DNA of 60,958 nucleotides from Rhizobiaceae bacterium (GTDB taxonomy: Bacteria; Pseudomonadota; Alphaproteobacteria; Rhizobiales; Rhizobiaceae), in contig JACVCH010000023.1 of NCBI GenBank assembly GCA_016742175.1, positions 1 to 60,958 on the forward strand, written 5' to 3'. Below the pieces are notes generated by a model, which saw only the letters and a list, made by a program, of their open reading frames with translations, made no database searches and was not told where the DNA came from. Positions within the stretch are counted from its first letter, which is position 1. Each line of letters opens with the position of its first letter. A program made the translations under genes and the position numbers. Of this stretch, positions 1-60,958 are shown piece after piece.

Positions 1-374
1 TGCCCGACGAGGTACGAACCCCCCGAGGCCCACGCGGGTCAGTTCGGCGGACGCGTCGGGTTGTTAAAAGAGCCCGCCGCAGCCCCCGGCCCCGCCCGGC
101 GAGCACGGGTGGCAGGCCCCACTTGTTCCACTGGTCGGCGTCACGGGCCACCACGCCCAGCATCCGGTCGCCCTTGCCGCCGATCAGCAGCGGCAGGCGG
201 GCCTGCACCGGCGGTGGTGAGCAGAGGGCGTCGCGCACCCGGTAGTGGCGGCCCTCGACCGTGGCCGGCGGCGCGGCGCGCCCCCGGGGGGGGCCGGCGC
301 CGGTCGACGGGGGGGCGGGCGTGCGTCACGGCGCAGCCCCTCGTGGGGGCGAGGTGGGAGCCGCATCCCGGCCG
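1..374 (-). other. Foreign contig-end segment with luciferase-like oxidoreductase fragment
   Basis: The glycosyltransferase reading frame that enters from the right loses all similarity to its family at about 374. Read on the minus strand, roughly 265 down to 110 encodes an unrelated peptide. It contains VEGRHYRVRDA, then PPPVQ, LLIGGKGDRM and VARDADQWNKWG in order. This order is typical of the C-terminal half of F420-dependent LLM-class oxidoreductases, which are common in Actinobacteria. The frame decays below 110 and above 265, so base errors or further junctions are likely. The segment is extremely G/C rich with long G and C runs. I infer a chimeric end rather than a gene of this organism. 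The family call rests on the motif order only. Confidence 0.55.
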
Positions 375-1172
375 CAGGTCGATGCCCTCCTGCTGGCCCA
401 TGACGCCGACATAGCCGACGAGATGCGTGCGCCCCTTCTTCCAGGCCGGGTTGGGCGGAACGCGCTTCAGCTTGTCGAGATTGGGGCCGGAACGCACGAC
501 ATAGACGTCGTCCGGTGCCATCTTGCCGCGCTCGATCGCGATGTCGCGATAGGAATTGTTGGTCGCGATGGAGACGTCCGCGAGGCCGAAGGTCAGGCGC
601 TCGGCCAGAACCATCAGCCGCCAGAAGAAGCCGCGCTTGCCGAACTTGGCCTCGTAGAGCTCCGGGTTGATATCGTGGTGATCGAACATGAACTTCTTGC
701 CGAACGGCTTGAAGAGCGCGGCGACGAGGAAGATCAGGTCCGGCGGGTTGCAGGCATGGATTGCGTCGAAGCCGTGGCGGCGAAGCACACGGAAGGCGAG
801 AAATGTTTCCCAGAAGAGGGCCGCCGAATATTCCGCGAGATAGCCGAGCGCGCCGTGGGCGTCGAGCGGCAGCTTGTGACGATAGACATGGATGCCGTCT
901 ATCGTCTCGTGCGGGGCGTCGAAACCCTTGCCGGTTGGGCAGATGACGCTGACCGTCGCACCGGCCTTCTGCAGCGTCGTCGCCTCCTGCCAGACGCGGC
1001 GATCGAACGGCACCGGCAGATTCTCGACGATGATGAGAATACCTTTTCCCGTCAACGGCTTGGCGGCGAGGATTGAATCGGCGCGTTCACGCGCCTCGGC
1101 GGCGCTACGCGCTGAGGGTGTCGGCTTGGCGACGATCGTCGTCGATCGTTCCTGTCTGGGAAGAGCGGTCAT
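375..1172 (-). CDS. GT4 glycosyltransferase, 3'-truncated at chimeric junction
   Basis: This is the N-terminal two thirds of a family 4 (GT-B fold) glycosyltransferase, expected to add a sugar to an exopolysaccharide lipid-linked intermediate at the cytoplasmic membrane. Visible features are the start of the fold (ILIIVENLPVPFDRRVW), an FDAIHACNPPD segment, the FDHHDINPELYEAKFG segment and the linker GYVGVMGQQEGIDL. After that Leu the C-terminal nucleotide-sugar domain, with its EX7E motif, is missing and unrelated sequence follows. The ATG at 1172 was chosen because it overlaps the upstream gene's stop as ATGA; a longer ORF start lies inside that gene. About 266 residues are present where around 400 are normal. 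Confidence 0.8.
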
Positions 1173-2296
1173 GCGACCTCCTTGCGGGTCTGTTCGGAAA
1201 CGCCTCGCTGGGCGATGCGCCGGAAGAGTTCGAGATAGCGGGCCGCACCGGCGGCTTCGGAGAAGGATGCGCCGCGCTGACGCAGCTCTTCGCGGTCCCA
1301 CGAGCGGTCGAGCGCGTCGCCGATTGCGGACGCCATGGCTGCTGGATCAGCCACGGGAGCCAGGATTCCGTACCGGCCGCCCTCGAGGATTTCCGCGGGG
1401 CCGTGCTTGCAGTCGGTCGAAACGACCGGCGTGCCGCAGGCCAGCGCCTCGGCGACGACGTTGCCGAAGCCCTCGTGGAGTGAGGAGAGGACGAACAGCG
1501 AGGCGCGGGCGAGATGGGCGAATGGCGTGTCGACGAAGCCGGGCATGGCGACATCGGCGCTGATGCCGAGGTCATGCGCCTGAGCTTCGAGCGCAGGCCG
1601 CAAAGGCCCGTCGCCGAGAATGACGAGCCGCGCCGGTCGCGACTGCCGGACGCGCGCGAAAGCCGTCAGCAGCGTCGCGAAATCCTTCTGCTCGACCATG
1701 CGGCCCATGGCGACGATGGTGGGGACGCCGTCGGGATAAAGCGACGCGTCGACGGGCGCGGCCATGCGTGCATCCAGATCGTCGGGAACGATGCCGTTGT
1801 GGATCACGTCGATGCGCTCGCGCGGCAGATGGCACGTCTCGGCGAGATCGTCCGCGACGCCGGACGAGACGGCGACGATGGCGTCGGCCTGGCCGAAGAG
1901 GGCGCGGTAGAGAAGCGGCACCGGGCCGAACTTGGCGCCGCGGGTGTCGTTCGCCGACAGTGTGTTGTGCTGGCTCGCGACGATGCGGGTCCTGCCCGTT
2001 CGTGCGAAGGCGGCGGCGCACAGCATGATGTTGTTGTGGTCGTGCCCGGCCATGACGACGTTCGGCCGCGACGCGCGCAGATAGCGGATGAGAGCCGGAA
2101 CCGAGGCCGCCTGCCGGCGCACGCCGAGATCGACGATGCGCACGCCATGAGGCACGTCGCCCAGTAGCTCGCCGCGCCGCTCGTTGAGTGCCAGTTCGAC
2201 CAGATGGCCGCGTTCGATCCACTGGCGGGCGAGGCCGAGATAGAGCCGCTCGATGCCGCCGCCTTCGAGGCTAGGAAGATAAAGCCCGATCCGCAT
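1169..2296 (-). CDS. GT4 family glycosyltransferase
   Basis: A 375-residue GT-B glycosyltransferase of family 4. The N-terminal Rossmann half begins MRIGLYLPSLEGGGIERL with the acceptor-side glycine loop. The C-terminal half shows PTIVAMGRMVEQKDF, RLVILGDGPLR and the donor-binding segment LFVLSSLHEGFGNVVAEALA, which contains the EX7E pair. Family members transfer an NDP-activated sugar to a growing surface glycan. It starts directly after the flippase gene's stop codon (no gap) and overlaps the next glycosyltransferase by 4 bp, so the three genes are translationally coupled. The specific sugar cannot be read from sequence. Confidence 0.88.
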   Translation of the reverse strand: MRIGLYLPSLEGGGIERLYLGLARQWIERGHLVELALNERRGELLGDVPHGVRIVDLGVRRQAASVPALIRYLRASRPNVVMAGHDHNNIMLCAAAFARTGRTRIVASQHNTLSANDTRGAKFGPVPLLYRALFGQADAIVAVSSGVADDLAETCHLPRERIDVIHNGIVPDDLDARMAAPVDASLYPDGVPTIVAMGRMVEQKDFATLLTAFARVRQSRPARLVILGDGPLRPALEAQAHDLGISADVAMPGFVDTPFAHLARASLFVLSSLHEGFGNVVAEALACGTPVVSTDCKHGPAEILEGGRYGILAPVADPAAMASAIGDALDRSWDREELRQRGASFSEAAGAARYLELFRRIAQRGVSEQTRKEVA

Positions 2297-3730
2297 CTAC
2301 GCCCGCCTCAGCCGAAGATTGGTCATCAACATCCGCGCTTCCTGCCGATGGAGGAGCGCGATGAGCGCCAGGAAGGCGACGCCGCCGGCAGCGCCTGCGA
2401 GGACGAGGCGGATGAGCACCCATTCGTCGGCCGTCCACTGCCGGACGAGGGCGGTGGCGACGAAGACGCCGAGCGCGACGGCGAAGGCGCGCAGGAGATC
2501 GCCGAACGCGATGGGCAGTCTGAGAAGGCGCGACGACATCGCGATGCTGGTCACGAGGCCGATGCCGCAGGCCGCAAGATAGCCCCATGCCGCGCCGAGC
2601 GTCGCATATGTCGGGATCAGATAGAGGCTGAGCGCGATGCCGATGATCGCGCCGGGCAGGAGCGAGGCCGATTGCAGCCAGTTGCGCTTGTGCGCGTGGA
2701 AAACGTTGTCGAAGACGAAGACCTTGAAATTGAAGAGGACGACCGAGGCGACGACGACCGGGAACACGGCAGACGCGTCGGCGTGGTAGCTCTCCGGCAG
2801 GACGAGGCCGACGATGTCCGGGCCGAGCACGATGAGAAAGGCAGCCGCCGGCAGGATCAGCATGGCGATCAGATTGAGCTGCCGGACGATGAAGGCGCCT
2901 GCCGCCGCGGCCCCGCGCGTATCGAAGATCGATACCATCTCGGGAAAGGCGCCCTGGTTGATGGCGTTGCCGAGAATGTCGATCGGCTGGCGCGCCAGCG
3001 CATAGGCGGCGGCGTACACCGCGACGACGCCGGCATCGTGGAAAAGCTTCAAAAGCGGGCGCTCGATGGCGTCGAGGCCGAAGCTGATGAGCGCCAGCAC
3101 GACGAGCGGCACGCCGAGCGAGAAGAGTTCGCTATAGGAAAAGCGGGCCGGGCCGCGCTCGACCTTCGAATAGGCGATGCGCAGGCCGATGATGCCGCAA
3201 AGGAGCGTCCCGAGGCTTGTCGCGAGCGAGGCGGCGAGGAAGGTCGGCTCGATGAGGAGGATCGCGGCGATCGGCAGCACGATGACGCAGATCGAGCGGG
3301 CGAATTCCATCATCGTGTAGGTGACGCGCCGCTGCTGCATCTGGAGGACGCACAGCGCGTGGCGCGAGACGCTGCCGGCGACGATGTAGGCCGAGACCGC
3401 CAGCGCGAATTCGCTCGCGCGCTCGGGGACGATGAGGAACGAGGCGAGGATCGCGACGAGGATGGCGGTGAGCGACGTGCCGACGAGCACGGTCGTCGCG
3501 CGCTTGAGGCTGCCCGACGCGATGGTGCCGGTGCCGCCGAGGCGCAGCAGCGCGATGCGCAGCCAGTTGGAAACGGCCGCGTCCGTCATCTCGCCGATGG
3601 CGACGACGAGCGCGAGGAGGCCGTATTCCGTCTGGCTGACGAGCCGCGTCGTGACGATCAGAAGCAGGATCGCCGAAATGCGCGGCAAAAGGATTGCCGG
3701 CAGATAGATGATCGTGGATCGGATCAGCAT
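2297..3730 (-). CDS. Wzx-like polysaccharide flippase (MOP superfamily)
   Basis: A polytopic membrane protein of about 477 residues, matching lipopolysaccharide/exopolysaccharide flippases of the MATE/MOP superfamily that move lipid-linked repeat units across the inner membrane. It opens MLIRSTIIYLPAILLPRISAILL and carries about twelve to fourteen hydrophobic segments separated by short basic loops, as expected. The ATG at 3730 was preferred over an in-frame upstream start because the extra residues are polar, arginine rich and unlike the family. No strong Shine-Dalgarno sequence is visible. It lies among glycosyltransferase, polymerase and chain-length genes, consistent with a Wzx/Wzy-type pathway. 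Confidence 0.85.
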   Translation of the reverse strand: MLIRSTIIYLPAILLPRISAILLLIVTTRLVSQTEYGLLALVVAIGEMTDAAVSNWLRIALLRLGGTGTIASGSLKRATTVLVGTSLTAILVAILASFLIVPERASEFALAVSAYIVAGSVSRHALCVLQMQQRRVTYTMMEFARSICVIVLPIAAILLIEPTFLAASLATSLGTLLCGIIGLRIAYSKVERGPARFSYSELFSLGVPLVVLALISFGLDAIERPLLKLFHDAGVVAVYAAAYALARQPIDILGNAINQGAFPEMVSIFDTRGAAAAGAFIVRQLNLIAMLILPAAAFLIVLGPDIVGLVLPESYHADASAVFPVVVASVVLFNFKVFVFDNVFHAHKRNWLQSASLLPGAIIGIALSLYLIPTYATLGAAWGYLAACGIGLVTSIAMSSRLLRLPIAFGDLLRAFAVALGVFVATALVRQWTADEWVLIRLVLAGAAGGVAFLALIALLHRQEARMLMTNLRLRRA

Positions 3731-3920
3731 GAGGGAGCGCGCGCCTGTTCGACTTCGGCTGCAACCTAGGCGAGACGCGGCCAAGCAATGGTGAACGCGC
3801 CCGGGCTTTCGGACAATTGGGTTACCAAGCGGTTGATCGCGGCCGGCAGGGCGTTGCAGGCGCGTTAGCGGTCTCGACATGGTTTCGCGCTATGGTCGCG
3901 GCGACTTGCAGGAGCCCGCC

Positions 3921-5021
3921 ATGCCCGTCTTGCCACGCATCGCCTATTGCGGCCCGATCGCCCGGCCGGCCGAGCCCGCGCGTGGCGGCTATGAATCGGC
4001 CAACCGGCGCCTGATCGACGATCTGCGGGCGCAGGGGCTGAGCGTTGTCGAATATCCCTATGCGCCGGAGCGCGCGACGCCGGCCGGCAAGGCAGTGGCC
4101 TACGCCTCGAACTTCGCCGGGACGGCGGCGCTGGTGCTGGCCGAGGCGGCACGGTTCGACATCCTCCACATCACGCCGCTGCGCCGCCATTTCATCCTGC
4201 CCGAGGCGGTGATCTGCATGAACGCCAAGGCGCGCGGGCGCGGGCTGGTCATCGACATCCGTGCCGGCTGCTTCATGGACGAGATGAACGAGGGCGCGAT
4301 GGGCGCGCGCGTGCAGGCGAAGCTCCTGCGGCATGCCGACCTCGTGACGGTCGAAGGGCTCGAATATGTCGATTTCGCCCGGCGCTTCACCGATGCGCCG
4401 GTGCATTATTTGCCGAACTACGTTTCGAAGGGACCGGAAGGGCTGGCGGATCACGCGCTGACCAATCCGATCCGGCTCGTCTTCCTGGCGCGCATCGTGC
4501 CGGAAAAGGGCATCGAGACGGCGATCGAGGCGGTTCGCGACCTGACGGCAGGCGGGCTCGATGTGCGGCTCGAAGTGCTGGGTCGCGCCTCGCCGGACTA
4601 TGCCAGAAGGCTCGAAGCGCTGGCGGCCGGCCTGCCTGTTGAGTTCATGGGCGCAGTCAATGCAGAGGTGGTGCGCGAGACCATTCGCGGCGCGCATTTC
4701 TTCATCTTCCCGACGCGCCATGACGGGGAGGGGCACTCCAACGCGCTGACCGAGGCGATGGCGGAAGGTCTGGTGCCGCTTTGCGCCGACAACGGCTTCA
4801 ATCGTTCGGTCGTCGCCGATTGCGGGCGCATCTTCGAGCGCAATGCGGACGGCGCGGCCTATGCGCAGGCCGTGCGCGAGATCGCGGCAAGTGGTGCGTG
4901 GGCGGAACTGTCACGGCGCACCGCCGAGCGGATCGCGCGGAACTACACCGCCGAGACGGTCGTGCCGGGTCTGATCGAGCGCTATCGCGAGATCATGGAA
5001 GGGGCGCGAAAAGCCGCCTAG
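3921..5021 (+). CDS. GT4 glycosyltransferase, opposite to rest of EPS locus
   Basis: A 366-residue GT-B glycosyltransferase. The N-terminal half reads PRIAYCGPIARPAEPARGGYESANRRL. The C-terminal half shows IRLVFLARIVPEKGIETAIEA, LEVLGRASPDYARRL and the donor-site segment FFIFPTRHDGEGHSNALTEAMAEG. ATG 3921 follows AGGAG with 7-nt spacing; an upstream in-frame ATG at 3879 has no ribosome site. It is the only plus-strand gene in the exopolysaccharide locus. It diverges from the flippase gene, and its stop overlaps the stop of the convergent CapK-like gene by 3 bp. It presumably shares the polysaccharide role but must have its own promoter in the 3731-3920 gap. Confidence 0.87.
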   Translation: MPVLPRIAYCGPIARPAEPARGGYESANRRLIDDLRAQGLSVVEYPYAPERATPAGKAVAYASNFAGTAALVLAEAARFDILHITPLRRHFILPEAVICMNAKARGRGLVIDIRAGCFMDEMNEGAMGARVQAKLLRHADLVTVEGLEYVDFARRFTDAPVHYLPNYVSKGPEGLADHALTNPIRLVFLARIVPEKGIETAIEAVRDLTAGGLDVRLEVLGRASPDYARRLEALAAGLPVEFMGAVNAEVVRETIRGAHFFIFPTRHDGEGHSNALTEAMAEGLVPLCADNGFNRSVVADCGRIFERNADGAAYAQAVREIAASGAWAELSRRTAERIARNYTAETVVPGLIERYREIMEGARKAA

Positions 5022-6403
5022 ACGGAGAGCCGCTGGTCGATGAACGGGCGCTTGCCATTGCTGCTGGCGACGAGCGTGTCGACCTTTTCCAGGCGGAACC
5101 GGATGGCCTCGCCGGCCTTGGACTGAAGGGCGGCGACGATGCGCTCGGCCTGTTCGGCCGTGCCGGTTTCGCACGGCACGTATTTCATCACGCAGACACC
5201 GGGCGTGTCCTGGTAGAACTGGAATTCCTTGATGCCGTCGAAGAAGGCGGGGTCGGAGGGCGTGAAGTCCGTCGAGACGATGCGCCGTCCGTCGCGGCAG
5301 ACGAGCCAGGCGGGCTTGCGGCGCGGCGTGATCGCGCGAATGCGCATCCGCCAGCCATTCTCGCGCGCAGCCGCGCGCACGAGCGTCGCGCGGTCCTCGG
5401 TGTCGTAGCGGATGAAGGGCATGCCGCGGGTGATGAACGACGTGCCGACGAGCCGGCCCTCGCGGCCGGGTTCGGTGATCGGTGTGCCCGCATCGTCGAC
5501 GAGTTCGGCGATACCGTAGAGCGGTTCGCACTCATAGGTGTCCGGCTCGCCCGCGACCTCGCCGGCGAAGATCGCCTTTTCGCTCATGCCGTAGAAGGGC
5601 AGGATCGCCGCGTTACCGAATGCGGCGCGGATCGTCTCGCGCTGATGGGCGAAGATCGGCTCGGAGATCGGGAAAACGCCCTCGAGCGGCTGGCGGAGCC
5701 TGCGGCCGGTCGCGAGCATGTGGCGCGAGAGCATTTCCATCGCCGAGGGAAAGCCATGCAGATAGCGGATGCCGCGCTGGTCGATGAGATCGAGATAGAG
5801 GTCCATGTCCTGCGGCGTCATCGGGAAGACGGAGAGGCGCAATTCGCCCAGCGCCGCCTCCCATTCGTGGATGAAGCCCTTGCGGTCGTAGAGATAGGCG
5901 TCGCGCAGCATGGCGCGCGGCGCGCCGGCCTGGAAGCCGCAACGGCTCCAGACGTGGTGGATGAAGGCGATCTCGCGCACGGAACGGTCGCGGTCGAGAT
6001 AGAAGCCGAATGGCGCTTCACCGTTCGATCCGCTGGTGTTGCCGGCGTCGAGCGTCTCGCGTGGCATGGCGAGCGCGGCGGTGCCTGCGGCCGTCAGATC
6101 CTCCTTGGTGAGGACGGGGAGGCGCGCGATCTCGTGCGGCTCCAGCCGCGGATGGCCGCCGATGATCTCGCGATAGAACGGGCTTTTGGAAGCGATGGCG
6201 AGGAGTTCGGCAAAGGCGCGGCGGCGGCGTGCATCGGCGAAGCTGGGATCGTGGACGCTGCGGGCGATGTCCGCGCGCCATTTGCGATAGGCGCCGCCAT
6301 ATTTGAGCGAAGTCGGGACCATCGCCATCAAAGGCGCGATCGACCGACGCAAACCGACCGGACTGCCGACATAGGCGCTGCGCGCAATGTCCAGAAGGCG
6401 CAC
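5018..6403 (-). CDS. CapK/phenylacetate-CoA ligase-like adenylating enzyme
   Basis: An ANL-superfamily (AMP-forming) protein of about 461 residues, of the COG1541 type often called CapK in capsule loci. Visible are a TSGSNGEAPFGFY phosphate-binding loop, FYGMSEKAIFAGE (equivalent of the YGxTE motif) and RYDTEDRATL before the C-terminal subdomain. Family members adenylate a carboxylate. In polysaccharide clusters they are suspected of attaching or processing acyl or amino-acid decorations, but the substrate here is unknown. A GTG at 6403 preceded by GGAGAAG is the likely start; ATG 6328 is the alternative. The much longer frame that runs on to 7792 is a shadow of the polymerase gene. Confidence 0.75.
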   Translation of the reverse strand: MRLLDIARSAYVGSPVGLRRSIAPLMAMVPTSLKYGGAYRKWRADIARSVHDPSFADARRRRAFAELLAIASKSPFYREIIGGHPRLEPHEIARLPVLTKEDLTAAGTAALAMPRETLDAGNTSGSNGEAPFGFYLDRDRSVREIAFIHHVWSRCGFQAGAPRAMLRDAYLYDRKGFIHEWEAALGELRLSVFPMTPQDMDLYLDLIDQRGIRYLHGFPSAMEMLSRHMLATGRRLRQPLEGVFPISEPIFAHQRETIRAAFGNAAILPFYGMSEKAIFAGEVAGEPDTYECEPLYGIAELVDDAGTPITEPGREGRLVGTSFITRGMPFIRYDTEDRATLVRAAARENGWRMRIRAITPRRKPAWLVCRDGRRIVSTDFTPSDPAFFDGIKEFQFYQDTPGVCVMKYVPCETGTAEQAERIVAALQSKAGEAIRFRLEKVDTLVASSNGKRPFIDQRLSV

Positions 6404-6468
6404 GATCTTCTCCGCTGCGATGATTCCTCGCCTCCCGCATACAGGGTTCGGCTTAAGGAAAGTTGAAG

Positions 6469-7713
6469 TCAGCCTTTGGCAACCGGCCGTTGCATGAAGG
6501 CGACGAGCATGACGACGACCATGGTGACGGTCGCCATCTTGGTCGAAAGGTGGTTGTTGGAAAGCGCGACGACGAAGAAGATCGCTGTTCCGATCGCCGC
6601 AGCGCGGCCGTTGAGCCGCAACAGATGGGCGAAGAGATAGACGACGAGCCCGGTGAATAAGAGCGCACCCGGCAGGCCGAGCTGGAAGGTCAGGATGACC
6701 GGCGTGCTCTCGATGTAGAGAAGGTCGAGCCGCGTCTCGACGATGTTCTGGATGTTCGCGATGTCGGTGCCGGCGATGATGTCGCGCCACGAGACGTATT
6801 CGAACACGCGGTAGACATCGAGCCGCGCCATCGCGCTCTCGTCGATCAGCCCGCCCTCGAACCGGTCGAGGAAGCCGGCGCCGATCAGGAGACCGATGGC
6901 GGGAAGGGTGGCGATGGCGGCGAAGGCGAGCACCATCAGCTTCATTGAGGATTGCCGCGCCGCGTCGACGCTTTGCCAGCGCGTCAGCATCAGGCAGGCG
7001 AAGATCGCGATCGCGGCCATGATCGTCGCGGTGCGCGCGCCGGCGGCGGCGGTGCCGATGAGGAGGAGCGTGGCGCCGACAAGCTTGATCGACAGGCGAA
7101 ATCTGCTCGCGACGAGAAAGCCGATGCCGGCGGCGAGCATCAGGCCCTGGTTGAGTGGATGGCCCATCAGGCCTGTCGGGCGGAAATCGAGTTCGCCGAC
7201 ATCGTAGGGAAGGAAGCGTGTTCCCGTCGCGACTTCGCCGATGCCGATCAGCGCGCTCGCCATCAAGATGACGAGCACGACGTGGCCGGCGGTGCGCCGC
7301 ATCTGAAGCGGCAGCATGAAAAGCGTGAGGCCCGCGGCGGCGGCCGCGACATAGGAATCGATCAGGTAGCCCGCCGACCCGCCGCGACCGATCGCGGCGA
7401 GGCCGAGGGCGATGGCGAGCACCCAGAAGCCGAAGAAAAGGAGGGCGCGGAACGGCGCGACTTCCCAGATTTCGAGCCGGATCGGGCGGAACATGGGAAC
7501 GATCGCGGCGACGCCCAGAAGCGCATAGGTTCCGAAATGGATCTTCTCGTAGATCGCGCCCTTTTCGGTCGTGTACTCGACGAACTCGTTCATCAAGGGG
7601 TTGGTGACGAGGATGCGCAGGCAGATCGCACCGATCGCCAGGGCGAAGAGGAACAGCCAGAGCGACCTGTCGCGCGCGCGCCCGAAGGACGCCGAAAGGG
7701 CGGCGTCGCTCAT
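6469..7713 (-). CDS. VpsF-like O-antigen ligase/polymerase family membrane protein
   Basis: A 414-residue integral membrane protein with about ten to eleven predicted transmembrane segments. It has a large periplasmic-type loop in the middle (TGTRFLPYDVGELDFRPTGL then MGHPLNQGLML), the placement seen in Wzy polymerases and O-antigen ligases. The pattern resembles the VpsF group of polysaccharide polymerases. Its stop lies 65 bp before the CapK-like start, and it begins 5 bp after the stop of the chain-length gene. Role as the Wzy polymerase of this locus is inferred from topology and neighbours; sequence identity in this family is always low. Confidence 0.75.
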   Translation of the reverse strand: MSDAALSASFGRARDRSLWLFLFALAIGAICLRILVTNPLMNEFVEYTTEKGAIYEKIHFGTYALLGVAAIVPMFRPIRLEIWEVAPFRALLFFGFWVLAIALGLAAIGRGGSAGYLIDSYVAAAAAGLTLFMLPLQMRRTAGHVVLVILMASALIGIGEVATGTRFLPYDVGELDFRPTGLMGHPLNQGLMLAAGIGFLVASRFRLSIKLVGATLLLIGTAAAGARTATIMAAIAIFACLMLTRWQSVDAARQSSMKLMVLAFAAIATLPAIGLLIGAGFLDRFEGGLIDESAMARLDVYRVFEYVSWRDIIAGTDIANIQNIVETRLDLLYIESTPVILTFQLGLPGALLFTGLVVYLFAHLLRLNGRAAAIGTAIFFVVALSNNHLSTKMATVTMVVVMLVAFMQRPVAKG

Positions 7714-7718
7714 CGCGC

Positions 7719-9731
7719 TCAGCCCCGGACGACCCTGGCGATGACCGGCGCGGACACGGCGGCGGTCTCGCCGACGGCGATCGCGCCGTCATGGCGAACG
7801 CGCCCGGCCGAAGGCGCGTCGACGACGATCAGGTCGAAATCCTGGCCCGACGCCGCGACCCAGCGCGCGAGGTCGAGGTCTTCGGCCGGCGCGCCGCTGC
7901 CGATCGCGGTCAGGCCGCGCGGCAGGAAAGCGAAGCCGGCCGCATCGACGGTCAGCGCGAATTCGGGCTCGAAGCGGCGCAGCGACTGGACGTCGTTGAG
8001 GCCCGGATGACGCTCGAGGCCGAAAGCGGTGGTGAGCGGATTGCTGGTCTGGCCGGCGTCAACCAGCAGAACCTTGCGTCCGCTCTTGGCCGCGGCAATC
8101 GTGGTGTTGAGCGCGACGAAGGCGCGGTCTTCGGCGTCGCCGCCGGTGACGGCGACGGACGCGACGGAGCCCGCCGCCGGCATCCGGCCGATCAGGCCGG
8201 CAAGATCGAAGAAGACAGGCGCTTCCCGCCGGCTGGCCAGCATCGCCATTTCATCGTCGGTCGCCGCACGACGCGAGAGGCGGAAGACCGGTGGAGCCCC
8301 GGCGGGTAGGGCGCGGCGCGCGGTGGCCGGCGTCCCCGTCTGGTCGAACTGCTCGCGCAGCATGGCGAGGCCGACGCCGAAGAGGAAACCGAAGGCGAGC
8401 GCGCCGCCGGTCATCATGGTGCGTGGTGGGCCGGCCTTTTCGAGCGGGGCGAGGGCGGCGGCGATGATCTGCGGGTTTTCCGGATTGACCGCCTGCTCCT
8501 GCTCGGAAAGCTGGCGCGTGCGAAGCAGGAAGGCCTCGTAGACCAGCCGGTCGCTGGCGGCGGTGCGTTCGAGCTGGCGCAGTTCGACGCTGGACTGGTT
8601 CTCGGCGGTCACGGTCGCACCCGCCGTCTGGAGCTGCGCTTCGAGGCTGGCGAGATTGGCGCGCGAGCGGGCGAGCCGCTGGTCGACGGAGGTCGCGAAC
8701 CGGTCGAGCTCGGCGTCGAGCTGGCGGCTGACGGAATCAGAACGCGTGCGGGCGAGCTGATAGGACGGGTGGCGCGCGCCGAGCGAGGAGGCGAGCGTTT
8801 CCTCCTCCTCCCGCGCTTCGGCGAGGCGTGCGCGCAGCGTCACGATGGCGGGCGTGAGGTTCGTTTCGGCGACCGAACCGAACGAGCCGGAATCAGCGCG
8901 CAGCCGCGCGACCTCGGCCGCCAGCGCCTCGTCTTCGGCGATCCGCGCGCCGACCCGGGTGATCTCGGTGGTAATGTCGGCGAGCCGCTGCTCACCGATG
9001 CGCCGTCCGTCGGCGTCGATGATGTTGTTGGCGACCTTGTAGGCCTGCACGGCCCGCTCGCCATCCTCGACGCGCTCGCGCAGCCGGTCGAGTTGCGACG
9101 AGAGGCCGTCCGCTGCGCGGCCGACGGCGTCGGCGCGCGTTTCCGCGCGCTGCTCGACATAGATCGCGGCGATCGCGTTGGCGAGCCGCGCCGCCTTTTG
9201 CGGGTCTTCCGACTTGACGGAGGCCTCGACGACGAAGCTCGCCTCGTTGAGCGACACGTTGAAATTGCGCTGCAGGGCGCGCAGGGCGAGACGGTCGGCC
9301 GGAACTGCGCTCGGCGAAGCGGGGAAGAAGGAGGCGATGAAGCCGGGCGGCGGCACGCCGAATTCCGGATCGGTCGCCAGCCCCTCGCGCTCGACCACCT
9401 CCATCAGGACCCGGTTCGAGCCCATGATATAGGCCTGGTTCTGTGCATAGATGAGGGCGGTCTGTTCCGAGCGGCCATTGGCCGAGAGTTCGCCTTCGAG
9501 AACCTGCATGCCTTCGGGATCGACCAGCACCTGCGCCGTCGCCCAGTAGTAGTTCGACATGGCGAGCGACGCGGCCGCGACGATCACCGGAAAAGCGATG
9601 GTGGGCACGAGAATCCACAGGAGCCGGCGGCGCAACGTGCGCAGGAGCGCGGCGAAATCGAAGATCGTGACCTTGCCGTCCTCCTGAGTGCCTTGCGGCC
9701 GGCCGGCGCCACCGAGTGCCACGTCGCTCAT
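7719..9731 (-). CDS. Wzz/GumC-type chain-length protein with degenerate BY-kinase domain
   Basis: A protein of about 670 residues with the architecture of exopolysaccharide transport co-polymerases. A short cytoplasmic N-terminus is followed by TM1 (LLWILVPTIAFPVIVAAASL), a long periplasmic coiled-coil region, TM2 (TGGALAFGFLFGVGLAML) and a cytoplasmic Rossmann-like domain. The last domain resembles bacterial tyrosine kinases (VLLVDAGQTSNPLTTAF matches Walker A'). However, the Walker A position reads AVTGGDAEDRAFVAL with no GKS/T, and there is no tyrosine-rich tail, so kinase activity is unlikely. ATG 9731 follows a GAGG ribosome site; ATG 9770 lacks one. It is first in the minus-strand EPS operon. 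Confidence 0.83.
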   Translation of the reverse strand: MSDVALGGAGRPQGTQEDGKVTIFDFAALLRTLRRRLLWILVPTIAFPVIVAAASLAMSNYYWATAQVLVDPEGMQVLEGELSANGRSEQTALIYAQNQAYIMGSNRVLMEVVEREGLATDPEFGVPPPGFIASFFPASPSAVPADRLALRALQRNFNVSLNEASFVVEASVKSEDPQKAARLANAIAAIYVEQRAETRADAVGRAADGLSSQLDRLRERVEDGERAVQAYKVANNIIDADGRRIGEQRLADITTEITRVGARIAEDEALAAEVARLRADSGSFGSVAETNLTPAIVTLRARLAEAREEEETLASSLGARHPSYQLARTRSDSVSRQLDAELDRFATSVDQRLARSRANLASLEAQLQTAGATVTAENQSSVELRQLERTAASDRLVYEAFLLRTRQLSEQEQAVNPENPQIIAAALAPLEKAGPPRTMMTGGALAFGFLFGVGLAMLREQFDQTGTPATARRALPAGAPPVFRLSRRAATDDEMAMLASRREAPVFFDLAGLIGRMPAAGSVASVAVTGGDAEDRAFVALNTTIAAAKSGRKVLLVDAGQTSNPLTTAFGLERHPGLNDVQSLRRFEPEFALTVDAAGFAFLPRGLTAIGSGAPAEDLDLARWVAASGQDFDLIVVDAPSAGRVRHDGAIAVGETAAVSAPVIARVVRG

Positions 9732-9841
9732 CCTGCCTCGCTCGTCGATAAGGCGCGATGCGCCGTCCATTCCGTGCGCGCAAGGTTAAGTGACAGTCCT
9801 TAAGAAGATGTTCACCATGAAGGGCCGGCCAAGACAGGGCG

Positions 9842-9856
9842 TTAACCCTTCCTTAC
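9842..9856. promoter_or_regulatory. Possible CtrA-type box in divergent promoter region
   Basis: In the 194-bp AT-richer gap between the divergent chain-length gene and the hypothetical at 9926, the sequence TTAA-CCCTTCC-TTAC occurs. The alphaproteobacterial cell-cycle regulator CtrA recognises TTAA-N7-TTAA, so this is a one-mismatch full site. It would place exopolysaccharide export under cell-cycle control. The motif is short and could be chance. Confidence 0.3.
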
Positions 9857-9925
9857 CCATGACGCTTTAGGTTTCATTAGGCGCAGACTGCGGGTCTGCC
9901 GCATGGAGACGGGCAGGACATGGCA

Positions 9926-10630
9926 ATGGCGCGATTTGCGGACCGGTTTCGACGCGGGGAGCCGACACCCGAAAGGGCGGCCGCGCGCGCGCCGGCCTCG
10001 CTGCTGTCGGTCGAGCCGGAATTCGAACCCGAGCCGATGCCCGAACAGATCGAAATGGCCGCGGAAGCACCAAGGGCCGAACCGGCCGCCGACACGCGCC
10101 CCGCGCTCCTGCGCAAGCTTGCCGGCGACGACGCCCCGCCGAAGCGGCGGTTCGGACGGCTTTCCGCGCGCAAGGGCGACGATACGATCCTGGCCGCTTC
10201 GCCGCAGCGCAGCCGCATCTCCAAGCCACGCATCGGCGACTGGATGGCGCGCCTGACGGGCGAGGGTGCGCCGCGGGAAGCCCCGCCGCGCGACGACATC
10301 GATGCGGACGCCTTCGAGGACATCCGACGCCAGATCGACGGCGCCGATACGCAGCCCGACGTCGAACTTCACGACGCCGGAAAGCGCCTGACGCTCGCCC
10401 TGTCGAAGGCCGGCTGGCTCGCCGAAGAGATCGCCAAATGCAACGCGGCGCTGGATGACGCCCGCCGCCTGATCCGCGACGAGGAACTGAAGCTCGCGCG
10501 CCTGCGCGGCCTTCACGAGGGCATTGGCGGCCAGGTGGAAGGCGGGCAGGCCGATCTCGACACGATCCAGGAAACGCTCGAATCGCTGCGCCGCATGGTC
10601 GACCGTCTCGACGAGCCTAGAGCGCGATGA
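9926..10630 (+). CDS. Hypothetical protein with C-terminal coiled coil
   Basis: I do not recognise this family. The product is about 234 residues. The first half is disordered, rich in Pro, Ala, Glu and Arg (PTPERAAARAPAS, EPEFEPEPMPEQ). There is a short conserved-looking stretch ISKPRIGDWMARLTGEG. The last 90 residues are strongly helical with heptad spacing (LIRDEELKLARLRGLHEG onward), suggesting a coiled coil. No signal peptide or membrane segment. ATG 9926 was chosen because AGGA sits 7 nt upstream; the ATG at 9920 would be only 1 nt from it. Divergent from the polysaccharide operon, so a shared regulatory region is possible, but no role can be assigned. Confidence 0.65.
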   Translation: MARFADRFRRGEPTPERAAARAPASLLSVEPEFEPEPMPEQIEMAAEAPRAEPAADTRPALLRKLAGDDAPPKRRFGRLSARKGDDTILAASPQRSRISKPRIGDWMARLTGEGAPREAPPRDDIDADAFEDIRRQIDGADTQPDVELHDAGKRLTLALSKAGWLAEEIAKCNAALDDARRLIRDEELKLARLRGLHEGIGGQVEGGQADLDTIQETLESLRRMVDRLDEPRAR

Positions 10631-10697
10631 ACTCGTGTTGACCCATTCTGCCGGGTGCATTCGCGCCAAATCCGTCGGCCTTCGGACTTGACCGTAT

Positions 10698-11474
10698 CTA
10701 GATGATCGTCGGCACCGCGACGCCGTCCATGGTGATCGACACGCCCGAAATGTAGCTTGCTCGGCCCGAGGCGAGGAAGACGACCGCATCGGCGATTTCC
10801 TCCGGCCGCGCATATCGGCCGAGCGCGATCTTCGACACGCCGCGCCGGCGCGCCTCCTCGACGCTGATCCCCTGCGCCTTCGCGTCGGCCTCCAGCCCCT
10901 CGGCGACCCGTTCGGTCTCGGTCAGCCCCGGATTGACGGCGAGAACGCGGATGCCGTGCGCCGCATAGGCGTTGGCAAGACCGGCCGTCGCCAGCATGAG
11001 CGCGGCATTGGCCGCGCCGCCGGCGATGTGGATCGGCGAGGCGACCTTGCCGCCATTGCCGATGACGTTGACGATGGCGCCGCTGCCGCGCGCGGCCATG
11101 CGCTTGATCACCGGGTCGATGACGTTGACGTAGCTGAAGAACTTTGCGTCCATCGCGGCGCGATAGTGGTCGGGCGACAATTCCTCGGCCGGCGTGCGGC
11201 GCGCGGAACCGGCCGAATTGACGAGAATGTCGACCGGCCCGCCGGCATCCTCGGCCTCCGCAACCGCGCGCGCGGCATCGTCGGCATTTGCAAGGTCGGC
11301 GGCGACGAGCCCGACCTTGCCGAGAATCGCTGCGGCCTTGTCGAGATTTTCGCGGTTGCGCGAGACGATCGTCACCCGCGCGCCTTCGTCCAGGAACGCC
11401 TTCGCGCAGGCAAGGCCGATGCCTTTCGACCCGCCGGTAATGAGCACGTGACGTCCGCTGATGCCGAGATCCAT
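10698..11474 (-). CDS. SDR-fold protein lacking catalytic Ser-Tyr-Lys
   Basis: A 258-residue classical short-chain dehydrogenase/reductase fold. The nucleotide-binding loop is intact (HVLITGGSKGIGLACA), as are the NAG-type motif (ILVNSAGSARRT) and the C-terminal TMDGVAVPTII. The region that should hold the catalytic Ser and YxxxK instead reads NVIGNGGKVASPIHIAGGAAN. Aligned to ordinary SDRs, Ser becomes Gly, Tyr becomes Gly and Lys becomes Asn. The protein could bind NAD(P) but probably does not perform usual carbonyl/alcohol chemistry. Some SDR subgroups share a GGAANAAL segment, so this may be a natural variant, not decay. It stands alone between unrelated genes. Confidence 0.85.
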   Translation of the reverse strand: MDLGISGRHVLITGGSKGIGLACAKAFLDEGARVTIVSRNRENLDKAAAILGKVGLVAADLANADDAARAVAEAEDAGGPVDILVNSAGSARRTPAEELSPDHYRAAMDAKFFSYVNVIDPVIKRMAARGSGAIVNVIGNGGKVASPIHIAGGAANAALMLATAGLANAYAAHGIRVLAVNPGLTETERVAEGLEADAKAQGISVEEARRRGVSKIALGRYARPEEIADAVVFLASGRASYISGVSITMDGVAVPTII

Positions 11475-11540
11475 TCCATCCTCCCTGATTGTCGCTGTGA
11501 CTGTTAGGGCAGGGCGGCGCGTCCGGCAATGCGGCAGGGC

Positions 11541-12182
11541 TTAACCGTTCGCGAAGCGTCGGAGGAGGTCGAGCACTTCCGAATCCTCCAGTTGATCAAA
11601 CTCGCGATAGCAGAGGCTGAGCGCGCGAAAGTGCTGCGGCTGGTCGAGGCAGACGATCCGCTCGACCTCGGGCAGCAGGGCCGCGATGGCGTCGGGCGGC
11701 GCGACGGGCAGCGCGGCGACAACCAGCGCGGCCTGGCGCCTGCGGACGGCGCGCGCGACGACTTTCATGGTCGCGCCGGTGGCGGCGCCGTCGTCGACGA
11801 GAATCACCGACTTTCCTGCCAGCGGCTGCGCGGGGCAGATGCGGCGATAGACGGCGCTGCGGCGTTCGAGTTCGGGCAGTTCCTGCGCGATTCGTGCCTT
11901 CAGGCGCTCGCCGGACAGATCGAAATAGTCGGCGATCTCCTGGTTGAGCACCACCTCCGGCGGATCGCCGTCGACGATCGCGGCGAGCGCCAGTTCGCGA
12001 TTGCCGGGCGCGCCGACCTTGCGGACGATCGCCAGGTCGAGCGGCGCACCGATGGCGGCCGCGATTTCGCAGGCCACCGGCACGCCGCCGCGCGGCAGGG
12101 CCATCACGACCGGCTGGTCGAGATGGAGCGCGGCGATCTCGACGGCAAGCAGGCGGCCGGCTTCGCTGCGGTTCTGGAACAT
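11541..12182 (-). CDS. Phosphoribosyltransferase family protein
   Basis: A 213-residue type I phosphoribosyltransferase-fold protein. The PRPP-binding loop is clear (VILVDDGAATGATMKVVARA), and the N-terminal ALPRGGVPVACEIAAA segment matches the group that accompanies, or is fused to, dienelactone-hydrolase domains. Another conserved stretch reads AIVRKVGAPGNRELALAAI. The substrate base is unknown for this subgroup. The ATG at 12182 begins MFQNRSEAGRLLA, the usual start of this family; the upstream ORF extension overlaps the neighbour's 3' end and is unlikely. It lies 48 bp downstream of the SRPBCC gene on the same strand, so they may be cotranscribed. Confidence 0.85.
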   Translation of the reverse strand: MFQNRSEAGRLLAVEIAALHLDQPVVMALPRGGVPVACEIAAAIGAPLDLAIVRKVGAPGNRELALAAIVDGDPPEVVLNQEIADYFDLSGERLKARIAQELPELERRSAVYRRICPAQPLAGKSVILVDDGAATGATMKVVARAVRRRQAALVVAALPVAPPDAIAALLPEVERIVCLDQPQHFRALSLCYREFDQLEDSEVLDLLRRFANG

Positions 12183-12230
12183 CGTGTTCCGATTTCGCCG
12201 CTCATCGGGCCTGATCGTCAAGCGCCCCGA

Positions 12231-12674
12231 TCAGCCGTTGATCTCGGGCTCGACGAGCCTGGCGAGCTTGCGCAGCGATTCCTGCCAGCCGAGATAGCAG
12301 GCTTCGCGCGGAATGAGGTCGGGGATGTTCCGCTGCTCGATGTCGATCTCGGTGCCCACCGATACGGATTTCAGCGTCACGGTGACGGTCATCTCGCCCG
12401 GCAGGTTCGGGTCGTCGAAACTGTCGGTGTAGACGAGACGCTCGCCGGGAACGACCTCGACATAGGTGCCGCCGAACGCATGGCTGACCCCGGTCGTGAA
12501 GTTGCGGAACGACATGCGGTGCCTGCCGCCGACGCTGGCATCCAGTTCGTGGACTGTGCAGACGAAGCCGAACGGAGGCAGCCAGCTCGCGATGGCGTCG
12601 GCTTCGACGAACGCCCTGAAAACCTTCTCCGGCCGGGCGGCCAGAACCCTGTGAAGGCGAACGGTGCTTGGCAT
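12231..12674 (-). CDS. SRPBCC/AHSA1-domain protein
   Basis: A 147-residue START-like (SRPBCC, AHSA1 subgroup) protein. Seen are the opening HRVLAARPEKVFRAFVEADAI, the tryptophan-centred SWLPPFGF, the GGTYVEVVPGERLVYTDSF strand pair typical of this family, and the C-terminal WQESLRKLARLVE helix. Members bind hydrophobic ligands in a deep cavity; the ligand is not predictable. ATG 12674 lies 8 nt after an AAGGA ribosome site. The larger frame extending to 13058 runs antisense-like through the LysR gene and is not coding. Confidence 0.87.
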   Translation of the reverse strand: MPSTVRLHRVLAARPEKVFRAFVEADAIASWLPPFGFVCTVHELDASVGGRHRMSFRNFTTGVSHAFGGTYVEVVPGERLVYTDSFDDPNLPGEMTVTVTLKSVSVGTEIDIEQRNIPDLIPREACYLGWQESLRKLARLVEPEING

Positions 12675-12792
12675 TGGAGAGTCCTTTCCTGAAAATCGTC
12701 GTGATCGGTTGCACCTACGAGGACGGGCGGCCACCGTGTCTCCCGACAATCGGCATCCCAATTTCGATGAACGACGCCGGCTGGCATGAGCG

Positions 12793-13698
12793 CTACCGGC
12801 TCTGGACGGTCTTCGACAGGAAGCGGCTGAACTTCTGCGTCGCCGGCGTCGCTGCGCGGCTTGGCGAGGTGACGAGGCGGATGTCGATCGACAAAGGCGG
12901 CGCGTCGAGATCGATGACGGCAAGATTGCCGGCCGCCACGTCGACGCTGACGCTCGTCGCCGGCGAGCAGGAAATGCCGAGCCCGGCCGCGACGAGTTCG
13001 CGCAGGAACGAATATTCGGTCGCCTGCGCCACGGTTCGCATTTCGGTGATGCCGACATCCGCGAGCAGCTTGGCGATCGCCCGGCCGAAGAGCGAGGAGG
13101 GGGGCGGCGCGACGAAGCCGTGCTTCTGCACCTCCTTCGGGCTGACCTTGCGCCGGCCGGCGAGCGGATTGTCGGCCGAGACGACGAGGACGAGCGGCTG
13201 ACGGCCGATGACCTCGGAGCGCAGGCCGCGGATTTCGGTGTTCGACAGGAAGCATCCGAGATCTGCCCGCCCGTCGCGCACCTCCTCGATCACGTCCTCC
13301 TGCTTGCCGACCGAGACGACGAGGTGGATGTCGGGATGGCCGACGGCGAATTCCGTGATCGGCTTGCGCAGGACGAAATTGGCGAGCGAACGCTGGCAGG
13401 AGAACACGACGCGCTCGCCGGCATTGGCGCGCACGATCGACAGGTCCGCCTGCATGTCGCTGACATCGGCGAGAAGCTCGCGGGCGTGGGAGACCATCGT
13501 CCGCCCGAGTTCGGTCAGCACCGGCTTGCGCCCTTTGCGCCGGTCGAAGACCGCGCCGCCGAGCTGCTTTTCAAGAGCTGCGACATGCGCCGAGACCGAC
13601 GGCTGCGCGATGCCGAGGAGATCGGCCGCGGCGGCGAAACTTCCGGTTTCGACGATGGAAAGAAACGCTTCGAACCGGCGCAGGGTGATGTTCAGCAT
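12793..13698 (-). CDS. LysR-family transcriptional regulator
   Basis: A 301-residue LTTR. The N-terminal winged helix-turn-helix is complete (LRRFEAFLSIVETGSFAAAA, then QPSVSAHVAALEKQLG), followed by the linker helix and a periplasmic-binding-like effector domain (residues about 90-290). It is divergent from the hydantoinase/ABC cluster, with 244 bp between the start codons. LysR regulators usually control the divergently transcribed operon and themselves, so the effector is probably the substrate or an intermediate of that pathway. A dyad of ATAGCC half-sites lies just upstream of its start codon. Effector identity is not deducible. Confidence 0.92.
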   Translation of the reverse strand: MLNITLRRFEAFLSIVETGSFAAAADLLGIAQPSVSAHVAALEKQLGGAVFDRRKGRKPVLTELGRTMVSHARELLADVSDMQADLSIVRANAGERVVFSCQRSLANFVLRKPITEFAVGHPDIHLVVSVGKQEDVIEEVRDGRADLGCFLSNTEIRGLRSEVIGRQPLVLVVSADNPLAGRRKVSPKEVQKHGFVAPPPSSLFGRAIAKLLADVGITEMRTVAQATEYSFLRELVAAGLGISCSPATSVSVDVAAGNLAVIDLDAPPLSIDIRLVTSPSRAATPATQKFSRFLSKTVQSR

Positions 13699-13708
13699 GC
13701 CCGAACAT

Positions 13709-13737
13709 ATAGCCCATAGGCTATCGCTTTGATAGCC
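13709..13737. promoter_or_regulatory. Candidate LysR operator, three ATAGCC half-sites
   Basis: ATAGCC (13709-13714), a 4-bp spacer and GGCTAT (13719-13724) form a perfect 6-bp-arm dyad. A third half-site ATAGCC follows at 13732-13737, 23 bp from the first. It starts 11 bp upstream of the lysR start codon, where an autoregulatory LTTR site would be expected, and faces the hydantoinase operon. Dyad plus an extra half-site fits the recognition/activation-site arrangement of LTTRs. Confidence 0.5.
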
Positions 13738-13942
13738 TTTCGGCCCGTTGCTTTCGTTGGGTCAGGCTGGCGATAGTCGGTGCGAGGATCGAAGCCCGGC
13801 CGATGCCGGGTTTTGGAAGAAAAGGTGTCGGACCCATCCGAATGGACGGCCGACGGGAGAGAGCCGGACCCGCGCGAAGCATCGCGCCACCCGCCGTCAC
13901 GCCCGTCCGTCCCTGGAAGTCCGGCAATAGCCGGAGCAGCGT

Positions 13943-15991
13943 ATGAACATCGTCGGCATCGACATTGGCGGAACCTTCACCGATCTGGTCGGCTATGTCG
14001 ACGGGGCCATCGTGACGTCGAAGACCTCGACCGTGCCGTCCGACCCGACCAAGGGCATTTCGAACAGTCTCGACCTCGCCGGCTGCGACACCCGCAATCT
14101 CGACGAGATTCTCCATGGCTCGACCATCGCCATCAACACCGTGCTGGAGCACAAGGGCGCGCGCACCGCGCTCCTGACCACGAAGGGCTTTCGCGACGTC
14201 TACGCGATCGGCCGCTCGAACCGGATCGAGGCGTTCAACCTGATGTTCAAGCGGCCAGAACCGTTGGTTCCGCGCCGGCTGACCTTCGAAATCCGCGAAA
14301 GGATGCTGGCTTCCGGCGAGATCGAGACGCCGCTCGACGAAGACGACGTGCGCGCCGCGATCGATGAGCTAGGCGACGTGCAGGCGGTCGCGGTCTGTCT
14401 CCTCCATTCCTATGCCAATCCGGCGCATGAAAAGCGCGTCGGCGAGATCATCCGCGCGGCGCGGCCCGACCTATTCGTCTCGCTGTCGCACGAGATCCTG
14501 CGCGAATATCGCGAATACGAGCGGACCTCGACCACCGCGCTCAATGCCTTCGTCGGCCCGCGCGTCGGCGGCTATCTCCAGCGCTTCGAGAGCTTCCTGC
14601 GCGACGGCGATTTCGACGGCAAGATCCACATCATGCGCTCCAACGGCGGCGTGATGTCGATCGCGCATGCCCAGGAACAGCCGGTCACGATGATGGAATC
14701 CGGCCCGGTCGCCGGCATGATCGGTGCGGGGCGGCTGGCGAAGGTGCTCGGCCTTGCGCGCTGCGTCGGCTTCGACATGGGCGGCACGACCGCGAAGGCG
14801 AGCCTGATCACCGACGGCGCCCCCGCGATCGAGAGCGGCTATGTGATCGGCCACCATGCGAGCGGCCAGCCGATGCAGTTGCCGGTCGTCGACATCGTCG
14901 AGGTGGGCGCGGGCGGCGGCTCGATCGCCTGGGTCGATCCGACGGGCGGTCTGCATGTCGGCCCGAAAAGCGTTGGCGCCGATCCAGGGCCCGCGTGCTA
15001 CGGGCTGGGCTCGGGCGAGCCGGTGGTGACCGACGCCGACCTGATCCTCGGACGCATCAATGCAAAGCGGTTCCTCAATGGCGGCATGCCCCTCGACCGG
15101 GCGGCGTCGGAAGCGGCGGTGACGGACAAGCTCGGCACGCTGGGGCTCGGCGTCACCGAGGCCGCGCTCGGCATCGCGCGCATCGCCGACGTGTCGATGT
15201 CGCTCGCCGTGCGCGCCGTCTCGGTGAACAAGGGCGTCGATCCGCGCGACACGGCCATGATCGCCTTCGGCGGCGCGGGCCCGCTTCATGCCGTGTCGAT
15301 CGCCCGCGAAATCTTCATTCCCAAGGTGGTGATCCCCAAGCTGCCCGGCACCTTCTCCGCCCTGGGCATGCTGATGTGCTCCTGGCGGCAGGACTTCCTG
15401 CAGACGCTGATCGGCCGCATCGGTTCGCTGGCACCCGAGCAGGTCGAGGAGGTGTTTCGCAATCTGGCGGAGGAGGGGCGCTCGCATCTGGTGCGTGACG
15501 GGCTCGACGCCGCCACGGCCGATTTCCGCTTCTATGCCGACCTTCGCTATGTCGGCCAGGAACACGCGCTGTCGATCCCGGTCGAGAGCGTCGAGCGGCT
15601 GACAGGCGATTCCGGCGTGGTGCGCCAGCGCTTCGACGCCGAACACGATCGCCGCTACGGACAGTCGGCGCCGAGCGAGGCGCTGGAGATCGTCAGCCTG
15701 CGGCTGGTCGTGACGTCCGAACGCGGCGATACGGTCGCCGAGGAATGGCTGTCGCAGCCCTTCGAGGCGGAAGGCGAGGCGGAGATCGGCAAGCGGACGG
15801 TCGTCTACGACGATCCGGACAATCCCGTCGAGGCTGACATTTACTGGCGTCCCGCTCTGCCCGCCGGCACGCGGCTGACCGGCCCGGCGGTGATCGAGGA
15901 GCCGAACTCGACCATCCTGATCCATCCCGGCGACGAGGTCGAGGTGACGCCGCACGGCCACCTCGTCATCACGCTTGCGACCCGGAACTGA
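13943..15991 (+). CDS. hyuA: Hydantoinase/oxoprolinase family protein, subunit A
   Basis: A 682-residue HyuA-type subunit of ATP-dependent hydantoinases and oxoprolinases, in the ASKHA ATPase superfamily related to the acetone carboxylase beta chain. The N-terminal phosphate loop is IVGIDIGGTFTDLVGY; the second, FDMGGTTAKASLITDG, lies near residue 276; an adenosine-type FGGAGPLHAVSIA follows near 450. Such enzymes couple ATP hydrolysis to activation and opening of a cyclic amide (N-methylhydantoin, 5-oxoproline and others). Length is normal. The start has GGAG 6 nt upstream. It is first in the operon, with subunit B 17 bp downstream. Substrate is unknown. Confidence 0.92.
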   Translation: MNIVGIDIGGTFTDLVGYVDGAIVTSKTSTVPSDPTKGISNSLDLAGCDTRNLDEILHGSTIAINTVLEHKGARTALLTTKGFRDVYAIGRSNRIEAFNLMFKRPEPLVPRRLTFEIRERMLASGEIETPLDEDDVRAAIDELGDVQAVAVCLLHSYANPAHEKRVGEIIRAARPDLFVSLSHEILREYREYERTSTTALNAFVGPRVGGYLQRFESFLRDGDFDGKIHIMRSNGGVMSIAHAQEQPVTMMESGPVAGMIGAGRLAKVLGLARCVGFDMGGTTAKASLITDGAPAIESGYVIGHHASGQPMQLPVVDIVEVGAGGGSIAWVDPTGGLHVGPKSVGADPGPACYGLGSGEPVVTDADLILGRINAKRFLNGGMPLDRAASEAAVTDKLGTLGLGVTEAALGIARIADVSMSLAVRAVSVNKGVDPRDTAMIAFGGAGPLHAVSIAREIFIPKVVIPKLPGTFSALGMLMCSWRQDFLQTLIGRIGSLAPEQVEEVFRNLAEEGRSHLVRDGLDAATADFRFYADLRYVGQEHALSIPVESVERLTGDSGVVRQRFDAEHDRRYGQSAPSEALEIVSLRLVVTSERGDTVAEEWLSQPFEAEGEAEIGKRTVVYDDPDNPVEADIYWRPALPAGTRLTGPAVIEEPNSTILIHPGDEVEVTPHGHLVITLATRN

Positions 15992-16008
15992 CACGAAGGA
16001 ACCGACAC

Positions 16009-17706
16009 ATGAGCAATCCCAAGGCAGATCCGGTTACCGTCGAAGTCGTGCGCAGCGCCGTCGTCGCCTATGCCGACGAGATGGCGGACGTGTTGTGCAA
16101 GTCCGCCTACAACATGATGATCTACGAGGTGCGCGACTATTGCTGCGGCCTGCTCGACACCTCCGCGCAGATGATCTCGCAGAACCGCGGCGGCCTGCCG
16201 ATCTTCCTCGCCGATCTCGGCGTCGCGGTCGAGGACGGCATCCAGCGCTACGGCCTCGACGGCTTTGCCGAGGGCGACGTCCTGGTGATGAACCATGGCC
16301 AGGTCTGCGGCCAGCACCTGAACAACGTCGTCGTCTACGCGCCGTGCTTTCATGACGGCAAGCTCGTCGGCTTCGCCGCAAATCGCGCCCACTGGGTCGA
16401 CATCGGCGGCGGGCGCCAGGGCTTCGGCTCGAGCGCGACGACGGAGATTTTCAGCGAGGGTCTCCAGATGCGCTCGCTGAAGATCTACGAGGCGGGCAAG
16501 CTCAACGAGACGCTCTACCAGATCATCCGCGACAACATTCGCTACCCCGATGCGAGCCTCGGCGATCTGCGCGCGCAGATCGCATCCTGCCAGCTCGGCG
16601 CCCGCCGCCACGGCGAACTGATCGCGCGCTACGGGCAGGAGACCGTCGCGCAGGCCGTCGACACGATCTGGGACCAGGCCGAGAAGGCGGCGCGCCTCGT
16701 CGTCGAGAACATTCCGGACGGCGTCTACGAGGCGGAAAGCTTCCTCGACAATGACGGCCGCGCGCTCGACGTTCCGATCCGGATCAAGGTCAAGGTGACC
16801 ATCGCCGGCTCGCAGATGACGGTCGACTATTCGCAGATGCACCCGCAGGTGAACAGCCCGATGAATTGCGGCCGGTCGGGCGGCATCGCCGCCGCCCGCG
16901 TCGCCTTCAAGGCGCTGACCTCGCCCGAGCTCGACGTCAACGAAGGCTGCTTCCGCCCGCTGACCGTCGATCTGCCCGACGGCACGATCCTCAGCGCCCG
17001 CTCGCCCGCCGCGCTCGGCCAGTGGAGCATCGCGCTGCCGACAGTGATCGACACGATCCTGAAGGCGCTCTCCTCAGCCATTCCGGACGTGGTGCCGGCC
17101 GCACACAAGGGCGACATGGGCGGCTGTTCCTTCTTCGGCTTCCACGAGGACGGCTCGCGCTTCCTTCTGATGAACATCTTCGGCGGCGGCTGGGGCGGAC
17201 GGCCCGAGGCGGACGGCGCATCGGCATCGGTCTCGGTCTGCCAGGGCGACGTGCGCAACACGCCGGTGGAACTGCAGGAGATCAAGTATCCCTTCATCAT
17301 CGAGCAGCACGCGCTGCGCCCGGATTCGGGCGGTGCGGGCAGGTATCGGGGCGGGCTCGGCGTCGCGCTGACCTATCGCTGCCTACAGGCCTGCAAGGGC
17401 AACATCAATTTCGACCGCACCGTCACCCCGCCCTGGGGTCTGCACGGCGGCGGCGAGGGCGCCGTCAACACGGCCATCATCGAGCGTGCCGACGGCACGC
17501 GCCAGACGGTGCAAAAGGGCACCGAAATCCAGTTCCACCCCGGCGACCGCGTCACGTTCCTAACGGCGGGCGGCGGCGGCTACGGCAAGCCCGAGGACCG
17601 CGACCCCGATGCGCTCGACGCCGACATCGCCGACGGCATCGTCTCGCCCGAAAGCGCTGGACGAAGCTATGGCCGCGATCCCCAGCCCGTCCGTCTGGCC
17701 TCGTGA
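16009..17706 (+). CDS. hyuB: Hydantoinase/oxoprolinase family protein, subunit B
   Basis: A 565-residue HyuB subunit, the partner of HyuA. Recognisable are DPVTVEVVRSAVVAYADEMA near the start, NRAHWVDIGGG (residues about 125-135), MTVDYSQMHPQVNSPMN, and the glycine-rich C-terminal sector with SGGAGRYRGGLG and FLTAGGGGYGKPEDR. These are hallmarks of the family (Hydantoinase_B). A and B together form the functional enzyme. The normal length and intact motifs argue for activity. It is spaced 17 bp from hyuA and 10 bp from the next gene. Confidence 0.92.
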   Translation: MSNPKADPVTVEVVRSAVVAYADEMADVLCKSAYNMMIYEVRDYCCGLLDTSAQMISQNRGGLPIFLADLGVAVEDGIQRYGLDGFAEGDVLVMNHGQVCGQHLNNVVVYAPCFHDGKLVGFAANRAHWVDIGGGRQGFGSSATTEIFSEGLQMRSLKIYEAGKLNETLYQIIRDNIRYPDASLGDLRAQIASCQLGARRHGELIARYGQETVAQAVDTIWDQAEKAARLVVENIPDGVYEAESFLDNDGRALDVPIRIKVKVTIAGSQMTVDYSQMHPQVNSPMNCGRSGGIAAARVAFKALTSPELDVNEGCFRPLTVDLPDGTILSARSPAALGQWSIALPTVIDTILKALSSAIPDVVPAAHKGDMGGCSFFGFHEDGSRFLLMNIFGGGWGGRPEADGASASVSVCQGDVRNTPVELQEIKYPFIIEQHALRPDSGGAGRYRGGLGVALTYRCLQACKGNINFDRTVTPPWGLHGGGEGAVNTAIIERADGTRQTVQKGTEIQFHPGDRVTFLTAGGGGYGKPEDRDPDALDADIADGIVSPESAGRSYGRDPQPVRLAS

Positions 17707-17716
17707 GGACCACCCG

Positions 17717-18820
17717 ATGAGCCTGCTCGAAACCCGTCGCAAGCGCCTGATGGAAGCCATGAAGGCCGAGAACATCGATCTCCTGCTCCTGCACGGCAGC
17801 GCCTGGCGCAACGACTACCTGCGCTACGCGACCGATTTCGGCATCCTCGAAGGCGAGGGGCTGGCGCTCGTCGGCCGCGATGGCGAGGTGACGCTCTATC
17901 TCGACGATGCGCTCGAGGCCGAGCGCGCGGGCGTCGAGCTTGGCGGCGTGCGCACCGAGCATGTCGGCGATCTCGTCGGCGATGTCGGCCGCATCGTCGA
18001 ACGCCACGGCAACCGGCGCGTCGGCGCGGGGCCGGCCGCGCATCTGCCCTATGGCCTGTCGCGCCGTTCCGAAGAATTGCGACTGAGCGATGCGACCGCG
18101 CTTCTCGACCGGCTGCTGATCGTCAAGGCCGAGGACGAGCTGAACGCCATCCGCAGTGCCGCGCACCTCGCCGACGAGGGCTACGACGTGTTCCGCCGTG
18201 CCGCCATCGCCGGGCGCGAGGACTTCTCGATGATCGCCGAGATCGAGGCCTTCTTCCGCGCGAACGGCGCCGACGACAATTTCATGATCATCGGCGTCGG
18301 CGGACCCGAAGTGCGCGGCATGGCGCCGCCGATGGGCAAGCGGCTGAAGGAGGGCGACCTCGTCACCACCGAACTGACGCCCTGCGTCGACGGCTACTTC
18401 GTCCAGATCTGCCGCACGCTCGTCGTCGGCGAACCTTCCGAGGCGCAGCTTCGCGCCTTCGGCGTCTATCACGAGGCGATGGTGGCCGGGATCGATGCGG
18501 TTCGGCCGGGCGTCACCGCGGCGGACGTTGCGCGTGCGGAGAACGATGTCTTCCGCCGCTACGGGCTCGGAGATTACGTGACGAGCGAATACACACGTGT
18601 GCGCGGACACGGCATCGGCCTCTTCCTCGACACGCGGCCGCAGATTCTCGAGGAGGTGGACATGGTGATCGAGGAGGGCATGTCGCTGATCGTTCACCCG
18701 AACACCTACCATCCCGAGGTCGGCTACATGGTGCTCGGCGATTCGCTGATCGTCGGCGCGGACGGAGCCGAGGTGCTGACGAAAACCGAACGCCGGCTTT
18801 TCGCCGTGGCGCAGCACTAG
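17717..18820 (+). CDS. Creatinase/Xaa-Pro peptidase-fold (M24) protein with altered metal site
   Basis: A 367-residue two-domain M24 protein: creatinase/prolidase N-terminal domain (residues 1-125), then a pita-bread domain. The five usual dimetal ligands (Asp, Asp, His, Glu, Glu) are mostly changed. The first strand reads LVTTELTPCVDGYF (Asp to Glu), the second VQICRTLVVGEP (Asp to Gln). The GHGIGL histidine is kept, the next Glu is His in SLIVHPNTY, and the last site is GYMVLGDSL without Glu. It also lacks the catalytic His region expected of true creatinase. A metal-independent hydrolase or another role is plausible. GAGGA precedes ATG 17717. It lies within the hydantoinase operon. Confidence 0.85.
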   Translation: MSLLETRRKRLMEAMKAENIDLLLLHGSAWRNDYLRYATDFGILEGEGLALVGRDGEVTLYLDDALEAERAGVELGGVRTEHVGDLVGDVGRIVERHGNRRVGAGPAAHLPYGLSRRSEELRLSDATALLDRLLIVKAEDELNAIRSAAHLADEGYDVFRRAAIAGREDFSMIAEIEAFFRANGADDNFMIIGVGGPEVRGMAPPMGKRLKEGDLVTTELTPCVDGYFVQICRTLVVGEPSEAQLRAFGVYHEAMVAGIDAVRPGVTAADVARAENDVFRRYGLGDYVTSEYTRVRGHGIGLFLDTRPQILEEVDMVIEEGMSLIVHPNTYHPEVGYMVLGDSLIVGADGAEVLTKTERRLFAVAQH

Positions 18821-18830
18821 GAGGGGGGCG

Positions 18831-19898
18831 ATGCGACGCGGACTGATCAAATGGCGTGAGGACGAACTGTCGGCGGGCGATGTCGGCGAGCGGATCGCGC
18901 GGCTGCGCGGCGCCATGAAGACTGCCGGCCTCGACGCCGTCATCGCCTATACGACGCTGGTGCGTCCGGCGGCGGTGAACTATTTCACCGGCTTCACGCC
19001 CTACTGGTCGGACGGGGTGCTGCTCGTCCTCGCCGAGGGCCGACCGCTCTTCGTCACCGCGCTGTCGAAACGCGTCGGCAACTGGCTGGGCTCGGTGAAC
19101 CCCACCTGCGACATCCTGCATTCGCCGAAGCCCGGCAGGCTGATCGGCGAGACGCTGCGCGCCGCGGGCGCTTTGAAGGTCGGCGCGGTCGAGGCCGACA
19201 TGATGCCCGGCGCGCTGATCGGCGACATGCTTGCGGCCTCGAGCGTCGCGCTTTCGGATGCTACCGGCCTCTTTGCCGCCGTGCGTGCCGTGCCGACCTC
19301 CGCCGAGACCGCGCTGGCGCAAAAGGCCGACGCGATCGCATCCACGGCCTTTGCCGGCCTCGACCTTTCGGCAGCGTGCGTCGGCGACATCACAGGCCCG
19401 CTCGAGCGCGCCGTCCGGCTGGCGGGCGCGGAAGAGTGCTACGTCGCCATCGCGCCGGATTTGCGCCGCGAATCCCGCCTTGCCCGCATCGACGGTCGCG
19501 AGGCGTTGGGCGATCTCTTCGCCGCGCGCGTTTCGGTCGCCTATAACGGCGTCTGGACGCGCCGCACAGAGACGCTGGCGCACTCGGGCGGCCGGGACGG
19601 CGCAGCCGCGGCGCGATTCGCCGAATTTGCCGACCGGCTGGCAGGATTGGACCCGAGCATCGACCTCGGCGCGCGGATTGCCGCGGAGGCCGGGCGCAGC
19701 GACATGGCGGTCGAGGATTGGTCGATCGAAGCCCCGTTCGCGACGCGTCCCTTGAAACTGGCGGCATCCTCCCAGGCGCCGCTCGTCGAGCAACTTCCCT
19801 ATGGCGTCTTGACGCTGCGAGCGCGAATCGGCGACGCGCCGATGGTGGCAAGCCGCGTCCTGACGCACAGCGAAGCGGGCATGGAGGCGGCCGCGTGA
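18831..19898 (+). CDS. Degenerate creatinase/M24-fold protein
   Basis: A 355-residue protein beginning with a creatinase-type N-terminal domain (VGERIARLRGAMKTAGLDAV, VNYFTGFTPYWSDGVLLVLA). A second half only weakly recalls the pita-bread fold (LGDLFAARVSVAYNGVWTRR corresponds to the strand pair that normally carries two Asp ligands). No GHGIG histidine and no C-terminal Glu ligands are present, so it cannot be a standard metallopeptidase. Placed 10 bp after the other M24 protein, it may form a heteromer with it or bind the substrate. Its stop overlaps the GTG of the next gene by 4 bp. Function unknown. Confidence 0.75.
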   Translation: MRRGLIKWREDELSAGDVGERIARLRGAMKTAGLDAVIAYTTLVRPAAVNYFTGFTPYWSDGVLLVLAEGRPLFVTALSKRVGNWLGSVNPTCDILHSPKPGRLIGETLRAAGALKVGAVEADMMPGALIGDMLAASSVALSDATGLFAAVRAVPTSAETALAQKADAIASTAFAGLDLSAACVGDITGPLERAVRLAGAEECYVAIAPDLRRESRLARIDGREALGDLFAARVSVAYNGVWTRRTETLAHSGGRDGAAAARFAEFADRLAGLDPSIDLGARIAAEAGRSDMAVEDWSIEAPFATRPLKLAASSQAPLVEQLPYGVLTLRARIGDAPMVASRVLTHSEAGMEAAA

Positions 19899-21208
19899 CG
19901 ATCGAAGCGCTGATCGACGCCGTCGCATGCCGCACGCCTTCCGGCGATGCGGATCGCCGCGCGCTGGCCGTCCATGTCGCCGATGCGCTGGTCTGCCTCG
20001 CCAAGACGATGCGGCTCGGCGAGGCGCAGGCAATCCGGCGCTTCTACGGCGAAGCAAAGGTGCCGGCCGCAGCTTCGATTATCCGCATGTCGGAATATGA
20101 CGCGATCCATGTGCCGACCTGCCTGTCGCCGGACGCCGTGACGGTGCCGGCGGCGCTGTCGCTCGCCCGCGATGCCGACAGTCTTCTGGAGGCCTGCGAG
20201 GCGGGGACGGCGGTCGGGCTGTGGCTTGCCGACGCGGTTGGCGGCGTGACGGCGCTGGAGCGCGGCATCTGGCCGACGCTCTTTGCGGCACCGGCCATGG
20301 CCGCGGTGAGCGCCGGCGTCGCGATGCGGCTCGGTCCCGACGACCTCGCCCATGCGCTGGCGATCGCGCTGGCTGGAACCTCGGGGCGGCTCGGTCGTCC
20401 GTCCGGTGCGCCCTCGGCACGCTGGCTGTCGATCGGCGAGGCGACCTTGAAGGGCGTGCGCGCGGCCGAGGCCGCCGCACATGGATTTCGTGGGGATCTC
20501 GGGCTGGTCTCGGCCGCATGGCTGCGAGGGCAGGGTGCCGTCGGCGATGCTATTCCCGCCTTGCCGTCCGGCACGTCGCCTCTGATGCGCGTCGGGCTGA
20601 AGCCCTATGTTGCCGCGCGACAGGGCGTCAATGCCCTCACGGCCTTTCTCGAAGCTGCCGACGGGCTCGACGCCCGGTCGATCGACGCGGTGCGGATCGA
20701 CCTGCCTTCCGCCTGTCTGCCGGTCGTCACGCGGCCGCTCGACCTGAGCGACCGCCTGTCGCGGATCGCCAATCTCAGGCTGCGGATCGCGCTTGCCGCA
20801 TGCGAGCCCGGCCGGCTTCACGACGTCGAGGCGACCGTTGCGCCGGACGAGCCTGCACTGGCGCTTGCCGAACATGTCGAAATCCATGCCGACGATACCC
20901 TGCCCGCGGGCGCCGATACGGCCTGGCCGGCGCGCGTGCGGGTGCTCGTGCGCGGCGTATGGCGCGAGGCGACCTGCCTGCGCGGGCCGGGCGACGACGG
21001 CAACATCGCAGTCGCCGAATGCGTGCTCGGCACCAAGCTCGGCCGGCTGGAGGACACGCAGACGGCGCGGCTTCTGGCCGGGGTGCAGGCCGCGCTTCAT
21101 GAAGGACGCGCCGATGCGCTCGACGAGGTGCGCACCGCCTTCGATCGGATTATGGGCGAGACGCAGCAGGAAAGGGCCGTTGAGGAGCGGCCGCGGCGTC
21201 TCGCATAG
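19895..21208 (+). CDS. MmgE/PrpD family protein
   Basis: A protein of about 437 residues of the MmgE/PrpD fold, which includes 2-methylcitrate dehydratase, cis-aconitate decarboxylase and iminodisuccinate epimerase. Supporting segments are the N-terminal helical region (VHVADALVCLAKTMRL), the tandem small-residue helices AAVSAGVAMRLGPDDLAHALAIALAG, and the LKPYVAARQGVNALTAFLEA segment in the position where PrpD proteins have a KxYP-type motif. The start is GTG at 19895, with GGAGG 7 nt upstream and GTGA overlap with the previous stop. It probably isomerises, dehydrates or decarboxylates a pathway acid; which cannot be said. Confidence 0.8.
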   Translation: MTIEALIDAVACRTPSGDADRRALAVHVADALVCLAKTMRLGEAQAIRRFYGEAKVPAAASIIRMSEYDAIHVPTCLSPDAVTVPAALSLARDADSLLEACEAGTAVGLWLADAVGGVTALERGIWPTLFAAPAMAAVSAGVAMRLGPDDLAHALAIALAGTSGRLGRPSGAPSARWLSIGEATLKGVRAAEAAAHGFRGDLGLVSAAWLRGQGAVGDAIPALPSGTSPLMRVGLKPYVAARQGVNALTAFLEAADGLDARSIDAVRIDLPSACLPVVTRPLDLSDRLSRIANLRLRIALAACEPGRLHDVEATVAPDEPALALAEHVEIHADDTLPAGADTAWPARVRVLVRGVWREATCLRGPGDDGNIAVAECVLGTKLGRLEDTQTARLLAGVQAALHEGRADALDEVRTAFDRIMGETQQERAVEERPRRLA

Positions 21209-21241
21209 GGCAGGATTTCAACGAACAACCGGGAGGAAGAC

Positions 21242-22225
21242 ATGAAAGCATTATCGACATTCGCCGCCGCCGGCGTGGCGCTCGCCATGCAGGCCGGCAT
21301 GGCCTTCGCGCAGGAAGCGCCGGAACAGGCCGAGATCACGATCGGCCTGCCGGTCACCACATCGACCTTCCTGCCGCTCTATCTCGCGGAGGAAAAAGGC
21401 TACTTCACCGAAGAAGGGCTGACCGTCGAACTCGTCGCCTTCCGCGGCGGCACGGATCTCGTGCGCGGCATGGTGGCGGGCGCGGTCGACATCGGCGTCG
21501 GCGCCTTGGCCGAAGTGCTGGTCGGCATCGAGTCCGGCCAGGAACTGCGCGCCTTCTACGGCGGCTTCAACATGGGCATCTTCGAGTGGTACGCCGTCGA
21601 GGGCACCAACTCGATCGCCGAGAGCAAGGGCAAGCGCTACGGCGTAACGACGTTCGGCTCGTCGACAGACTTCCTGACGCGCTATGCGCTGAATTCGAAC
21701 GGTCTCGACCCGCAGCGCGACGTCCAGATCATCCAGGGCGGCGGCTCGGGCGCGCGTCTCGCCGCGATGGATGCGGGCCAGCTCGACGTCAACATCTTCG
21801 CCGCGCCGGAAAAATTCATCGCCGGCGACCAGGGCTACAAGCTGATCTACAGCCAGAAGGACATCGCGGCCGACTATCCGAACCACGTGTTCTACGCGCC
21901 GCAGGCAACGATCACCGACAATCCCAACACGATGAAGGCCGTTTTGCGTGCCTTCGTGAAGGGCGTGCGGCTCGCCAAGGAAGACAAGGCCCGTTCGGTG
22001 AAGCTGATCGCCGAGCGCATCGGCGTGGAGGAGAACTACGCCGCACAGACCTATGACGACTTCATCGACGAACTGTACGAGGATGGCCGCCTTCCGAGCG
22101 AGGAAGGCATGACGGCCTTTTGGAACATCGGGATCGAGAACGGCGCCTACACCGAGATGTGGGAGAACGAGCGCTGGCTCGACACGACCTACATGGACAG
22201 CTTCGAGGAATGGAAGCCGCAATAG
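21242..22225 (+). CDS. ABC transporter substrate-binding protein (NMT1/SsuA type)
   Basis: A 327-residue periplasmic binding protein. A signal peptide (basic start, hydrophobic core, cleavage near GMAFAQEA) leads into ITIGLPVTTSTFLPLYLAEE and KGYFTEEGLTVELV, the standard opening of the nitrate/sulfonate/taurine/thiamine-precursor group. A FRGGTDLVRGMVAGAVDIGV segment forms the ligand cleft. It is expected to deliver the pathway substrate to the permeases downstream. GGAGG with 7-nt spacing gives strong translation. A GC-rich hairpin follows the gene before the ATPase. Confidence 0.92.
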   Translation: MKALSTFAAAGVALAMQAGMAFAQEAPEQAEITIGLPVTTSTFLPLYLAEEKGYFTEEGLTVELVAFRGGTDLVRGMVAGAVDIGVGALAEVLVGIESGQELRAFYGGFNMGIFEWYAVEGTNSIAESKGKRYGVTTFGSSTDFLTRYALNSNGLDPQRDVQIIQGGGSGARLAAMDAGQLDVNIFAAPEKFIAGDQGYKLIYSQKDIAADYPNHVFYAPQATITDNPNTMKAVLRAFVKGVRLAKEDKARSVKLIAERIGVEENYAAQTYDDFIDELYEDGRLPSEEGMTAFWNIGIENGAYTEMWENERWLDTTYMDSFEEWKPQ

Positions 22226-22238
22226 GCGTGGCTCCCGC

Positions 22239-22264
22239 CCGGCCGACGCGGACGCGGCGGCCGG
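22239..22264 (+). promoter_or_regulatory. GC hairpin between binding-protein and ATPase genes
   Basis: CCGGCCG (22239-22245) and CGGCCGG (22258-22264) pair perfectly around a 12-nt loop, 14 nt after the binding-protein stop. No T-run follows, so it is not a standard terminator. Such intra-operon hairpins often protect the upstream mRNA and give binding protein in excess of transporter subunits. Confidence 0.4.
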
Positions 22265-22294
22265 CATGCTTAAACGAATGCGGAGGATGAAGAC

Positions 22295-23089
22295 GTGGCA
22301 CAGATCGAAGTCCGCAACCTGTCGATCGAGTACAGGCTCCCGAAGGGCGAGGGCACGTTCACGGCCGTCGACAGCGTGTCGCTCGACATCGAGGCCGGCG
22401 AATTCGTGACGATCGTCGGCTCGAGCGGCTGCGGCAAGTCGACCCTGCTTCTGGCCATCGCCGGCCTGGTGCCGATCGCCGATGGCACGCTGACGATCGA
22501 CGGCGATGCGGTGGAAGGTCCCGGTCCGAACCGCTCCGTCGTCTTTCAGGAAGCATCGCTCCTGCCCTGGAAGACGGTGCTCGGCAATGTCCGCTTCGGT
22601 CTGGAGATGCGCCGCTGGCGCCAGGGCGACCTGTCGAAGCGGGCGATGCAGTACATCAACCTCGTCGGCCTCGGCTCGTTTGCGGATTACCATCCCCACC
22701 AGCTTTCCGGCGGCATGCGCCAGCGCGTCAACATCGCCCGCGCGCTCGCCGTCGATCCTGCGGTGCTCCTGATGGACGAGCCCTTCGGCGCGCTCGACGC
22801 GCAGACGCGCGAGGTGATGGGCGACGAACTCCTGCGCATCTGGGAGCGCGACCGCAAGACGGCATTGTTCGTGACGCACGACATCGACGAGGCGATCTTC
22901 CTCGCCGACAAGGTGGTGGTGATGGGGCGCAATCCCGGTCACATCAAGGACGTGATCAAGGTGGACCTGCCGCGGCCACGCCGCGGCGAGATGCTCGACA
23001 GCGACGCCTTCGCCGAATACCGGCGCCGCCTGCGCGCGCACCTGGCCGCCGACATGGCGACGATGCATCTCGTGCGGGAAGCGGTCTGA
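22295..23089 (+). CDS. ABC transporter ATP-binding protein (SsuB/TauB type)
   Basis: A 264-residue ABC ATPase with every motif intact: Walker A GSSGCGKSTLLLAIAGL (near residue 46), Q-loop VFQEASLLPW, signature LSGGMRQRVNIARAL, Walker B VLLMDEPFGALD and H-loop FVTHDIDEAI. The SLLPWKTVLGNV segment is typical of nitrate/sulfonate/taurine importers. The start is GTG at 22295 with GGAGG 8 nt upstream. Its stop overlaps the start of the first permease (TGATG). It energises uptake at the cytoplasmic face of the two permeases encoded next. Confidence 0.93.
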   Translation: MAQIEVRNLSIEYRLPKGEGTFTAVDSVSLDIEAGEFVTIVGSSGCGKSTLLLAIAGLVPIADGTLTIDGDAVEGPGPNRSVVFQEASLLPWKTVLGNVRFGLEMRRWRQGDLSKRAMQYINLVGLGSFADYHPHQLSGGMRQRVNIARALAVDPAVLLMDEPFGALDAQTREVMGDELLRIWERDRKTALFVTHDIDEAIFLADKVVVMGRNPGHIKDVIKVDLPRPRRGEMLDSDAFAEYRRRLRAHLAADMATMHLVREAV

Positions 23090-23904
23090 TGGTGGCGGTC
23101 GCGGCGACGGCGCCGCAAAAGCGCGTCCCTGAGCCGGCAAGGCTCGGCGCGGGCGCACGCTCGTCCGTGATCGGCTTCTGTTCGGTCGCCGCCTTCCTCA
23201 TCCTGTGGCAGGTCGCGCCGGAGATGGGCTGGGTCAACGGCCGCTTCACCAGCCAGCCTTCCGAGGTCGCCAGGGCGGCCGTCGAAGTCTTCCGAACGGA
23301 CAATTTCCTCCATCACGCCCGCATCAGCCTGACCGAATTCTTCCTCGGTTTCGCGCTGGCGCTCGTCGTCAGCGTGCCGCTCGGCGTGCTCCTCGGCAAT
23401 TCGCGCCTTGCGCGCGACATAATAAATCCGCCGCTGATGGCGCTCTATATCGCGCCGACGCTGATCCTGCTGCCGATCATGACGATCTGGCTCGGCATCG
23501 GCATGGCGTCGAAGGTCGCGGTCGTCTTTCTGGGCGCCATTTTCCCGATCATCGTCAACACGATGGCCGGCATGCGCGAGGCCGACGCCAAGCTGGTGAG
23601 GGCCGCGCAGTCCTTCGGCGCGACGCGCATGGACATCTTCCGCCACATCCTGCTGCCCGGATCGCTGCCGTCGCTGCTCGCGGGCATACGCCTGGCGGTC
23701 GGCCGCGCGGTGCTCGGCGTCGTTGTGGGCGAACTCTACGTTTCTCAGGCCGGAATCGGCCACCAGCTCGTCGTCTATGGCTCTTCGATGCGCGTCGACC
23801 GCCTGCTCGTCTACGCGCTCGTCGTCAGCGTCTTCGGCTATGCGATGACGACCCTGGTGCGCGTCCTTGAAGGCCGCGTGCGCAACTGGAGGCCCGAAAC
23901 ATGA
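23089..23904 (+). CDS. ABC transporter permease 1
   Basis: A 271-residue inner-membrane permease of the SsuC/TauC group with about six transmembrane helices. The ATPase-contact EAA loop is present in the form AQSFGATRMDIFRHILLPGSLP. An earlier characteristic stretch reads ALYIAPTLILLPIMTIWLGI. ATG 23089 overlaps the ATPase stop by 1 bp. It overlaps the second permease by 4 bp, so the two form a heterodimeric channel pair. Many systems of this type have one permease gene used as a homodimer; two are present here. Confidence 0.92.
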   Translation: MVAVAATAPQKRVPEPARLGAGARSSVIGFCSVAAFLILWQVAPEMGWVNGRFTSQPSEVARAAVEVFRTDNFLHHARISLTEFFLGFALALVVSVPLGVLLGNSRLARDIINPPLMALYIAPTLILLPIMTIWLGIGMASKVAVVFLGAIFPIIVNTMAGMREADAKLVRAAQSFGATRMDIFRHILLPGSLPSLLAGIRLAVGRAVLGVVVGELYVSQAGIGHQLVVYGSSMRVDRLLVYALVVSVFGYAMTTLVRVLEGRVRNWRPET

Positions 23905-24677
23905 CCCGCTTCCTCAGGAGCCGCCAGACGCTCATCCTCGGCACGTTGTCGATGCTGGGCATCCTCGCCATGTGGCAATTGTCGGTCTCGCTCGGCCTCA
24001 TCAACCCGTTTTTCGTCTCGACGCCGTCGCTGGTCGCGCAGGAATTCTGGGTGCAGTTCCAGAACGGCGACACGATGCGCGACGTGTCCGCGACGCTCTA
24101 CTCGTTCGTCCTGGCTCTCGGTCTGGCGACGGGGGTGGGGATCGGCCTCGGCGTCCTGGCCGGCTGGTATCGCGACGTCGAATCCGCGCTCGAGCCCTTC
24201 ATCTGGTTCAAGTATTCGGCACCGACCGTCGCCTTCTATCCGCTCTTCATCGCCTGGCTCGGTTATGGAACCCCGACGATCGTCGCCATCGCCTTCCTTT
24301 TCGCGCTGACGCCGATCTATGCCAACACGCTCGCGGGCATCAAGAATGTCGATCGCGACCTGGTCCGCGCCGCGACCTCGTTCGGCGCAAGGCCCTGGGA
24401 CATCTTCCTGCGCGTGGCGTTGCCCGGTTCCGTGCCGATCGTCGTCGCGGGCCTCCAGCTCGGCGTCGGTCGGGCGCTGACGGGCGTCGTGGTGGCCGAG
24501 CTCTTTGGCGGCAATGCCGGGCTCGGCTATTCCATCAACTACTATGCGCAGCACCTGCAGACGACCAAGATGATGGTGTCGATCGTCATCATCATCCTGC
24601 TCGGCGTGGCGCTGACGCAGGCGCTCGCCTTCCTCGAATCGAAGACCGACGCATGGCGCGTCACCCCGAAGAAGTGA
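23901..24677 (+). CDS. ABC transporter permease 2
   Basis: A 258-residue permease paralogous to the preceding one. It shows the same layout: N-terminal helix (LILGTLSMLGILAMWQLSV), the YSAPTVAFYPLFIAWLGYG segment and the EAA loop ATSFGARPWDIFLRVALPGSVP, with six predicted helices. ATG 23901 overlaps the previous stop as ATGA. The product should form the transmembrane channel with permease 1. It lies 22 bp before the amidohydrolase gene, so transport and catabolism are in one transcription unit. Confidence 0.92.
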   Translation: MTRFLRSRQTLILGTLSMLGILAMWQLSVSLGLINPFFVSTPSLVAQEFWVQFQNGDTMRDVSATLYSFVLALGLATGVGIGLGVLAGWYRDVESALEPFIWFKYSAPTVAFYPLFIAWLGYGTPTIVAIAFLFALTPIYANTLAGIKNVDRDLVRAATSFGARPWDIFLRVALPGSVPIVVAGLQLGVGRALTGVVVAELFGGNAGLGYSINYYAQHLQTTKMMVSIVIIILLGVALTQALAFLESKTDAWRVTPKK

Positions 24678-24699
24678 GAACGGCCGAAAGGATCAATCC

Positions 24700-25725
24700 A
24701 TGAAGATCATCGATTCGCATTTCCATTGGTGGCCGCGCCCGATCTTCGAGAGACTGGAGGCGCGCAAGGGCTTTCCGCGTGCCGACCGGAACGAGCGGGG
24801 CGGCTGGACCTATCGCGGCGCGGGCGACCGCGCGGGCCGCATCGCGAGCTGGGCCGAATGGTTCGATCTCGACAGGCAGCTCGAGGCCATGGACGCACTC
24901 GGCCACGACATCGGCGCCGTGCTCTCCATCGGGCCCTTTTCGATCTATTTCTCTGAACTCGAACCGGAGGAAGGCCGCGACGCGGCGATCGAGTGGAACG
25001 AGCAGATGGCCTGGGCGGTCGCGCGCTATCCCGGCCGGCTCTGGGCGAGCGCTGCGATTCCCCTTGCCGACACCGCCACGGCGCTCGACGTGCTGGAGGA
25101 TGCGGTCGACCGACTCGGCCTGATGGGCGTGAACCTGCCCGGCAGCGTCGGCGCCGATCCGCGCATCGACGCCGAAAGGCTGGAGCCGTTCTATGCCCGC
25201 GTCGCCGAACTCGGCCTGCCCATGTTCCTGCATCCGACCGATGCGATCTTCGCCGAGATGCTGTCGGGCTACGGCAACGCGCTTCACCTGAGCCTCGGCC
25301 GGGTCGTCGAGGTCAGCGTCGCGGCCTCGCGGCTGATGTTCTCCGGCCTGATGGACCGCCATCCGGGCCTCAAGATCGTGATGTCGCATACGGGCGGCGC
25401 GCTGCCCTACCAGTCGGGCCGGATGGACAAGAACGGCAAGCAGGCGAAGCTGCCGCACCCGCCGAGCCACTATCTCAAGCGCATGTACACCGACACCGTC
25501 TCCCCGCACGTGGCCGGACAGCGATTCGCGATCGAGTATTACGGTATCGACAACGTCATGTACGGCACGGACTACCCCTGCTGGGACCCGCAGACCTGCC
25601 TCGACCAGCTTGCCGAGGTCGAACTCACCGAATCGGACCGGCAAAAGCTCTTCCACGACAATGCCGTGCGCATTCTCGGCCTGGACATGCCAGGCGAAAG
25701 CGCCGCCCGCCGCGCTGCGGGCTGA
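24700..25725 (+). CDS. Amidohydrolase family protein (ACMSD-like)
   Basis: A 341-residue TIM-barrel metal-dependent hydrolase of the amidohydrolase-2 group, which contains aminocarboxymuconate semialdehyde decarboxylase and related decarboxylases and hydratases. Metal ligands look complete: IIDSHFHWWP (HxH, residues 7-9), MFLHPTDAIF, KIVMSHTGGALPY and MYGTDYPCWDP near the C-terminus. A normal length and intact site argue for activity. It is last in the cluster, 22 bp after permease 2, with GG-rich ribosome site AAAGGA. It likely performs a decarboxylation or hydrolysis in the same pathway. Confidence 0.88.
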   Translation: MKIIDSHFHWWPRPIFERLEARKGFPRADRNERGGWTYRGAGDRAGRIASWAEWFDLDRQLEAMDALGHDIGAVLSIGPFSIYFSELEPEEGRDAAIEWNEQMAWAVARYPGRLWASAAIPLADTATALDVLEDAVDRLGLMGVNLPGSVGADPRIDAERLEPFYARVAELGLPMFLHPTDAIFAEMLSGYGNALHLSLGRVVEVSVAASRLMFSGLMDRHPGLKIVMSHTGGALPYQSGRMDKNGKQAKLPHPPSHYLKRMYTDTVSPHVAGQRFAIEYYGIDNVMYGTDYPCWDPQTCLDQLAEVELTESDRQKLFHDNAVRILGLDMPGESAARRAAG

Positions 25726-25750
25726 ACTCTGCTAAATATCGACGGGCTGG

Positions 25751-25841
25751 TGGCGGAGAGGATGGGATTCGAACCCACGAGAGCCTTTTGAGCCCTACTC
25801 CCTTAGCAGGGGAGCGCCTTCGACCACTCGGCCACCTCTCC
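25751..25841 (-). tRNA. tRNA-Ser (GCU)
   Basis: Read on the minus strand, a complete type II tRNA folds. The acceptor stem is GGAGAGG/CCTCTCC, the anticodon stem CTCCC/GGGAG encloses loop CTGCTAA (anticodon GCU), a long variable arm (GGGCTC...) follows as in serine tRNAs, and the T-arm reads GTGGG-TTCGAAT-CCCAT. The 3' CCA is encoded (25751-25753). It lies tail to tail with the amidohydrolase gene. Confidence 0.97.
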
Positions 25842-26264
25842 GGTGCCCCGGTCGATAAAGAAATCGCCTCCCACAATCAATAAGCACATGGTGCTGGCGA
25901 GCGGAAAAACGACTCGGGGCCGGCGATTCGCGCCCAAAAGGCTGATTCCGGGCATTTGCGGAGGCTTCGCCGACGTGATGACGCAGCGGCAGCGGCGCCG
26001 ATCGCGCCACACCCATTAATAGAGCGTAAAGGCGGCACCCCAAATCGTGGCTTTTGTGCAACAAGCCCCTTCCATAGGGGTGCATGAACGCCCCCGACGG
26101 CGCAAACGCGGTTGATCGGGAGACGGTCCTGCGTATTGTCATGATCGAAGAAGGGGCGGCGAAACACGCTTCCTTTTTCTGAGATTGGGGATGGGGCAGG
26201 GAAACGCTGTCCTTCAGCAAAAAGAGCCCAGACCCGCTTAACAACTTTTGACTGGAGGTCAGAA
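25842..26264. other. Gene-free stretch upstream of porin
   Basis: A 423-bp gap holding the tRNA promoter side (minus) and the porin upstream region (plus). Several short reading frames exist but have no ribosome sites or recognisable content. The final part, GGAGGTC 3 nt before the porin ATG, is a strong ribosome-binding site. A long untranslated leader is likely, as is usual for abundant porins. I could not identify a convincing -35/-10 pair. Confidence 0.6.
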
Positions 26265-27383
26265 ATGAACATTAAGAGCCTTCTTCTCGGCTCCGCTGCT
26301 GGACTGGTTGCCGTTTCCGGTGCCCAGGCTGCCGACGCCATCGTTTACGCCGAGCCGGAGCCCGTTGAGTACGTTCGCGTTTGCGACATGTACGGCGCTG
26401 GCTTCTTCTACATCCCGGGCACCGAAACCTGCCTTCAGGTCTCCGGCCTCGTCTGGTACCAGATGGGCGCTGCTGACGAAGCCGGCAACTACCACGGCTT
26501 CGCCACCGACCGCTGGAACAAGTCGACCCGCGCTCGCGTCAACTTCGACGCCCGTTCGGACACCGAGTGGGGCACGCTGCGCGGCTACGTCCGTCTGCAG
26601 GGCGACTTCAACGCCTACTCGAACCTCGTCGGCCCGCTCAACAGCCGCACCGGTTCGTCGGACGGCCGTGGCACGATCGGCTTCGATCAGGCCTTCCTCG
26701 AGCTCGGCGGCTTCCGCGCTGGTTACACCGAATCCGCGTGGGTTGCCTCGCAGGGCGCCGGCGTTGCTCAGTTCGGTTCGCACTCCTGGGGCGGCCTCTC
26801 CTATGGCTACCAGCAGCGCCAGTTGATCTCGTACACCTTCGGTGGCGCCTCGGGCTTCGCAGCCACGGTCGCTCTCGAAGACGATGCGAACGAGAACTAC
26901 ACCCCCGACGTCGTCGGTGTCGTGTCGTACAACCAGGCCTGGGGCGGCGTGTGGGCGAAGGCTGCCTACGACGAAGACCGCGGCACCAACCTGGTTGAAG
27001 TCGACGATGGCGGCTGGGCTGCTCAGGCTGGTCTCCAGCTCAACGTTCCGAACGCACCGGGCTCCTCGTTCCGCCTGATCGGCTACTATGCCGACAACGC
27101 GAACGCCTACTCGGTCGGCTCGGAGTGGTCGGTCCTGGCTTCCTACCGCCAGCAGTTCTCGCAGACCTTCGCTGCTTCGGTCGGCGCTCAGTACTTCAGC
27201 AACATCCACAACTTCGCTCCGGCGCTCGGCACCGAAACGGACCTGGACGGCTGGCAGGCTGAAGCTTCGCTGATCTGGACCCCGGTCACGAACTTCGAAG
27301 TCCGCGCTGAATACGTCTACACGGACATCGACCTGCGTCCGTCGACCAACTCGGGCTTCCTGCGTCTGCAGCGCTCGTTCTAA
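26265..27383 (+). CDS. Outer-membrane porin (Rhizobiales Porin_2 type)
   Basis: A 372-residue porin. The signal peptide (MNIKSLLLGSAAGLVAVSG, cleaved near AQAADAI) leads to the family hallmark VEYVRVCDMYGAGFFYIPGT, including the characteristic Cys pair (CDMYG...TCLQVSG). The rest alternates aromatic beta strands and ends in a C-terminal Phe (RLQRSF) as required for BAM insertion. It forms a trimeric general diffusion channel. Codon use is strongly biased (GCT, TTC, AAC, GTC), unlike neighbours, indicating very high expression. It has a strong terminator immediately downstream and a GGAGG ribosome site. Confidence 0.96.
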   Translation: MNIKSLLLGSAAGLVAVSGAQAADAIVYAEPEPVEYVRVCDMYGAGFFYIPGTETCLQVSGLVWYQMGAADEAGNYHGFATDRWNKSTRARVNFDARSDTEWGTLRGYVRLQGDFNAYSNLVGPLNSRTGSSDGRGTIGFDQAFLELGGFRAGYTESAWVASQGAGVAQFGSHSWGGLSYGYQQRQLISYTFGGASGFAATVALEDDANENYTPDVVGVVSYNQAWGGVWAKAAYDEDRGTNLVEVDDGGWAAQAGLQLNVPNAPGSSFRLIGYYADNANAYSVGSEWSVLASYRQQFSQTFAASVGAQYFSNIHNFAPALGTETDLDGWQAEASLIWTPVTNFEVRAEYVYTDIDLRPSTNSGFLRLQRSF

Positions 27384-27410
27384 TATCGAGCTGATCCAAG
27401 CTTGAATGGA

Positions 27411-27444
27411 GAACCCGGCGGGCAACCGCCGGGTTCTTTTCGTT
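27411..27444 (+). terminator. Rho-independent terminator of porin gene
   Basis: An 11-bp perfect stem GAACCCGGCGG/CCGCCGGGTTC (27411-27421 and 27426-27436) with a GCAA tetraloop, followed by TTTTCGTTT. It lies 27 bp after the porin stop codon. This is the strongest intrinsic terminator in the window. Confidence 0.93.
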
Positions 27445-27537
27445 TACGGTGTTCAAACCGCGCCAAGGCCGGGTCTTGCGAGCGCCAGGCACTTGCAGCG
27501 CGGCAACGAAAAAGGGCGGAACCGCAGCCCCGCCGAC

Positions 27538-27596
27538 TGCGTGACGACGTGGGAGGTGCAGAGGTGAGGCATTGATTGAAATGTCTGCCGGACAGC
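27538..27596 (+). repeat. Displaced copy of cysS 3' end
   Basis: This stretch is nearly identical to 53556-53615, which covers the last codons and stop of cysS plus the start of its downstream repeat. Five mismatches and one indel occur over the 108-bp aligned block, including the first arm of the adjoining palindrome. Here the cysS part is not in any gene. It indicates that a palindromic repeat moved, or was copied, together with flanking coding sequence. Confidence 0.8.
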
Positions 27597-27752
27597 GCCC
27601 CCTCTGTCCTGCCGGACATCTCCCCCGCGAGGGGGGAGATCACGCGCGTTGACATCAACCCCCAGTCTTGCAACGTATCAGTGCGCGAGGAGCAGTCGCC
27701 GTCGGGAGATCTCCCCCCTTGCGGGGGAGATGTCCGGCAGGACAGAGGGGGG
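27597..27752. repeat. RIME-like palindromic repeat, copy 1
   Basis: Inverted arms (CCCCCCTCTGTCCTGCCGGA... and its reverse complement ending at 27752) of about 40 bp flank a variable core. Each arm holds its own hairpin (TCTCCCCC...GGGGGAGAT). Copies 2 and 3 are at 53616-53769 and 54713-54824 with the same arms and different cores. The structure matches the mosaic palindromes called RIME in rhizobia. It lies between the porin terminator and the convergent slt gene. Confidence 0.88.
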
Positions 27753-27809
27753 CAACGTCGAGCGCTGCCCCTCGCAACAGCGAGCCGCACTCATAAGGCC
27801 TTGGAACCA

Positions 27810-29906
27810 TCAGCGACGCCCGCCCACGAGATCGGCGACGACGTCCGCCCGACCCGACAGGCGCATCTTGTAGACCTGGTAGTTCTCCATCACGCGCTGC
27901 ACGTAGGAGCGCGTTTCGTGGAAGGGGATGCGCTCGATCCAGTCGACGACGGCGTCGATGTTCTGGCCGCGCGGATCGCCATAGCGGCCAACCCACTGGG
28001 CTGCGCGGTTCGGACCTGCATTGTAGCCGGCGAAGGTCAGGATGTAGGAGCCGTCGAAGCGCTCGAGCTGTTCGCCGAGATAGGCGGCGCCGAGCGCTGC
28101 ATTGTAGCTCGCGTCGCGCGTCAGCCGCGCCTGATCGTAGGAAATGCCGATCTTGCGGGCCATGTCGCGCGCCGTGCCGGGCAGCAATTGCAGGATGCCG
28201 AGCGCGCCGGCGCCGGAACGCGCCGAGATGTTGAACTCGCTTTCCTGCCGCGCGATCGCATAGGCGAGGGCCTTGCCCGCGGCCGAAATGTTGGCGCTGC
28301 CGGGAATGGCGCCGACCGGATGGGCGAGTGCTCCGACGTCGAGGCCGCGGCCGGCCGCCCATTTGCCAACTCGCAAGGCAAGGGGATGGTCGCCGCGCCG
28401 CTCGGCCATGACGGCCAGAAGCGCGAGCTCGCCGATGCTGTCGAGCTGCAGCGCGAGGTCGCGGTAGAGCGTGTTGGCGCGGCCCTCATGGCCCGCGCGT
28501 TCGAGCCGGCGGATCGCCTGCACGGCCTGTCGGCCTTCGAAAGTGCGCCGGTCGGCATCGCTCGCCGAGGGGAAGCTCGCTGAAATCGTGCTGGCGCCGA
28601 GCTTGGCGGCGGCAAGCTGGCCGTAGAAGGCCGTGCCGTAGCGGGCGGCGCGCTGGTAGTAGTCGCGGGCATTGCCCGGACCGCCGGCTTCCGCCGAGCG
28701 GCCGAGCCAGTAATAGCCGCGCGACAGCGAGATCGGACCTTCGGCGATCTGCACGATGCGCGCGAAATGGCGGTTCGCCGAGGCGGCGTCGTTGTTGAAG
28801 CGCAGCGCATACCAGCCGGCATGGAACTCCGCATCGACCGCGCTTGTCGCGCTTTCCGCCGCATGGCCGGCAGCGACCTGATAGGCGAGGCGGTTTTCGC
28901 CGATATCGATCAGCTCGCGCGACAGGACGCGACGCTCGATCCACCAGGCGTCCGGATCGGCGAGCGACGCGGCGTCCTTGGGCGCCTGCGCCATGACCTG
29001 CGCCGCTTCCTTGAAGCGCTCGGCGCGGCGCAGGTGGCGGGCCTGCGCGAAATAGTAGCCGGCCTTGCGCTGTGCCTGCGGCACGGCAGCGAGCAGTTTG
29101 CCGGCATTCGATTCGCCGCGGATGACGGCCGCCCAGGCGCGGGTCAGCGCCTCGCCGCCGGCAAGCCCCGCGACGCGTTCGGCCGAGGTGATGCGGTCGA
29201 TGTGGAGCACGCGCTCCATGCGGTGCCAGTGGTCGGCGGCGGTCAGGAGCCGGCCGAATTCGCGCACCATCGCCGCCTCTTCGCGCGGCTCGATGCGCTC
29301 GTTACGCCAGTGCGGCGCGAGGACTGCGCGCGCGGCCTGCGTGTTGCCGACCGCAAGATGCGCGCGGGTCAGGGCGATGACGCCTTCGGGCGTCTCGGGG
29401 CGGGTGTCGCCGAAAGCACGCAGGACGCCCTGCGGGCCGGGGTTCTCGCGCAGGAGCGCGCGTTCGGAATTGGCGCGCAGCCGCGACATGCCCGGCCAGC
29501 CCTTCAGCGCGAAGGCGGCCTGGGCGATTTCGCCCGAAGGCACGCCCTCGGCGCCGCTCGTGGCGATCGCCCAGGCGAGGATCTGCCGGTCGAGCGAGTT
29601 CGACGGCAAATTGTCGCGCGTCAGGCGCGCGCGGGAAATGTTGCCCGATTGCAGGGCGTCGAGCCCGGCCTTGAGCTTGGAAATGTCGCCGCTGACGACG
29701 AGATCGGTCGCCATCGCCGCTGCCGACTGGGCCACGACCGAGCCGGTCGTGAACGCGCTGTCGACGCCGCTCGACGCTGCCTGGTAGGGCCGCTGGCCGG
29801 GGATCGGCGGGTTGGACGGCAATACCGGATTGGCGAGCGCCAGCCCGGGAAGGAGGGCGAGGGTCAAGCCGGTAAGCGCGACGCGGGTCCTGAGTGTTGC
29901 CTGCAT
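27810..29906 (-). CDS. slt: Soluble lytic murein transglycosylase (Slt-type)
   Basis: A 698-residue periplasmic enzyme that cleaves the MurNAc-GlcNAc bond with 1,6-anhydro formation. A signal peptide (LTGLTLALLPGLALANP) is followed by a long alpha-superhelical region (residues about 60-500) of TPR-like helices that forms the U-domain. The catalytic SLT domain follows: AIARQESEFN supplies the catalytic Glu, then GALGILQLLPGTARDMA and LTFAGYNAGPNRAAQW, all canonical. Length agrees with family members of 640-750 residues. The ORF terminates 57 bp from the palindromic repeat. It is monocistronic and divergent from dapA. Confidence 0.93.
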   Translation of the reverse strand: MQATLRTRVALTGLTLALLPGLALANPVLPSNPPIPGQRPYQAASSGVDSAFTTGSVVAQSAAAMATDLVVSGDISKLKAGLDALQSGNISRARLTRDNLPSNSLDRQILAWAIATSGAEGVPSGEIAQAAFALKGWPGMSRLRANSERALLRENPGPQGVLRAFGDTRPETPEGVIALTRAHLAVGNTQAARAVLAPHWRNERIEPREEAAMVREFGRLLTAADHWHRMERVLHIDRITSAERVAGLAGGEALTRAWAAVIRGESNAGKLLAAVPQAQRKAGYYFAQARHLRRAERFKEAAQVMAQAPKDAASLADPDAWWIERRVLSRELIDIGENRLAYQVAAGHAAESATSAVDAEFHAGWYALRFNNDAASANRHFARIVQIAEGPISLSRGYYWLGRSAEAGGPGNARDYYQRAARYGTAFYGQLAAAKLGASTISASFPSASDADRRTFEGRQAVQAIRRLERAGHEGRANTLYRDLALQLDSIGELALLAVMAERRGDHPLALRVGKWAAGRGLDVGALAHPVGAIPGSANISAAGKALAYAIARQESEFNISARSGAGALGILQLLPGTARDMARKIGISYDQARLTRDASYNAALGAAYLGEQLERFDGSYILTFAGYNAGPNRAAQWVGRYGDPRGQNIDAVVDWIERIPFHETRSYVQRVMENYQVYKMRLSGRADVVADLVGGRR

Positions 29907-30158
29907 TCTTTCGGTCCTGGGTCGTTCGTCATGGACAGGTAAGTCAACGAGACATCCATGCTAGTCCCCTGCGGGTGAAGACGACGTAAACGATTGGTTA
30001 TCGCCATCGTTCGAATGCCGCGCATTCTGTCGCATCCCGGGGCGAAATTGGGACCGCGGCCGTCTCAAGACTATGGTGCATCCGCCGCCGATCGTCTAGA
30101 AGGCGGGCAGAATAGCCGTTTTCCGCTTGCCAAGTGCCTACCCAGGAGCTTTGAGATC

Positions 30159-31040
30159 ATGTTCACAGGTTCGATGACCGCGCTCGTGACCCCGTTCACC
30201 AAGGACGGCGCCCTGGATGAGAAAGCCTATCGCGAGCTCGTCGAATGGCAGATCGCGGAAGGCACGAACGGCCTGGTGCCGGTCGGCACGACGGGCGAAT
30301 CGCCGACGTTGAGCCATGCCGAGCACCGCCGCGTCGTCGAAATCTGCGTCGAGGTCGCGGCGCGCCGCGTGCCGGTCATCGCCGGCGCGGGCTCGAACTC
30401 GACCACCGAGGCGGTGGAACTGGCGAAGTTCGCCGAGACGACCGGCGCCGACGCCATCCTAGTCGTCACGCCCTATTACAACAAGCCGAACCAGCGCGGG
30501 CTCTACGCCCATTTCGCCGAAGTCGCCAAGGCGGTGAAGCTGCCGGTCATCATCTACAACATCCCGCCGCGCTCGGTCATCGACATGACGCCGGAGACGA
30601 TGGGGCGCCTGGCGAAGGATTTTCCGAACATCGTCGGCGTCAAGGACGCGACCGGCAAGATCGAGCGCGTGTCGGAGCAGCGCATCACCTGCGGGCCTGA
30701 TTTCATCCAGCTTTCGGGCGAGGACGCCTCGGCGCTCGGCTTCAACGCGCATGGCGGGCAGGGGGCGATTTCGGTCACCTCCAACATCGCGCCGCGCCTT
30801 TGCGCAGAATTCCAGCGCGCCTCGCTCGCCGGCGACCGCGAGCGCGCGATCGAATTGCAGGACCGGCTGATGCCGCTTCACAAGGCGATCTTCATCGAGG
30901 CCGGGGTCTCGGGATCGAAATACGCCCTGTCGCGCCTCGGCAAGGTCGAGAACGTCGTGCGCATGCCGCTCGTCACCGTCGAGGAATCGACGGCCAAGGC
31001 GATCGACGCCGCGATGGTCCATGCCGGGCTGATGAACTGA
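30159..31040 (+). CDS. dapA: 4-hydroxy-tetrahydrodipicolinate synthase
   Basis: A 293-residue class I aldolase that condenses pyruvate with aspartate semialdehyde, the first committed step of lysine and diaminopimelate synthesis. Key residues are visible: [14 protein letters not shown] (substrate loop), [18 protein letters not shown] (catalytic Tyr), [14 protein letters not shown] (Schiff-base Lys near residue 161) and [14 protein letters not shown] 30159 follows CAGGAG by 10 nt; the longer upstream ORF is not family-like. smpB follows 25 bp downstream on the same strand, an arrangement conserved in many Rhizobiales. Confidence 0.97.
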
Positions 31041-31065
31041 TGCCGCTTTTCCGCGTTGCCATGCC

Positions 31066-31539
31066 ATGAGCAAGGACAAGGACAACAATTCCAAGCTGGT
31101 GGCCGAAAACCGCAAGGCGCGCTTTTCCTTCGAGGTGACCGACACCTACGAGGCCGGCCTGTCGCTGACCGGCACGGAGGTCAAGTCGCTGCGCGAGGGA
31201 CAGGCGAACATCGGCGAATCCTACGCTTCGGCGGAGGGCGGCGAGATCTGGCTGATCAACTCGTACATTCCCGAATACACGCAAGGCAACCGCTTCAACC
31301 ACGAGCCGAGACGCCGCCGCAAACTCCTCCTGAAGAAGAAGGAGATGGCGCGGCTGAAGCAGGGCGTCGAGCGCGAAGGCATGACGATGGTGCCGCTGAA
31401 GATCTACTTCAACGAAAAGGGCCGCGCCAAGCTCCTCTTCGGCCTCGCCCGCGGCAAGAAGCTGCACGACAAGCGCGAGACCGAAAAGCAGCGCGACTGG
31501 GGCCGGGAAAAGGCGCGGCTGTTGAAGAATCACGGTTGA
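31066..31539 (+). CDS. smpB: SsrA-binding protein
   Basis: A 157-residue SmpB, which binds tmRNA and lets it enter stalled ribosomes for trans-translation. Characteristic sequence: [39 protein letters not shown], the [12 protein letters not shown] strand and the basic C-terminal tail ([20 protein letters not shown]) that mimics the codon-anticodon stem. Length normal. Downstream of dapA, and followed within 10 bp by a perfect 44-bp-arm inverted repeat that may terminate transcription. Confidence 0.97.
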
Positions 31540-31547
31540 GCGGTTGA

Positions 31548-31688
31548 GATGGCGAGGCCTGGATTCCTGTGACAAGCACAGGAATGACGGCAGGTTCATT
31601 GATGCGAAAATCCATCGGTTCTGACTTGCAATGACACTCGTGCAGCCGTCATTCCTGTGCTTGTCACAGGAATCCAGGCCTCGCCATC
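31548..31688. repeat. Perfect 44-bp inverted repeat (RIME-like, type 2)
   Basis: Bases 31548-31591 and 31645-31688 are exact reverse complements with a 53-bp core. Within each arm ATTCCTGTG and CACAGGAAT form a nested hairpin around a 5-nt loop. It sits in the 173-bp gap between convergent smpB and the uracil-DNA glycosylase gene and could act as a bidirectional terminator. A degenerate relative lies at 47059-47146. Confidence 0.92.
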
Positions 31689-31712
31689 TGCGCCACGCAA
31701 GCCGTCCCGACT

Positions 31713-32378
31713 CTAACCGTCCAAAAACCCCCGCACGTCCCTGAAAACATTCACGAACATCTCTTCCGTCAGCCGCCCCGTATTCGTGTTGTAGCGCGAG
31801 CAGTGGTAGCTGGAGAATACGCGGATGCCGCGGAGTTCCGTCTCCGCCTGGTGGCCGAACTTGTGTTCGGCGACGCGGCCGCCGAGCGCGCGCACGACGG
31901 ACTGGTGCGAGATCGAGCCGAGGGTCACGATCGCTTTCAAGTTCGCGAACCGTCCGATGGTCGGCACGAGGAACTTGCGGCAGGTGTTGATCTCCGCGCC
32001 GACCGGCTTGTTCTCCGGCGGCACGCAGCGCACCGCATTCGTCACCGCCGTCTCGATCAGTTCCAGGCTGTCGTCCGGGCGTGCCTCGAACTCGCCGGTG
32101 GCGAAGCCGAAGCGCTTCAGCGTCGAATAGAGAAGGTCGCCGGCATAGTCGCCGGTGAACGGGCGGCCGGTGCGGTTGGCGCCCCGGAGACCGGGCGCGA
32201 GACCGACGATGAGGAGCCGCACGTCGGCGTCGCCGCCCTGCGTCCGCCAGGTCGGCACCGGAGCGTTGAACCAGTGCGGCTCGCGCGCGCGCCACGTGGC
32301 GATGAAATCATGCAGGCGCGGACAGAGCGGACAATCGGGCGAGGGCTCGGCCGGTCCGACGGAAACGGCGCGGCTCAT
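31713..32378 (-). CDS. Family 5 uracil-DNA glycosylase (UDGb)
   Basis: A 221-residue uracil-DNA glycosylase-superfamily protein. Motif A reads VGLAPGLRGANRTGRPFTGD, the family-5 (UDGb) form, and the C-terminal motif reads SSYHCSRYNTNTGRLTEEMF, matching the HPS..N..TGRLT loop. N-terminal cysteines (CPLCPRL) plus a later Cys (RCVPPENKP, CRKF) fit the iron-sulfur ligands of this family. It removes uracil and related deaminated bases from DNA in base-excision repair. The start codon overlaps the stop of the upstream NYN gene by 4 bp, implying coupling. Confidence 0.88.
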   Translation of the reverse strand: MSRAVSVGPAEPSPDCPLCPRLHDFIATWRAREPHWFNAPVPTWRTQGGDADVRLLIVGLAPGLRGANRTGRPFTGDYAGDLLYSTLKRFGFATGEFEARPDDSLELIETAVTNAVRCVPPENKPVGAEINTCRKFLVPTIGRFANLKAIVTLGSISHQSVVRALGGRVAEHKFGHQAETELRGIRVFSSYHCSRYNTNTGRLTEEMFVNVFRDVRGFLDG

Positions 32379-32959
32379 TCGAACTCGTCTTCGTCGACGG
32401 GTTCGGGGGCCGGACGGCGCACGACGCGCTCGCCGCCCTCGCGGCCGATTTCAGCCTTGAGCGAGTTCAGGTCGATGAAATGATCGGCCTGCCGGCGCAG
32501 ATCGTCCGAGATCATCGGCGGCTGCGAGGCCATGGTGGAGATGACGGAAACCTTGCGCCCCTTGCGCTGCAGCGCGTCGACGAGGCTGCGGAAGTCGCCG
32601 TCGCCGGAGAAGATGACGTAGTGGTCGACCGTGCCGGCGAGTTCGAGGGCGTCGACCGTCAGCTCGATGTCCATGTTGCCCTTGATCTTGCGCCGCCCCA
32701 TCGCGTCGGTGAATTCACGCGCGGGCTTGGTCACGACCTTGTAGCCGTTGTAGTCGAGCCAGTCGATCAGCGGCCGGATCGAGGAATATTCCTGATCCTC
32801 GATCAGCGCAGTGTAGTAGTAGGCGCGCAGGAGATAGCCGTGCTTCTGGAAATGCGTCAGGAGCTTGCGGTAGTCGACGTCGAAGCCGAGCGCGCGGGAC
32901 GTGGCGTAGAGATTGGCGCCGTCGATGAAGAGGGCGATCTTTTCGCGCGGGTCGAACAT
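32375..32959 (-). CDS. NYN-domain (LabA-like) protein
   Basis: A protein of about 194 residues with a PIN-like NYN domain. The metal-binding acidic residues are visible as IALFIDGANLYATSR (Asp near residue 12), GNMDIELTVDALE and VIFSGDGDFRSLVDAL, with ISDDLRRQADHFIDL at the end. The C-terminus is an acidic tail (EPVDEDEFE). Such proteins are presumed RNases; cyanobacterial LabA affects circadian output. ATG 32959 follows AGGA with 9-nt spacing; ATG 32968 is too close. It is upstream of, and overlaps, the uracil-DNA glycosylase gene. Confidence 0.88.
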   Translation of the reverse strand: MFDPREKIALFIDGANLYATSRALGFDVDYRKLLTHFQKHGYLLRAYYYTALIEDQEYSSIRPLIDWLDYNGYKVVTKPAREFTDAMGRRKIKGNMDIELTVDALELAGTVDHYVIFSGDGDFRSLVDALQRKGRKVSVISTMASQPPMISDDLRRQADHFIDLNSLKAEIGREGGERVVRRPAPEPVDEDEFE

Positions 32960-33138
32960 GGCAATCATTCCTGTCGCAATGGCTTGGCCTGTCGCAATGG
33001 CTGCCGCCCGAGGGCCGAAATCGAATTCAAGCGAAACTGAATATAAGAAAAGACATAGGCTGAATGGCGCGCCATGCCAACATCGGCCGCGCCGGGCTCA
33101 AGCATTTTTGATGGCATCAGAAGTGCGTGCCGGAATGC

Positions 33139-33167
33139 TTGTCAAGAGGCTTGGTTTTCGCTATGGA
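33139..33167 (+). promoter_or_regulatory. Putative promoter of rpoZ
   Basis: TTGTCA (33139-33144), 17-bp spacer, TATGGA (33162-33167), 44 bp before the rpoZ start codon. The -35 is one mismatch from TTGACA and spacing is ideal. The -10 is weak, so this is a reading by eye only. Confidence 0.4.
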
Positions 33168-33211
33168 GCACGCAATCTCCCGACACCTGAAGACATGAAA
33201 GGGGCGTTCCC

Positions 33212-33610
33212 ATGGCCCGCGTCACCGTTGAGGATTGCATCGATAAGGTCGACAACCGGTTCGAGCTCGTTCTGCTCGCCGGCCACCGTGCCCGCCAGAT
33301 CTCGCAGGGCGCCGCGATCACGATCGACCGCGACAACGACAAGAACCCGGTCGTCGCCCTTCGCGAGATCGCCGACGAAACCCTCTCGCCGGAAGATCTG
33401 AAGGAAGACCTGATCCACTCGCTGCAAAAGCACGTCGAGGTCGACGAACCCGAAGTCGAAGCCGCCGCGCTTCCGGCCGAGGGCGGCGAGGAGACGATCG
33501 TCGCCACCGACGAGAGCGAGGACAACATCGCCTTCGACCGCATGTCGGAAGACGATCTGCTGGCCGGCATCGAAGGCCTGGTCGCGCCGGAAAAGAGCGA
33601 CGATTTCTGA
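33212..33610 (+). CDS. rpoZ: RNA polymerase omega subunit
   Basis: A 132-residue omega subunit, which binds the beta' C-terminus and aids RNA polymerase assembly and ppGpp response. The conserved core is [34 protein letters not shown] and [14 protein letters not shown]. The extra acidic C-terminal extension ([15 protein letters not shown]...SDDF) is usual in Rhizobiales. It precedes rsh, separated by a terminator-like hairpin. This neighbourhood joins the ppGpp-binding subunit to the ppGpp synthetase. Confidence 0.96.
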
Positions 33611-33665
33611 TCGTCGTCGCATTGGCGATCTTCCGCCGCTGCCGTTTGATGACTATCTAATCTGT

Positions 33666-33697
33666 ATGCCGCGCCGCTATGATGGCGCGGCATATTT
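33666..33697 (+). terminator. Terminator after rpoZ
   Basis: ATGCCGCGCC (33666-33675) pairs perfectly with GGCGCGGCAT (33684-33693) around an 8-nt loop and is followed by ATTT. The stem is 10 bp and GC rich but the T-run is short, so readthrough into rsh is possible. Confidence 0.65.
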
Positions 33698-33719
33698 CGT
33701 CTGAAGGGGCCGGTTGCAC

Positions 33720-35948
33720 ATGATGCGGCAATACGAGCTTGTCGAGCGCGTCCAGCGCTACAAGCCCGACGTGAATGAAGCGCTTTTGAACAAGGCATAT
33801 GTCTATGCCATGCAAAAGCACGGTCACCAGAAGCGCGCATCCGGCGATCCCTATTTCTCCCATCCGCTCGAAGTGGCCGCGATCCTCACCGACATGCATG
33901 TCGACGAGGCGACGGTGGCCGTCGCGCTCCTGCACGACACGATCGAGGACACCTCCGCGACGCGCCAGGAGATCGACACGCTGTTCGGGCCCGAAATGGG
34001 CAAGCTCGTTGAGGGACTGACCAAGCTCAAGAAACTCGACCTCGTCTCCAAGAAGGCCGAGCAGGCCGAAAACCTGCGCAAGCTCCTCCTCGCCATCGCC
34101 GAGGACGTGCGCGTCCTGCTCGTGAAGCTCGCCGACCGGCTCCACAACATGCGCACGCTCGACCACATGCCCGAGCACAAGCGCGTCCGCATCGCCGAGG
34201 AGACGATGGACATCTATGCGCCGCTGGCCGGGCGCATGGGCATGCAGGACATGCGCGAGGAGCTGGAGGAACTGGCCTTCCGCACCATGAACCCGGAGGC
34301 CCACCGCGCGGTCACCGAACGCCTCGCCGACATCTACGAGCGCTCGAAGGACGTCATCACCGAGATCGAGAAATCGCTCTCCGTCCTGTTCGAGAAATAC
34401 GACATCAAGGCGAAGGTGAAGAGCCGGCAGAAGAAGCCTTGGTCCGTCTTCCGCAAGATGGAGACCAAGGCGCTCTCCTTCGAGCAACTGTCCGACATCT
34501 TCGGCTTTCGCGTCGTCGTCGAAAACGAGGAGGATTGCTACCGCGCGCTCTTCGCCATCCACACGACGTGGTCGATGGTGCCGGGCCGCTTCAAGGACTA
34601 CATCTCGACGCCGAAGCAGAACGACTACCGCTCGATCCACACGACCATCGTCGGTCCCTCGCGCCAGCGCGTCGAACTGCAGATCCGCACGCGCCAGATG
34701 GACGACATCGCCGAATACGGCGTCGCCGCCCACACGCTCTACAAGGACGGCGCGGTCGTCGCCGGCAATGGCGGGCTGAAGCTTTCCAAGGACACCAACG
34801 CCTATGCGTGGCTGCGCCACACGATCGAGCAGCTTTCGGAAGGCGACAACCCGGAAGACTTCCTCGAAAACACCAAGCTGGAGCTCTTCCAGGACCAGGT
34901 CTTCTGCTTCACGCCGAAGGGCCGGCTGATCGCGCTGCCGCGCGGCGCGACGCCGATCGACTTCGCCTATGCCGTCCATACCGATGTCGGCGACACCTGC
35001 GTCGGCGCCAAGATCAACGGCCGCATCATGCCGCTGATGACGGAACTGAAGAACGGCGACGAGGTGGAGATCATCCGCTCGAAGGCGCAGGTGCCGCCTG
35101 CCGCCTGGGAATCCGTCGTCGTCACCGGCAAGGCGCGCTCGGCCATCCGCCGCGCGACCAAGAACGCGATCCGCAAGCAGTATTCCGGCCTCGGCACGCG
35201 CATTCTCGAACGCGCATTCGAACGCTCGGGCAAGAAGTTTTCGAAGGAACTCCTGAAGCCGGTGCTGCACCGTCTGGCGCGCAAGGATGTCGAGGACGTG
35301 CTGGCCGCCGTCGGGCGCGGCGAATTGTCGTCGCCGGATGTCGTGCGCGCGGTCTATCCCGACCACAAGGAGGAGCGCGCGGTGCAGCCGCCGCGCCAGC
35401 GCGAGGAAGGCTGGTTCAACCTGCGCAATGCGGCGGGCATGCTGTTCCAGATGCCGCGCTCGAGCGAACCGGAAAAACCCGGCCGGCGCGAAAGCGCCGG
35501 GGCGCTGCCGATCCGCGGCGTGCGCGGCGACCTGCCGGTCAAGTTCGCGCCGGAAGGCGCCGTTCCGGGCGACCGCATCGTCGGCATCATGCATCCGGGC
35601 TCGGGCATCACGATCTACCCGATCCAGTCGCCCTCGCTGACGGCGTTCGACGACCAGCCGGAGCGCTGGATCGACGTGCGCTGGGACATCGACGAGGACA
35701 CCAAGGAACGCTTTCCCGCGCGCGTTTCGGTGACGGCGCTGAACGAGCCGGGATCGCTTGCGAATATCTCGCAGGTGATTGCATCGAACGACGCCAACAT
35801 CCATACCCTATCCATGCTGCGCACCGCGCCGGATTTCACCGAGATGGTGTTCGATCTCGAGGTCTGGGACCTGAAGCATCTGAACCGGCTGATGTCGCAA
35901 CTGAAGGAAAATGCGAGCGTTTCGGAAGTGCGCCGCGTGAACGGATAG
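33720..35948 (+). CDS. rsh: Bifunctional (p)ppGpp synthetase/hydrolase, RelA/SpoT family
   Basis: A 742-residue Rsh that makes and degrades ppGpp in the stringent response. Domains in order: HD hydrolase (HDTIED at residues 72-77, intact, so hydrolysis is expected), RelA/SpoT synthetase ([29 protein letters not shown]), TGS ([18 protein letters not shown]), a linker helical region and a C-terminal ACT domain ([19 protein letters not shown]). ATG 33720 is chosen; an in-frame TTG at 33714 is possible. AAGGGG lies about 11 nt upstream. Single Rsh enzymes of this kind are the alphaproteobacterial norm. Confidence 0.97.
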
Positions 35949-35959
35949 AAAGGCGGGGC

Positions 35960-36538
35960 ATGATGAAGACCGAAGACGTATTGGCGATTTTCCGCGAGGC
36001 GGGCGCGATCCTGGAGGGGCATTTCATCCTGACCTCCGGCCTGCGCAGCCCCGTCTTCCTGCAAAAGGCCCGCGTCTTCATGCATGCCGACAAGACCGAG
36101 CGCCTGTGCAAGGCATTGGCGGAGAAGATCCGCGCGGAGGCCGGCGAGATCGATTATGTCGTCGGCCCGGCCGTCGGCGGCATCATCCCGGCCTATGAGA
36201 CGTCCCGTCATCTCGGCGTGCCGGCGGTCTGGGTCGAGCGCGAGAACGGCGTCTTCAGGCTGCGCCGCTTCGAGATGGAAAAGGGGGCGCGCGTCGTCAT
36301 CGTCGAGGACATCGTGACGACGGGCCTGTCGATCCGCGAGACGGTCGCCTGCCTCCAGGAATTGGGCGCGAACGTGGTCGCCGCCGCCTGCATCGTCGAT
36401 CGTTCGGCCGGCAAGGTCGATGTCGGCGTGCCGCTGGTCGCGCTTGCCGAATACGAGGTGCCGGCCTTTCCGGCCGATGCCCTGCCGCCCGAACTCGCCG
36501 CCATCCCGGCCGTGAAGCCGGGAAGCCGCAATCTGTGA
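35960..36538 (+). CDS. pyrE: Orotate phosphoribosyltransferase
   Basis: A 192-residue enzyme transferring phosphoribose from PRPP to orotate in pyrimidine synthesis. The PRPP loop is [38 protein letters not shown] contacts orotate; [19 protein letters not shown] is the second loop. Two adjacent ATG codons (35960 and 35963) are both possible, with AAGG a few bases upstream. It is 11 bp after rsh. A very long in-frame extension through rsh in another frame is a shadow. Confidence 0.95.
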
Positions 36539-36677
36539 CGCGCGACTTCACGAAACATTACATCCTGATAGCGGATTGTTTCGATCACGCGCTCGTGTCT
36601 ATATCCTGACGGCTGGCGACGATCCATATTCTCATCACAGAGCCGGGATAGGCCTCGGTTCGAGAGACGAACGGGCA

Positions 36678-37262
36678 ATGCTTTTCAGGCGACGCAAGGC
36701 AGCGGATTTTGGCGAGAAGTTGCGGACCATGTTCTGGCCGCGCCGCTCCTTTGCGCGCTCGGCGCGGTATTTCTCCAAGCGCGTGCTGCGCCTGACCGCC
36801 ACGCCGCATGCCGTTGCCGCAGGCGTCGCGGCGGGCGCCTTCGCGTCCTTCCTTCCCTATCTCGGCTTCCACTTCGTCATCGCCGGCGTTCTGGCGTGGC
36901 TGCTGCGCGGCAATCTCATCGCCTCGGCGCTCGGCACGGCAGTCGGCAATCCGATCACCTTTCCCTTCATCTGGGGCTGTTCGCTCGGTCTCGGGCGCTA
37001 TGTCCTCGACGGCAGCGAGCCGGGCCAGTTGAAGCCGCTCGAACTCGGCCGCGTCCTGTGGGAGCTTGATTTCGCGCTGCTTTGGCAGCCCTTCCTGAAG
37101 CCGATGACCGTCGGCGGCGCGATGCTCGGCGCATTGTGCGGCCTGATCCTCTATCTCGTCACCTATTGGGCGGTCGGCGTGTTTCGCGAGCAGCGGCGCA
37201 GGCGCCTCGCCGACAGGGCGCGCGAGCGTGCGCACTTCATGCCGGGCCAGACCGCCCGATGA
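36678..37262 (+). CDS. DUF2062 membrane protein
   Basis: A 194-residue protein with the DUF2062 core: [20 protein letters not shown], the helix pair [20 protein letters not shown], and [22 protein letters not shown] further helix lies near the C-terminus ([20 protein letters not shown]). About three transmembrane segments are predicted, with a basic N-terminus. Function is not known. The member between pyrE and acpS is conserved in Rhizobiales. ATG 36678 was chosen since the residues before it are not family-like; the ribosome site is weak. It overlaps acpS by 4 bp. Confidence 0.9.
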
Positions 37263-37669
37263 TCGTCGGAATCGGCAGCGACCTGATCGACATCCGTCGC
37301 ATCGAAAAGACCATCGAGCGCCATGGCGACCGCTTCATCGAGCGCATCTTCACCGAGATCGAGCAGGCGAAGTCGGACCGGCGCAAGCTGCGCGCGGCCT
37401 CCTATGCCAAGCGCTTTGCCGCCAAGGAAGCCTGCGCCAAGGCGCTCGGCACCGGTCTGGCGCGCGGCGTCTTCTGGCGCGACATGGGCGTGGTCAACCT
37501 GCCCGGCGGCAAGCCGACCATGCACCTGACGAACGGGGCGGAAGCGCGCCTGCTGGCCCTGATGCCGAAGGGGCACCGGCCGGTCATCCATTTGACGATC
37601 ACCGACGATTTTCCGCTCGCCCAGGCTTTCGTCATCATTGAAGCCGTGCCGCAGGACGCGCCGGCGTGA
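37259..37669 (+). CDS. acpS: Holo-[acyl-carrier-protein] synthase
   Basis: A 136-residue AcpS that transfers 4'-phosphopantetheine from CoA to the acyl carrier protein. The two signature stretches are [17 protein letters not shown] (Asp metal ligand) and [16 protein letters not shown] (Glu ligand and Lys). Length normal for the trimeric bacterial enzyme. ATG 37259 overlaps the previous stop as ATGA. It precedes lepB, as in most Rhizobiales. Confidence 0.96.
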
Positions 37670-37752
37670 CCAAGCGACGCAACGGCGTTGCCGCAGACGC
37701 CCGCAAACGCTAAGACGAACCGCTCTTCGCAAAGTACGGAAAGAATCTCAGC

Positions 37753-38496
37753 GTGTCGGACAAGAACAGCAAGAAATCCGGCGGTTTCGGCGAAACCGTC
37801 AGCGTCATCGTGCAGGCTCTCCTGCTGGCGCTCGTCATTCGCACGCTCCTGTTCCAGCCCTTCTCGATCCCGTCGGGCTCGATGCGGCCGACTTTGCTCG
37901 AGGGCGACTATCTCTTCGTCACCAAATGGGCCTACGGCTATTCGAAGCATTCGCTGCCCTTTTCGCCGCCGCTCTTCGAGGGCCGCATCTGGGGCTCCGA
38001 GCCCGAACGCGGCGATGTCGTGGTCTTCAAGTTCCCGCCGGACCCCTCGCTCGACTACATCAAGCGCGTGATCGGCCTGCCGGGCGACACGATCCAGATG
38101 ATCGACGGCCAGCTCCAGATCAATGGCGAGGCGGTTCCGCGTGAACTCGTCGACGAACTCGACAATCCCGACATCACCGAGATGGCGCGGCCGGTCGAGG
38201 TGTGGCGCGAGACGCTGCCAAACGGCGTTTCCTACGACACGCTCGACCTGTCGCCCAACTCGATCGGCGACAACACGCGCGAGTTCCAGGTGCCCGAAGG
38301 CCATTACTTCATGATGGGCGACAACCGCGACAACTCGACCGACAGCCGCTTCTCGGTCGGCTACGTGCCGGCCGATCACCTCGTCGGGCGCGCCAACATC
38401 ATCTTCTTCTCCATGTCGGGCGGCGCGAGCCCGCTGGAAATCTGGCGCTGGCCGACCGAACTGCGCTTCTCGCGCCTCTTCGACATGGTCGAGTGA
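37753..38496 (+). CDS. lepB: Signal peptidase I
   Basis: A 247-residue type I signal peptidase. A short cytoplasmic start leads to one membrane segment (VSVIVQALLLALVIRTLLF). The catalytic Ser lies in FSIPSGSMRPTLLEGD and the catalytic Lys in YIKRVIGLPGD; the C-terminal box is HYFMMGDNRDNSTDSRF. It cleaves leader peptides of exported proteins at the periplasmic face. The start is GTG at 37753 with GGAAAGA upstream; no ATG fits. The stop overlaps the rnc start by 1 bp. Confidence 0.96.
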   Translation: MSDKNSKKSGGFGETVSVIVQALLLALVIRTLLFQPFSIPSGSMRPTLLEGDYLFVTKWAYGYSKHSLPFSPPLFEGRIWGSEPERGDVVVFKFPPDPSLDYIKRVIGLPGDTIQMIDGQLQINGEAVPRELVDELDNPDITEMARPVEVWRETLPNGVSYDTLDLSPNSIGDNTREFQVPEGHYFMMGDNRDNSTDSRFSVGYVPADHLVGRANIIFFSMSGGASPLEIWRWPTELRFSRLFDMVE

Positions 38497-39209
38497 TGGC
38501 GCGAAGCGAGCGCGATGGCGCAGCGCTCAGCGCCGCTGTCGAGAAGATCACCGGCATCGCGCTGAGCGACCACGAACGGCTGGCGCGTGCGCTCACCCAC
38601 GCGAGCGTCCAGGCCGGCGCCGCCGCGCATTACGAGCGGCTGGAGTTTCTCGGCGACCGGGTGCTCGGGCTGGTGATTGCGCAGATGCTCTTCGAGGCGC
38701 ACCCCGATGCCGCCGAGGGCGAGCTTTCGGTGCGGCTCAACGGGCTGGTCAACGCCGAGACGCTGGCCGAGCTCGCCGACGAGATCGGCCTGACGCCGCT
38801 GATCCGAACCAGCGCCGAGTTCGGATCCCTGTCCGGCAAGAAGCGCATCAACACGCGCTCCGACGTGATGGAGGCTCTGATCGCCGCCATCTATCTGGAG
38901 AAGGGACTGGAAGCCGCAGAGGCCTTCATCCTGTCCAGATGGGCCAAGCGCGCCGGCGGCGAGGCGGCCGGGCGCCGCGACGCCAAGACCGAATTGCAGG
39001 AATGGGCGCACCAGCGCGTCAAGGCCTCGCCCGTCTACCGCGTGGACAGCCGCGAGGGACCGGATCATGATCCCGTCTTCACGGTCAGCGTGCTGATCGA
39101 AGGCCTGGCGCCGGGGCAGGCGAAGGGCCGCTCCAAGCGCGAGGCCGAGCAGGCGGCGGCCGCTGCCGTATTGACGCGCGAAGGCGTCTGGAAGGACGAA
39201 ACACGATGA
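38496..39209 (+). CDS. rnc: Ribonuclease III
   Basis: A 237-residue dsRNA endonuclease. The signature ERLEFLGDRVLGLVIAQML carries the Glu/Asp catalytic pair, with the second acidic set in RSDVMEALIAAIYLEKG. The C-terminal double-stranded RNA-binding domain shows KTELQEWAHQ and GRSKREAEQAAAAAVL. It matures rRNA and cuts structured mRNAs. The ATG overlaps the lepB stop (TGATG) and its own stop overlaps era by 4 bp, making lepB-rnc-era a tightly coupled unit. Confidence 0.96.
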   Translation: MARSERDGAALSAAVEKITGIALSDHERLARALTHASVQAGAAAHYERLEFLGDRVLGLVIAQMLFEAHPDAAEGELSVRLNGLVNAETLAELADEIGLTPLIRTSAEFGSLSGKKRINTRSDVMEALIAAIYLEKGLEAAEAFILSRWAKRAGGEAAGRRDAKTELQEWAHQRVKASPVYRVDSREGPDHDPVFTVSVLIEGLAPGQAKGRSKREAEQAAAAAVLTREGVWKDETR

Positions 39210-40126
39210 CCGACGAAGCCACCAACGCCGAGGGTCCGACGCGCTCGGGCTTCGTCGCGCTCATCGGCGCGCCCAATGCGGGCAAGTCGACGCTTTTGAA
39301 CCAGCTCGTCGGCTCCAAGGTCTCGATCGTCACCCACAAGGTCCAGACGACCCGCGCCATCGTGCGCGGCATCGCCACCCACAAGCGCGCGCAGATCGTG
39401 TTCATGGACACGCCCGGCATCTTCAAGCCGCGCCGCCGCCTCGACGAGGCGATGGTGACGACCGCCTGGGGCGGGGCGAAGGACGCCGACATGATCGCCT
39501 TCCTGATCGATGCCGAGCGCGGCATCCGCGGCGACGCCGAGACGATCCTCGAACGGCTCGAAAACGTCCGCCAGCCCAAGATCCTGATCTTGAACAAGAT
39601 CGACCAGGTCAAGCGCGAGGATCTTCTGGCGCTGACCGCCAGGGCGACCGAAAAGGTCGAGTTCGACCGCGTCTTCATGGTCTCGGCGCTCACCGGCTCG
39701 GGCTGCACGGACCTCCTCGACTACCTCGCCGACGCCGTTCAGGAAGGGCCGTGGTACTATCCGGAGGACCAGATCTCGGACCTGCCGATGCGCCAGCTCG
39801 CCGCCGAGATCACGCGCGAGAAGCTGTTCCTGCGCCTTCATCAGGAACTTCCCTATTCCTCTCATGTCGAGACCGAGCGCTGGGAGGAGAAGAAGGACGG
39901 TTCGGTGAAGATCGAGCAGGTCATCTATGTCGAGCGCGACAGCCAGAAGAAGATCGTGCTCGGCAAGAAGGGCGAGACGATCCGCGCCATCGGCCAGGCC
40001 GCGCGCGAGGAACTCGCCGAGATCATGGAGCAGAAGGTCCATCTTTTCCTGTTCGTGAAGGTGCGCGAGAACTGGATCAACGATCCCGAGCGCTATCGCG
40101 AGATGGGGCTTGAATTTCCGCGCTGA
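39206..40126 (+). CDS. era: GTPase Era
   Basis: A 306-residue Ras-like GTPase with KH domain that assists 30S ribosome assembly. G1 is GAPNAGKSTLLNQLVG, G3 is FMDTPGIFKP, and G4 is LILNKIDQVK. The C-terminal KH domain includes KKIVLGKKGETIRAIGQAARE, which contacts the 3' end of 16S rRNA. Full length. It overlaps rnc by 4 bp and precedes recO by 18 bp. Confidence 0.97.
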   Translation: MTDEATNAEGPTRSGFVALIGAPNAGKSTLLNQLVGSKVSIVTHKVQTTRAIVRGIATHKRAQIVFMDTPGIFKPRRRLDEAMVTTAWGGAKDADMIAFLIDAERGIRGDAETILERLENVRQPKILILNKIDQVKREDLLALTARATEKVEFDRVFMVSALTGSGCTDLLDYLADAVQEGPWYYPEDQISDLPMRQLAAEITREKLFLRLHQELPYSSHVETERWEEKKDGSVKIEQVIYVERDSQKKIVLGKKGETIRAIGQAAREELAEIMEQKVHLFLFVKVRENWINDPERYREMGLEFPR

Positions 40127-40144
40127 CGCGCCGAATTTCCGCTG

Positions 40145-40906
40145 ATGGAATGGCGTGACGACGGCATCATCCTGGGCACGCGCCGGCATGGCGAGACGAG
40201 CGTCATCCTCGAAGTGATGACGCGCGCCCACGGCCGCCATCTCGGCCTCGTGCGCGGCGGCCGCTCGCGCAAGATGCAGCCGGTACTGCAAGCCGGCAAC
40301 CGCGTCGAGCTCGTCTGGCGCGCGCGGCTCGACGAGCATCTCGGCTTCTTCGCGGTCGAGCCGGTCGAGCTGAAGGCCGCGCAGTTCATGGACAGCGCGG
40401 CCAGCATCTACGGCCTGCAACTGATGGCCGCGCATCTTCGGCTTTTGCCAGAGCGCGACCCGCATGCGGGCCTCTACGAGACGCTGGCGGTGGTGCTCGA
40501 CCACCTGCGCGAGCCGCAGGATGCTGCCGAACTCGTCGTCCGCTTCGAGCTTCTGGTGCTGGAGGAACTCGGCTTCGGTCTCGACCTCCAGCGCTGCGCC
40601 GCGACCGGCGCGAGCGAAGAGCTCGTCTACGTCTCGCCCAAGAGCGGCCGCGCCGTCTCGCGCGCGGCGGGCGAGCCCTGGCGCGACAGGCTTCTCGCGC
40701 TGCCGGAGTTCCTGCGCCGCGGCTCGAGACGACAGGGCGACGAGGCGGCGGTCGCCGACGCCTTCCGCCTGACCGGCTTCTTCCTCACCCGCCACATCTA
40801 CGAGCCGCGCGGCATGGACGAGCCCGATGCCCGCATCGGCTTCATCGCCGCGCTGAAAAAGGCGCTCGCCAGTATCCCACCGCACAACGGAGAAAATGCC
40901 GCATGA
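40145..40906 (+). CDS. recO: DNA repair protein RecO
   Basis: A 253-residue RecO, which with RecR loads RecA at gaps. The N-terminal OB fold is visible as [20 protein letters not shown] and [19 protein letters not shown]; the helical part contains [20 protein letters not shown]. The region after that Cys lacks a full four-cysteine zinc finger, as in most alphaproteobacterial RecO proteins. It overlaps the thioesterase gene by 4 bp. No strong ribosome site is seen, suggesting readthrough from era. Confidence 0.94.
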
Positions 40907-41421
40907 CCGCAGTCGAAATCTTCCCTGGCCACGTCGTTCCGCGCGGCCTCGGCACCATTCCGCATGCGGATGTTGAGCACTACTCCGGCCTCGAACTCCT
41001 GCAGCGCGTGGTCGAAGGCGAATATCCCGCGCCGTCGATCGCCGCCCGGATCAACTTCGCGCTGGTCGAGGTTTCCGAGGGCAGGGCGGTGTTCAAGGGC
41101 ATGCCCGGCGCGCGCCATTTCAACCCGCTCGGCTCGGTTCATGGCGGCTGGGCCGCAACCGTGCTCGATTCCGCGCTCGGCTGCTCGATCCACACGCTGC
41201 TGGCGAAAGGCGAGGGCTATTCGACTGTCGAGATGAAGGTGAACTATCTCCGTCCGATCAGCGAGAAGACGGGCGTCGTCACCTGCGAGGGAAAGGTCGT
41301 CAACAAGGGCCGCACGCTCGCCGTCTCCGAAGCGCGGCTGATGGACGCCAACGGCAAGCTGCTCGCCATCGGCACCGAAACCTGCGCGATCTTCCCGATC
41401 GCCAACATGGCGGCGAGGTAG
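40903..41421 (+). CDS. PaaI-family hotdog thioesterase
   Basis: A 172-residue hotdog-fold acyl-CoA thioesterase of the PaaI group. The core reads [30 protein letters not shown], where HGG and the following Asp are the usual active-site residues; [12 protein letters not shown] is the second strand motif. The acyl substrate is unknown. It overlaps recO by 4 bp, so it is the distal gene of the rsh-era-recO run, and is followed by an inverted-repeat element. Confidence 0.9.
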
Positions 41422-41433
41422 CGTTCTCGCTTC

Positions 41434-41547
41434 TCCCCTTGTGGGAGAAGGTGCCCCGAAGGGGCGGATGAGGGGTGAGACGGCACCGCCAGGCCACCCC
41501 TCATCCGACGTCGGCTGGCGCCGACGCCACCTTCTCCCACAAGGGGA
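41434..41547. repeat. RIME-like inverted repeat, type 3
   Basis: TCCCCTTGTGGGAGAAGGTG (41434-41453) is the exact reverse complement of 41528-41547. An inner pair GGATGAGGGGTG (41466-41477) and its complement (41495-41506) nests inside. The element fills the gap between two convergent genes (PaaI and MFS) and may terminate both. Confidence 0.88.
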
Positions 41548-41562
41548 CAAGGAAACCGACCG

Positions 41563-42801
41563 CTACTCCGCAGCCACCAGTGCCGGCCGATCCACCGGCC
41601 GCTCGGCGATCGGCCAGTGCACGATCGCCGCGAAGAGGCCGAGCGCCACGCCCAGCCACCAGACCGGATCGTAGGAGCCGAGGATGTCGTAGAGATATCC
41701 GCCAAGCCAGACGCCGAGGAACGAGCCGATCTGGTGCGACAGGAAGACGAGGCCGCCGAGCATGCCGAGATAGCGCGTGCCGAACATGATCGCGACCAGC
41801 GCGTTGGTCGGCGGCACGGTCGAGAGCCAGAGCAGCCCCATCACGATCGAGAACACGATGACGGCCGTCGGCGTCTGCGGCAGCAGCAAAAACGCAGTGA
41901 TGGCGATCGACCGGCCGATATAGATCAGCGCGAGGAAGATCGGCTTGGAGTATTTCTGACCGATGACGCCGGCGGCGAGCGAGCCGATGATGTTGAAGAA
42001 GCCGATGAAGGCGAGCGCCAGCACGGCATAGCGTGCATCGATGCCGAGATCGCCGATATAGGCCGGGAAATGCGCGGTGATGAACGCGACCTGGAAGCCG
42101 CAGACGAAGAAGCCGGAGACGAGCAGGAGGTAGCTCTTGTGCGCGAAGGCCTCGCGCAGCGCGGCGCCCATCGACTGCTCGAACTGCGCCTGCGGCACCG
42201 AACCCGTCTTCGAATTGCCGACGAGCGGAATGGCGAGGATCGGGATGATGAGCATCATCGCGCTCATGATCATCAGCGTATCCGACCAGCCATAGGCGTC
42301 GATCAGGCCCTGGCTGAGCGGGGCGAAGACGAACATGCCGGCCGAGCCTGCCGCCGTGCCGATGCCGAAGACGATCGAGCGCTTCTCGGGCGGGGTGTTG
42401 CGGCCGAAAGCGGCGAGCACGATCGAGAACGAGCTTGCAGCGACGCCGAGCCCGACGAGCACGCCGCCGGAGATATGCAGCATGGTCGGCGTGTCGGCGG
42501 TGGCCATCATGGCGAGGCCCGCAGCGTAGAGCAACCCGCCGAAGGAGAGCACGCGCCACGTGCCGAAGCGGTCTGCGATGGCGCCGAAGACGGGCTGCCC
42601 GAGGCCCCACAGAAGGTTCTGGATCGCCATGGCGAGGCCGAACGTCGTCCGGTCCCAGCCCTTTTCCGCCAGCATCGGCAACTGGAAGAAGCCCATCGCC
42701 GAGCGCGGCCCGAAGGCCATGCCAGCGATGATGCAGCCGCAGATGATGAGAAGCCACGGCACGGAGCGGGTCGCGGGGCGGTCGGCGGGTATGGTCGTCA
42801 T
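41563..42801 (-). CDS. Major facilitator superfamily transporter
   Basis: A 412-residue MFS permease with twelve predicted helices. The conserved loop 2-3 motif appears as VFGAIADRFGTWRVL, and a repeat-like second half follows the long central loop (PQAQFEQSMGAALREAFAHK). An N-terminal signature reads GPRSAMGFFQLPMLAEKGWDRTTF, close to oxalate/monocarboxylate-type carriers. Substrate unknown. Not part of an operon: a LysM gene lies 92 bp upstream and a repeat element lies downstream. Confidence 0.88.
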   Translation of the reverse strand: MTTIPADRPATRSVPWLLIICGCIIAGMAFGPRSAMGFFQLPMLAEKGWDRTTFGLAMAIQNLLWGLGQPVFGAIADRFGTWRVLSFGGLLYAAGLAMMATADTPTMLHISGGVLVGLGVAASSFSIVLAAFGRNTPPEKRSIVFGIGTAAGSAGMFVFAPLSQGLIDAYGWSDTLMIMSAMMLIIPILAIPLVGNSKTGSVPQAQFEQSMGAALREAFAHKSYLLLVSGFFVCGFQVAFITAHFPAYIGDLGIDARYAVLALAFIGFFNIIGSLAAGVIGQKYSKPIFLALIYIGRSIAITAFLLLPQTPTAVIVFSIVMGLLWLSTVPPTNALVAIMFGTRYLGMLGGLVFLSHQIGSFLGVWLGGYLYDILGSYDPVWWLGVALGLFAAIVHWPIAERPVDRPALVAAE

Positions 42802-42893
42802 GGCGCAGGTCTCGATTGATGATCGAGACTAGCCGAGCGATTGTTCAAACGGAAACGAATTGAAACGATGGACCGTTCAATTCCGCTGATCGG

Positions 42894-43337
42894 TCAGCGT
42901 TGCGGAAAGGGCCATCCAGGCGAGCCGGGCTGACCCGGAAGCGGCACCTGGCCGGGCAGGGGCGGCCGTGTCGGGTCGAAATAGACAGGCCGCTCGCGGC
43001 GGAATTCGCGCAGCGGGATGTTGGTCTGCGTCTGGATGCCGGGTCCGGTCTCTGCGATCGGCGGCGCGACGGTCACGCGCGGGCGGTTGTACGGAAGCTG
43101 GCGCGAGCGCGCATCGGCGTCGGGCACCTCGATGATCATCCCGGCCTGCAGGCGGTTCGGCCTCAAGCCCGGATTGGCCTGCATCAGCGTCTCGACATTG
43201 ACGCCGCACGCCGCCGCGACTGCGGAGAGCGTGTCGCCGCGTGCGATCGTCACCTGGCCGGGGCAGGCGGACGCCGGCGAGGCGGCGAGGACGGGCCATG
43301 AGGCGATCGCGGCAAGGGCGAGGCGGGCAAGCATCAT
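42894..43337 (-). CDS. LysM-domain secreted protein
   Basis: A 147-residue exported protein. Signal peptide MMLARLALAAIASWPVLAAS ends near ASACPG. One LysM domain follows: VTIARGDTLSAVAAACGVNVE then LMQANPGLRPNRLQAGMII, which binds peptidoglycan glycan chains. The remaining 80 residues are proline rich (PLPGQVPLPGQPGSPGWPFP) and probably disordered. No catalytic domain is present. It might help anchor a partner in the periplasm. Short relative to most LysM peptidases; it looks complete. Confidence 0.85.
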   Translation of the reverse strand: MMLARLALAAIASWPVLAASPASACPGQVTIARGDTLSAVAAACGVNVETLMQANPGLRPNRLQAGMIIEVPDADARSRQLPYNRPRVTVAPPIAETGPGIQTQTNIPLREFRRERPVYFDPTRPPLPGQVPLPGQPGSPGWPFPQR

Positions 43338-43383
43338 GCGTCCAATCTATGGCGCGCGTCCGCGATTTGCACCCGCCCTCCGC

Positions 43384-44250
43384 CTATTGTGATGGCATGG
43401 GCGGCAACAGGCGCGGCGCGACGGGGATCGTCAGCCCCTTCGCCTCGAACGCGGCCTTGGCCTTTTGCGTCATGTCGATCTTCGTCTTCCAGAAATCCGC
43501 GGTCGCGGTCCAGTAGTGCAGCGTGACGCCGACGGCCGCATCGCCGAGCGTTGCGACGAAGGTTTCGGGCGCCGGCTCCTCCAGAACGCGCTCGTCGCTC
43601 GCGGCAACATCGAGCAGCACCTGCCGCGCCGTCGCGACGTCGTCGCCATAGGCGATGGTCAGCGCCAGTTCGGTGCGCCGCAGGGGATTGCGCGTGGCGT
43701 TGGTCACCGGCACGTTCCAGAGCAGGCTGTTGGGCGCGAAGATGTAGAGCCCGTCCACGCCGCGCAGTTCGGTCGCGAAGAGCCCGATCTCCTCGATCGT
43801 GCCGGAAATGGTCGGCGTGGTGATGAACTCGCCGACGCGAAACGGCCGCAGCACGAGCAGCATGATGCCGGCGGCGATGTTCTGGAGCGTGCCCTGAAGC
43901 GCAAGGCCGATGGCGAGCCCGACCGCGCCGAGCGCCGCGATGATGCTCGTCGTCTGGACGCCGAACTGCGCCAGCGCGGTGACGCCGACGAGGATCAGGA
44001 TCGTGTAGCGCACCACCTTGGAGAGAAACCGGCGCAGCGTCTCGTCGACGCCCTTGATGCGCCCGAGCCCGGCATAGAGCGAGCGCTCGAAGATGCCGGC
44101 GGCGAGATAACCGACGATGAGGAGGACGATCGCGCCGAGAAAGGAGAGCGAATAGGCGCCGATCAACGCGCCCGCCTCGCGCAGCGCCATTTCGCTCATC
44201 GTCAGCGCATCGGCGGCGCGGGTTTCGAGTTCGTCCATCGCTGATTCCAT
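43384..44250 (-). CDS. Small-conductance mechanosensitive channel (MscS family)
   Basis: A 288-residue MscS. Three transmembrane helices precede the beta domain: TM1 (SLSFLGAIVLLIVGYLAAG), TM2 (YTILILVGVTALAQFGV) and the pore helix AALGAVGLAIGLALQGTLQN, with the alternating Gly/Ala pattern of the pore. The vestibule follows as ISGTIEEIGLFATEL and NATRNPLRRTELALTI. It releases solutes under hypo-osmotic shock. Start at 44250 (GAGGGG adjacent) or ATG 44238. Close in length to E. coli MscS (286 residues). Confidence 0.92.
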   Translation of the reverse strand: MESAMDELETRAADALTMSEMALREAGALIGAYSLSFLGAIVLLIVGYLAAGIFERSLYAGLGRIKGVDETLRRFLSKVVRYTILILVGVTALAQFGVQTTSIIAALGAVGLAIGLALQGTLQNIAAGIMLLVLRPFRVGEFITTPTISGTIEEIGLFATELRGVDGLYIFAPNSLLWNVPVTNATRNPLRRTELALTIAYGDDVATARQVLLDVAASDERVLEEPAPETFVATLGDAAVGVTLHYWTATADFWKTKIDMTQKAKAAFEAKGLTIPVAPRLLPPMPSQ

Positions 44251-44441
44251 CCCCTCTGTCGCAGCGCATTAAGCCCTGTGAAATTGCGAAATCCAAGCCG
44301 TGCAAGGCGCTGGACAGGCGTCCCAATTCAGCCATAATCGGGGCGCGAAAGCGAAAATTCGCCGGCCTCGGAAAGGTGTCGGCGGGCCGGAGTTGGGAGG
44401 AACAATGCCGGCGCCCGACTTTCCCGAGGAAGTCCGCCGCA

Positions 44442-45566
44442 ATGGCATCCGCACCCATCGCCTCAGGCATCACGCTGCGCGCCGCCCGCATCGGCGACGA
44501 GGATGCGTTGGCCGCGCTCGAGGCGAGCGTCTTCACCCATGACCGCATCTCGCGCCGCTCCTTCCACAAGCTGATCGAGCGCTCCACCGCCGAGACCACC
44601 GTCGCGATTCTGGACGGCGCGATCGTCGGCTACTGCATGGTGCTGTTCCGAAAGGGCAGCGGCGTCGCGCGGCTCTATTCGATCGCGGCCGACGCGCAGA
44701 TGCAGGGAACCGGCCTTGGCCGGACGCTGCTCGCCGCCGCCGAACACGCCGCCTACGAGCATGGCCGGATGCTGCTGCGGCTCGAAGTGCGCGAGGACAA
44801 TCCGCGCGCCATCGCGCTCTACGAGAAGAACCACTACCGCCGCATCGCCATCGTGGACGGCTATTACGAAGACGGCGTTGCGGCGATCCGCATGGAAAAG
44901 CTGCTCCATGGCGAGGTGCGCTCGACCAAGGTGCCGTTCTACGAGCAGACCGCCGATTTCACCTGCGGCCCGTGCTGCCTGATGATGGCGATGGCGCATT
45001 TCGACGCCGATTACGTGCCCGAACCGGTCAAGGAAATCCGCCTGTGGCGCGAGGCGACGACCATCTTCATGATGTCTGGGCCGGGTGGTTGCGAGCCGTT
45101 CGGGCTGGCCGTCTCGGCGCACGAGCACGGCCTGCGCTCGGAGATTTTCGTCTCGCATGAAGGCCCGCTCTTCCTGCAGTCCGTGCGCGACAAGGAAAAG
45201 CGCCGCGTGATGCTGCTCGCGCAGATCGATTTTCGCGCCCGCATCGCCGAATACGGCGTCGCCGTCCACGATCGCGCCTTCGTCCTCGACGATATTCGAC
45301 GCGCCTTGAAACAAGGACGCCTCGTGATGGTTCTGATCTCAGGCTTCCTGATGTTCGGCAAGAAGGTGCCGCATTGGGTGCTGGCCATCGACGACGATGG
45401 CGACCACATCTTCATCCACGACCCCTGGGTCGAGGACGAGCACGGCGAGACGGCATCCGACGCGGCGAACGTGCCGGTGCCCTATGAGATGTTCATGCGA
45501 ATGGCGCAGTTCGGCCATCCCCCCTTGCGGGCCGCCGTCGTGCTCGGAGACAGACGAAAAAAATGA
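44442..45566 (+). CDS. GNAT acetyltransferase fused to C39-like peptidase
   Basis: A 374-residue two-domain protein. Residues about 1-155 are a GNAT domain (LYSIAADAQMQGTGLGRTLL with the acetyl-CoA pyrophosphate loop; EVREDNPRAIALYEKNHYRR at the end). The rest is a papain-like C39 peptidase domain: QTADFTCGPCCLMMAMAHF supplies the nucleophile Cys after Thr, and VPHWVLAIDDDGDHIFIHDPW the His and Asp. Its stop overlaps the RimK-like gene as ATGA, so both proteins are made in fixed ratio. This pairing has been noted in comparative work on amidoligases; biochemical role unproven. ATG 44442 follows GAGGA by 10 nt. Confidence 0.88.
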   Translation: MASAPIASGITLRAARIGDEDALAALEASVFTHDRISRRSFHKLIERSTAETTVAILDGAIVGYCMVLFRKGSGVARLYSIAADAQMQGTGLGRTLLAAAEHAAYEHGRMLLRLEVREDNPRAIALYEKNHYRRIAIVDGYYEDGVAAIRMEKLLHGEVRSTKVPFYEQTADFTCGPCCLMMAMAHFDADYVPEPVKEIRLWREATTIFMMSGPGGCEPFGLAVSAHEHGLRSEIFVSHEGPLFLQSVRDKEKRRVMLLAQIDFRARIAEYGVAVHDRAFVLDDIRRALKQGRLVMVLISGFLMFGKKVPHWVLAIDDDGDHIFIHDPWVEDEHGETASDAANVPVPYEMFMRMAQFGHPPLRAAVVLGDRRKK

Positions 45567-47029
45567 CCTGGGTCATCCTGACCGGCCGCAAGAGCGACCT
45601 CGACCAGTTCGAAACCCCCCACAAGATCATCACCAACCGGGACTACCTGACCCATCCGTCGCTGTTTCGCACGCAGCGGCCGAAAATCATCAACCTGTCC
45701 GGTTCCTACGCCTATCAGAGCCGCGGCTACTACGCCTCGCTGCTGGCCGGCTCGCGCAGCCACCGCATCATCCCCTCGGTCGAGACGATGATAGACCTGT
45801 CGGAAAAGAAGCTCTACGAGGCCTCGCTGCCCGAGTTGGAGCAGACGCTCAACCGCTGCCGCAAGGAACTCGGCGGCAGTTTTCCGACGAAGATCGGCGT
45901 CTTCTTCGGCATCGGACCGTCCAAGGCGTGGGACCGCTTCGCGCGGCTCCTGTTCGACTGGTTCCGTGCCCCGGCGCTGGAAGTGACGATCCGCGACAAC
46001 GGCGAATGGGCCTCGATCGGCCGCATCGGCTTCCTGCCGCTCGCCCGAATGAAGGAGGACGAGAAGACCCGCTTCCTCGACGCGCTCGACACCTACACCG
46101 CGCGCGAATGGCGCGACACCAAGCAGCGCACGCCATCGCGCTATTCCTTCGCGACGCTGGTCGATCCGAAAGAGGAGCTACCGCCATCCTCCATCGCCTC
46201 GCTCAAATACTGGTCGCGCATCGCGGCCAAGATGGGCGTCGAGGTCGAGCCGATTTCGAAACGCGACCTGCCCAAGCTGGCGAATTACGATGCGCTGTTC
46301 ATCCGCGAGACGACGACGATCTCGAACCACACCTACCGCTTCGCCCGCCGCGCCCAGCAGGAAGGCATGCCCGTCATCGACGACCCGCTGTCGATGATCC
46401 GCTGCACCAACAAGGTCTACCTGAACGAGCTGATGGAGGCGCACAACGTGCCGGTGCCGCCGACCGTGATGATCGCCGGCGCGGCCGATCTGCAGCTCGC
46501 CGCCGACATGCTCGGCTTCCCGCTGGTGCTGAAGATCCCCGACAGCGCATTCTCGCGCGGCGTGAAGAAGGCGAACGATTTCGACGAGTTGAAGACGCTC
46601 GCGGCGAAATGGCTGGAGGATTCCGACCTCCTCATCGCGCAGAAATACTCGCCCACCGACTATGACTGGCGCATCGGCGTCCTCGGCGGGCAGCCGCTCT
46701 TTGCCGTGCAGTATCTGATGGCCAAGAAGCACTGGCAGATCGTCAATCACGACCGCCGCGGCAAACCCGACGAAGGCGGCTTCCGCGCCTTCACCCTGGC
46801 GCAGGCCCCGGCCCATGTCGTCGAGACGGCCGTGCGCGCCGCGCGCTGCGTCGGCGACGGCCTCTACGGCGTTGACCTGAAGGAGATGCCGAGCGGCGAG
46901 ATCTACGTCATCGAGGTCAACGACAACCCCAATCTGGAACACGGCGTGGAAGACGCCGGCGAGAAGGACGAGGTCTGGGTGCGGCTGACCAAGTGGTTCC
47001 TGAACCGGCTGGAGATGCAGGGGCGGTAG
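45563..47029 (+). CDS. RimK-like ATP-grasp ligase with N-terminal RLAN domain
   Basis: A 488-residue ATP-grasp protein of the RimK type, catalysing amide bond formation between a carboxylate and an amine via an acyl phosphate. The N-terminal 200 residues (WVILTGRKSDLDQF, IINLSGSYAYQSRGYYASLLA) match the RimK-like accessory (RLAN) domain. The ATP-grasp module shows FIRETTTISNHTYRFARRA, CTNKVYLNELMEAHNVPVPP, VLKIPDSAFSRGVKKA and DLKEMPSGEIYVIEVNDNPN, the latter with metal-binding Glu/Asn. Coupled to the GNAT/C39 gene, it probably builds a small peptide or tails a protein. Confidence 0.88.
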   Translation: MTWVILTGRKSDLDQFETPHKIITNRDYLTHPSLFRTQRPKIINLSGSYAYQSRGYYASLLAGSRSHRIIPSVETMIDLSEKKLYEASLPELEQTLNRCRKELGGSFPTKIGVFFGIGPSKAWDRFARLLFDWFRAPALEVTIRDNGEWASIGRIGFLPLARMKEDEKTRFLDALDTYTAREWRDTKQRTPSRYSFATLVDPKEELPPSSIASLKYWSRIAAKMGVEVEPISKRDLPKLANYDALFIRETTTISNHTYRFARRAQQEGMPVIDDPLSMIRCTNKVYLNELMEAHNVPVPPTVMIAGAADLQLAADMLGFPLVLKIPDSAFSRGVKKANDFDELKTLAAKWLEDSDLLIAQKYSPTDYDWRIGVLGGQPLFAVQYLMAKKHWQIVNHDRRGKPDEGGFRAFTLAQAPAHVVETAVRAARCVGDGLYGVDLKEMPSGEIYVIEVNDNPNLEHGVEDAGEKDEVWVRLTKWFLNRLEMQGR

Positions 47030-47058
47030 CCGGAGAACTGCAGACCCGTCGAACCGTC

Positions 47059-47146
47059 GAGGCCTGGAGCTTCGCAAAAGCGCCACCGTGCCAGGCACTT
47101 ACATTGCGGCCGTCACCTCTGTGCTTGTCACAGAGGTCCAGGCCTC
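47059..47146. repeat. Degenerate copy of type-2 palindrome
   Basis: The right part (47109-47146) closely matches the right arm of the perfect inverted repeat at 31645-31684, with the nested stem altered to ACCTCTGTG/CACAGAGGT. The changes are compensatory, so the hairpin is kept. The left arm survives only as GAGGCCTGGA. It lies in the gap between convergent rimK-like and HD genes. Confidence 0.7.
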
Positions 47147-47183
47147 TACGGTGCGACCGGGCCCTTCATCGACATATTTGGGA

Positions 47184-47792
47184 TCAACGCAGCGCCGCCT
47201 CGATCTCCACGAACCGCGCCAGGAACGCATTCTGCACCAGCAGCGCTGCCTGCGGTTCCAGCGCGAGTTCCCCGGGCGTAACGCCTGTCGGCCGGCCGAA
47301 AAACTTCACCGCTTCCGCCATGCCGAAGCCGGCAAGCCGCGTCGCCTCGTGATAGGCGGCGATTTGGTCGGCGCGCTTGATCACCTTCTTGATCGGCGCG
47401 GGCAGGGCGGGCGGCAGGCCGAAGCGCAGGTGGATCGCCACCTGCAGCCGGTGCTCGACGACGCGGTAGCTGTCGCCGATCTGCTGCTTGAACGGCGATA
47501 TCATGTCGCCGATCACGTATTCGGGCGCGTCGTGCAGCAAGGCGGCGAGGTGCCAGCGCGGTTCGAGATCGGGTTCGATGGAGTGCAGGATCGTCTCGAC
47601 GACCAGCGAATGCTGGGCGACGGAAAAGGCGTGCGCGCCATGGGTCTGGCCGTTCCAGCGCGCGACGCGCGCCAGTCCGTGCGCAATGTCGCCGATCTCG
47701 ATGTCGAGCGGCGAGGGGTCGAGAAGGTCGAGCCTGCGGCCGGACAGCATGCGCTGCCAGGCGCGCGCGGGGGCGCCGCGTCGGTCCGGCAT
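47184..47792 (-). CDS. HD-domain hydrolase (YfbR-like)
   Basis: A 202-residue HD-superfamily phosphohydrolase resembling YfbR-type 5'-nucleotidases. The metal ligands are in HAFSVAQHSLVVETIL, WHLAALLHDAPEYVIGDM (HD) and KRADQIAAYHEATRL (last Asp). The substrate is likely a deoxynucleoside monophosphate but this is inferred from the family. The start codon overlaps the ygfZ stop by 1 bp; the pair is a small operon. Confidence 0.88.
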   Translation of the reverse strand: MPDRRGAPARAWQRMLSGRRLDLLDPSPLDIEIGDIAHGLARVARWNGQTHGAHAFSVAQHSLVVETILHSIEPDLEPRWHLAALLHDAPEYVIGDMISPFKQQIGDSYRVVEHRLQVAIHLRFGLPPALPAPIKKVIKRADQIAAYHEATRLAGFGMAEAVKFFGRPTGVTPGELALEPQAALLVQNAFLARFVEIEAALR

Positions 47793-48637
47793 CAGTCGGC
47801 CGCACTCGTTTCGGGCAGCGTGTAGCGCGCCCAGGCGGGGATCGTCAGCGTCAGCCAGGCTTCGCCCGCGAGGATGTCGTCGTCGGCGTCCAGCGCATCC
47901 TTGACGCGGTCGACGCGCACGACGGCAACGCCGACGCCCGCCGCGCTCGACCCGAAAGTGCCGATTGGACGGCCATTGACGGTGATTTCCGTGCCGGGCT
48001 CAGGCAGCGCATCGCCGCTTCGGGCGATCATGACCCGCCGCCGCGCGGTGCCGCGGTGCTGCATGCGCGAGACGACCTCCTGCCCGACGAAGCAGCCCTT
48101 CTTCAGCCCGACTCCGCCATTCTGGTCGTAGAGGACATCGTGCGGAAACGCGTCCGAGAGCGCGAAATCCGCGCCGCTTTCGGCGATGCCGTTTTCGGCG
48201 CGAAGCGCGGTCCAAGCCGCCTCGTCTGTCGTCGCGGCCGGCGCAGCTTCATGGTGTCGCCAGACCGGTTCGGTGAAACGGAGGTCGCGAACGCTTGAAT
48301 CGGATTGCGAAGCACCGGACTCATCGCCCCACGAAACCGCGACAAGCTCCTGTTCCTGTTGGGCGATCGCCACCTTGGCACGCAATTTGTAGATGGTGAG
48401 CCGCTTGGCGAGATCGTCGGCGATGTCGCTCCTACATTCGAGCCTGAACCCGTCGCCCGTCCGCGAGATCAGGAAGTCGAACAGGATCTTGCCCTGCGGC
48501 GTCAACAGCGCGCCCGGCTTGGCCTCGCCGGCCGCCAGCGCCGCGAGATCGGGCGTGATCAAATTCTGCAGGAAGGGCTCGGCCTCCGGCCCGTCGACCG
48601 TGACGAAAGCGCGGGAGGTGAGGTGGACGGTCGGCAT
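47792..48637 (-). CDS. ygfZ: Folate-binding protein YgfZ
   Basis: A 281-residue tetrahydrofolate-binding protein related to the glycine cleavage T-protein, involved in iron-sulfur cluster maintenance (IscA/MiaB pathway). Signature: GLKKGCFVGQEVVSRMQHRG, containing the conserved K-G-C-F-x-G-Q-E. The N-terminus is MPTVHLTSRAFVTVDGPEAE, which supports ATG 48637 over ATG 48652; neither has a clear ribosome site. Length slightly shorter than E. coli YgfZ (326). Coupled with the HD hydrolase gene. Confidence 0.92.
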   Translation of the reverse strand: MPTVHLTSRAFVTVDGPEAEPFLQNLITPDLAALAAGEAKPGALLTPQGKILFDFLISRTGDGFRLECRSDIADDLAKRLTIYKLRAKVAIAQQEQELVAVSWGDESGASQSDSSVRDLRFTEPVWRHHEAAPAATTDEAAWTALRAENGIAESGADFALSDAFPHDVLYDQNGGVGLKKGCFVGQEVVSRMQHRGTARRRVMIARSGDALPEPGTEITVNGRPIGTFGSSAAGVGVAVVRVDRVKDALDADDDILAGEAWLTLTIPAWARYTLPETSAAD

Positions 48638-48710
48638 GGAGCGACTCGGCATGCTGTTTCGGTAATGCCGCTTAGGTAGGCGCAAGCGCGCGCCGCGGCA
48701 AGCCGAGGCC

Positions 48711-49412
48711 TCACTCGCCGCCGACGAAGAACTCCCACTCGCCGTCGGGCGAAATGCCGACGCGAAAGAAGATGTAGGTGCCGTAGGCCTTCATCTCCTC
48801 GTAGTCGCCTGCGGTGACGAGCTTGAAGAGTTCGACGCGCTGCGGCGGCGTCAAATCGTCGATCGGGATCGCCATGAAATAGGGCCAGGCATAGATTTCG
48901 TCATCCGTGCCGACATCGAGATGGACGAAGCCGGCGGCGAGCACCTCGTAGAGGATCGCCAGGATTTCATGGCCCTCGTCGTCGCCCGAAAGGCTCTTCA
49001 GATGCGCGATCGGGTCGCCTTCGACCGCCGAAAGCGAAAGCTGGGTCGCGTTCGCGCCGGTGGAGAGGAGCGCGCGCAGCGCCTCCACGTCGCCCGCCTT
49101 GCAGGCCGCCATGATCAATTCGCGCATGCGCCGGACCGGCTCGGGGAGCAGCATCACGTCATAGAGCACGCGCGGCGTCGCCTCCGGCGCGGACTGGCCC
49201 GGCGTCGCGGGCCGGATCGGGTCGGGCAGGGGCACTTCGAGCGACGGAATCTCGGGCTGCGGCAGTTCCATCGCCGGCGCATCGGTCTCCGGCTCGCCTT
49301 CCGCCGGCGTCTCGACCTGCGCTTCCTGCAACTCGCTGAACGCATGCGCCGGCGCGGCCAGAAGAAGCGCGGCAAGGGAGAGGGCGGGCAGGGAAACGGC
49401 GGCGTTCATCAT
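48711..49412 (-). CDS. Conserved hypothetical exported protein
   Basis: I recognise no named domain. The 233-residue product has a clear signal peptide (LPALSLAALLLAAPAHA), then a Pro/Glu-rich segment and a compact C-terminal region. One stretch, AACKAGDVEALRALLSTGANA, looks like a single ankyrin-type repeat unit. The C-terminal part, YAWPYFMAIPIDDLTPPQRVE and GISPDGEWEFFVGGE, is well ordered and aromatic. Probably periplasmic. It forms a minus-strand run with neighbours 49461-50711 but gaps of 48-120 bp separate them. Confidence 0.75.
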   Translation of the reverse strand: MMNAAVSLPALSLAALLLAAPAHAFSELQEAQVETPAEGEPETDAPAMELPQPEIPSLEVPLPDPIRPATPGQSAPEATPRVLYDVMLLPEPVRRMRELIMAACKAGDVEALRALLSTGANATQLSLSAVEGDPIAHLKSLSGDDEGHEILAILYEVLAAGFVHLDVGTDDEIYAWPYFMAIPIDDLTPPQRVELFKLVTAGDYEEMKAYGTYIFFRVGISPDGEWEFFVGGE

Positions 49413-49460
49413 GGCCGGAACGCTAGCACGCCAATGGAGGATTCGCCCGCGGCAAAATGG

Positions 49461-49718
49461 TCAGTGCAGCTTCTTGTCGCCGTCGAACGCGCCGGAGAGC
49501 GCCAGCTTGCGCATCTTCTCCAGAAGCAGGACGGCGGAATCCTCGCCGGCCGTCTTGACGAGTTCGCGCAGTGCCGTCGAAAGCGCCGCTTCGGCGATGA
49601 TCTCCGGCTCGATGCCCGCCGACAGCCCTTCGGCCCACGCCTCGCAATGGCTCTCGACCGCCGTCAGCCGCTTTTCCTCGCGGATGATCGCGTCGATGTC
49701 GTTGAGGCTGTAGTTCAT
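49461..49718 (-). CDS. Small conserved hypothetical protein
   Basis: An 85-residue acidic, helical protein (DIDAIIREEKRLTAVESHCE, AWAEGLSAGIEPEIIAEAAL, SAVLLLEKMRKLALSGAF). No signal peptide or membrane segment. The helix pattern would suit a small cytosolic helical bundle. Upstream is an AT-rich 121-bp spacer that probably contains its promoter. Function unknown. Reading frame and G/C third-position bias support coding. Confidence 0.65.
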   Translation of the reverse strand: MNYSLNDIDAIIREEKRLTAVESHCEAWAEGLSAGIEPEIIAEAALSTALRELVKTAGEDSAVLLLEKMRKLALSGAFDGDKKLH

Positions 49719-49839
49719 CGGCTAACCCCCGGCGCCGAGATCATCGGCATTTGGCATTTGTCGTTGAGGACTGGTTAAGCCTTTCTATCACAACAAAAAT
49801 GTCACGCACCGAGACTTTGATTAAAAAGTTAATCGAATA

Positions 49840-50211
49840 CTAATTACCGAAACGCGCGGCGGTGTCGCGGGTAAGCTTCTCGCCTTCTTTCATGTAGCGC
49901 GCGATTGCCTCGATCGCCGAAGGCGTGCAACGCGTATAGTTGGCGTCGAAGGCCTGGTAACCGGCATTGAAGCTGGCGACGAACCTGGCGCGGCGCGTCT
50001 CGTCGGGCTCCTCCGCTTCCAGAAGCCGCTCCATGTGGTCGAGCCACTCGTCGCTCGCCTCGCCGCAAAGATTGCGCAGGTAGTGCAGCGATCCCAGCAC
50101 CTCCGACAGCCGCACGAGATTGGCCTCGAAGGGCGAATCCGCCGCGCGCGCGCCGGCCCCCGGCGCCAATGCGAGGCCGGCAAGGAGCAGGATGCGGAAG
50201 AGAAGGGGCAT
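49840..50211 (-). CDS. TIGR02301-family exported protein
   Basis: A 123-residue protein with signal peptide (LFRILLLAGLALAPGAGARA) and the conserved block SPFEANLVRLSEVLGSLHYL, RNLCGEASDEWLDHMERLLE and FNAGYQAFDANYTRCTPSAI, which I recognise as the alphaproteobacterial TIGR02301 family of unknown function. Two Cys residues (in RNLC and YTRC) could form a disulfide in the periplasm. ATG 50211 chosen; residues before it in the longer frame are not family-like. Confidence 0.82.
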   Translation of the reverse strand: MPLLFRILLLAGLALAPGAGARAADSPFEANLVRLSEVLGSLHYLRNLCGEASDEWLDHMERLLEAEEPDETRRARFVASFNAGYQAFDANYTRCTPSAIEAIARYMKEGEKLTRDTAARFGN

Positions 50212-50300
50212 GCGCAGGCGCGATCCGTCGGGTGAAGGTCTTCGTTTAGAACATCGCGCCGAAAAACGGAATCCGGCGCGCGATATATTCTGCGGCCGAT

Positions 50301-50711
50301 CTATTGATCTCTCTTCGGGCCGGATTGTGACGCAGCGATCTCGCACGCGAATTCCAGCGTCGAGGCGGTGATGTCGAGCCGCTCCATCTCGCCGACCGTG
50401 AACCAGCCGAGGCTTTCCGCATCGTCGCCGGCGACGGCAGTGCCAGCGGCCTCATGCGCGAGGAACACGTCGAGTTCGTAGACCACATCCTCGCCCTCGA
50501 TCTCGATCCGCCGCAGCAGCGTCAGCCCACCGGCGACGAGACCCGTCTCCTCCGCCAGCTCGCGCCGCGCCGCGTCCTCCACAGTTTCGCCGGGCTCGCA
50601 GCGCCCGCCCGGAAAGGCATATTGCCCGCGCGCCGCACCGCGCCCGCGTTTGACGAGCAGGAAACGGCCGTCTCTCACGAGCGCCACGGAGGCGGCGGCG
50701 ATGCGCTTCAT
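50301..50711 (-). CDS. NUDIX hydrolase
   Basis: A 136-residue NUDIX enzyme. The Nudix box GX5EX7REUXEEXGU is exact: GGRCEPGETVEDAARRELAE then ETGL. The flanking KRGRGAARGQYAFPGGR suits the MutT/ADP-ribose pyrophosphatase-like group. It hydrolyses a nucleoside diphosphate linked to X; which one is uncertain. Divergent from the SRAP gene with only 46 bp between start codons, so they share a promoter region, which may link both to DNA-damage or oxidised-nucleotide handling. Confidence 0.9.
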   Translation of the reverse strand: MKRIAAASVALVRDGRFLLVKRGRGAARGQYAFPGGRCEPGETVEDAARRELAEETGLVAGGLTLLRRIEIEGEDVVYELDVFLAHEAAGTAVAGDDAESLGWFTVGEMERLDITASTLEFACEIAASQSGPKRDQ

Positions 50712-50757
50712 CGGATAGGCTCTCCCGTTCGTCCGTCAGCTCCCCTAAATAGGACGC

Positions 50758-51516
50758 ATGTGTGGACGTTTCGTATTGACCCAGACGGCGGCGCAGATCG
50801 AGGCCCTGTTCGCGATCATGCCGCTCGAGGGCGGCCTTGCGCCGCGCTACAACATCGCCCCGACGCAGCCGGTCCTGATGATCGCCGCCGGCCATCGCCG
50901 CGAGCCGGGCTCGAACCTGCCGGACCGCCGCGCCGAACTGGTGCGCTGGGGGCTTTTGCCGTCCTGGGTCAAGGACGTGAAGGCGTTTCCATTGCTCATC
51001 AACGCGCGCTCGGAGACCGCCGCCGAGAAGAATGCCTTCCGCGCCGCGCTGCGCCACCGGCGCACGCTGGTGCCGGCATCGGGCTTCTACGAGTGGAAAC
51101 GGGACGGGAAGGGCAAGGCGCAGCCCTTCTTCCTCAAGCCGCGCCATGGCGGCGCGGTGGCCTTTGCCGGTCTGATGGAAACCTTCATCGATCCGAACGG
51201 CAGCGAAATGGATACCGGCGCGATCCTGACGACATCCGCCAACGAGACGCTGGCGCCGATCCACGACCGGATGCCGGTCGTCATTCACGAGCAGGATTTC
51301 GCCGAATGGCTCGACTGCACCGGCAACGAGCCGCGCGACGTCGCGCATTTGATGCGTCCGGCCGAGCCGGACCTGTTCGAGGCGATTCCGGTGTCGGATC
51401 GCGTCAACAAGGTCGCCAATGACGACCCGGAACTCCTCCGCCCGGCGCTGGTCGCGCCGGAGCCTGTCGTCGAGAAGAAGCCGAAACCGAAGACGGATCA
51501 GCTCAGTCTTTTCTAG
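50758..51516 (+). CDS. SOS response-associated peptidase (SRAP/YedK/HMCES)
   Basis: A 252-residue SRAP protein, which covalently traps abasic sites in single-stranded DNA through its N-terminal Cys and also self-processes. Cys2 is present (MCGRFVLTQ). Other catalytic positions: RYNIAPTQPVLMI (Asn), GFYEWKRDGKGKAQPFFL (Glu) and APIHDRMPVV (His). A lysine-rich C-terminal tail (EKKPKPKTDQLSLF) extends beyond the core; QLSLF resembles a beta-clamp binding peptide. Divergent from the NUDIX gene. Confidence 0.92.
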   Translation: MCGRFVLTQTAAQIEALFAIMPLEGGLAPRYNIAPTQPVLMIAAGHRREPGSNLPDRRAELVRWGLLPSWVKDVKAFPLLINARSETAAEKNAFRAALRHRRTLVPASGFYEWKRDGKGKAQPFFLKPRHGGAVAFAGLMETFIDPNGSEMDTGAILTTSANETLAPIHDRMPVVIHEQDFAEWLDCTGNEPRDVAHLMRPAEPDLFEAIPVSDRVNKVANDDPELLRPALVAPEPVVEKKPKPKTDQLSLF

Positions 51517-51520
51517 CCCT

Positions 51521-51688
51521 TCAGGCGGACTTCTTCATCGTCTGCTGCGACTTCGGCTCGGCGGTGCGCTTGCGCGGCGCGGCGAGGACGGCCGCCAGGA
51601 TCGCCGCCGGGCCGATGTTGCGGTAGTGCTGGGTCAGCGACATGTATTCGGCGCGTTGGCGTTCGGTCTTGGTGGCGAGGACGGGCAT
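51521..51688 (-). CDS. 55-residue small basic protein
   Basis: A short frame with AGGAGA 7 nt before ATG 51688, encoding 55 residues. It contains TKTERQRAEYMSLTQHYRNI, a hydrophobic helix GPAAILAAVLAAP and a Lys/Arg-rich tail ending MKKSA. The good ribosome site, G/C third-position bias and full use of the space before the convergent SRAP stop (4-bp gap) argue that it is real. A single amphipathic/hydrophobic helix suggests membrane association. Family not recognised. Confidence 0.65.
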   Translation of the reverse strand: MPVLATKTERQRAEYMSLTQHYRNIGPAAILAAVLAAPRKRTAEPKSQQTMKKSA

Positions 51689-51874
51689 TTCTCAATCTCC
51701 TGTTGGGTTGCTCGGCGGCTACCCGCCCGAGGTGGGGATCGAATAAGACCAAAGCTTGGCCGCAGGGATGGCCGATGCGGACAATTCAGTTCAATTTGTA
51801 CCGGCATGCTTAACGCATTCTTTATGCGGCATTTTTGCCACGCGAACGGCCATTTGGCGGCCGTATTTCCGCCC

Positions 51875-51903
51875 TTGACGCGCCTTGATGGCAGCGCGAT
51901 AAA
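51875..51903 (+). promoter_or_regulatory. Promoter upstream of cysS
   Basis: TTGACG (51875-51880), 17-bp spacer, GATAAA (51898-51903): five of six and four of six matches to consensus. The predicted start point is near 51910, 142 bp before the cysS ATG. The rest of the 363-bp gap between the small gene at 51688 and cysS shows no other clear feature except the mini-ORF at 51911 and a CCTCC/GGAGG hairpin near 52004-52025. Confidence 0.6.
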
Positions 51904-51910
51904 GCAGGCC

Positions 51911-51955
51911 ATGAAAACGCAGCTCGCCATTACCGGCATTTGCATTATCGGCTAG
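51911..51955 (+). CDS. Possible leaderless 14-residue leader peptide for cysS
   Basis: ATG 51911 coincides with the predicted transcription start, so translation would be leaderless. The peptide is MKTQLAITGICIIG then stop. It ends 96 bp before cysS and contains one Cys codon. Leader peptides ahead of aminoacyl-tRNA synthetase or amino-acid genes can sense the cognate aminoacyl-tRNA. A single Cys codon is weak evidence, and no clear attenuator is visible. Confidence 0.25.
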   Translation: MKTQLAITGICIIG

Positions 51956-52051
51956 CAGCCTGCTGGTCCGGACGTTTTCGCCCTTCCGATCGTGAACGAG
52001 AAAACCTCCCGGCCAGCCGGTGGAGGGCTAGTTCCGTGGGAAGGTTGACGC

Positions 52052-53584
52052 ATGACTGAAGCGCCCCAACTGCGCTTGACCAACACGCTGACGAAGACGA
52101 AGGAAGTCTTCCGGCCGATCGATCCGCAGAACGTGCGGATGTATGTCTGCGGCCCCACGGTCTACGACTTCGCCCATATCGGCAATGCCCGCCCGGTCAT
52201 CGTCTTCGACGTGCTGTTCCGCCTGCTGCGCCACCTCTATGGCGAGGCGAACGTGACCTATGTGCGCAACATCACGGACGTCGACGACAAGATCAATGCG
52301 CGCGCCCTGCGCGACTTCCCCGACCTGCCGCTGAACGAGGCGATCCGCAAGGTCACCGAGACGACGGCGAACCAGTTCCACGAGGACGTGAAAGCGCTCG
52401 GCTGCCTCCCGCCGACGCACGAGCCGCGCGCGACCGAGTTCGTCCTGCCCCGCGCGGACGGCAAGGCCGACATGGTCGGGCTGATTCAATCTCTCATCGA
52501 TCGCGGCCATGCCTATGCGGCGGCAGGGGAAATCCTCTTCGACACGGTCTCGATGGCGGATTACGGCAAGCTCTCCGGCCGCAACCTCGAAGACCAGCGC
52601 GCCGGCGCCCGCGTCGCCGTCGATGTGCACAAGAAGAACCCCGGCGACTTCGTCCTCTGGAAGGCCTCGAGCGATGCCGAGCCCGGCTGGGACGCAACCT
52701 TCACAATCGACCGCGAACCGCTCCCCATCCGCGGCCGCCCCGGCTGGCACATCGAATGCTCGGCCATGTCCGCCGCCTATCTCGGCGAAGTCTTCGACAT
52801 CCACGGCGGCGGCCTCGACCTGATCTTCCCCCACCACGAAAACGAAATCGCCCAATCCCGCTGCGCCCACGGCACGGAGGTCATGGCGAACTACTGGCTC
52901 CACAACGGCTTCCTGCAGGTCGAAGGCCGAAAGATGTCGAAGTCGGAGGGGAATTTCGTCACGATCCACGATCTGCTGCACACGGAGAAGTTCGGCGGAC
53001 GGAAGTGGCCGGGCGAGGTGCTGCGATTGGCGATGCTGATGACGCATTATCGCGAGCCGATTGATTTTAGCGTGCGGCGGCTGGAGGAGGCAAATGTCGT
53101 GCTGTCGAACTGGCTACAACCAATCGCGCGTCGCGGAAATCCGGACAAGGGAAATGTGGACGGCACTTTGATGGAGGCATTGAGCAATGATCTCGATACC
53201 TCAGCGTTGCGAACGGCGCTCGATCGATTGCTGCATTCAACGCGAGCGGGTGACCAATCGCCTGTGGAGCAGATGCGCCGCAAGCGGGCAAACGACGACT
53301 TAGCGCGATCACTTCTCTGGCTCGGACTAGCTCAAGATTCCGACTTCGATGCCGCACGCGCGCGGACTGCCGATATTCGCAAGTCCATCGAAGCGGCAAC
53401 AGTGGGTTTGCATGCTGCCGAAGTTGACGAGCGTGCAAATATCCGCCTCGCCTTCATCGCCGCCAAGAACTGGGGCGAAGCCGACCGCATCCGCGACGAG
53501 CTTCTGGCGCAGGGCATCCAGTTAAAGGACGGCAAGGACCCCGCCACCGGCGAACGCGTGACGACGTGGGAGGTGAAGAGGTGA
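52052..53584 (+). CDS. cysS: Cysteinyl-tRNA synthetase
   Basis: A 510-residue class I synthetase charging tRNA-Cys. The HIGH motif is [11 protein letters not shown], preceded by the zinc Cys in YVCGPTVYD. Other zinc ligands are in [13 protein letters not shown] and [16 protein letters not shown] appears as [16 protein letters not shown]. The C-terminal helical and anticodon-binding parts end [15 protein letters not shown], usual for Rhizobiales. From about 53070 to 53450 codon choice is markedly less GC-biased than before and after, suggesting recombination. A palindromic repeat follows 31 bp after the stop. Confidence 0.97.
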
Positions 53585-53615
53585 GGGCATTGGCTGAAAG
53601 GTCTGCGGGACAGCG

Positions 53616-53769
53616 CCCCCCTCTGTCCTGCCGGACATCTCCCCCGCGAGGGGGGAGATCACGCATTGGCTGCCGACCCGCCAACCTTCAAACGGTTCAG
53701 GACGCGCGCGAAGATGACGCGCGTGATCTCCCCCCTTGCGGGGGAGATGTCCGGCAGGACAGAGGGGGG
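53616..53769. repeat. RIME-like palindromic repeat, copy 2
   Basis: Same arms as copies 1 and 3 (CCCCCCTCTGTCCTGCCGGA inward on both sides), with a different core of about 65 bp. It starts 31 bp after the cysS stop. Together with cysS's last codons it forms the source-like version of the block duplicated at 27538-27645. Confidence 0.9.
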
Positions 53770-53809
53770 CGCCGTAGGGCGCTGATCGTCGCGACCGTGA
53801 GATGCGCCG

Positions 53810-54199
53810 ATGCCGCATGACCTCGTCCCCGACCGTCGCCGATCCAACGCGAAGGCCATGCGCAGGGCGATGACCGACGCCGAACTGAGGCTCTGGAACG
53901 AATTGCGCGCGCACCGTCTGATGGGCCTGAGCTTTCGCCGTCAGGTTCCGATCGGCCCCTACATCGCCGACTTCGCTTGCTCCGCACATCACATCATCGT
54001 CGAGGTCGACGGTAGCCAGCACGCGGAACCAGACCGGGACAAGGCGCGCGACGCATTCCTCGCTTCTTCAGGCTGGATCATCCTCCGCTTCTGGAACGAC
54101 GACATCCTCCGCGAGATCGACAATGTCTGCCTGCACATCGTCACCGCCGCCGGCCTGACTGCGCGCGATGCCGAGGCCCAACTGGAGGCGCGCCCATGA
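53810..54199 (+). CDS. DUF559 endonuclease-like protein
   Basis: A 129-residue DUF559 protein, related in fold to very-short-patch-repair (Vsr) and PD-(D/E)XK nucleases. Core: AMTDAELRLWNELRAHRLMG, LSFRRQVPIGPYIADFAC, HHIIVEVDGSQHAE (acidic active-site pair ADF and EVDG) and GWIILRFWNDDILRE. Function in bacteria is not established. It lies between two copies of the same palindrome and overlaps the GFA gene by 4 bp. The ribosome site is weak. Confidence 0.87.
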   Translation: MPHDLVPDRRRSNAKAMRRAMTDAELRLWNELRAHRLMGLSFRRQVPIGPYIADFACSAHHIIVEVDGSQHAEPDRDKARDAFLASSGWIILRFWNDDILREIDNVCLHIVTAAGLTARDAEAQLEARP

Positions 54200-54681
54200 G
54201 CCTTCCCAGCAAGCCCGTCTATACCGGCGGCTGCCAGTGCGGCGCGGTGCGGTTTCGCGTCGTTGGCGCGCTTTCCTCGGTTTCGATCTGCCATTGCCGC
54301 ATGTGCCAGAAGGCGTTCGGTTCGTTCTACGCGCCGCTCGCGACCGCGCCGGAAAGCGGCCTCGAATGGACCCGCGGCGCGCCGAAACGCTACCGCTCCT
54401 CCAGCCACGTCCTGCGCGGCTTTTGCGCCGAATGCGGCACGCCGCTGACCTACGAGGCGCCGGACGGCGTCGCGCTCGCCATCGGCGCCTTCGACGATCC
54501 GGCCTCGGTCGCGCCGACGAAGCAATGGGGCATCGAGGCGAAGCTGCCCTATGTCGACCACCTGCCGGCGCTTCCCGGCGCGCCGACCGAGGCCGATGGC
54601 GACGCCGGTTTTCTCGCCGACCTCGTATCCTTGCAGCACCCCGACCACGACACCGAATCCTGGCCGGAGGAGGGGAAATGA
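54196..54681 (+). CDS. GFA/CENP-V family zinc protein
   Basis: A 161-residue member of the glutathione-dependent formaldehyde-activating (GFA) fold. Zinc cysteines are all present: GGCQCGAVRFRV, ICHCRMCQKAFGS and GFCAECGTPLTYE. The other conserved parts are YRSSSHVLRGFC and KLPYVDHLP. Despite the name, most homologues are not proven formaldehyde enzymes; the actual substrate is open. Coupled to the DUF559 gene (ATGA). Confidence 0.9.
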   Translation: MSLPSKPVYTGGCQCGAVRFRVVGALSSVSICHCRMCQKAFGSFYAPLATAPESGLEWTRGAPKRYRSSSHVLRGFCAECGTPLTYEAPDGVALAIGAFDDPASVAPTKQWGIEAKLPYVDHLPALPGAPTEADGDAGFLADLVSLQHPDHDTESWPEEGK

Positions 54682-54712
54682 TGACCTATCTGGAAAGACA
54701 CGCGGGACAGCG

Positions 54713-54824
54713 CCCCCCTCTGTCCTGCCGGACATCTCCCCCGCGAGGGGGGAGATCATGCTCGTGGTCGATGCAGGCCAATCTCCCCACCTGCGGGGGA
54801 GATGTCCGGCAGGACAGAGGGGGG
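54713..54824. repeat. RIME-like palindromic repeat, copy 3
   Basis: Same inverted arms as copies 1 and 2, with the shortest core. It is 31 bp after the GFA stop and 35 bp before cimA. Copies 2 and 3 bracket a 940-bp segment holding the DUF559 and GFA genes. Confidence 0.9.
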
Positions 54825-54859
54825 CAACGTAGGGCGCCGAACCCGGAAGAGAGCGCAAA

Positions 54860-56473
54860 ATGACCCGCGAACGCATCTATCTCTTCGACACCACGTTGCG
54901 CGATGGCCAGCAGACGCCGGGCGTCGATTTCTCGGTCGAGGACAAGATCGCGATTGCCGGCATGCTCGATGCGTTCGGCATCGATTATGTCGAGGGCGGC
55001 TATCCGGGCGCGAACCCGACCGACACGGCGTTTTTCCAGAAGAAGCGCACCGCGAAATCGACCTTCGTCGCCTTCGGCATGACCAATCGGGCAGGGGTGT
55101 CGGCGTCGAACGATCCCGGCCTTGCCGAACTCCTGCAGGCGAAGGCCGACGCGATCTGCTTCGTGGCGAAGAGCTGGGATTATCACGTGCGCGTCGCGCT
55201 CGGCTGCACCAACGAGGAAAATCTCGACGCCATCCGCGCCTCCGTCGAGGCGGCGAAGGCGGCGGGCCGCGAGCCGATGGTCGATTGCGAGCACTTCTTC
55301 GATGGCTACAAGGCCAATCCCGCCTATGCGCTGGCCTGCGCAAAAGCCGCCTACGCGTCAGGCGCGCGCTGGGTGGTGCTGTGCGACACCAATGGCGGCA
55401 CGCAGCCGGGCGAAATCCGCGCCATCGTCGCGGCCGCCATCGCGGCGGGCATCCCCGGCGACCATCTCGGCATCCACGCGCATGACGACACGGGCCAGGC
55501 CGTCGCCAACTCACTCGCAGCGGTCGAGGCCGGCGTCAGGCAGGTGCAGGGCACGCTGAACGGCATCGGCGAGCGCTGCGGCAACGCCAATCTCGTCACC
55601 ATCATCCCGACGCTCGTCCTGAAACCGGCCTTTGCCGAGCGTTTCGAGACGGCGATCACCCCCGAGGGGCTGGAGGGCCTTGCCCGGCTTTCCCGCGCCT
55701 TCGACGAACTCCTCAACCGCGCGCCGAATGCGCAGGCGCCCTATGTCGGCGCCTCTGCCTTCGCCACCAAGGCCGGCATCCACGCCTCCGCGATCCTGAA
55801 GGAGCCGCAGACCTATGAGCACGTGCCGCCGGAGACGGTCGGCAATGCGCGCAAGGTCATGGTGTCCGACCAGGGCGGCAAGTCGAACTTCATCGCCGAA
55901 CTGAAACGCCGCGGCATCGCGGTCGACAAAGCCGATCCGCGGCTCGACACGCTGATTTCTCTGGTCAAGGAGCGCGAGTCCGAGGGCTATGCCTATGAGG
56001 GCGCCGATGCGAGCTTCGAACTCCTGGCGCGGCGCACGCTCGGCCGCGTGCCGGAGTTCTTCAAGGTCGACAGTTTCCGCTGCATGGTCGAGCGCCGCTT
56101 CGATGCCAACGGACAGTTGAAGACGATTTCCGAGGCGATCGTGAAACTGACCGTCGACGGCGAGGAGAAGATGTCGGTCGCCGAGGGCCATGGCCCGGTC
56201 AATGCGCTCGACCTCGCGCTGCGCAAGGATCTCGGCAAGTTCCAGGCCGAGATCGAGGATCTCGAACTCGTCGACTACAAGGTGCGTATCCTCAATGGCG
56301 GCACCGAGGCGATCACGCGCGTCCTGATCGAATCGCATGATGCGACCGGCGCGCGCTGGTGGACGGTGGGCGTCTCCGACAACATCATCGACGCCTCGTT
56401 CCAGGCGCTGCTCGATTCCATCGTCTACAAGCTGGTCAGGGCCGGCGAGGAGGCGCGTGTCGCGGCGCAATGA
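54860..56473 (+). CDS. cimA: Citramalate synthase
   Basis: A 537-residue HMGL-like acyltransferase condensing pyruvate with acetyl-CoA to (R)-citramalate for threonine-independent isoleucine synthesis. N-terminal signature: YLFDTTLRDGQQTPGVDFSV. The metal-site histidines are in GIHAHDDTGQAVANSLAAVE. The C-terminal LeuA-type regulatory dimer domain follows (SFRCMVERRFDANGQLKTIS, DYKVRILNGGTEAITRVLIE), probably giving isoleucine feedback control. Length suits CimA of the 520-540 class. Just after the stop, TGCACCA (56475) and TGGTGCA (56497) can pair but lack a T-run. Confidence 0.93.
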   Translation: MTRERIYLFDTTLRDGQQTPGVDFSVEDKIAIAGMLDAFGIDYVEGGYPGANPTDTAFFQKKRTAKSTFVAFGMTNRAGVSASNDPGLAELLQAKADAICFVAKSWDYHVRVALGCTNEENLDAIRASVEAAKAAGREPMVDCEHFFDGYKANPAYALACAKAAYASGARWVVLCDTNGGTQPGEIRAIVAAAIAAGIPGDHLGIHAHDDTGQAVANSLAAVEAGVRQVQGTLNGIGERCGNANLVTIIPTLVLKPAFAERFETAITPEGLEGLARLSRAFDELLNRAPNAQAPYVGASAFATKAGIHASAILKEPQTYEHVPPETVGNARKVMVSDQGGKSNFIAELKRRGIAVDKADPRLDTLISLVKERESEGYAYEGADASFELLARRTLGRVPEFFKVDSFRCMVERRFDANGQLKTISEAIVKLTVDGEEKMSVAEGHGPVNALDLALRKDLGKFQAEIEDLELVDYKVRILNGGTEAITRVLIESHDATGARWWTVGVSDNIIDASFQALLDSIVYKLVRAGEEARVAAQ

Positions 56474-56584
56474 TTGCACCATCAAGCGGATGCGATTGGT
56501 GCATCAATGATTTGCGATGGTCGCGCCCGGCGCGCCATGCGACACCGGCGCCGACCGATGACCCCGAAATGATTGCCGCCTGCC

Positions 56585-57517
56585 ATGAATGACACGAGCA
56601 ACGACCAGCCCGAGCCCCTGCGCGGCTTTGCCTTCGCGGGCGCGGCCTATCTTCTCTGGGGGTTCATGCCGCTCCTAATGAAGGCGCTCGACCACGTGCC
56701 GTCGGCCGAGATCGTCGCCCATCGCGTGATCTGGTCCCTGCCGGTCGCCGCGGTGATCCTCGTCGCCATGGGCCGCACGGGCGATATCGGCCCAGCGCTG
56801 CGCTCGCCGCGCACGCTGATGATGGCGACGCTGACGGCGGCGCTGATCTCGCTCAACTGGGGCATCTATATCTGGGCGATCGCGGCCGACCGCACGGTCG
56901 AGACGGCGCTCGGCTACTACATCAATCCGCTGGTGACGGTGCTGATGGGCGCGGTGCTGCTCGGCGAGCGGCTGTCGCGCGCGCAACTCGTCGCGGTCGG
57001 CTTGGCGGCCGTCGCGGTGGCGATCCTCACCTGGGATGCGGGCGGCCTGCCATGGGTCTCGCTCGCGCTCGCCCTGACCTTTGCGGGCTACGGTTTCCTG
57101 CGCAAGACTCTGCCGATCGGCCCGAGCCAGGGCTTCTTCCTCGAAGTCCTGATCCTGACGCCGCCGGCGCTGCTCTGGATCACCTATCTGGCCGCAACCG
57201 GGCCGACCGCCTTCGGCTTCGACATGCCGCTCACCATGGCGCTGCTCGTCCTGTGCGGTCCGGCGACCGCGATTCCGCTGATCCTCTACGCCTTCGGCGC
57301 CAAGCTTCTGAAAATCTCGTCGATCGGCATCATGCAGTACATCGCGCCGACCATGATCGCGATCATCGCGGTCTTCGTCTTCGGCGAACCGTTCGGCACG
57401 GCGCGCCTCGTCGCCTTCGGCTTCATCTGGGCGGCGCTCGCCATCTACACCTGGTCGATGTTCGCGCAGCGCAAGGCGAGCGCGACGGAAGCCGTCGCGG
57501 CTACATCCGTTCGATGA
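56585..57517 (+). CDS. rarD: EamA-family transporter, RarD type
   Basis: A 310-residue drug/metabolite transporter of the RarD subgroup with ten predicted helices in two EamA halves. Typical pieces: AAYLLWGFMPLLMKALDHVP, AEIVAHRVIWSLPVA, LISLNWGIYIWAIAADRTVE, ALGYYINPLVTVLMGAVLLG and SSIGIMQYIAPTMIAIIAVF. Substrate unproven (chloramphenicol tolerance in some hosts). ATG 56585 is the family start; an upstream TTG is unlikely. The 3' end overlaps the convergent LOG gene by 17 bp. Confidence 0.9.
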   Translation: MNDTSNDQPEPLRGFAFAGAAYLLWGFMPLLMKALDHVPSAEIVAHRVIWSLPVAAVILVAMGRTGDIGPALRSPRTLMMATLTAALISLNWGIYIWAIAADRTVETALGYYINPLVTVLMGAVLLGERLSRAQLVAVGLAAVAVAILTWDAGGLPWVSLALALTFAGYGFLRKTLPIGPSQGFFLEVLILTPPALLWITYLAATGPTAFGFDMPLTMALLVLCGPATAIPLILYAFGAKLLKISSIGIMQYIAPTMIAIIAVFVFGEPFGTARLVAFGFIWAALAIYTWSMFAQRKASATEAVAATSVR

Positions 57518-58112
57518 TGTCCTGATCGCCCTCGGCATCGGCGGTCTTCTTCGCCGCCTCGAGGATCGCCGGCACGATTTTGCCCGCCTCGGCCACCACC
57601 AGCGGCCGCACCATGTGCTGCGAATGGATGAAGCCCTCGGCCTTCATGTGGTCGATCAGCGCCAGCATCGGGTTCCAGAACCCGGCGACGTTGCCGAACA
57701 CCATCGGCTTCTGGTGCCGGCCGAGCTGCGCCCAGGTCATGATCTCGACGATCTCCTCGACCGTCCCGATGCCGCCGGGAAGGGCGACGAAAGCGTCCGA
57801 GCGCTCGAACATTGCATGCTTGCGCTCGTGCATGTCCTCGGTCAGAATCACCTCGTCGAGATGGTCGAGCCCGGCCTCGTCGCCGGCTTCCTTGCGGATC
57901 AGGAAGCGCGGAATGATGCCGGTAACGTGTCCGCCCGCCTCGACGGCCCCATTGGCGACGGCGCCCATGACGCCCTTGAGCCCGCCGCCATAGACGAGCG
58001 TCAGCCCGGCCTCGGCGATGGCCTTTCCGAGCGCGCGCCCGGCTTCGAGATAAATCGGGCTGTTGCCCGGCGAGGACCCGCAATAAACGCAGATGGATCG
58101 AATCGTGCTCAT
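57501..58112 (-). CDS. LOG-family nucleotide 5'-monophosphate phosphoribohydrolase
   Basis: A 203-residue LOG-family protein (TIGR00730), related to lysine-decarboxylase-like folds. The active-site motif is LPGGIGTVEEIVEIMTW, with the SICVYCGSSPGN phosphate loop at the N-terminus and VYGGGLKGVMGAVANGAVEA. Such enzymes split ribose 5-phosphate from cytokinin nucleotides or AMP. ATG 58112 chosen; a TTG at 58121 is the only longer start. Overlaps the rarD 3' end. Confidence 0.92.
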   Translation of the reverse strand: MSTIRSICVYCGSSPGNSPIYLEAGRALGKAIAEAGLTLVYGGGLKGVMGAVANGAVEAGGHVTGIIPRFLIRKEAGDEAGLDHLDEVILTEDMHERKHAMFERSDAFVALPGGIGTVEEIVEIMTWAQLGRHQKPMVFGNVAGFWNPMLALIDHMKAEGFIHSQHMVRPLVVAEAGKIVPAILEAAKKTADAEGDQDIIERM

Positions 58113-58239
58113 GATGCGCAATGGGTAGGCGCGTGGCCGGAGAGGTCAAGGCTATGCGACGGCCTTTTTCTTGTAGCGCTGCCGGAAACCGGATAAACCG
58201 GGCTTTGCCGGCTTTGGGACCGGTCTCGGGAAGGCACGA

Positions 58240-59271
58240 ATGGTCGCGAACTGGCTGAAAATCTTGTTGTTCGCCGCAGGCGGATCAACCGCTGCTGCGG
58301 GCACGGTCTATTACACCGGCATCTATGATCCCTGGGCGACCGAGGAGAGCGCGACGCCGATGGCCGCCGCCGAGCCGGCGAAGCCGCAATCTGCCGCGCC
58401 CGAGCCCGCCTCCGTGGAAACGGAACCGCAGGACGAGCCGGAAGCCGCCGCCGACGTGGCCGCAACCGAAGATGAACCCGCTGCGGAAGCAGCCGTCGAG
58501 GACGAACCCGCCCCGCAGGTCGCCGCCGTCGCCGAACCGGAAGCCACCGCGCAAGGCGCAGACGACCTCGTCGTCCCGTCCTTCGACATCGTCCGCGTCG
58601 AGCCGGACGGCTCGATGGTCATCGCGGGCAGCGCCGAGCCCAATTCGCAGATTGAGGTCGTCGCGGGCGCCGACGTGATCGCGCGCGCCGATGTCGGGCC
58701 GGCCGGCGATTTCGCCGCCGTGCTGGACGATGCGCTGCGCCCCGGCGACTACCAGATCGTGCTGCGCTCGACCGGGCCGGGCGAGGGGCTGGTGACGACG
58801 TCGCAGGAAACGGCGATCGTCTCCGTGCCGGAAGACCAGCGCGGAGACGTGCTCGCCCTGGTCGAAGAGCCGGGCGCGCCGTCACGGCTGATCACCGTGC
58901 CGGAAGGCGAAGCGGAGGCCGCAGCCGCCGATCCCGAGACGACGGAACCGGCCGAAGTCGCCGCTGCACAAGCCTCGCCCGACGTCGCCGACGTCGATGT
59001 CGCCGCGCAGCCGGGGACGGACGATGCCGCGTCCGACGCCGAAGAGCCGGCCGCTTCCGCCGCGCCCGAAGAGAACGGCGCCGCCGACGAACCTGCCGAG
59101 CCCGAGCCCGAGGCCGAGATTGCGGCGCGTTCGCAACCCGAAGCCGACGCCGCGCCGACGCAGGACCGGCCCGCCAGCCCGCGCAATGCGCTGGCCGTCG
59201 AGGCGATCGAGATCGAGGGCGGCACAGTGTTCGTCGCCGGCCGCGGCGCCGCCGGCTCGACCGTGCGGATC
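58240..59271 (+). CDS. Membrane-anchored acidic Ala/Pro-rich protein, 3'-truncated
   Basis: About 344 residues remain of a larger protein. An N-terminal anchor (WLKILLFAAGGSTAAAGTVY) is followed by a long Ala/Glu/Pro disordered stretch, then a bacterial Ig-like module (DIVRVEPDGSMVIAGSAEPNSQIEV), more low-complexity sequence and the beginning of a second module (IEIEGGTVFVAGRGAAGSTV). Rhizobiales homologues beside the LOG gene end in a LysM domain, which is absent here. Homology ends at about 59271, where sequence switches to the antisense of the TPR gene. The truncation is likely artificial. Confidence 0.7.
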
Positions 59272-59273
59272 GA

Positions 59274-60113
59274 GGGCTCGGCGAAGGCGGCGGCGAAGCT
59301 CGCCGACGGAGCCGGATCGGCGGCGGCAAGCTGCACGGCGCTGTCACCCTGCGCGGCCGCCTCGGCGAACATCACCTCCTGCGCCGGGAAATTGGCGAGG
59401 GCGAGGCGCTGCGGCTGGCCGGCATCGGCGCGCGGGGTCACGTTGAGCAGGCTCGCGATGCGCTGCTGGAAATGCTCGGGTGCGCCCTGCGCGGACCACT
59501 GCGACAGGCGCGCCTCGAGCTGGTCGGCGGGCACGTCCTCGGCGGCCATCACCCGCGCCAGCGGCCAGTTGCCGGCGAGCGCATAGGTGTAGGCGAGGTT
59601 CTGGCGCAGCTTGGGCGTGGCCTTCTCGCTCGAACGCACCGCGTTGACGAGCACGTGGACGCCGCGCTCGGGCTTGCCGGCGAGCGCCAGCGCGAGACCG
59701 AGGTCGGCGGGGTCGATGATCCCGGCATAGTCGTCGAGCACGTTCAGCGCGGCGGCCGAATCGCCCGTCGCGATCTTGGCGAGCGCGAAGCTCAGCACGG
59801 TGCGCGGGTCGCTGTCGCCAAGGTCGAGCGCGTCGCCGAAGCTGGTCGCGGCGGATTCGAAGCGGCCCGCGCCCATGTAGGCGGCGCCGAGCAGCGCGCG
59901 GAAGCCGGGGTTGCGCGGCTCGGCGAGCACGGCGGCCTCGGCGTGAAGGACCGCCTTGTCGCTCTGCCCCTTGGCGAGCGCGTTCTGCGCCTGGCTGAAG
60001 GAGGTCTGCGCGGGCGGCGCGGCCGAGGTCATGCAGCCGGCCAGCGCCAGCCCGGCAAGCGCGGTGGTGACGGCGAGCGCGAGGCGCGGCGCGGTCGAAT
60101 TGCTGCGGTCCAT
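59274..60113 (-). CDS. TPR-repeat lipoprotein, 3'-truncated at chimeric junction
   Basis: About 280 residues. The lipoprotein signal is clear (TTALAGLALAGCMTS, lipobox LAGC). TPR helices follow: FSQAQNALAKGQSDKAVLH, AEPRNPGFRALLGAAYMGAG, RFESAATSFGDALDLGDSDP. The later part (DVPADQLEARLSQWSAQGAP) resembles the TadD-like proteins near Flp/Tad pilus genes in sphingomonads. Toward the 3' end it runs directly into the antisense of the preceding gene at about 59272. ATG 60113 begins MDRSNSTAPRLALAV. Codon use is more strongly G/C-ending than in neighbours. Confidence 0.7.
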
Positions 60114-60175
60114 GATCGGTGTCCCCTGTTGATCGTCGCTGTGCATGGTGCGGTGGTGGTCGGTCGGCGCGCCGG

Positions 60176-60877
60176 TCAGTGGCGCTTGAGGTGATTGGTG
60201 ATGACCTCGAGCTCGCCATATTCGGCGAGCAGGCGGTCGAGCGCCTCGGTGACGAGCGCCTGGGCGCTCACGCCCTGCATCGTCGCGGCGAGGCGCAGCT
60301 TGAGATGGCGGTCGGCATCGAGCCGCAGGGTGAAGGCGGCGCGGCGGCCGGACTGCACGGCGGGCACGCGCGGCTTGGCGGGGGCGCGGACAGGCGCAGG
60401 CGCCGGGGCAGCGACGGCGACGACCGGCTCGGGCGCGAGCGGGGCATAGAGGGCGCCACCGTCCTCGTCCTCGACCTCGTCCTCTTCGGCCTCGCCGTAG
60501 AGCGCGTCGATATCGTAGTCCTCATCCTCGTCATATTCGGGATCGCGGTCCTCGGGACCGGTCATCGCCGCATCGGCGAGCACGCGCTCCTCGAGCCGGC
60601 GCTGCTGGCGGCGCACGATCGGGCCGGTGCCGTCGAAGTCCGGGGACACGTCGCCGCTGATCGGCACGATGTCGGCGCCGGCGCGGGTGTCCGATTCGCC
60701 GCCCTCGTCATGGCCCATGTCGTTCCAGCCGAGATCCTCGAGCTGTTCCTCGGCGAGGCTCGCGAGTTCCTGCTCGTCGGCGACGAGCGGGGCGACCTGC
60801 GGGCGCATCGCGGGCTTGGCACCGCCCTTGCGGGCCAGCAGCGACGGGCCGAGCGAGGCGAAACCGGGTTCGGACAT
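60176..60877 (-). CDS. Acidic hypothetical protein with RHH-like C-terminus
   Basis: A 233-residue protein of unrecognised family. The middle is very acidic (EYDEDEDYDIDALYGEAEED), then Pro/Ala rich. The C-terminal 50 residues (AAFTLRLDADRHLKLRLAAT, SAQALVTEALDRLLAEYGEL) resemble a ribbon-helix-helix fold as in Arc/HicB-type DNA-binding proteins. The MSEPGFASLGPSLLARKGGA start and AKPAMRPQVAPLV are reminiscent of sphingomonads. It belongs to the foreign right end and is upstream of the TPR gene on the same strand. Confidence 0.65.
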   Translation of the reverse strand: MSEPGFASLGPSLLARKGGAKPAMRPQVAPLVADEQELASLAEEQLEDLGWNDMGHDEGGESDTRAGADIVPISGDVSPDFDGTGPIVRRQQRRLEERVLADAAMTGPEDRDPEYDEDEDYDIDALYGEAEEDEVEDEDGGALYAPLAPEPVVAVAAPAPAPVRAPAKPRVPAVQSGRRAAFTLRLDADRHLKLRLAATMQGVSAQALVTEALDRLLAEYGELEVITNHLKRH

Positions 60878-60898
60878 GGTGCGCGCGACTCCTTGGAC

Positions 60899-60958
60899 TT
60901 ACTGGGCGACCCGGCGACCGAAGCCGCCGGCGGGACGCGGCACGCCGCCCATCTGCAC
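60899..60958 (-). CDS. C-terminal fragment of an upstream gene
   Basis: The last 19 codons of a minus-strand frame that enters from beyond the window, reading QMGGVPRPAGGFGRRVAQ then stop (TAA at 60899-60901). It ends 21 bp before the acidic protein's start codon, so it is probably cotranscribed with it. Too short to identify. Confidence 0.4.
   Translation of the reverse strand: MQMGGVPRPAGGFGRRVAQ

Follow-up and report, generated by a model that had tools for sequence, protein, structure and literature searches.

Which compound is degraded by an operon that joins HyuA and HyuB, two creatinase-fold proteins, an MmgE/PrpD homologue, an importer and an amidohydrolase, and can the names of these families be trusted as a guide to their chemistry? 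The question is raised by positions 12793-25725 of a stretch of 60,958 nucleotides (hereafter, the window) from the genome of a member of the Rhizobiaceae. The locus appears to be a conserved, testable catabolic unit of rhizobia and their relatives, in which annotation by family name (creatinase, prolidase, PrpD) would clash with the residues of the proteins.

Organization, distribution and proposed mobility of the locus

Eleven genes are present in this region, that is, a LysR gene on the reverse strand and ten collinear genes facing it on the forward strand. From HyuA to the amidohydrolase, the intergenic distances are 17, 10, 10, -4, 33, 69, -1, -4, and 22 bp. A preliminary description of the locus had listed the same genes, with gaps of at most 69 bp and some overlaps between the ten collinear ones; all eleven lie where it had placed them and, since the measured distances range from -4 to 69 bp, its account of the spacing was correct.

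The LysR-type regulator (12793..13698, - strand; Pfam HTH_1 and LysR_substrate), divergent from the operon, has a counterpart at the same place in all 14 loci sharing the full gene order. The region between LysR and HyuA contains a near-palindrome, TATAGYC-N6-YTAT (13708..13724, + strand), retained in all the 13 gaps examined (out of 17 available non-duplicate ones), and a conserved CCCGTTGCT (13744..13752, + strand), also found in 13/13 gaps and always 36 bp past the palindrome start. On the basis of this conservation, the palindrome is an operator-like site with fixed spacing. A longer pattern built on it, with one mismatch allowed, matched the window's own genome once, in the operon itself, and a backward control also gave one match; the search of this genome for a regulon retrieved no place besides this operon.

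The genes of an NMT1/SsuA-type ABC importer are embedded in one run: a periplasmic binding protein (21242..22225, + strand; Pfam NMT1, with TIGR01728 below cut-off), an ATPase (22295..23089, + strand; the nearest models, of nitrate, SaoA, and taurine types, are all below cut-off) and two permeases (23089..23904 and 23901..24677, both + strand; Pfam BPD_transp_1).

The full 11-gene order is shared by 14 of the 23 distinct related loci (L007 was dropped, being on the same contig as L012), belonging to Neorhizobium, Rhizobium, Xaviernesmea, Chelativorans, and one MAG. Gene order is thus conserved past close relatives, a check that the preliminary description had proposed, and a lineage-specific accident is ruled out by the occurrence of the same order in several genera. 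In another genome (G587), the six enzyme genes are kept and the importer is unlike. The distribution is patchy: the unit is present in at least 7 of the 394 genomes of the family, one of them harboring a fragment, when up to five first-look candidates per genome are scored; the matches in G715, G992, and G1149 are partial and weak, and the unit was not found in four congeners. In N. galegae, it is located on large plasmids.

The dN/dS ratio ranged from 0.02 to 0.38 in all the 74 gene-by-pair values obtained from seven pairs of related loci (three values are missing, and the window belongs to none of the pairs); these values disfavor the idea of decaying genes in the loci compared and, together with the recurrent gene order, speak against a chance arrangement. 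The highest one, 0.38, comes from the PrpD gene in a pair of close loci whose dS is low. The M24b and PrpD genes are the most divergent of the unit and mostly show the highest dN/dS, so they may be less needed.

Downstream, the variable segment is flanked by a tRNA-Ser(GCT) gene (25751..25841, - strand), and homology with the empty site of one congener (G004) resumes at position 25751. This comparison shows a gain or loss at the tRNA-Ser locus. A tRNA-targeted element with attachment repeats was rejected, no 12-mer being common to 10701-13000 and 25651-25900, and no integrase was found among the ORFs scanned in the segment.

Residues at the active sites

The residue counts given below exclude L009, whose frames are broken. 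The intact motifs reported by the preliminary description in HyuA and in the amidohydrolase were borne out. In HyuA, the ATPase subunit of hydantoinase/oxoprolinase type (13943..15991, + strand; Pfam match, and 442.6 bits with a PDB N-methylhydantoinase), the phosphate-binding motif DxGGTxTD is intact in 19/19 sequences, and DxGGT and GxxPGP are also visible. The ACMSD/resorcylate-decarboxylase-like Amidohydro_2 enzyme (24700..25725, + strand) keeps H7, H9, H178, H230, and D291 in 14/14 sequences, i.e., the HxH, two further His, and Asp that we take to be the metal-site set of this family.

HyuB (16009..17706, + strand; Pfam and alignments) deviates at one metal ligand. In CapB, the tetrad Asp-His-Asp-His is formed by D41, H99, D102, and H124 (PMC8453981). 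The window protein keeps D43, H103, and H128, and the third ligand is replaced by Asn106 in 19/19 sequences; an Asp occupies this position in the seven other HyuB proteins of the same genome (7/7), as it does in both aligned relatives of solved structure. One solved relative (7hk5) is devoid of the last His, so the tetrad is not strictly invariant. Judged by sequence, HyuA and HyuB are homologues of the ATP-dependent hydantoinase/oxoprolinase family, which is a statement of homology and not of hydrolytic activity; the Asp-to-Asn change may have altered or abolished ring opening. A cyclic imide, lactam, or hydantoin, suggested by this homology, would be a guess at the substrate class.

M24a (17717..18820, + strand) also departs from its family, as judged from the alignments and a structure model (the alignments A5-A7, used for the models, exclude L010 and L011). 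The AF2 model and Foldseek assign it a pita-bread fold, with a pLDDT of 53-56 in residues 291-310, His298 among them. Where the M24 family has its metal ligands D, D, H, E, and E, M24a has E, Q, H, H, and G in 20/20 sequences; hence, of the five ligands, four are replaced and one is kept. At the first position, in a low-identity alignment from which row L032 was left out, Glu219 corresponds to a glutamate of DoeA, presumably the nucleophile of ectoine hydrolase. The adjacent M24b (18831..19898, + strand) has the whole pita-bread fold, with both domains, according to its AF2 model compared by Foldseek and VIA-align, and no M24 metal ligands or catalytic set can be recognized in the models and alignments; its Arg233 faces the position of Glu219 of M24a. 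The assignment of two M24/creatinase-fold proteins thus holds for the fold of both, but the second matches only Creatinase_N in Pfam and not Peptidase_M24, and their reading by family chemistry (C-N cleavage) is contradicted by the residues of both proteins.

A similar picture emerges for the MmgE/PrpD homologue (19895..21208, + strand; GTG start), whose gene overlaps that of M24b by 4 bp. Pfam matches it only in part and with a low score (39 bits against a cut-off of 32.1), and a PDB search at E 0.1 with the sequence and with profile A4 (nine rows) gave no match. It is known that the active-site His103 of ACOD1 is essential, His103Ala being inactive (PMC11814083). The equivalent residue, reached via a canonical PrpD relative, is Ser/Thr in 12/12 sequences (L014 is cut by a contig end, and L018, with a stop inside the match range, was left out) and His in 6/6 canonical PrpD proteins aligned, which speaks against the action on di- or tricarboxylates previously attributed to the protein. 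As for His277 of ACOD1, an Ala is found in 12/12 sequences, as located by the offset from a conserved Lys; the canonical PrpD proteins compared have no His at that offset either, nor does the enzyme aCAD conserve this residue (PMC11814083). The putative non-canonical status of the protein therefore leans mainly on His103.

Possible pathways

The reading that we favor, held at slightly less than even probability, is that of a horizontally spread, LysR-linked catabolic operon combining import, ATP-dependent ring opening, and a heteromer formed by M24a and M24b, the latter and the PrpD-like protein being non-canonical partners. The importer would take up a small nitrogen compound; HyuA would phosphorylate or activate a cyclic amide-like bond, and HyuB would complete its opening. 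The heteromer of M24a and non-catalytic M24b might then cleave the ring-opened compound, dispensing with the usual dinuclear metal centre, either with Glu219 as the nucleophile, as in ectoine hydrolase, or through a rebuilt Glu219/His298/His327 site, and the amidohydrolase would carry out a decarboxylation or hydrolysis. The PrpD-like protein could be a binding or assembly partner, or perform a chemistry unlike that of known PrpD enzymes. Of the original interpretation, a conserved import-and-catabolism unit with HyuAB survives, but the family chemistry of M24a, M24b, and PrpD does not. The open-access literature and listings searched contain no paper on a system with the same gene combination, in agreement with the preliminary description.

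A more specific proposal, tentative and rather unlikely as a whole, is that M24a and M24b form an obligate heteromer, with a rebuilt non-dinuclear site and a dedicated pseudoenzyme partner, in an undescribed degradation pathway that also includes a HyuAB whose metal site is altered and a PrpD fold operating without its catalytic base. In this proposal, the site would consist of Glu219, Gln230, His298, and His327, with a mononuclear metal possibly bound by Glu-His-His. If the pair were an active heteromer, it would represent new chemistry among pita-bread proteins, and knowledge of its substrate would assign functions to two conserved pseudoenzyme-like lineages. Two observations on M24a-M24b weigh against the favored reading. 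In the stretches examined of L025, L027, and L030, M24a-M24b occurs without HyuAB; hence, the pair need not act on the HyuAB product. The distance correlations are at least 0.89 for all gene pairs (0.97 for HyuA-HyuB), so that M24a-M24b is not strongly singled out.

Loci with M24a-M24b but without HyuAB, or without a recognized PrpD, also argue against a single large ATP-dependent complex that would unite the PrpD-like protein with HyuAB and M24a/M24b and give M24b and PrpD a structural or channel-forming role, comparable to that of the additional subunits of acetophenone carboxylase. We consider it unlikely, even though the non-canonical states are conserved along with HyuAB, the M24b and PrpD genes overlap by those 4 bp, and multi-subunit enzymes are described within the HyuAB family (PMC8453981).

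It is distinctly improbable that the unit serves the degradation of an N-heterocycle for which, elsewhere, a molybdenum hydroxylase or flavin/TauD oxygenases carry out an initial oxidation. A molybdopterin-domain, xanthine-dehydrogenase-like protein is encoded convergently to M24b in L028, L029, and L031, a luciferase-like monooxygenase gene lies upstream of M24a-M24b in L025, L027, and L030, and TauD occurs in L027; however, none of these oxidation genes is within the operon of the window, they are common catabolic neighbours, and no iron-sulfur subunit was identified adjoining the molybdopterin protein. A candidate for such a subunit, a 176-aa ORF beside that protein in the three loci, was ruled out because it is a cupin, which slightly lowered the probability of this explanation. 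The three loci with the molybdopterin-domain protein carry both a cupin and a binding-protein-like gene.

There is little to commend the idea that the unit lets rhizobia feed on a lactam from their host, i.e., opine-lactam or plant-amide catabolism: HyuAB genes adjoining Ti-plasmid opine genes have been proposed (PMC6733357, PMC8554961) to open opine lactams, and large N. galegae plasmids carry the unit, but it is also harbored by Chelativorans and MAGs and lacks an opine dehydrogenase. Equally hard to sustain is the canonical pathway, with HyuAB opening a hydantoin or lactam, both M24 proteins acting as creatinase-like C-N hydrolases, and PrpD acting on a di- or tricarboxylate, since the Pfam family-level matches of all the proteins and the modelled folds of M24a and M24b are outweighed by the altered residues of M24a, M24b, PrpD, and HyuB, all of them fixed.

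Comparison with known systems

Among the Ti plasmids, pTiEU6 and pTiAB2/73 resemble the locus in having HyuAB on Rhizobiaceae plasmids beside opine catabolism genes, and pTiEU6 also has LysR and ABC importer genes near HyuAB; the words creatinase and PrpD are absent from the text of both papers (PMC6733357, PMC8554961).

The pita-bread fold and the Glu at the first metal-ligand position liken M24a to ectoine hydrolase DoeA (PDB 6twk). Unlike DoeA, M24a has a constant M24b neighbour and a His at ligand position 4, which is Met in four DoeA rows, position 3 falling in an alignment gap. Orthology is ruled out by NCBIfam TIGR02993 (55.9 bits vs. a cut-off of 613), and a much better DoeA candidate is encoded elsewhere in the genome (G000:C9, 610.1 bits). 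Creatinase (PDB 1chm, 1kp0, 7yto) shares the fold predicted for both M24 proteins, but the identity is 20-23% for M24a and 10-15% for M24b, and the ten-gene unit is without a creatine pathway gene.

The PrpD-like protein shows profile homology with ACOD1, a cis-aconitate decarboxylase, and with MmgE/PrpD across 362 columns, and retains an equivalent of Lys272 as well as the DD-motif Asp; it differs in having, besides the Ser/Thr for His103, an Arg for Lys207 and a Trp near the His159 position.

Lastly, CapAB (PDB 6yra) and the HyuAB N-methylhydantoinase (PDB 7hk5) are homologous to both subunits over their full length. The NCBIfam CapA and CapB models score 489.5 bits for HyuA and 278.8 bits for HyuB, respectively, far under the equivalog cut-offs (1000 bits); the acetophenone carboxylase (Apc) equivalog models score lower still, and HyuA and HyuB do not reach their cut-offs. 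Compared with these systems, the HyuB of the window has an Asn where CapB has Asp102, and its operon partners are unlike theirs.

Organization and conservation of the gene cluster

The organization suggested in the preliminary description was recovered in the window: a LysR gene (12793-13698, minus strand) faces ten collinear plus-strand genes extending to 25725, in the order HyuA, HyuB, M24a, M24b, PrpD-like, binding protein, ATPase, two permeases and Amidohydro_2 amidohydrolase. The spacings (17, 10, 10, -4, 33, 69, -1, -4 and 22 bp) stay within the 69 bp claimed there. The starts of M24a (17717) and of the PrpD-like gene (19895, GTG, overlapping M24b by 4 bp) were set at positions other than those of the longest ORFs.

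M24b relatives were found in three Neorhizobium galegae plasmids and in 20 loci from one scan of genome contigs; 24 loci, including the contig of genome G005 (same family as the own genome), were mapped by tblastn, and since L007 and L012 are the same contig, 23 are distinct. The order proposed earlier was indeed found in other genomes, being complete from LysR to amidohydrolase in 14 of the 23. This order occurs in four N. galegae records, in one of which the frames are broken, in further Neorhizobium and in Rhizobium and Xaviernesmea, as well as in three Chelativorans and a Hyphomicrobiales MAG. Two further loci are partial (L012, with the ATPase cut, and L014, at a contig end), and seven MAG loci, four of them labelled Xanthobacteraceae, contain parts of the unit only: HyuAB-M24a-M24b is retained in L026, L028 and L029, M24a-M24b lies with an unlike ABC importer in L025, L027 and L030, and L031 has M24b at a contig start. 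The single-contig genome G587 harbors HyuA-HyuB-M24a-M24b-PrpD-amidohydrolase in this order, with an unlike importer upstream and a convergent LysR gene downstream. The enzymes thus form the core of the unit, and the importer is exchangeable.

Some loci show peculiarities of their own. In L007/L012 (MAG NORP335), the cluster stops within the ATPase gene and adjoins a TrbL-type conjugation gene, either through truncation by a mobile element or through mis-assembly. In L009 (N. galegae VafX2 pNgVX), HyuB, M24a, M24b and PrpD, single ORFs in L010 and L011, are each annotated as two ORFs, reflecting sequencing errors or decay. Downstream of M24b, L028, L029 and L031 share a convergent set of genes, which encode a cupin, a protein with a molybdopterin domain and one with weak similarity to NMT1 (82-91% identity between loci). 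In L025, L027 and L030, the importer and M24a-M24b are preceded by genes for a TctC protein, an M24 protein of the metal type and a luciferase-like monooxygenase; L025 and L027 also encode a glyoxalase-family protein, and L027 encodes TauD.

In the LysR-HyuA gap, the palindrome TATAGYC-N6-YTAT is present in all 13 gaps examined (17 available), and in all 13 CCCGTTGCT starts exactly 36 bp past its start; every other stretch of the gap is less conserved than these two. The extended pattern matches the own genome only in this gap, with zero mismatches; its backward control also gives one match, at one mismatch permitted. The palindrome is a putative operator, presumably bound by the LysR protein.

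The genes appear in seven locus pairs (the window not among them) with dN/dS values of 0.02-0.38 (74 gene-by-pair values). Mean distances of seven genes compared in 11 loci are largest for PrpD (0.46) and M24b (0.42) and smallest for HyuB (0.16). The distance matrices correlate at 0.89-0.98, M24a-M24b highest, and shared history alone can give such values.

Residue states of the enzymes

The motifs of HyuA and of the amidohydrolase, previously described as intact, are conserved: the HyuA phosphate motif is kept in 19/19 sequences, and H7, H9, H178, H230 and D291 of the amidohydrolase, which has gamma-resorcylate decarboxylase and ACMSD among its closest relatives of solved structure, are invariant (14/14). 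The metal ligands of the caprolactamase subunit CapB are given as Asp41, His99, Asp102 and His124 in the available text of PMC8453981; the HyuB of the cluster has Asp43, His103, Asn106 and His128 in 19/19 sequences and in G587, so that the third ligand is Asn where CapB has Asp. This position is Asp in all seven other HyuB of the own genome and in both solved relatives aligned. One of these two relatives, 7hk5, is devoid of the last His of the tetrad, which is therefore not absolute. Another HyuB gene of the own genome (G000:C2:157270-164551) is flanked by two canonical PrpD genes; thus, HyuB-PrpD neighbourhoods are not unique to the cluster.

The M24a model (pLDDT 86) has prolidase 1wy2 as its top Foldseek match. 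Where prolidase 3q6d has its ligands D, D, H, E, E, M24a has E219, Q230, H298, H327 and G341, invariant in 20/20 sequences and identical in G587, whereas D, D, H, E, E is retained in the third M24 protein that L025, L027 and L030 each carry (sequences read by eye). E219 is aligned with a Glu of four ectoine hydrolase (DoeA) rows drawn from genomes, which we take to be the DoeA nucleophile.

The PrpD-like protein is homologous to canonical PrpD across 362 columns. At the position of His103 of cis-aconitate decarboxylase (ACOD1), Ser/Thr is found in 12/12 PrpD-like proteins and likewise in G587, and His in 6/6 canonical PrpD (five from the own genome, one from L029). Lys207 is replaced by Arg (12/12) and Lys272 is retained. 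Near His159, Trp occurs in 12/12, but residues cannot be aligned with certainty there, and His is missing from some canonical paralogues as well; at the His277 offset, Ala occurs in 12/12, and His is absent there from the canonical set too. In the accessible part of PMC11814083, ACOD1 activity is abolished by His103Ala and His277Ala and lowered by His159Ala, and His277 is not conserved in aCAD (see also PMC12259180, in part). For this protein, loss of a His103-type base is thus the firm point.

Distribution and flanks of the variable segment

At the thresholds used, M24b matches were found in 2/61 relatives and in none of four congeners. They occur in at least 1/385 class genomes (the own genome), at least 7/394 family genomes (counting the own genome and one 67-residue fragment) and at least 3/397 order genomes (counting the own genome, the other two being partial and weak); M24a matches at E 1e-60 occur in at least 1/385 class genomes, again the own one. 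In these class, family and order scans, up to five candidates were scored per genome.

In congener G004, the counterparts of 10900-11483 and of 25751 onward lie about 182 bp apart, so that a segment of about 14.3 kb was either gained in the window's genome or lost in G004. Homology with G004 restarts at the edge of a tRNA-Ser gene (25751-25841), and no direct repeat was found at the segment ends. The two flanks are on one contig, about 23 kb apart, in G002 and on separate contigs in G001. The variable segment also includes, on the minus strand at 11529-12692, a phosphoribosyltransferase-domain gene and other ORFs; the long plus-strand ORF there, without a Pfam match, is probably spurious. A dispersed repeat at 27598-27784, present on both strands, accounts for the bulk of the downstream-flank matches listed, which number at least 128 in the own genome, 97 in G002 and 115 in G003, versus at least 8 in G001 and 12 in G004.

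Proposed pathway and comparison with known systems

Direct observation covers which genes form the unit, how far they are conserved and which residues they carry; for the chemistry, we infer each step. Most likely, the substrate would be imported, HyuAB would activate and open a cyclic amide-like bond at the expense of ATP, M24a with M24b would cleave the opened product, and the amidohydrolase would perform a last decarboxylation or hydrolysis. No paper with this gene combination was found among the open-access papers listed in the literature searches. For HyuAB genes adjoining opine genes, a role in opine-lactam opening has been proposed, according to the available portions of PMC6733357 and PMC8554961.
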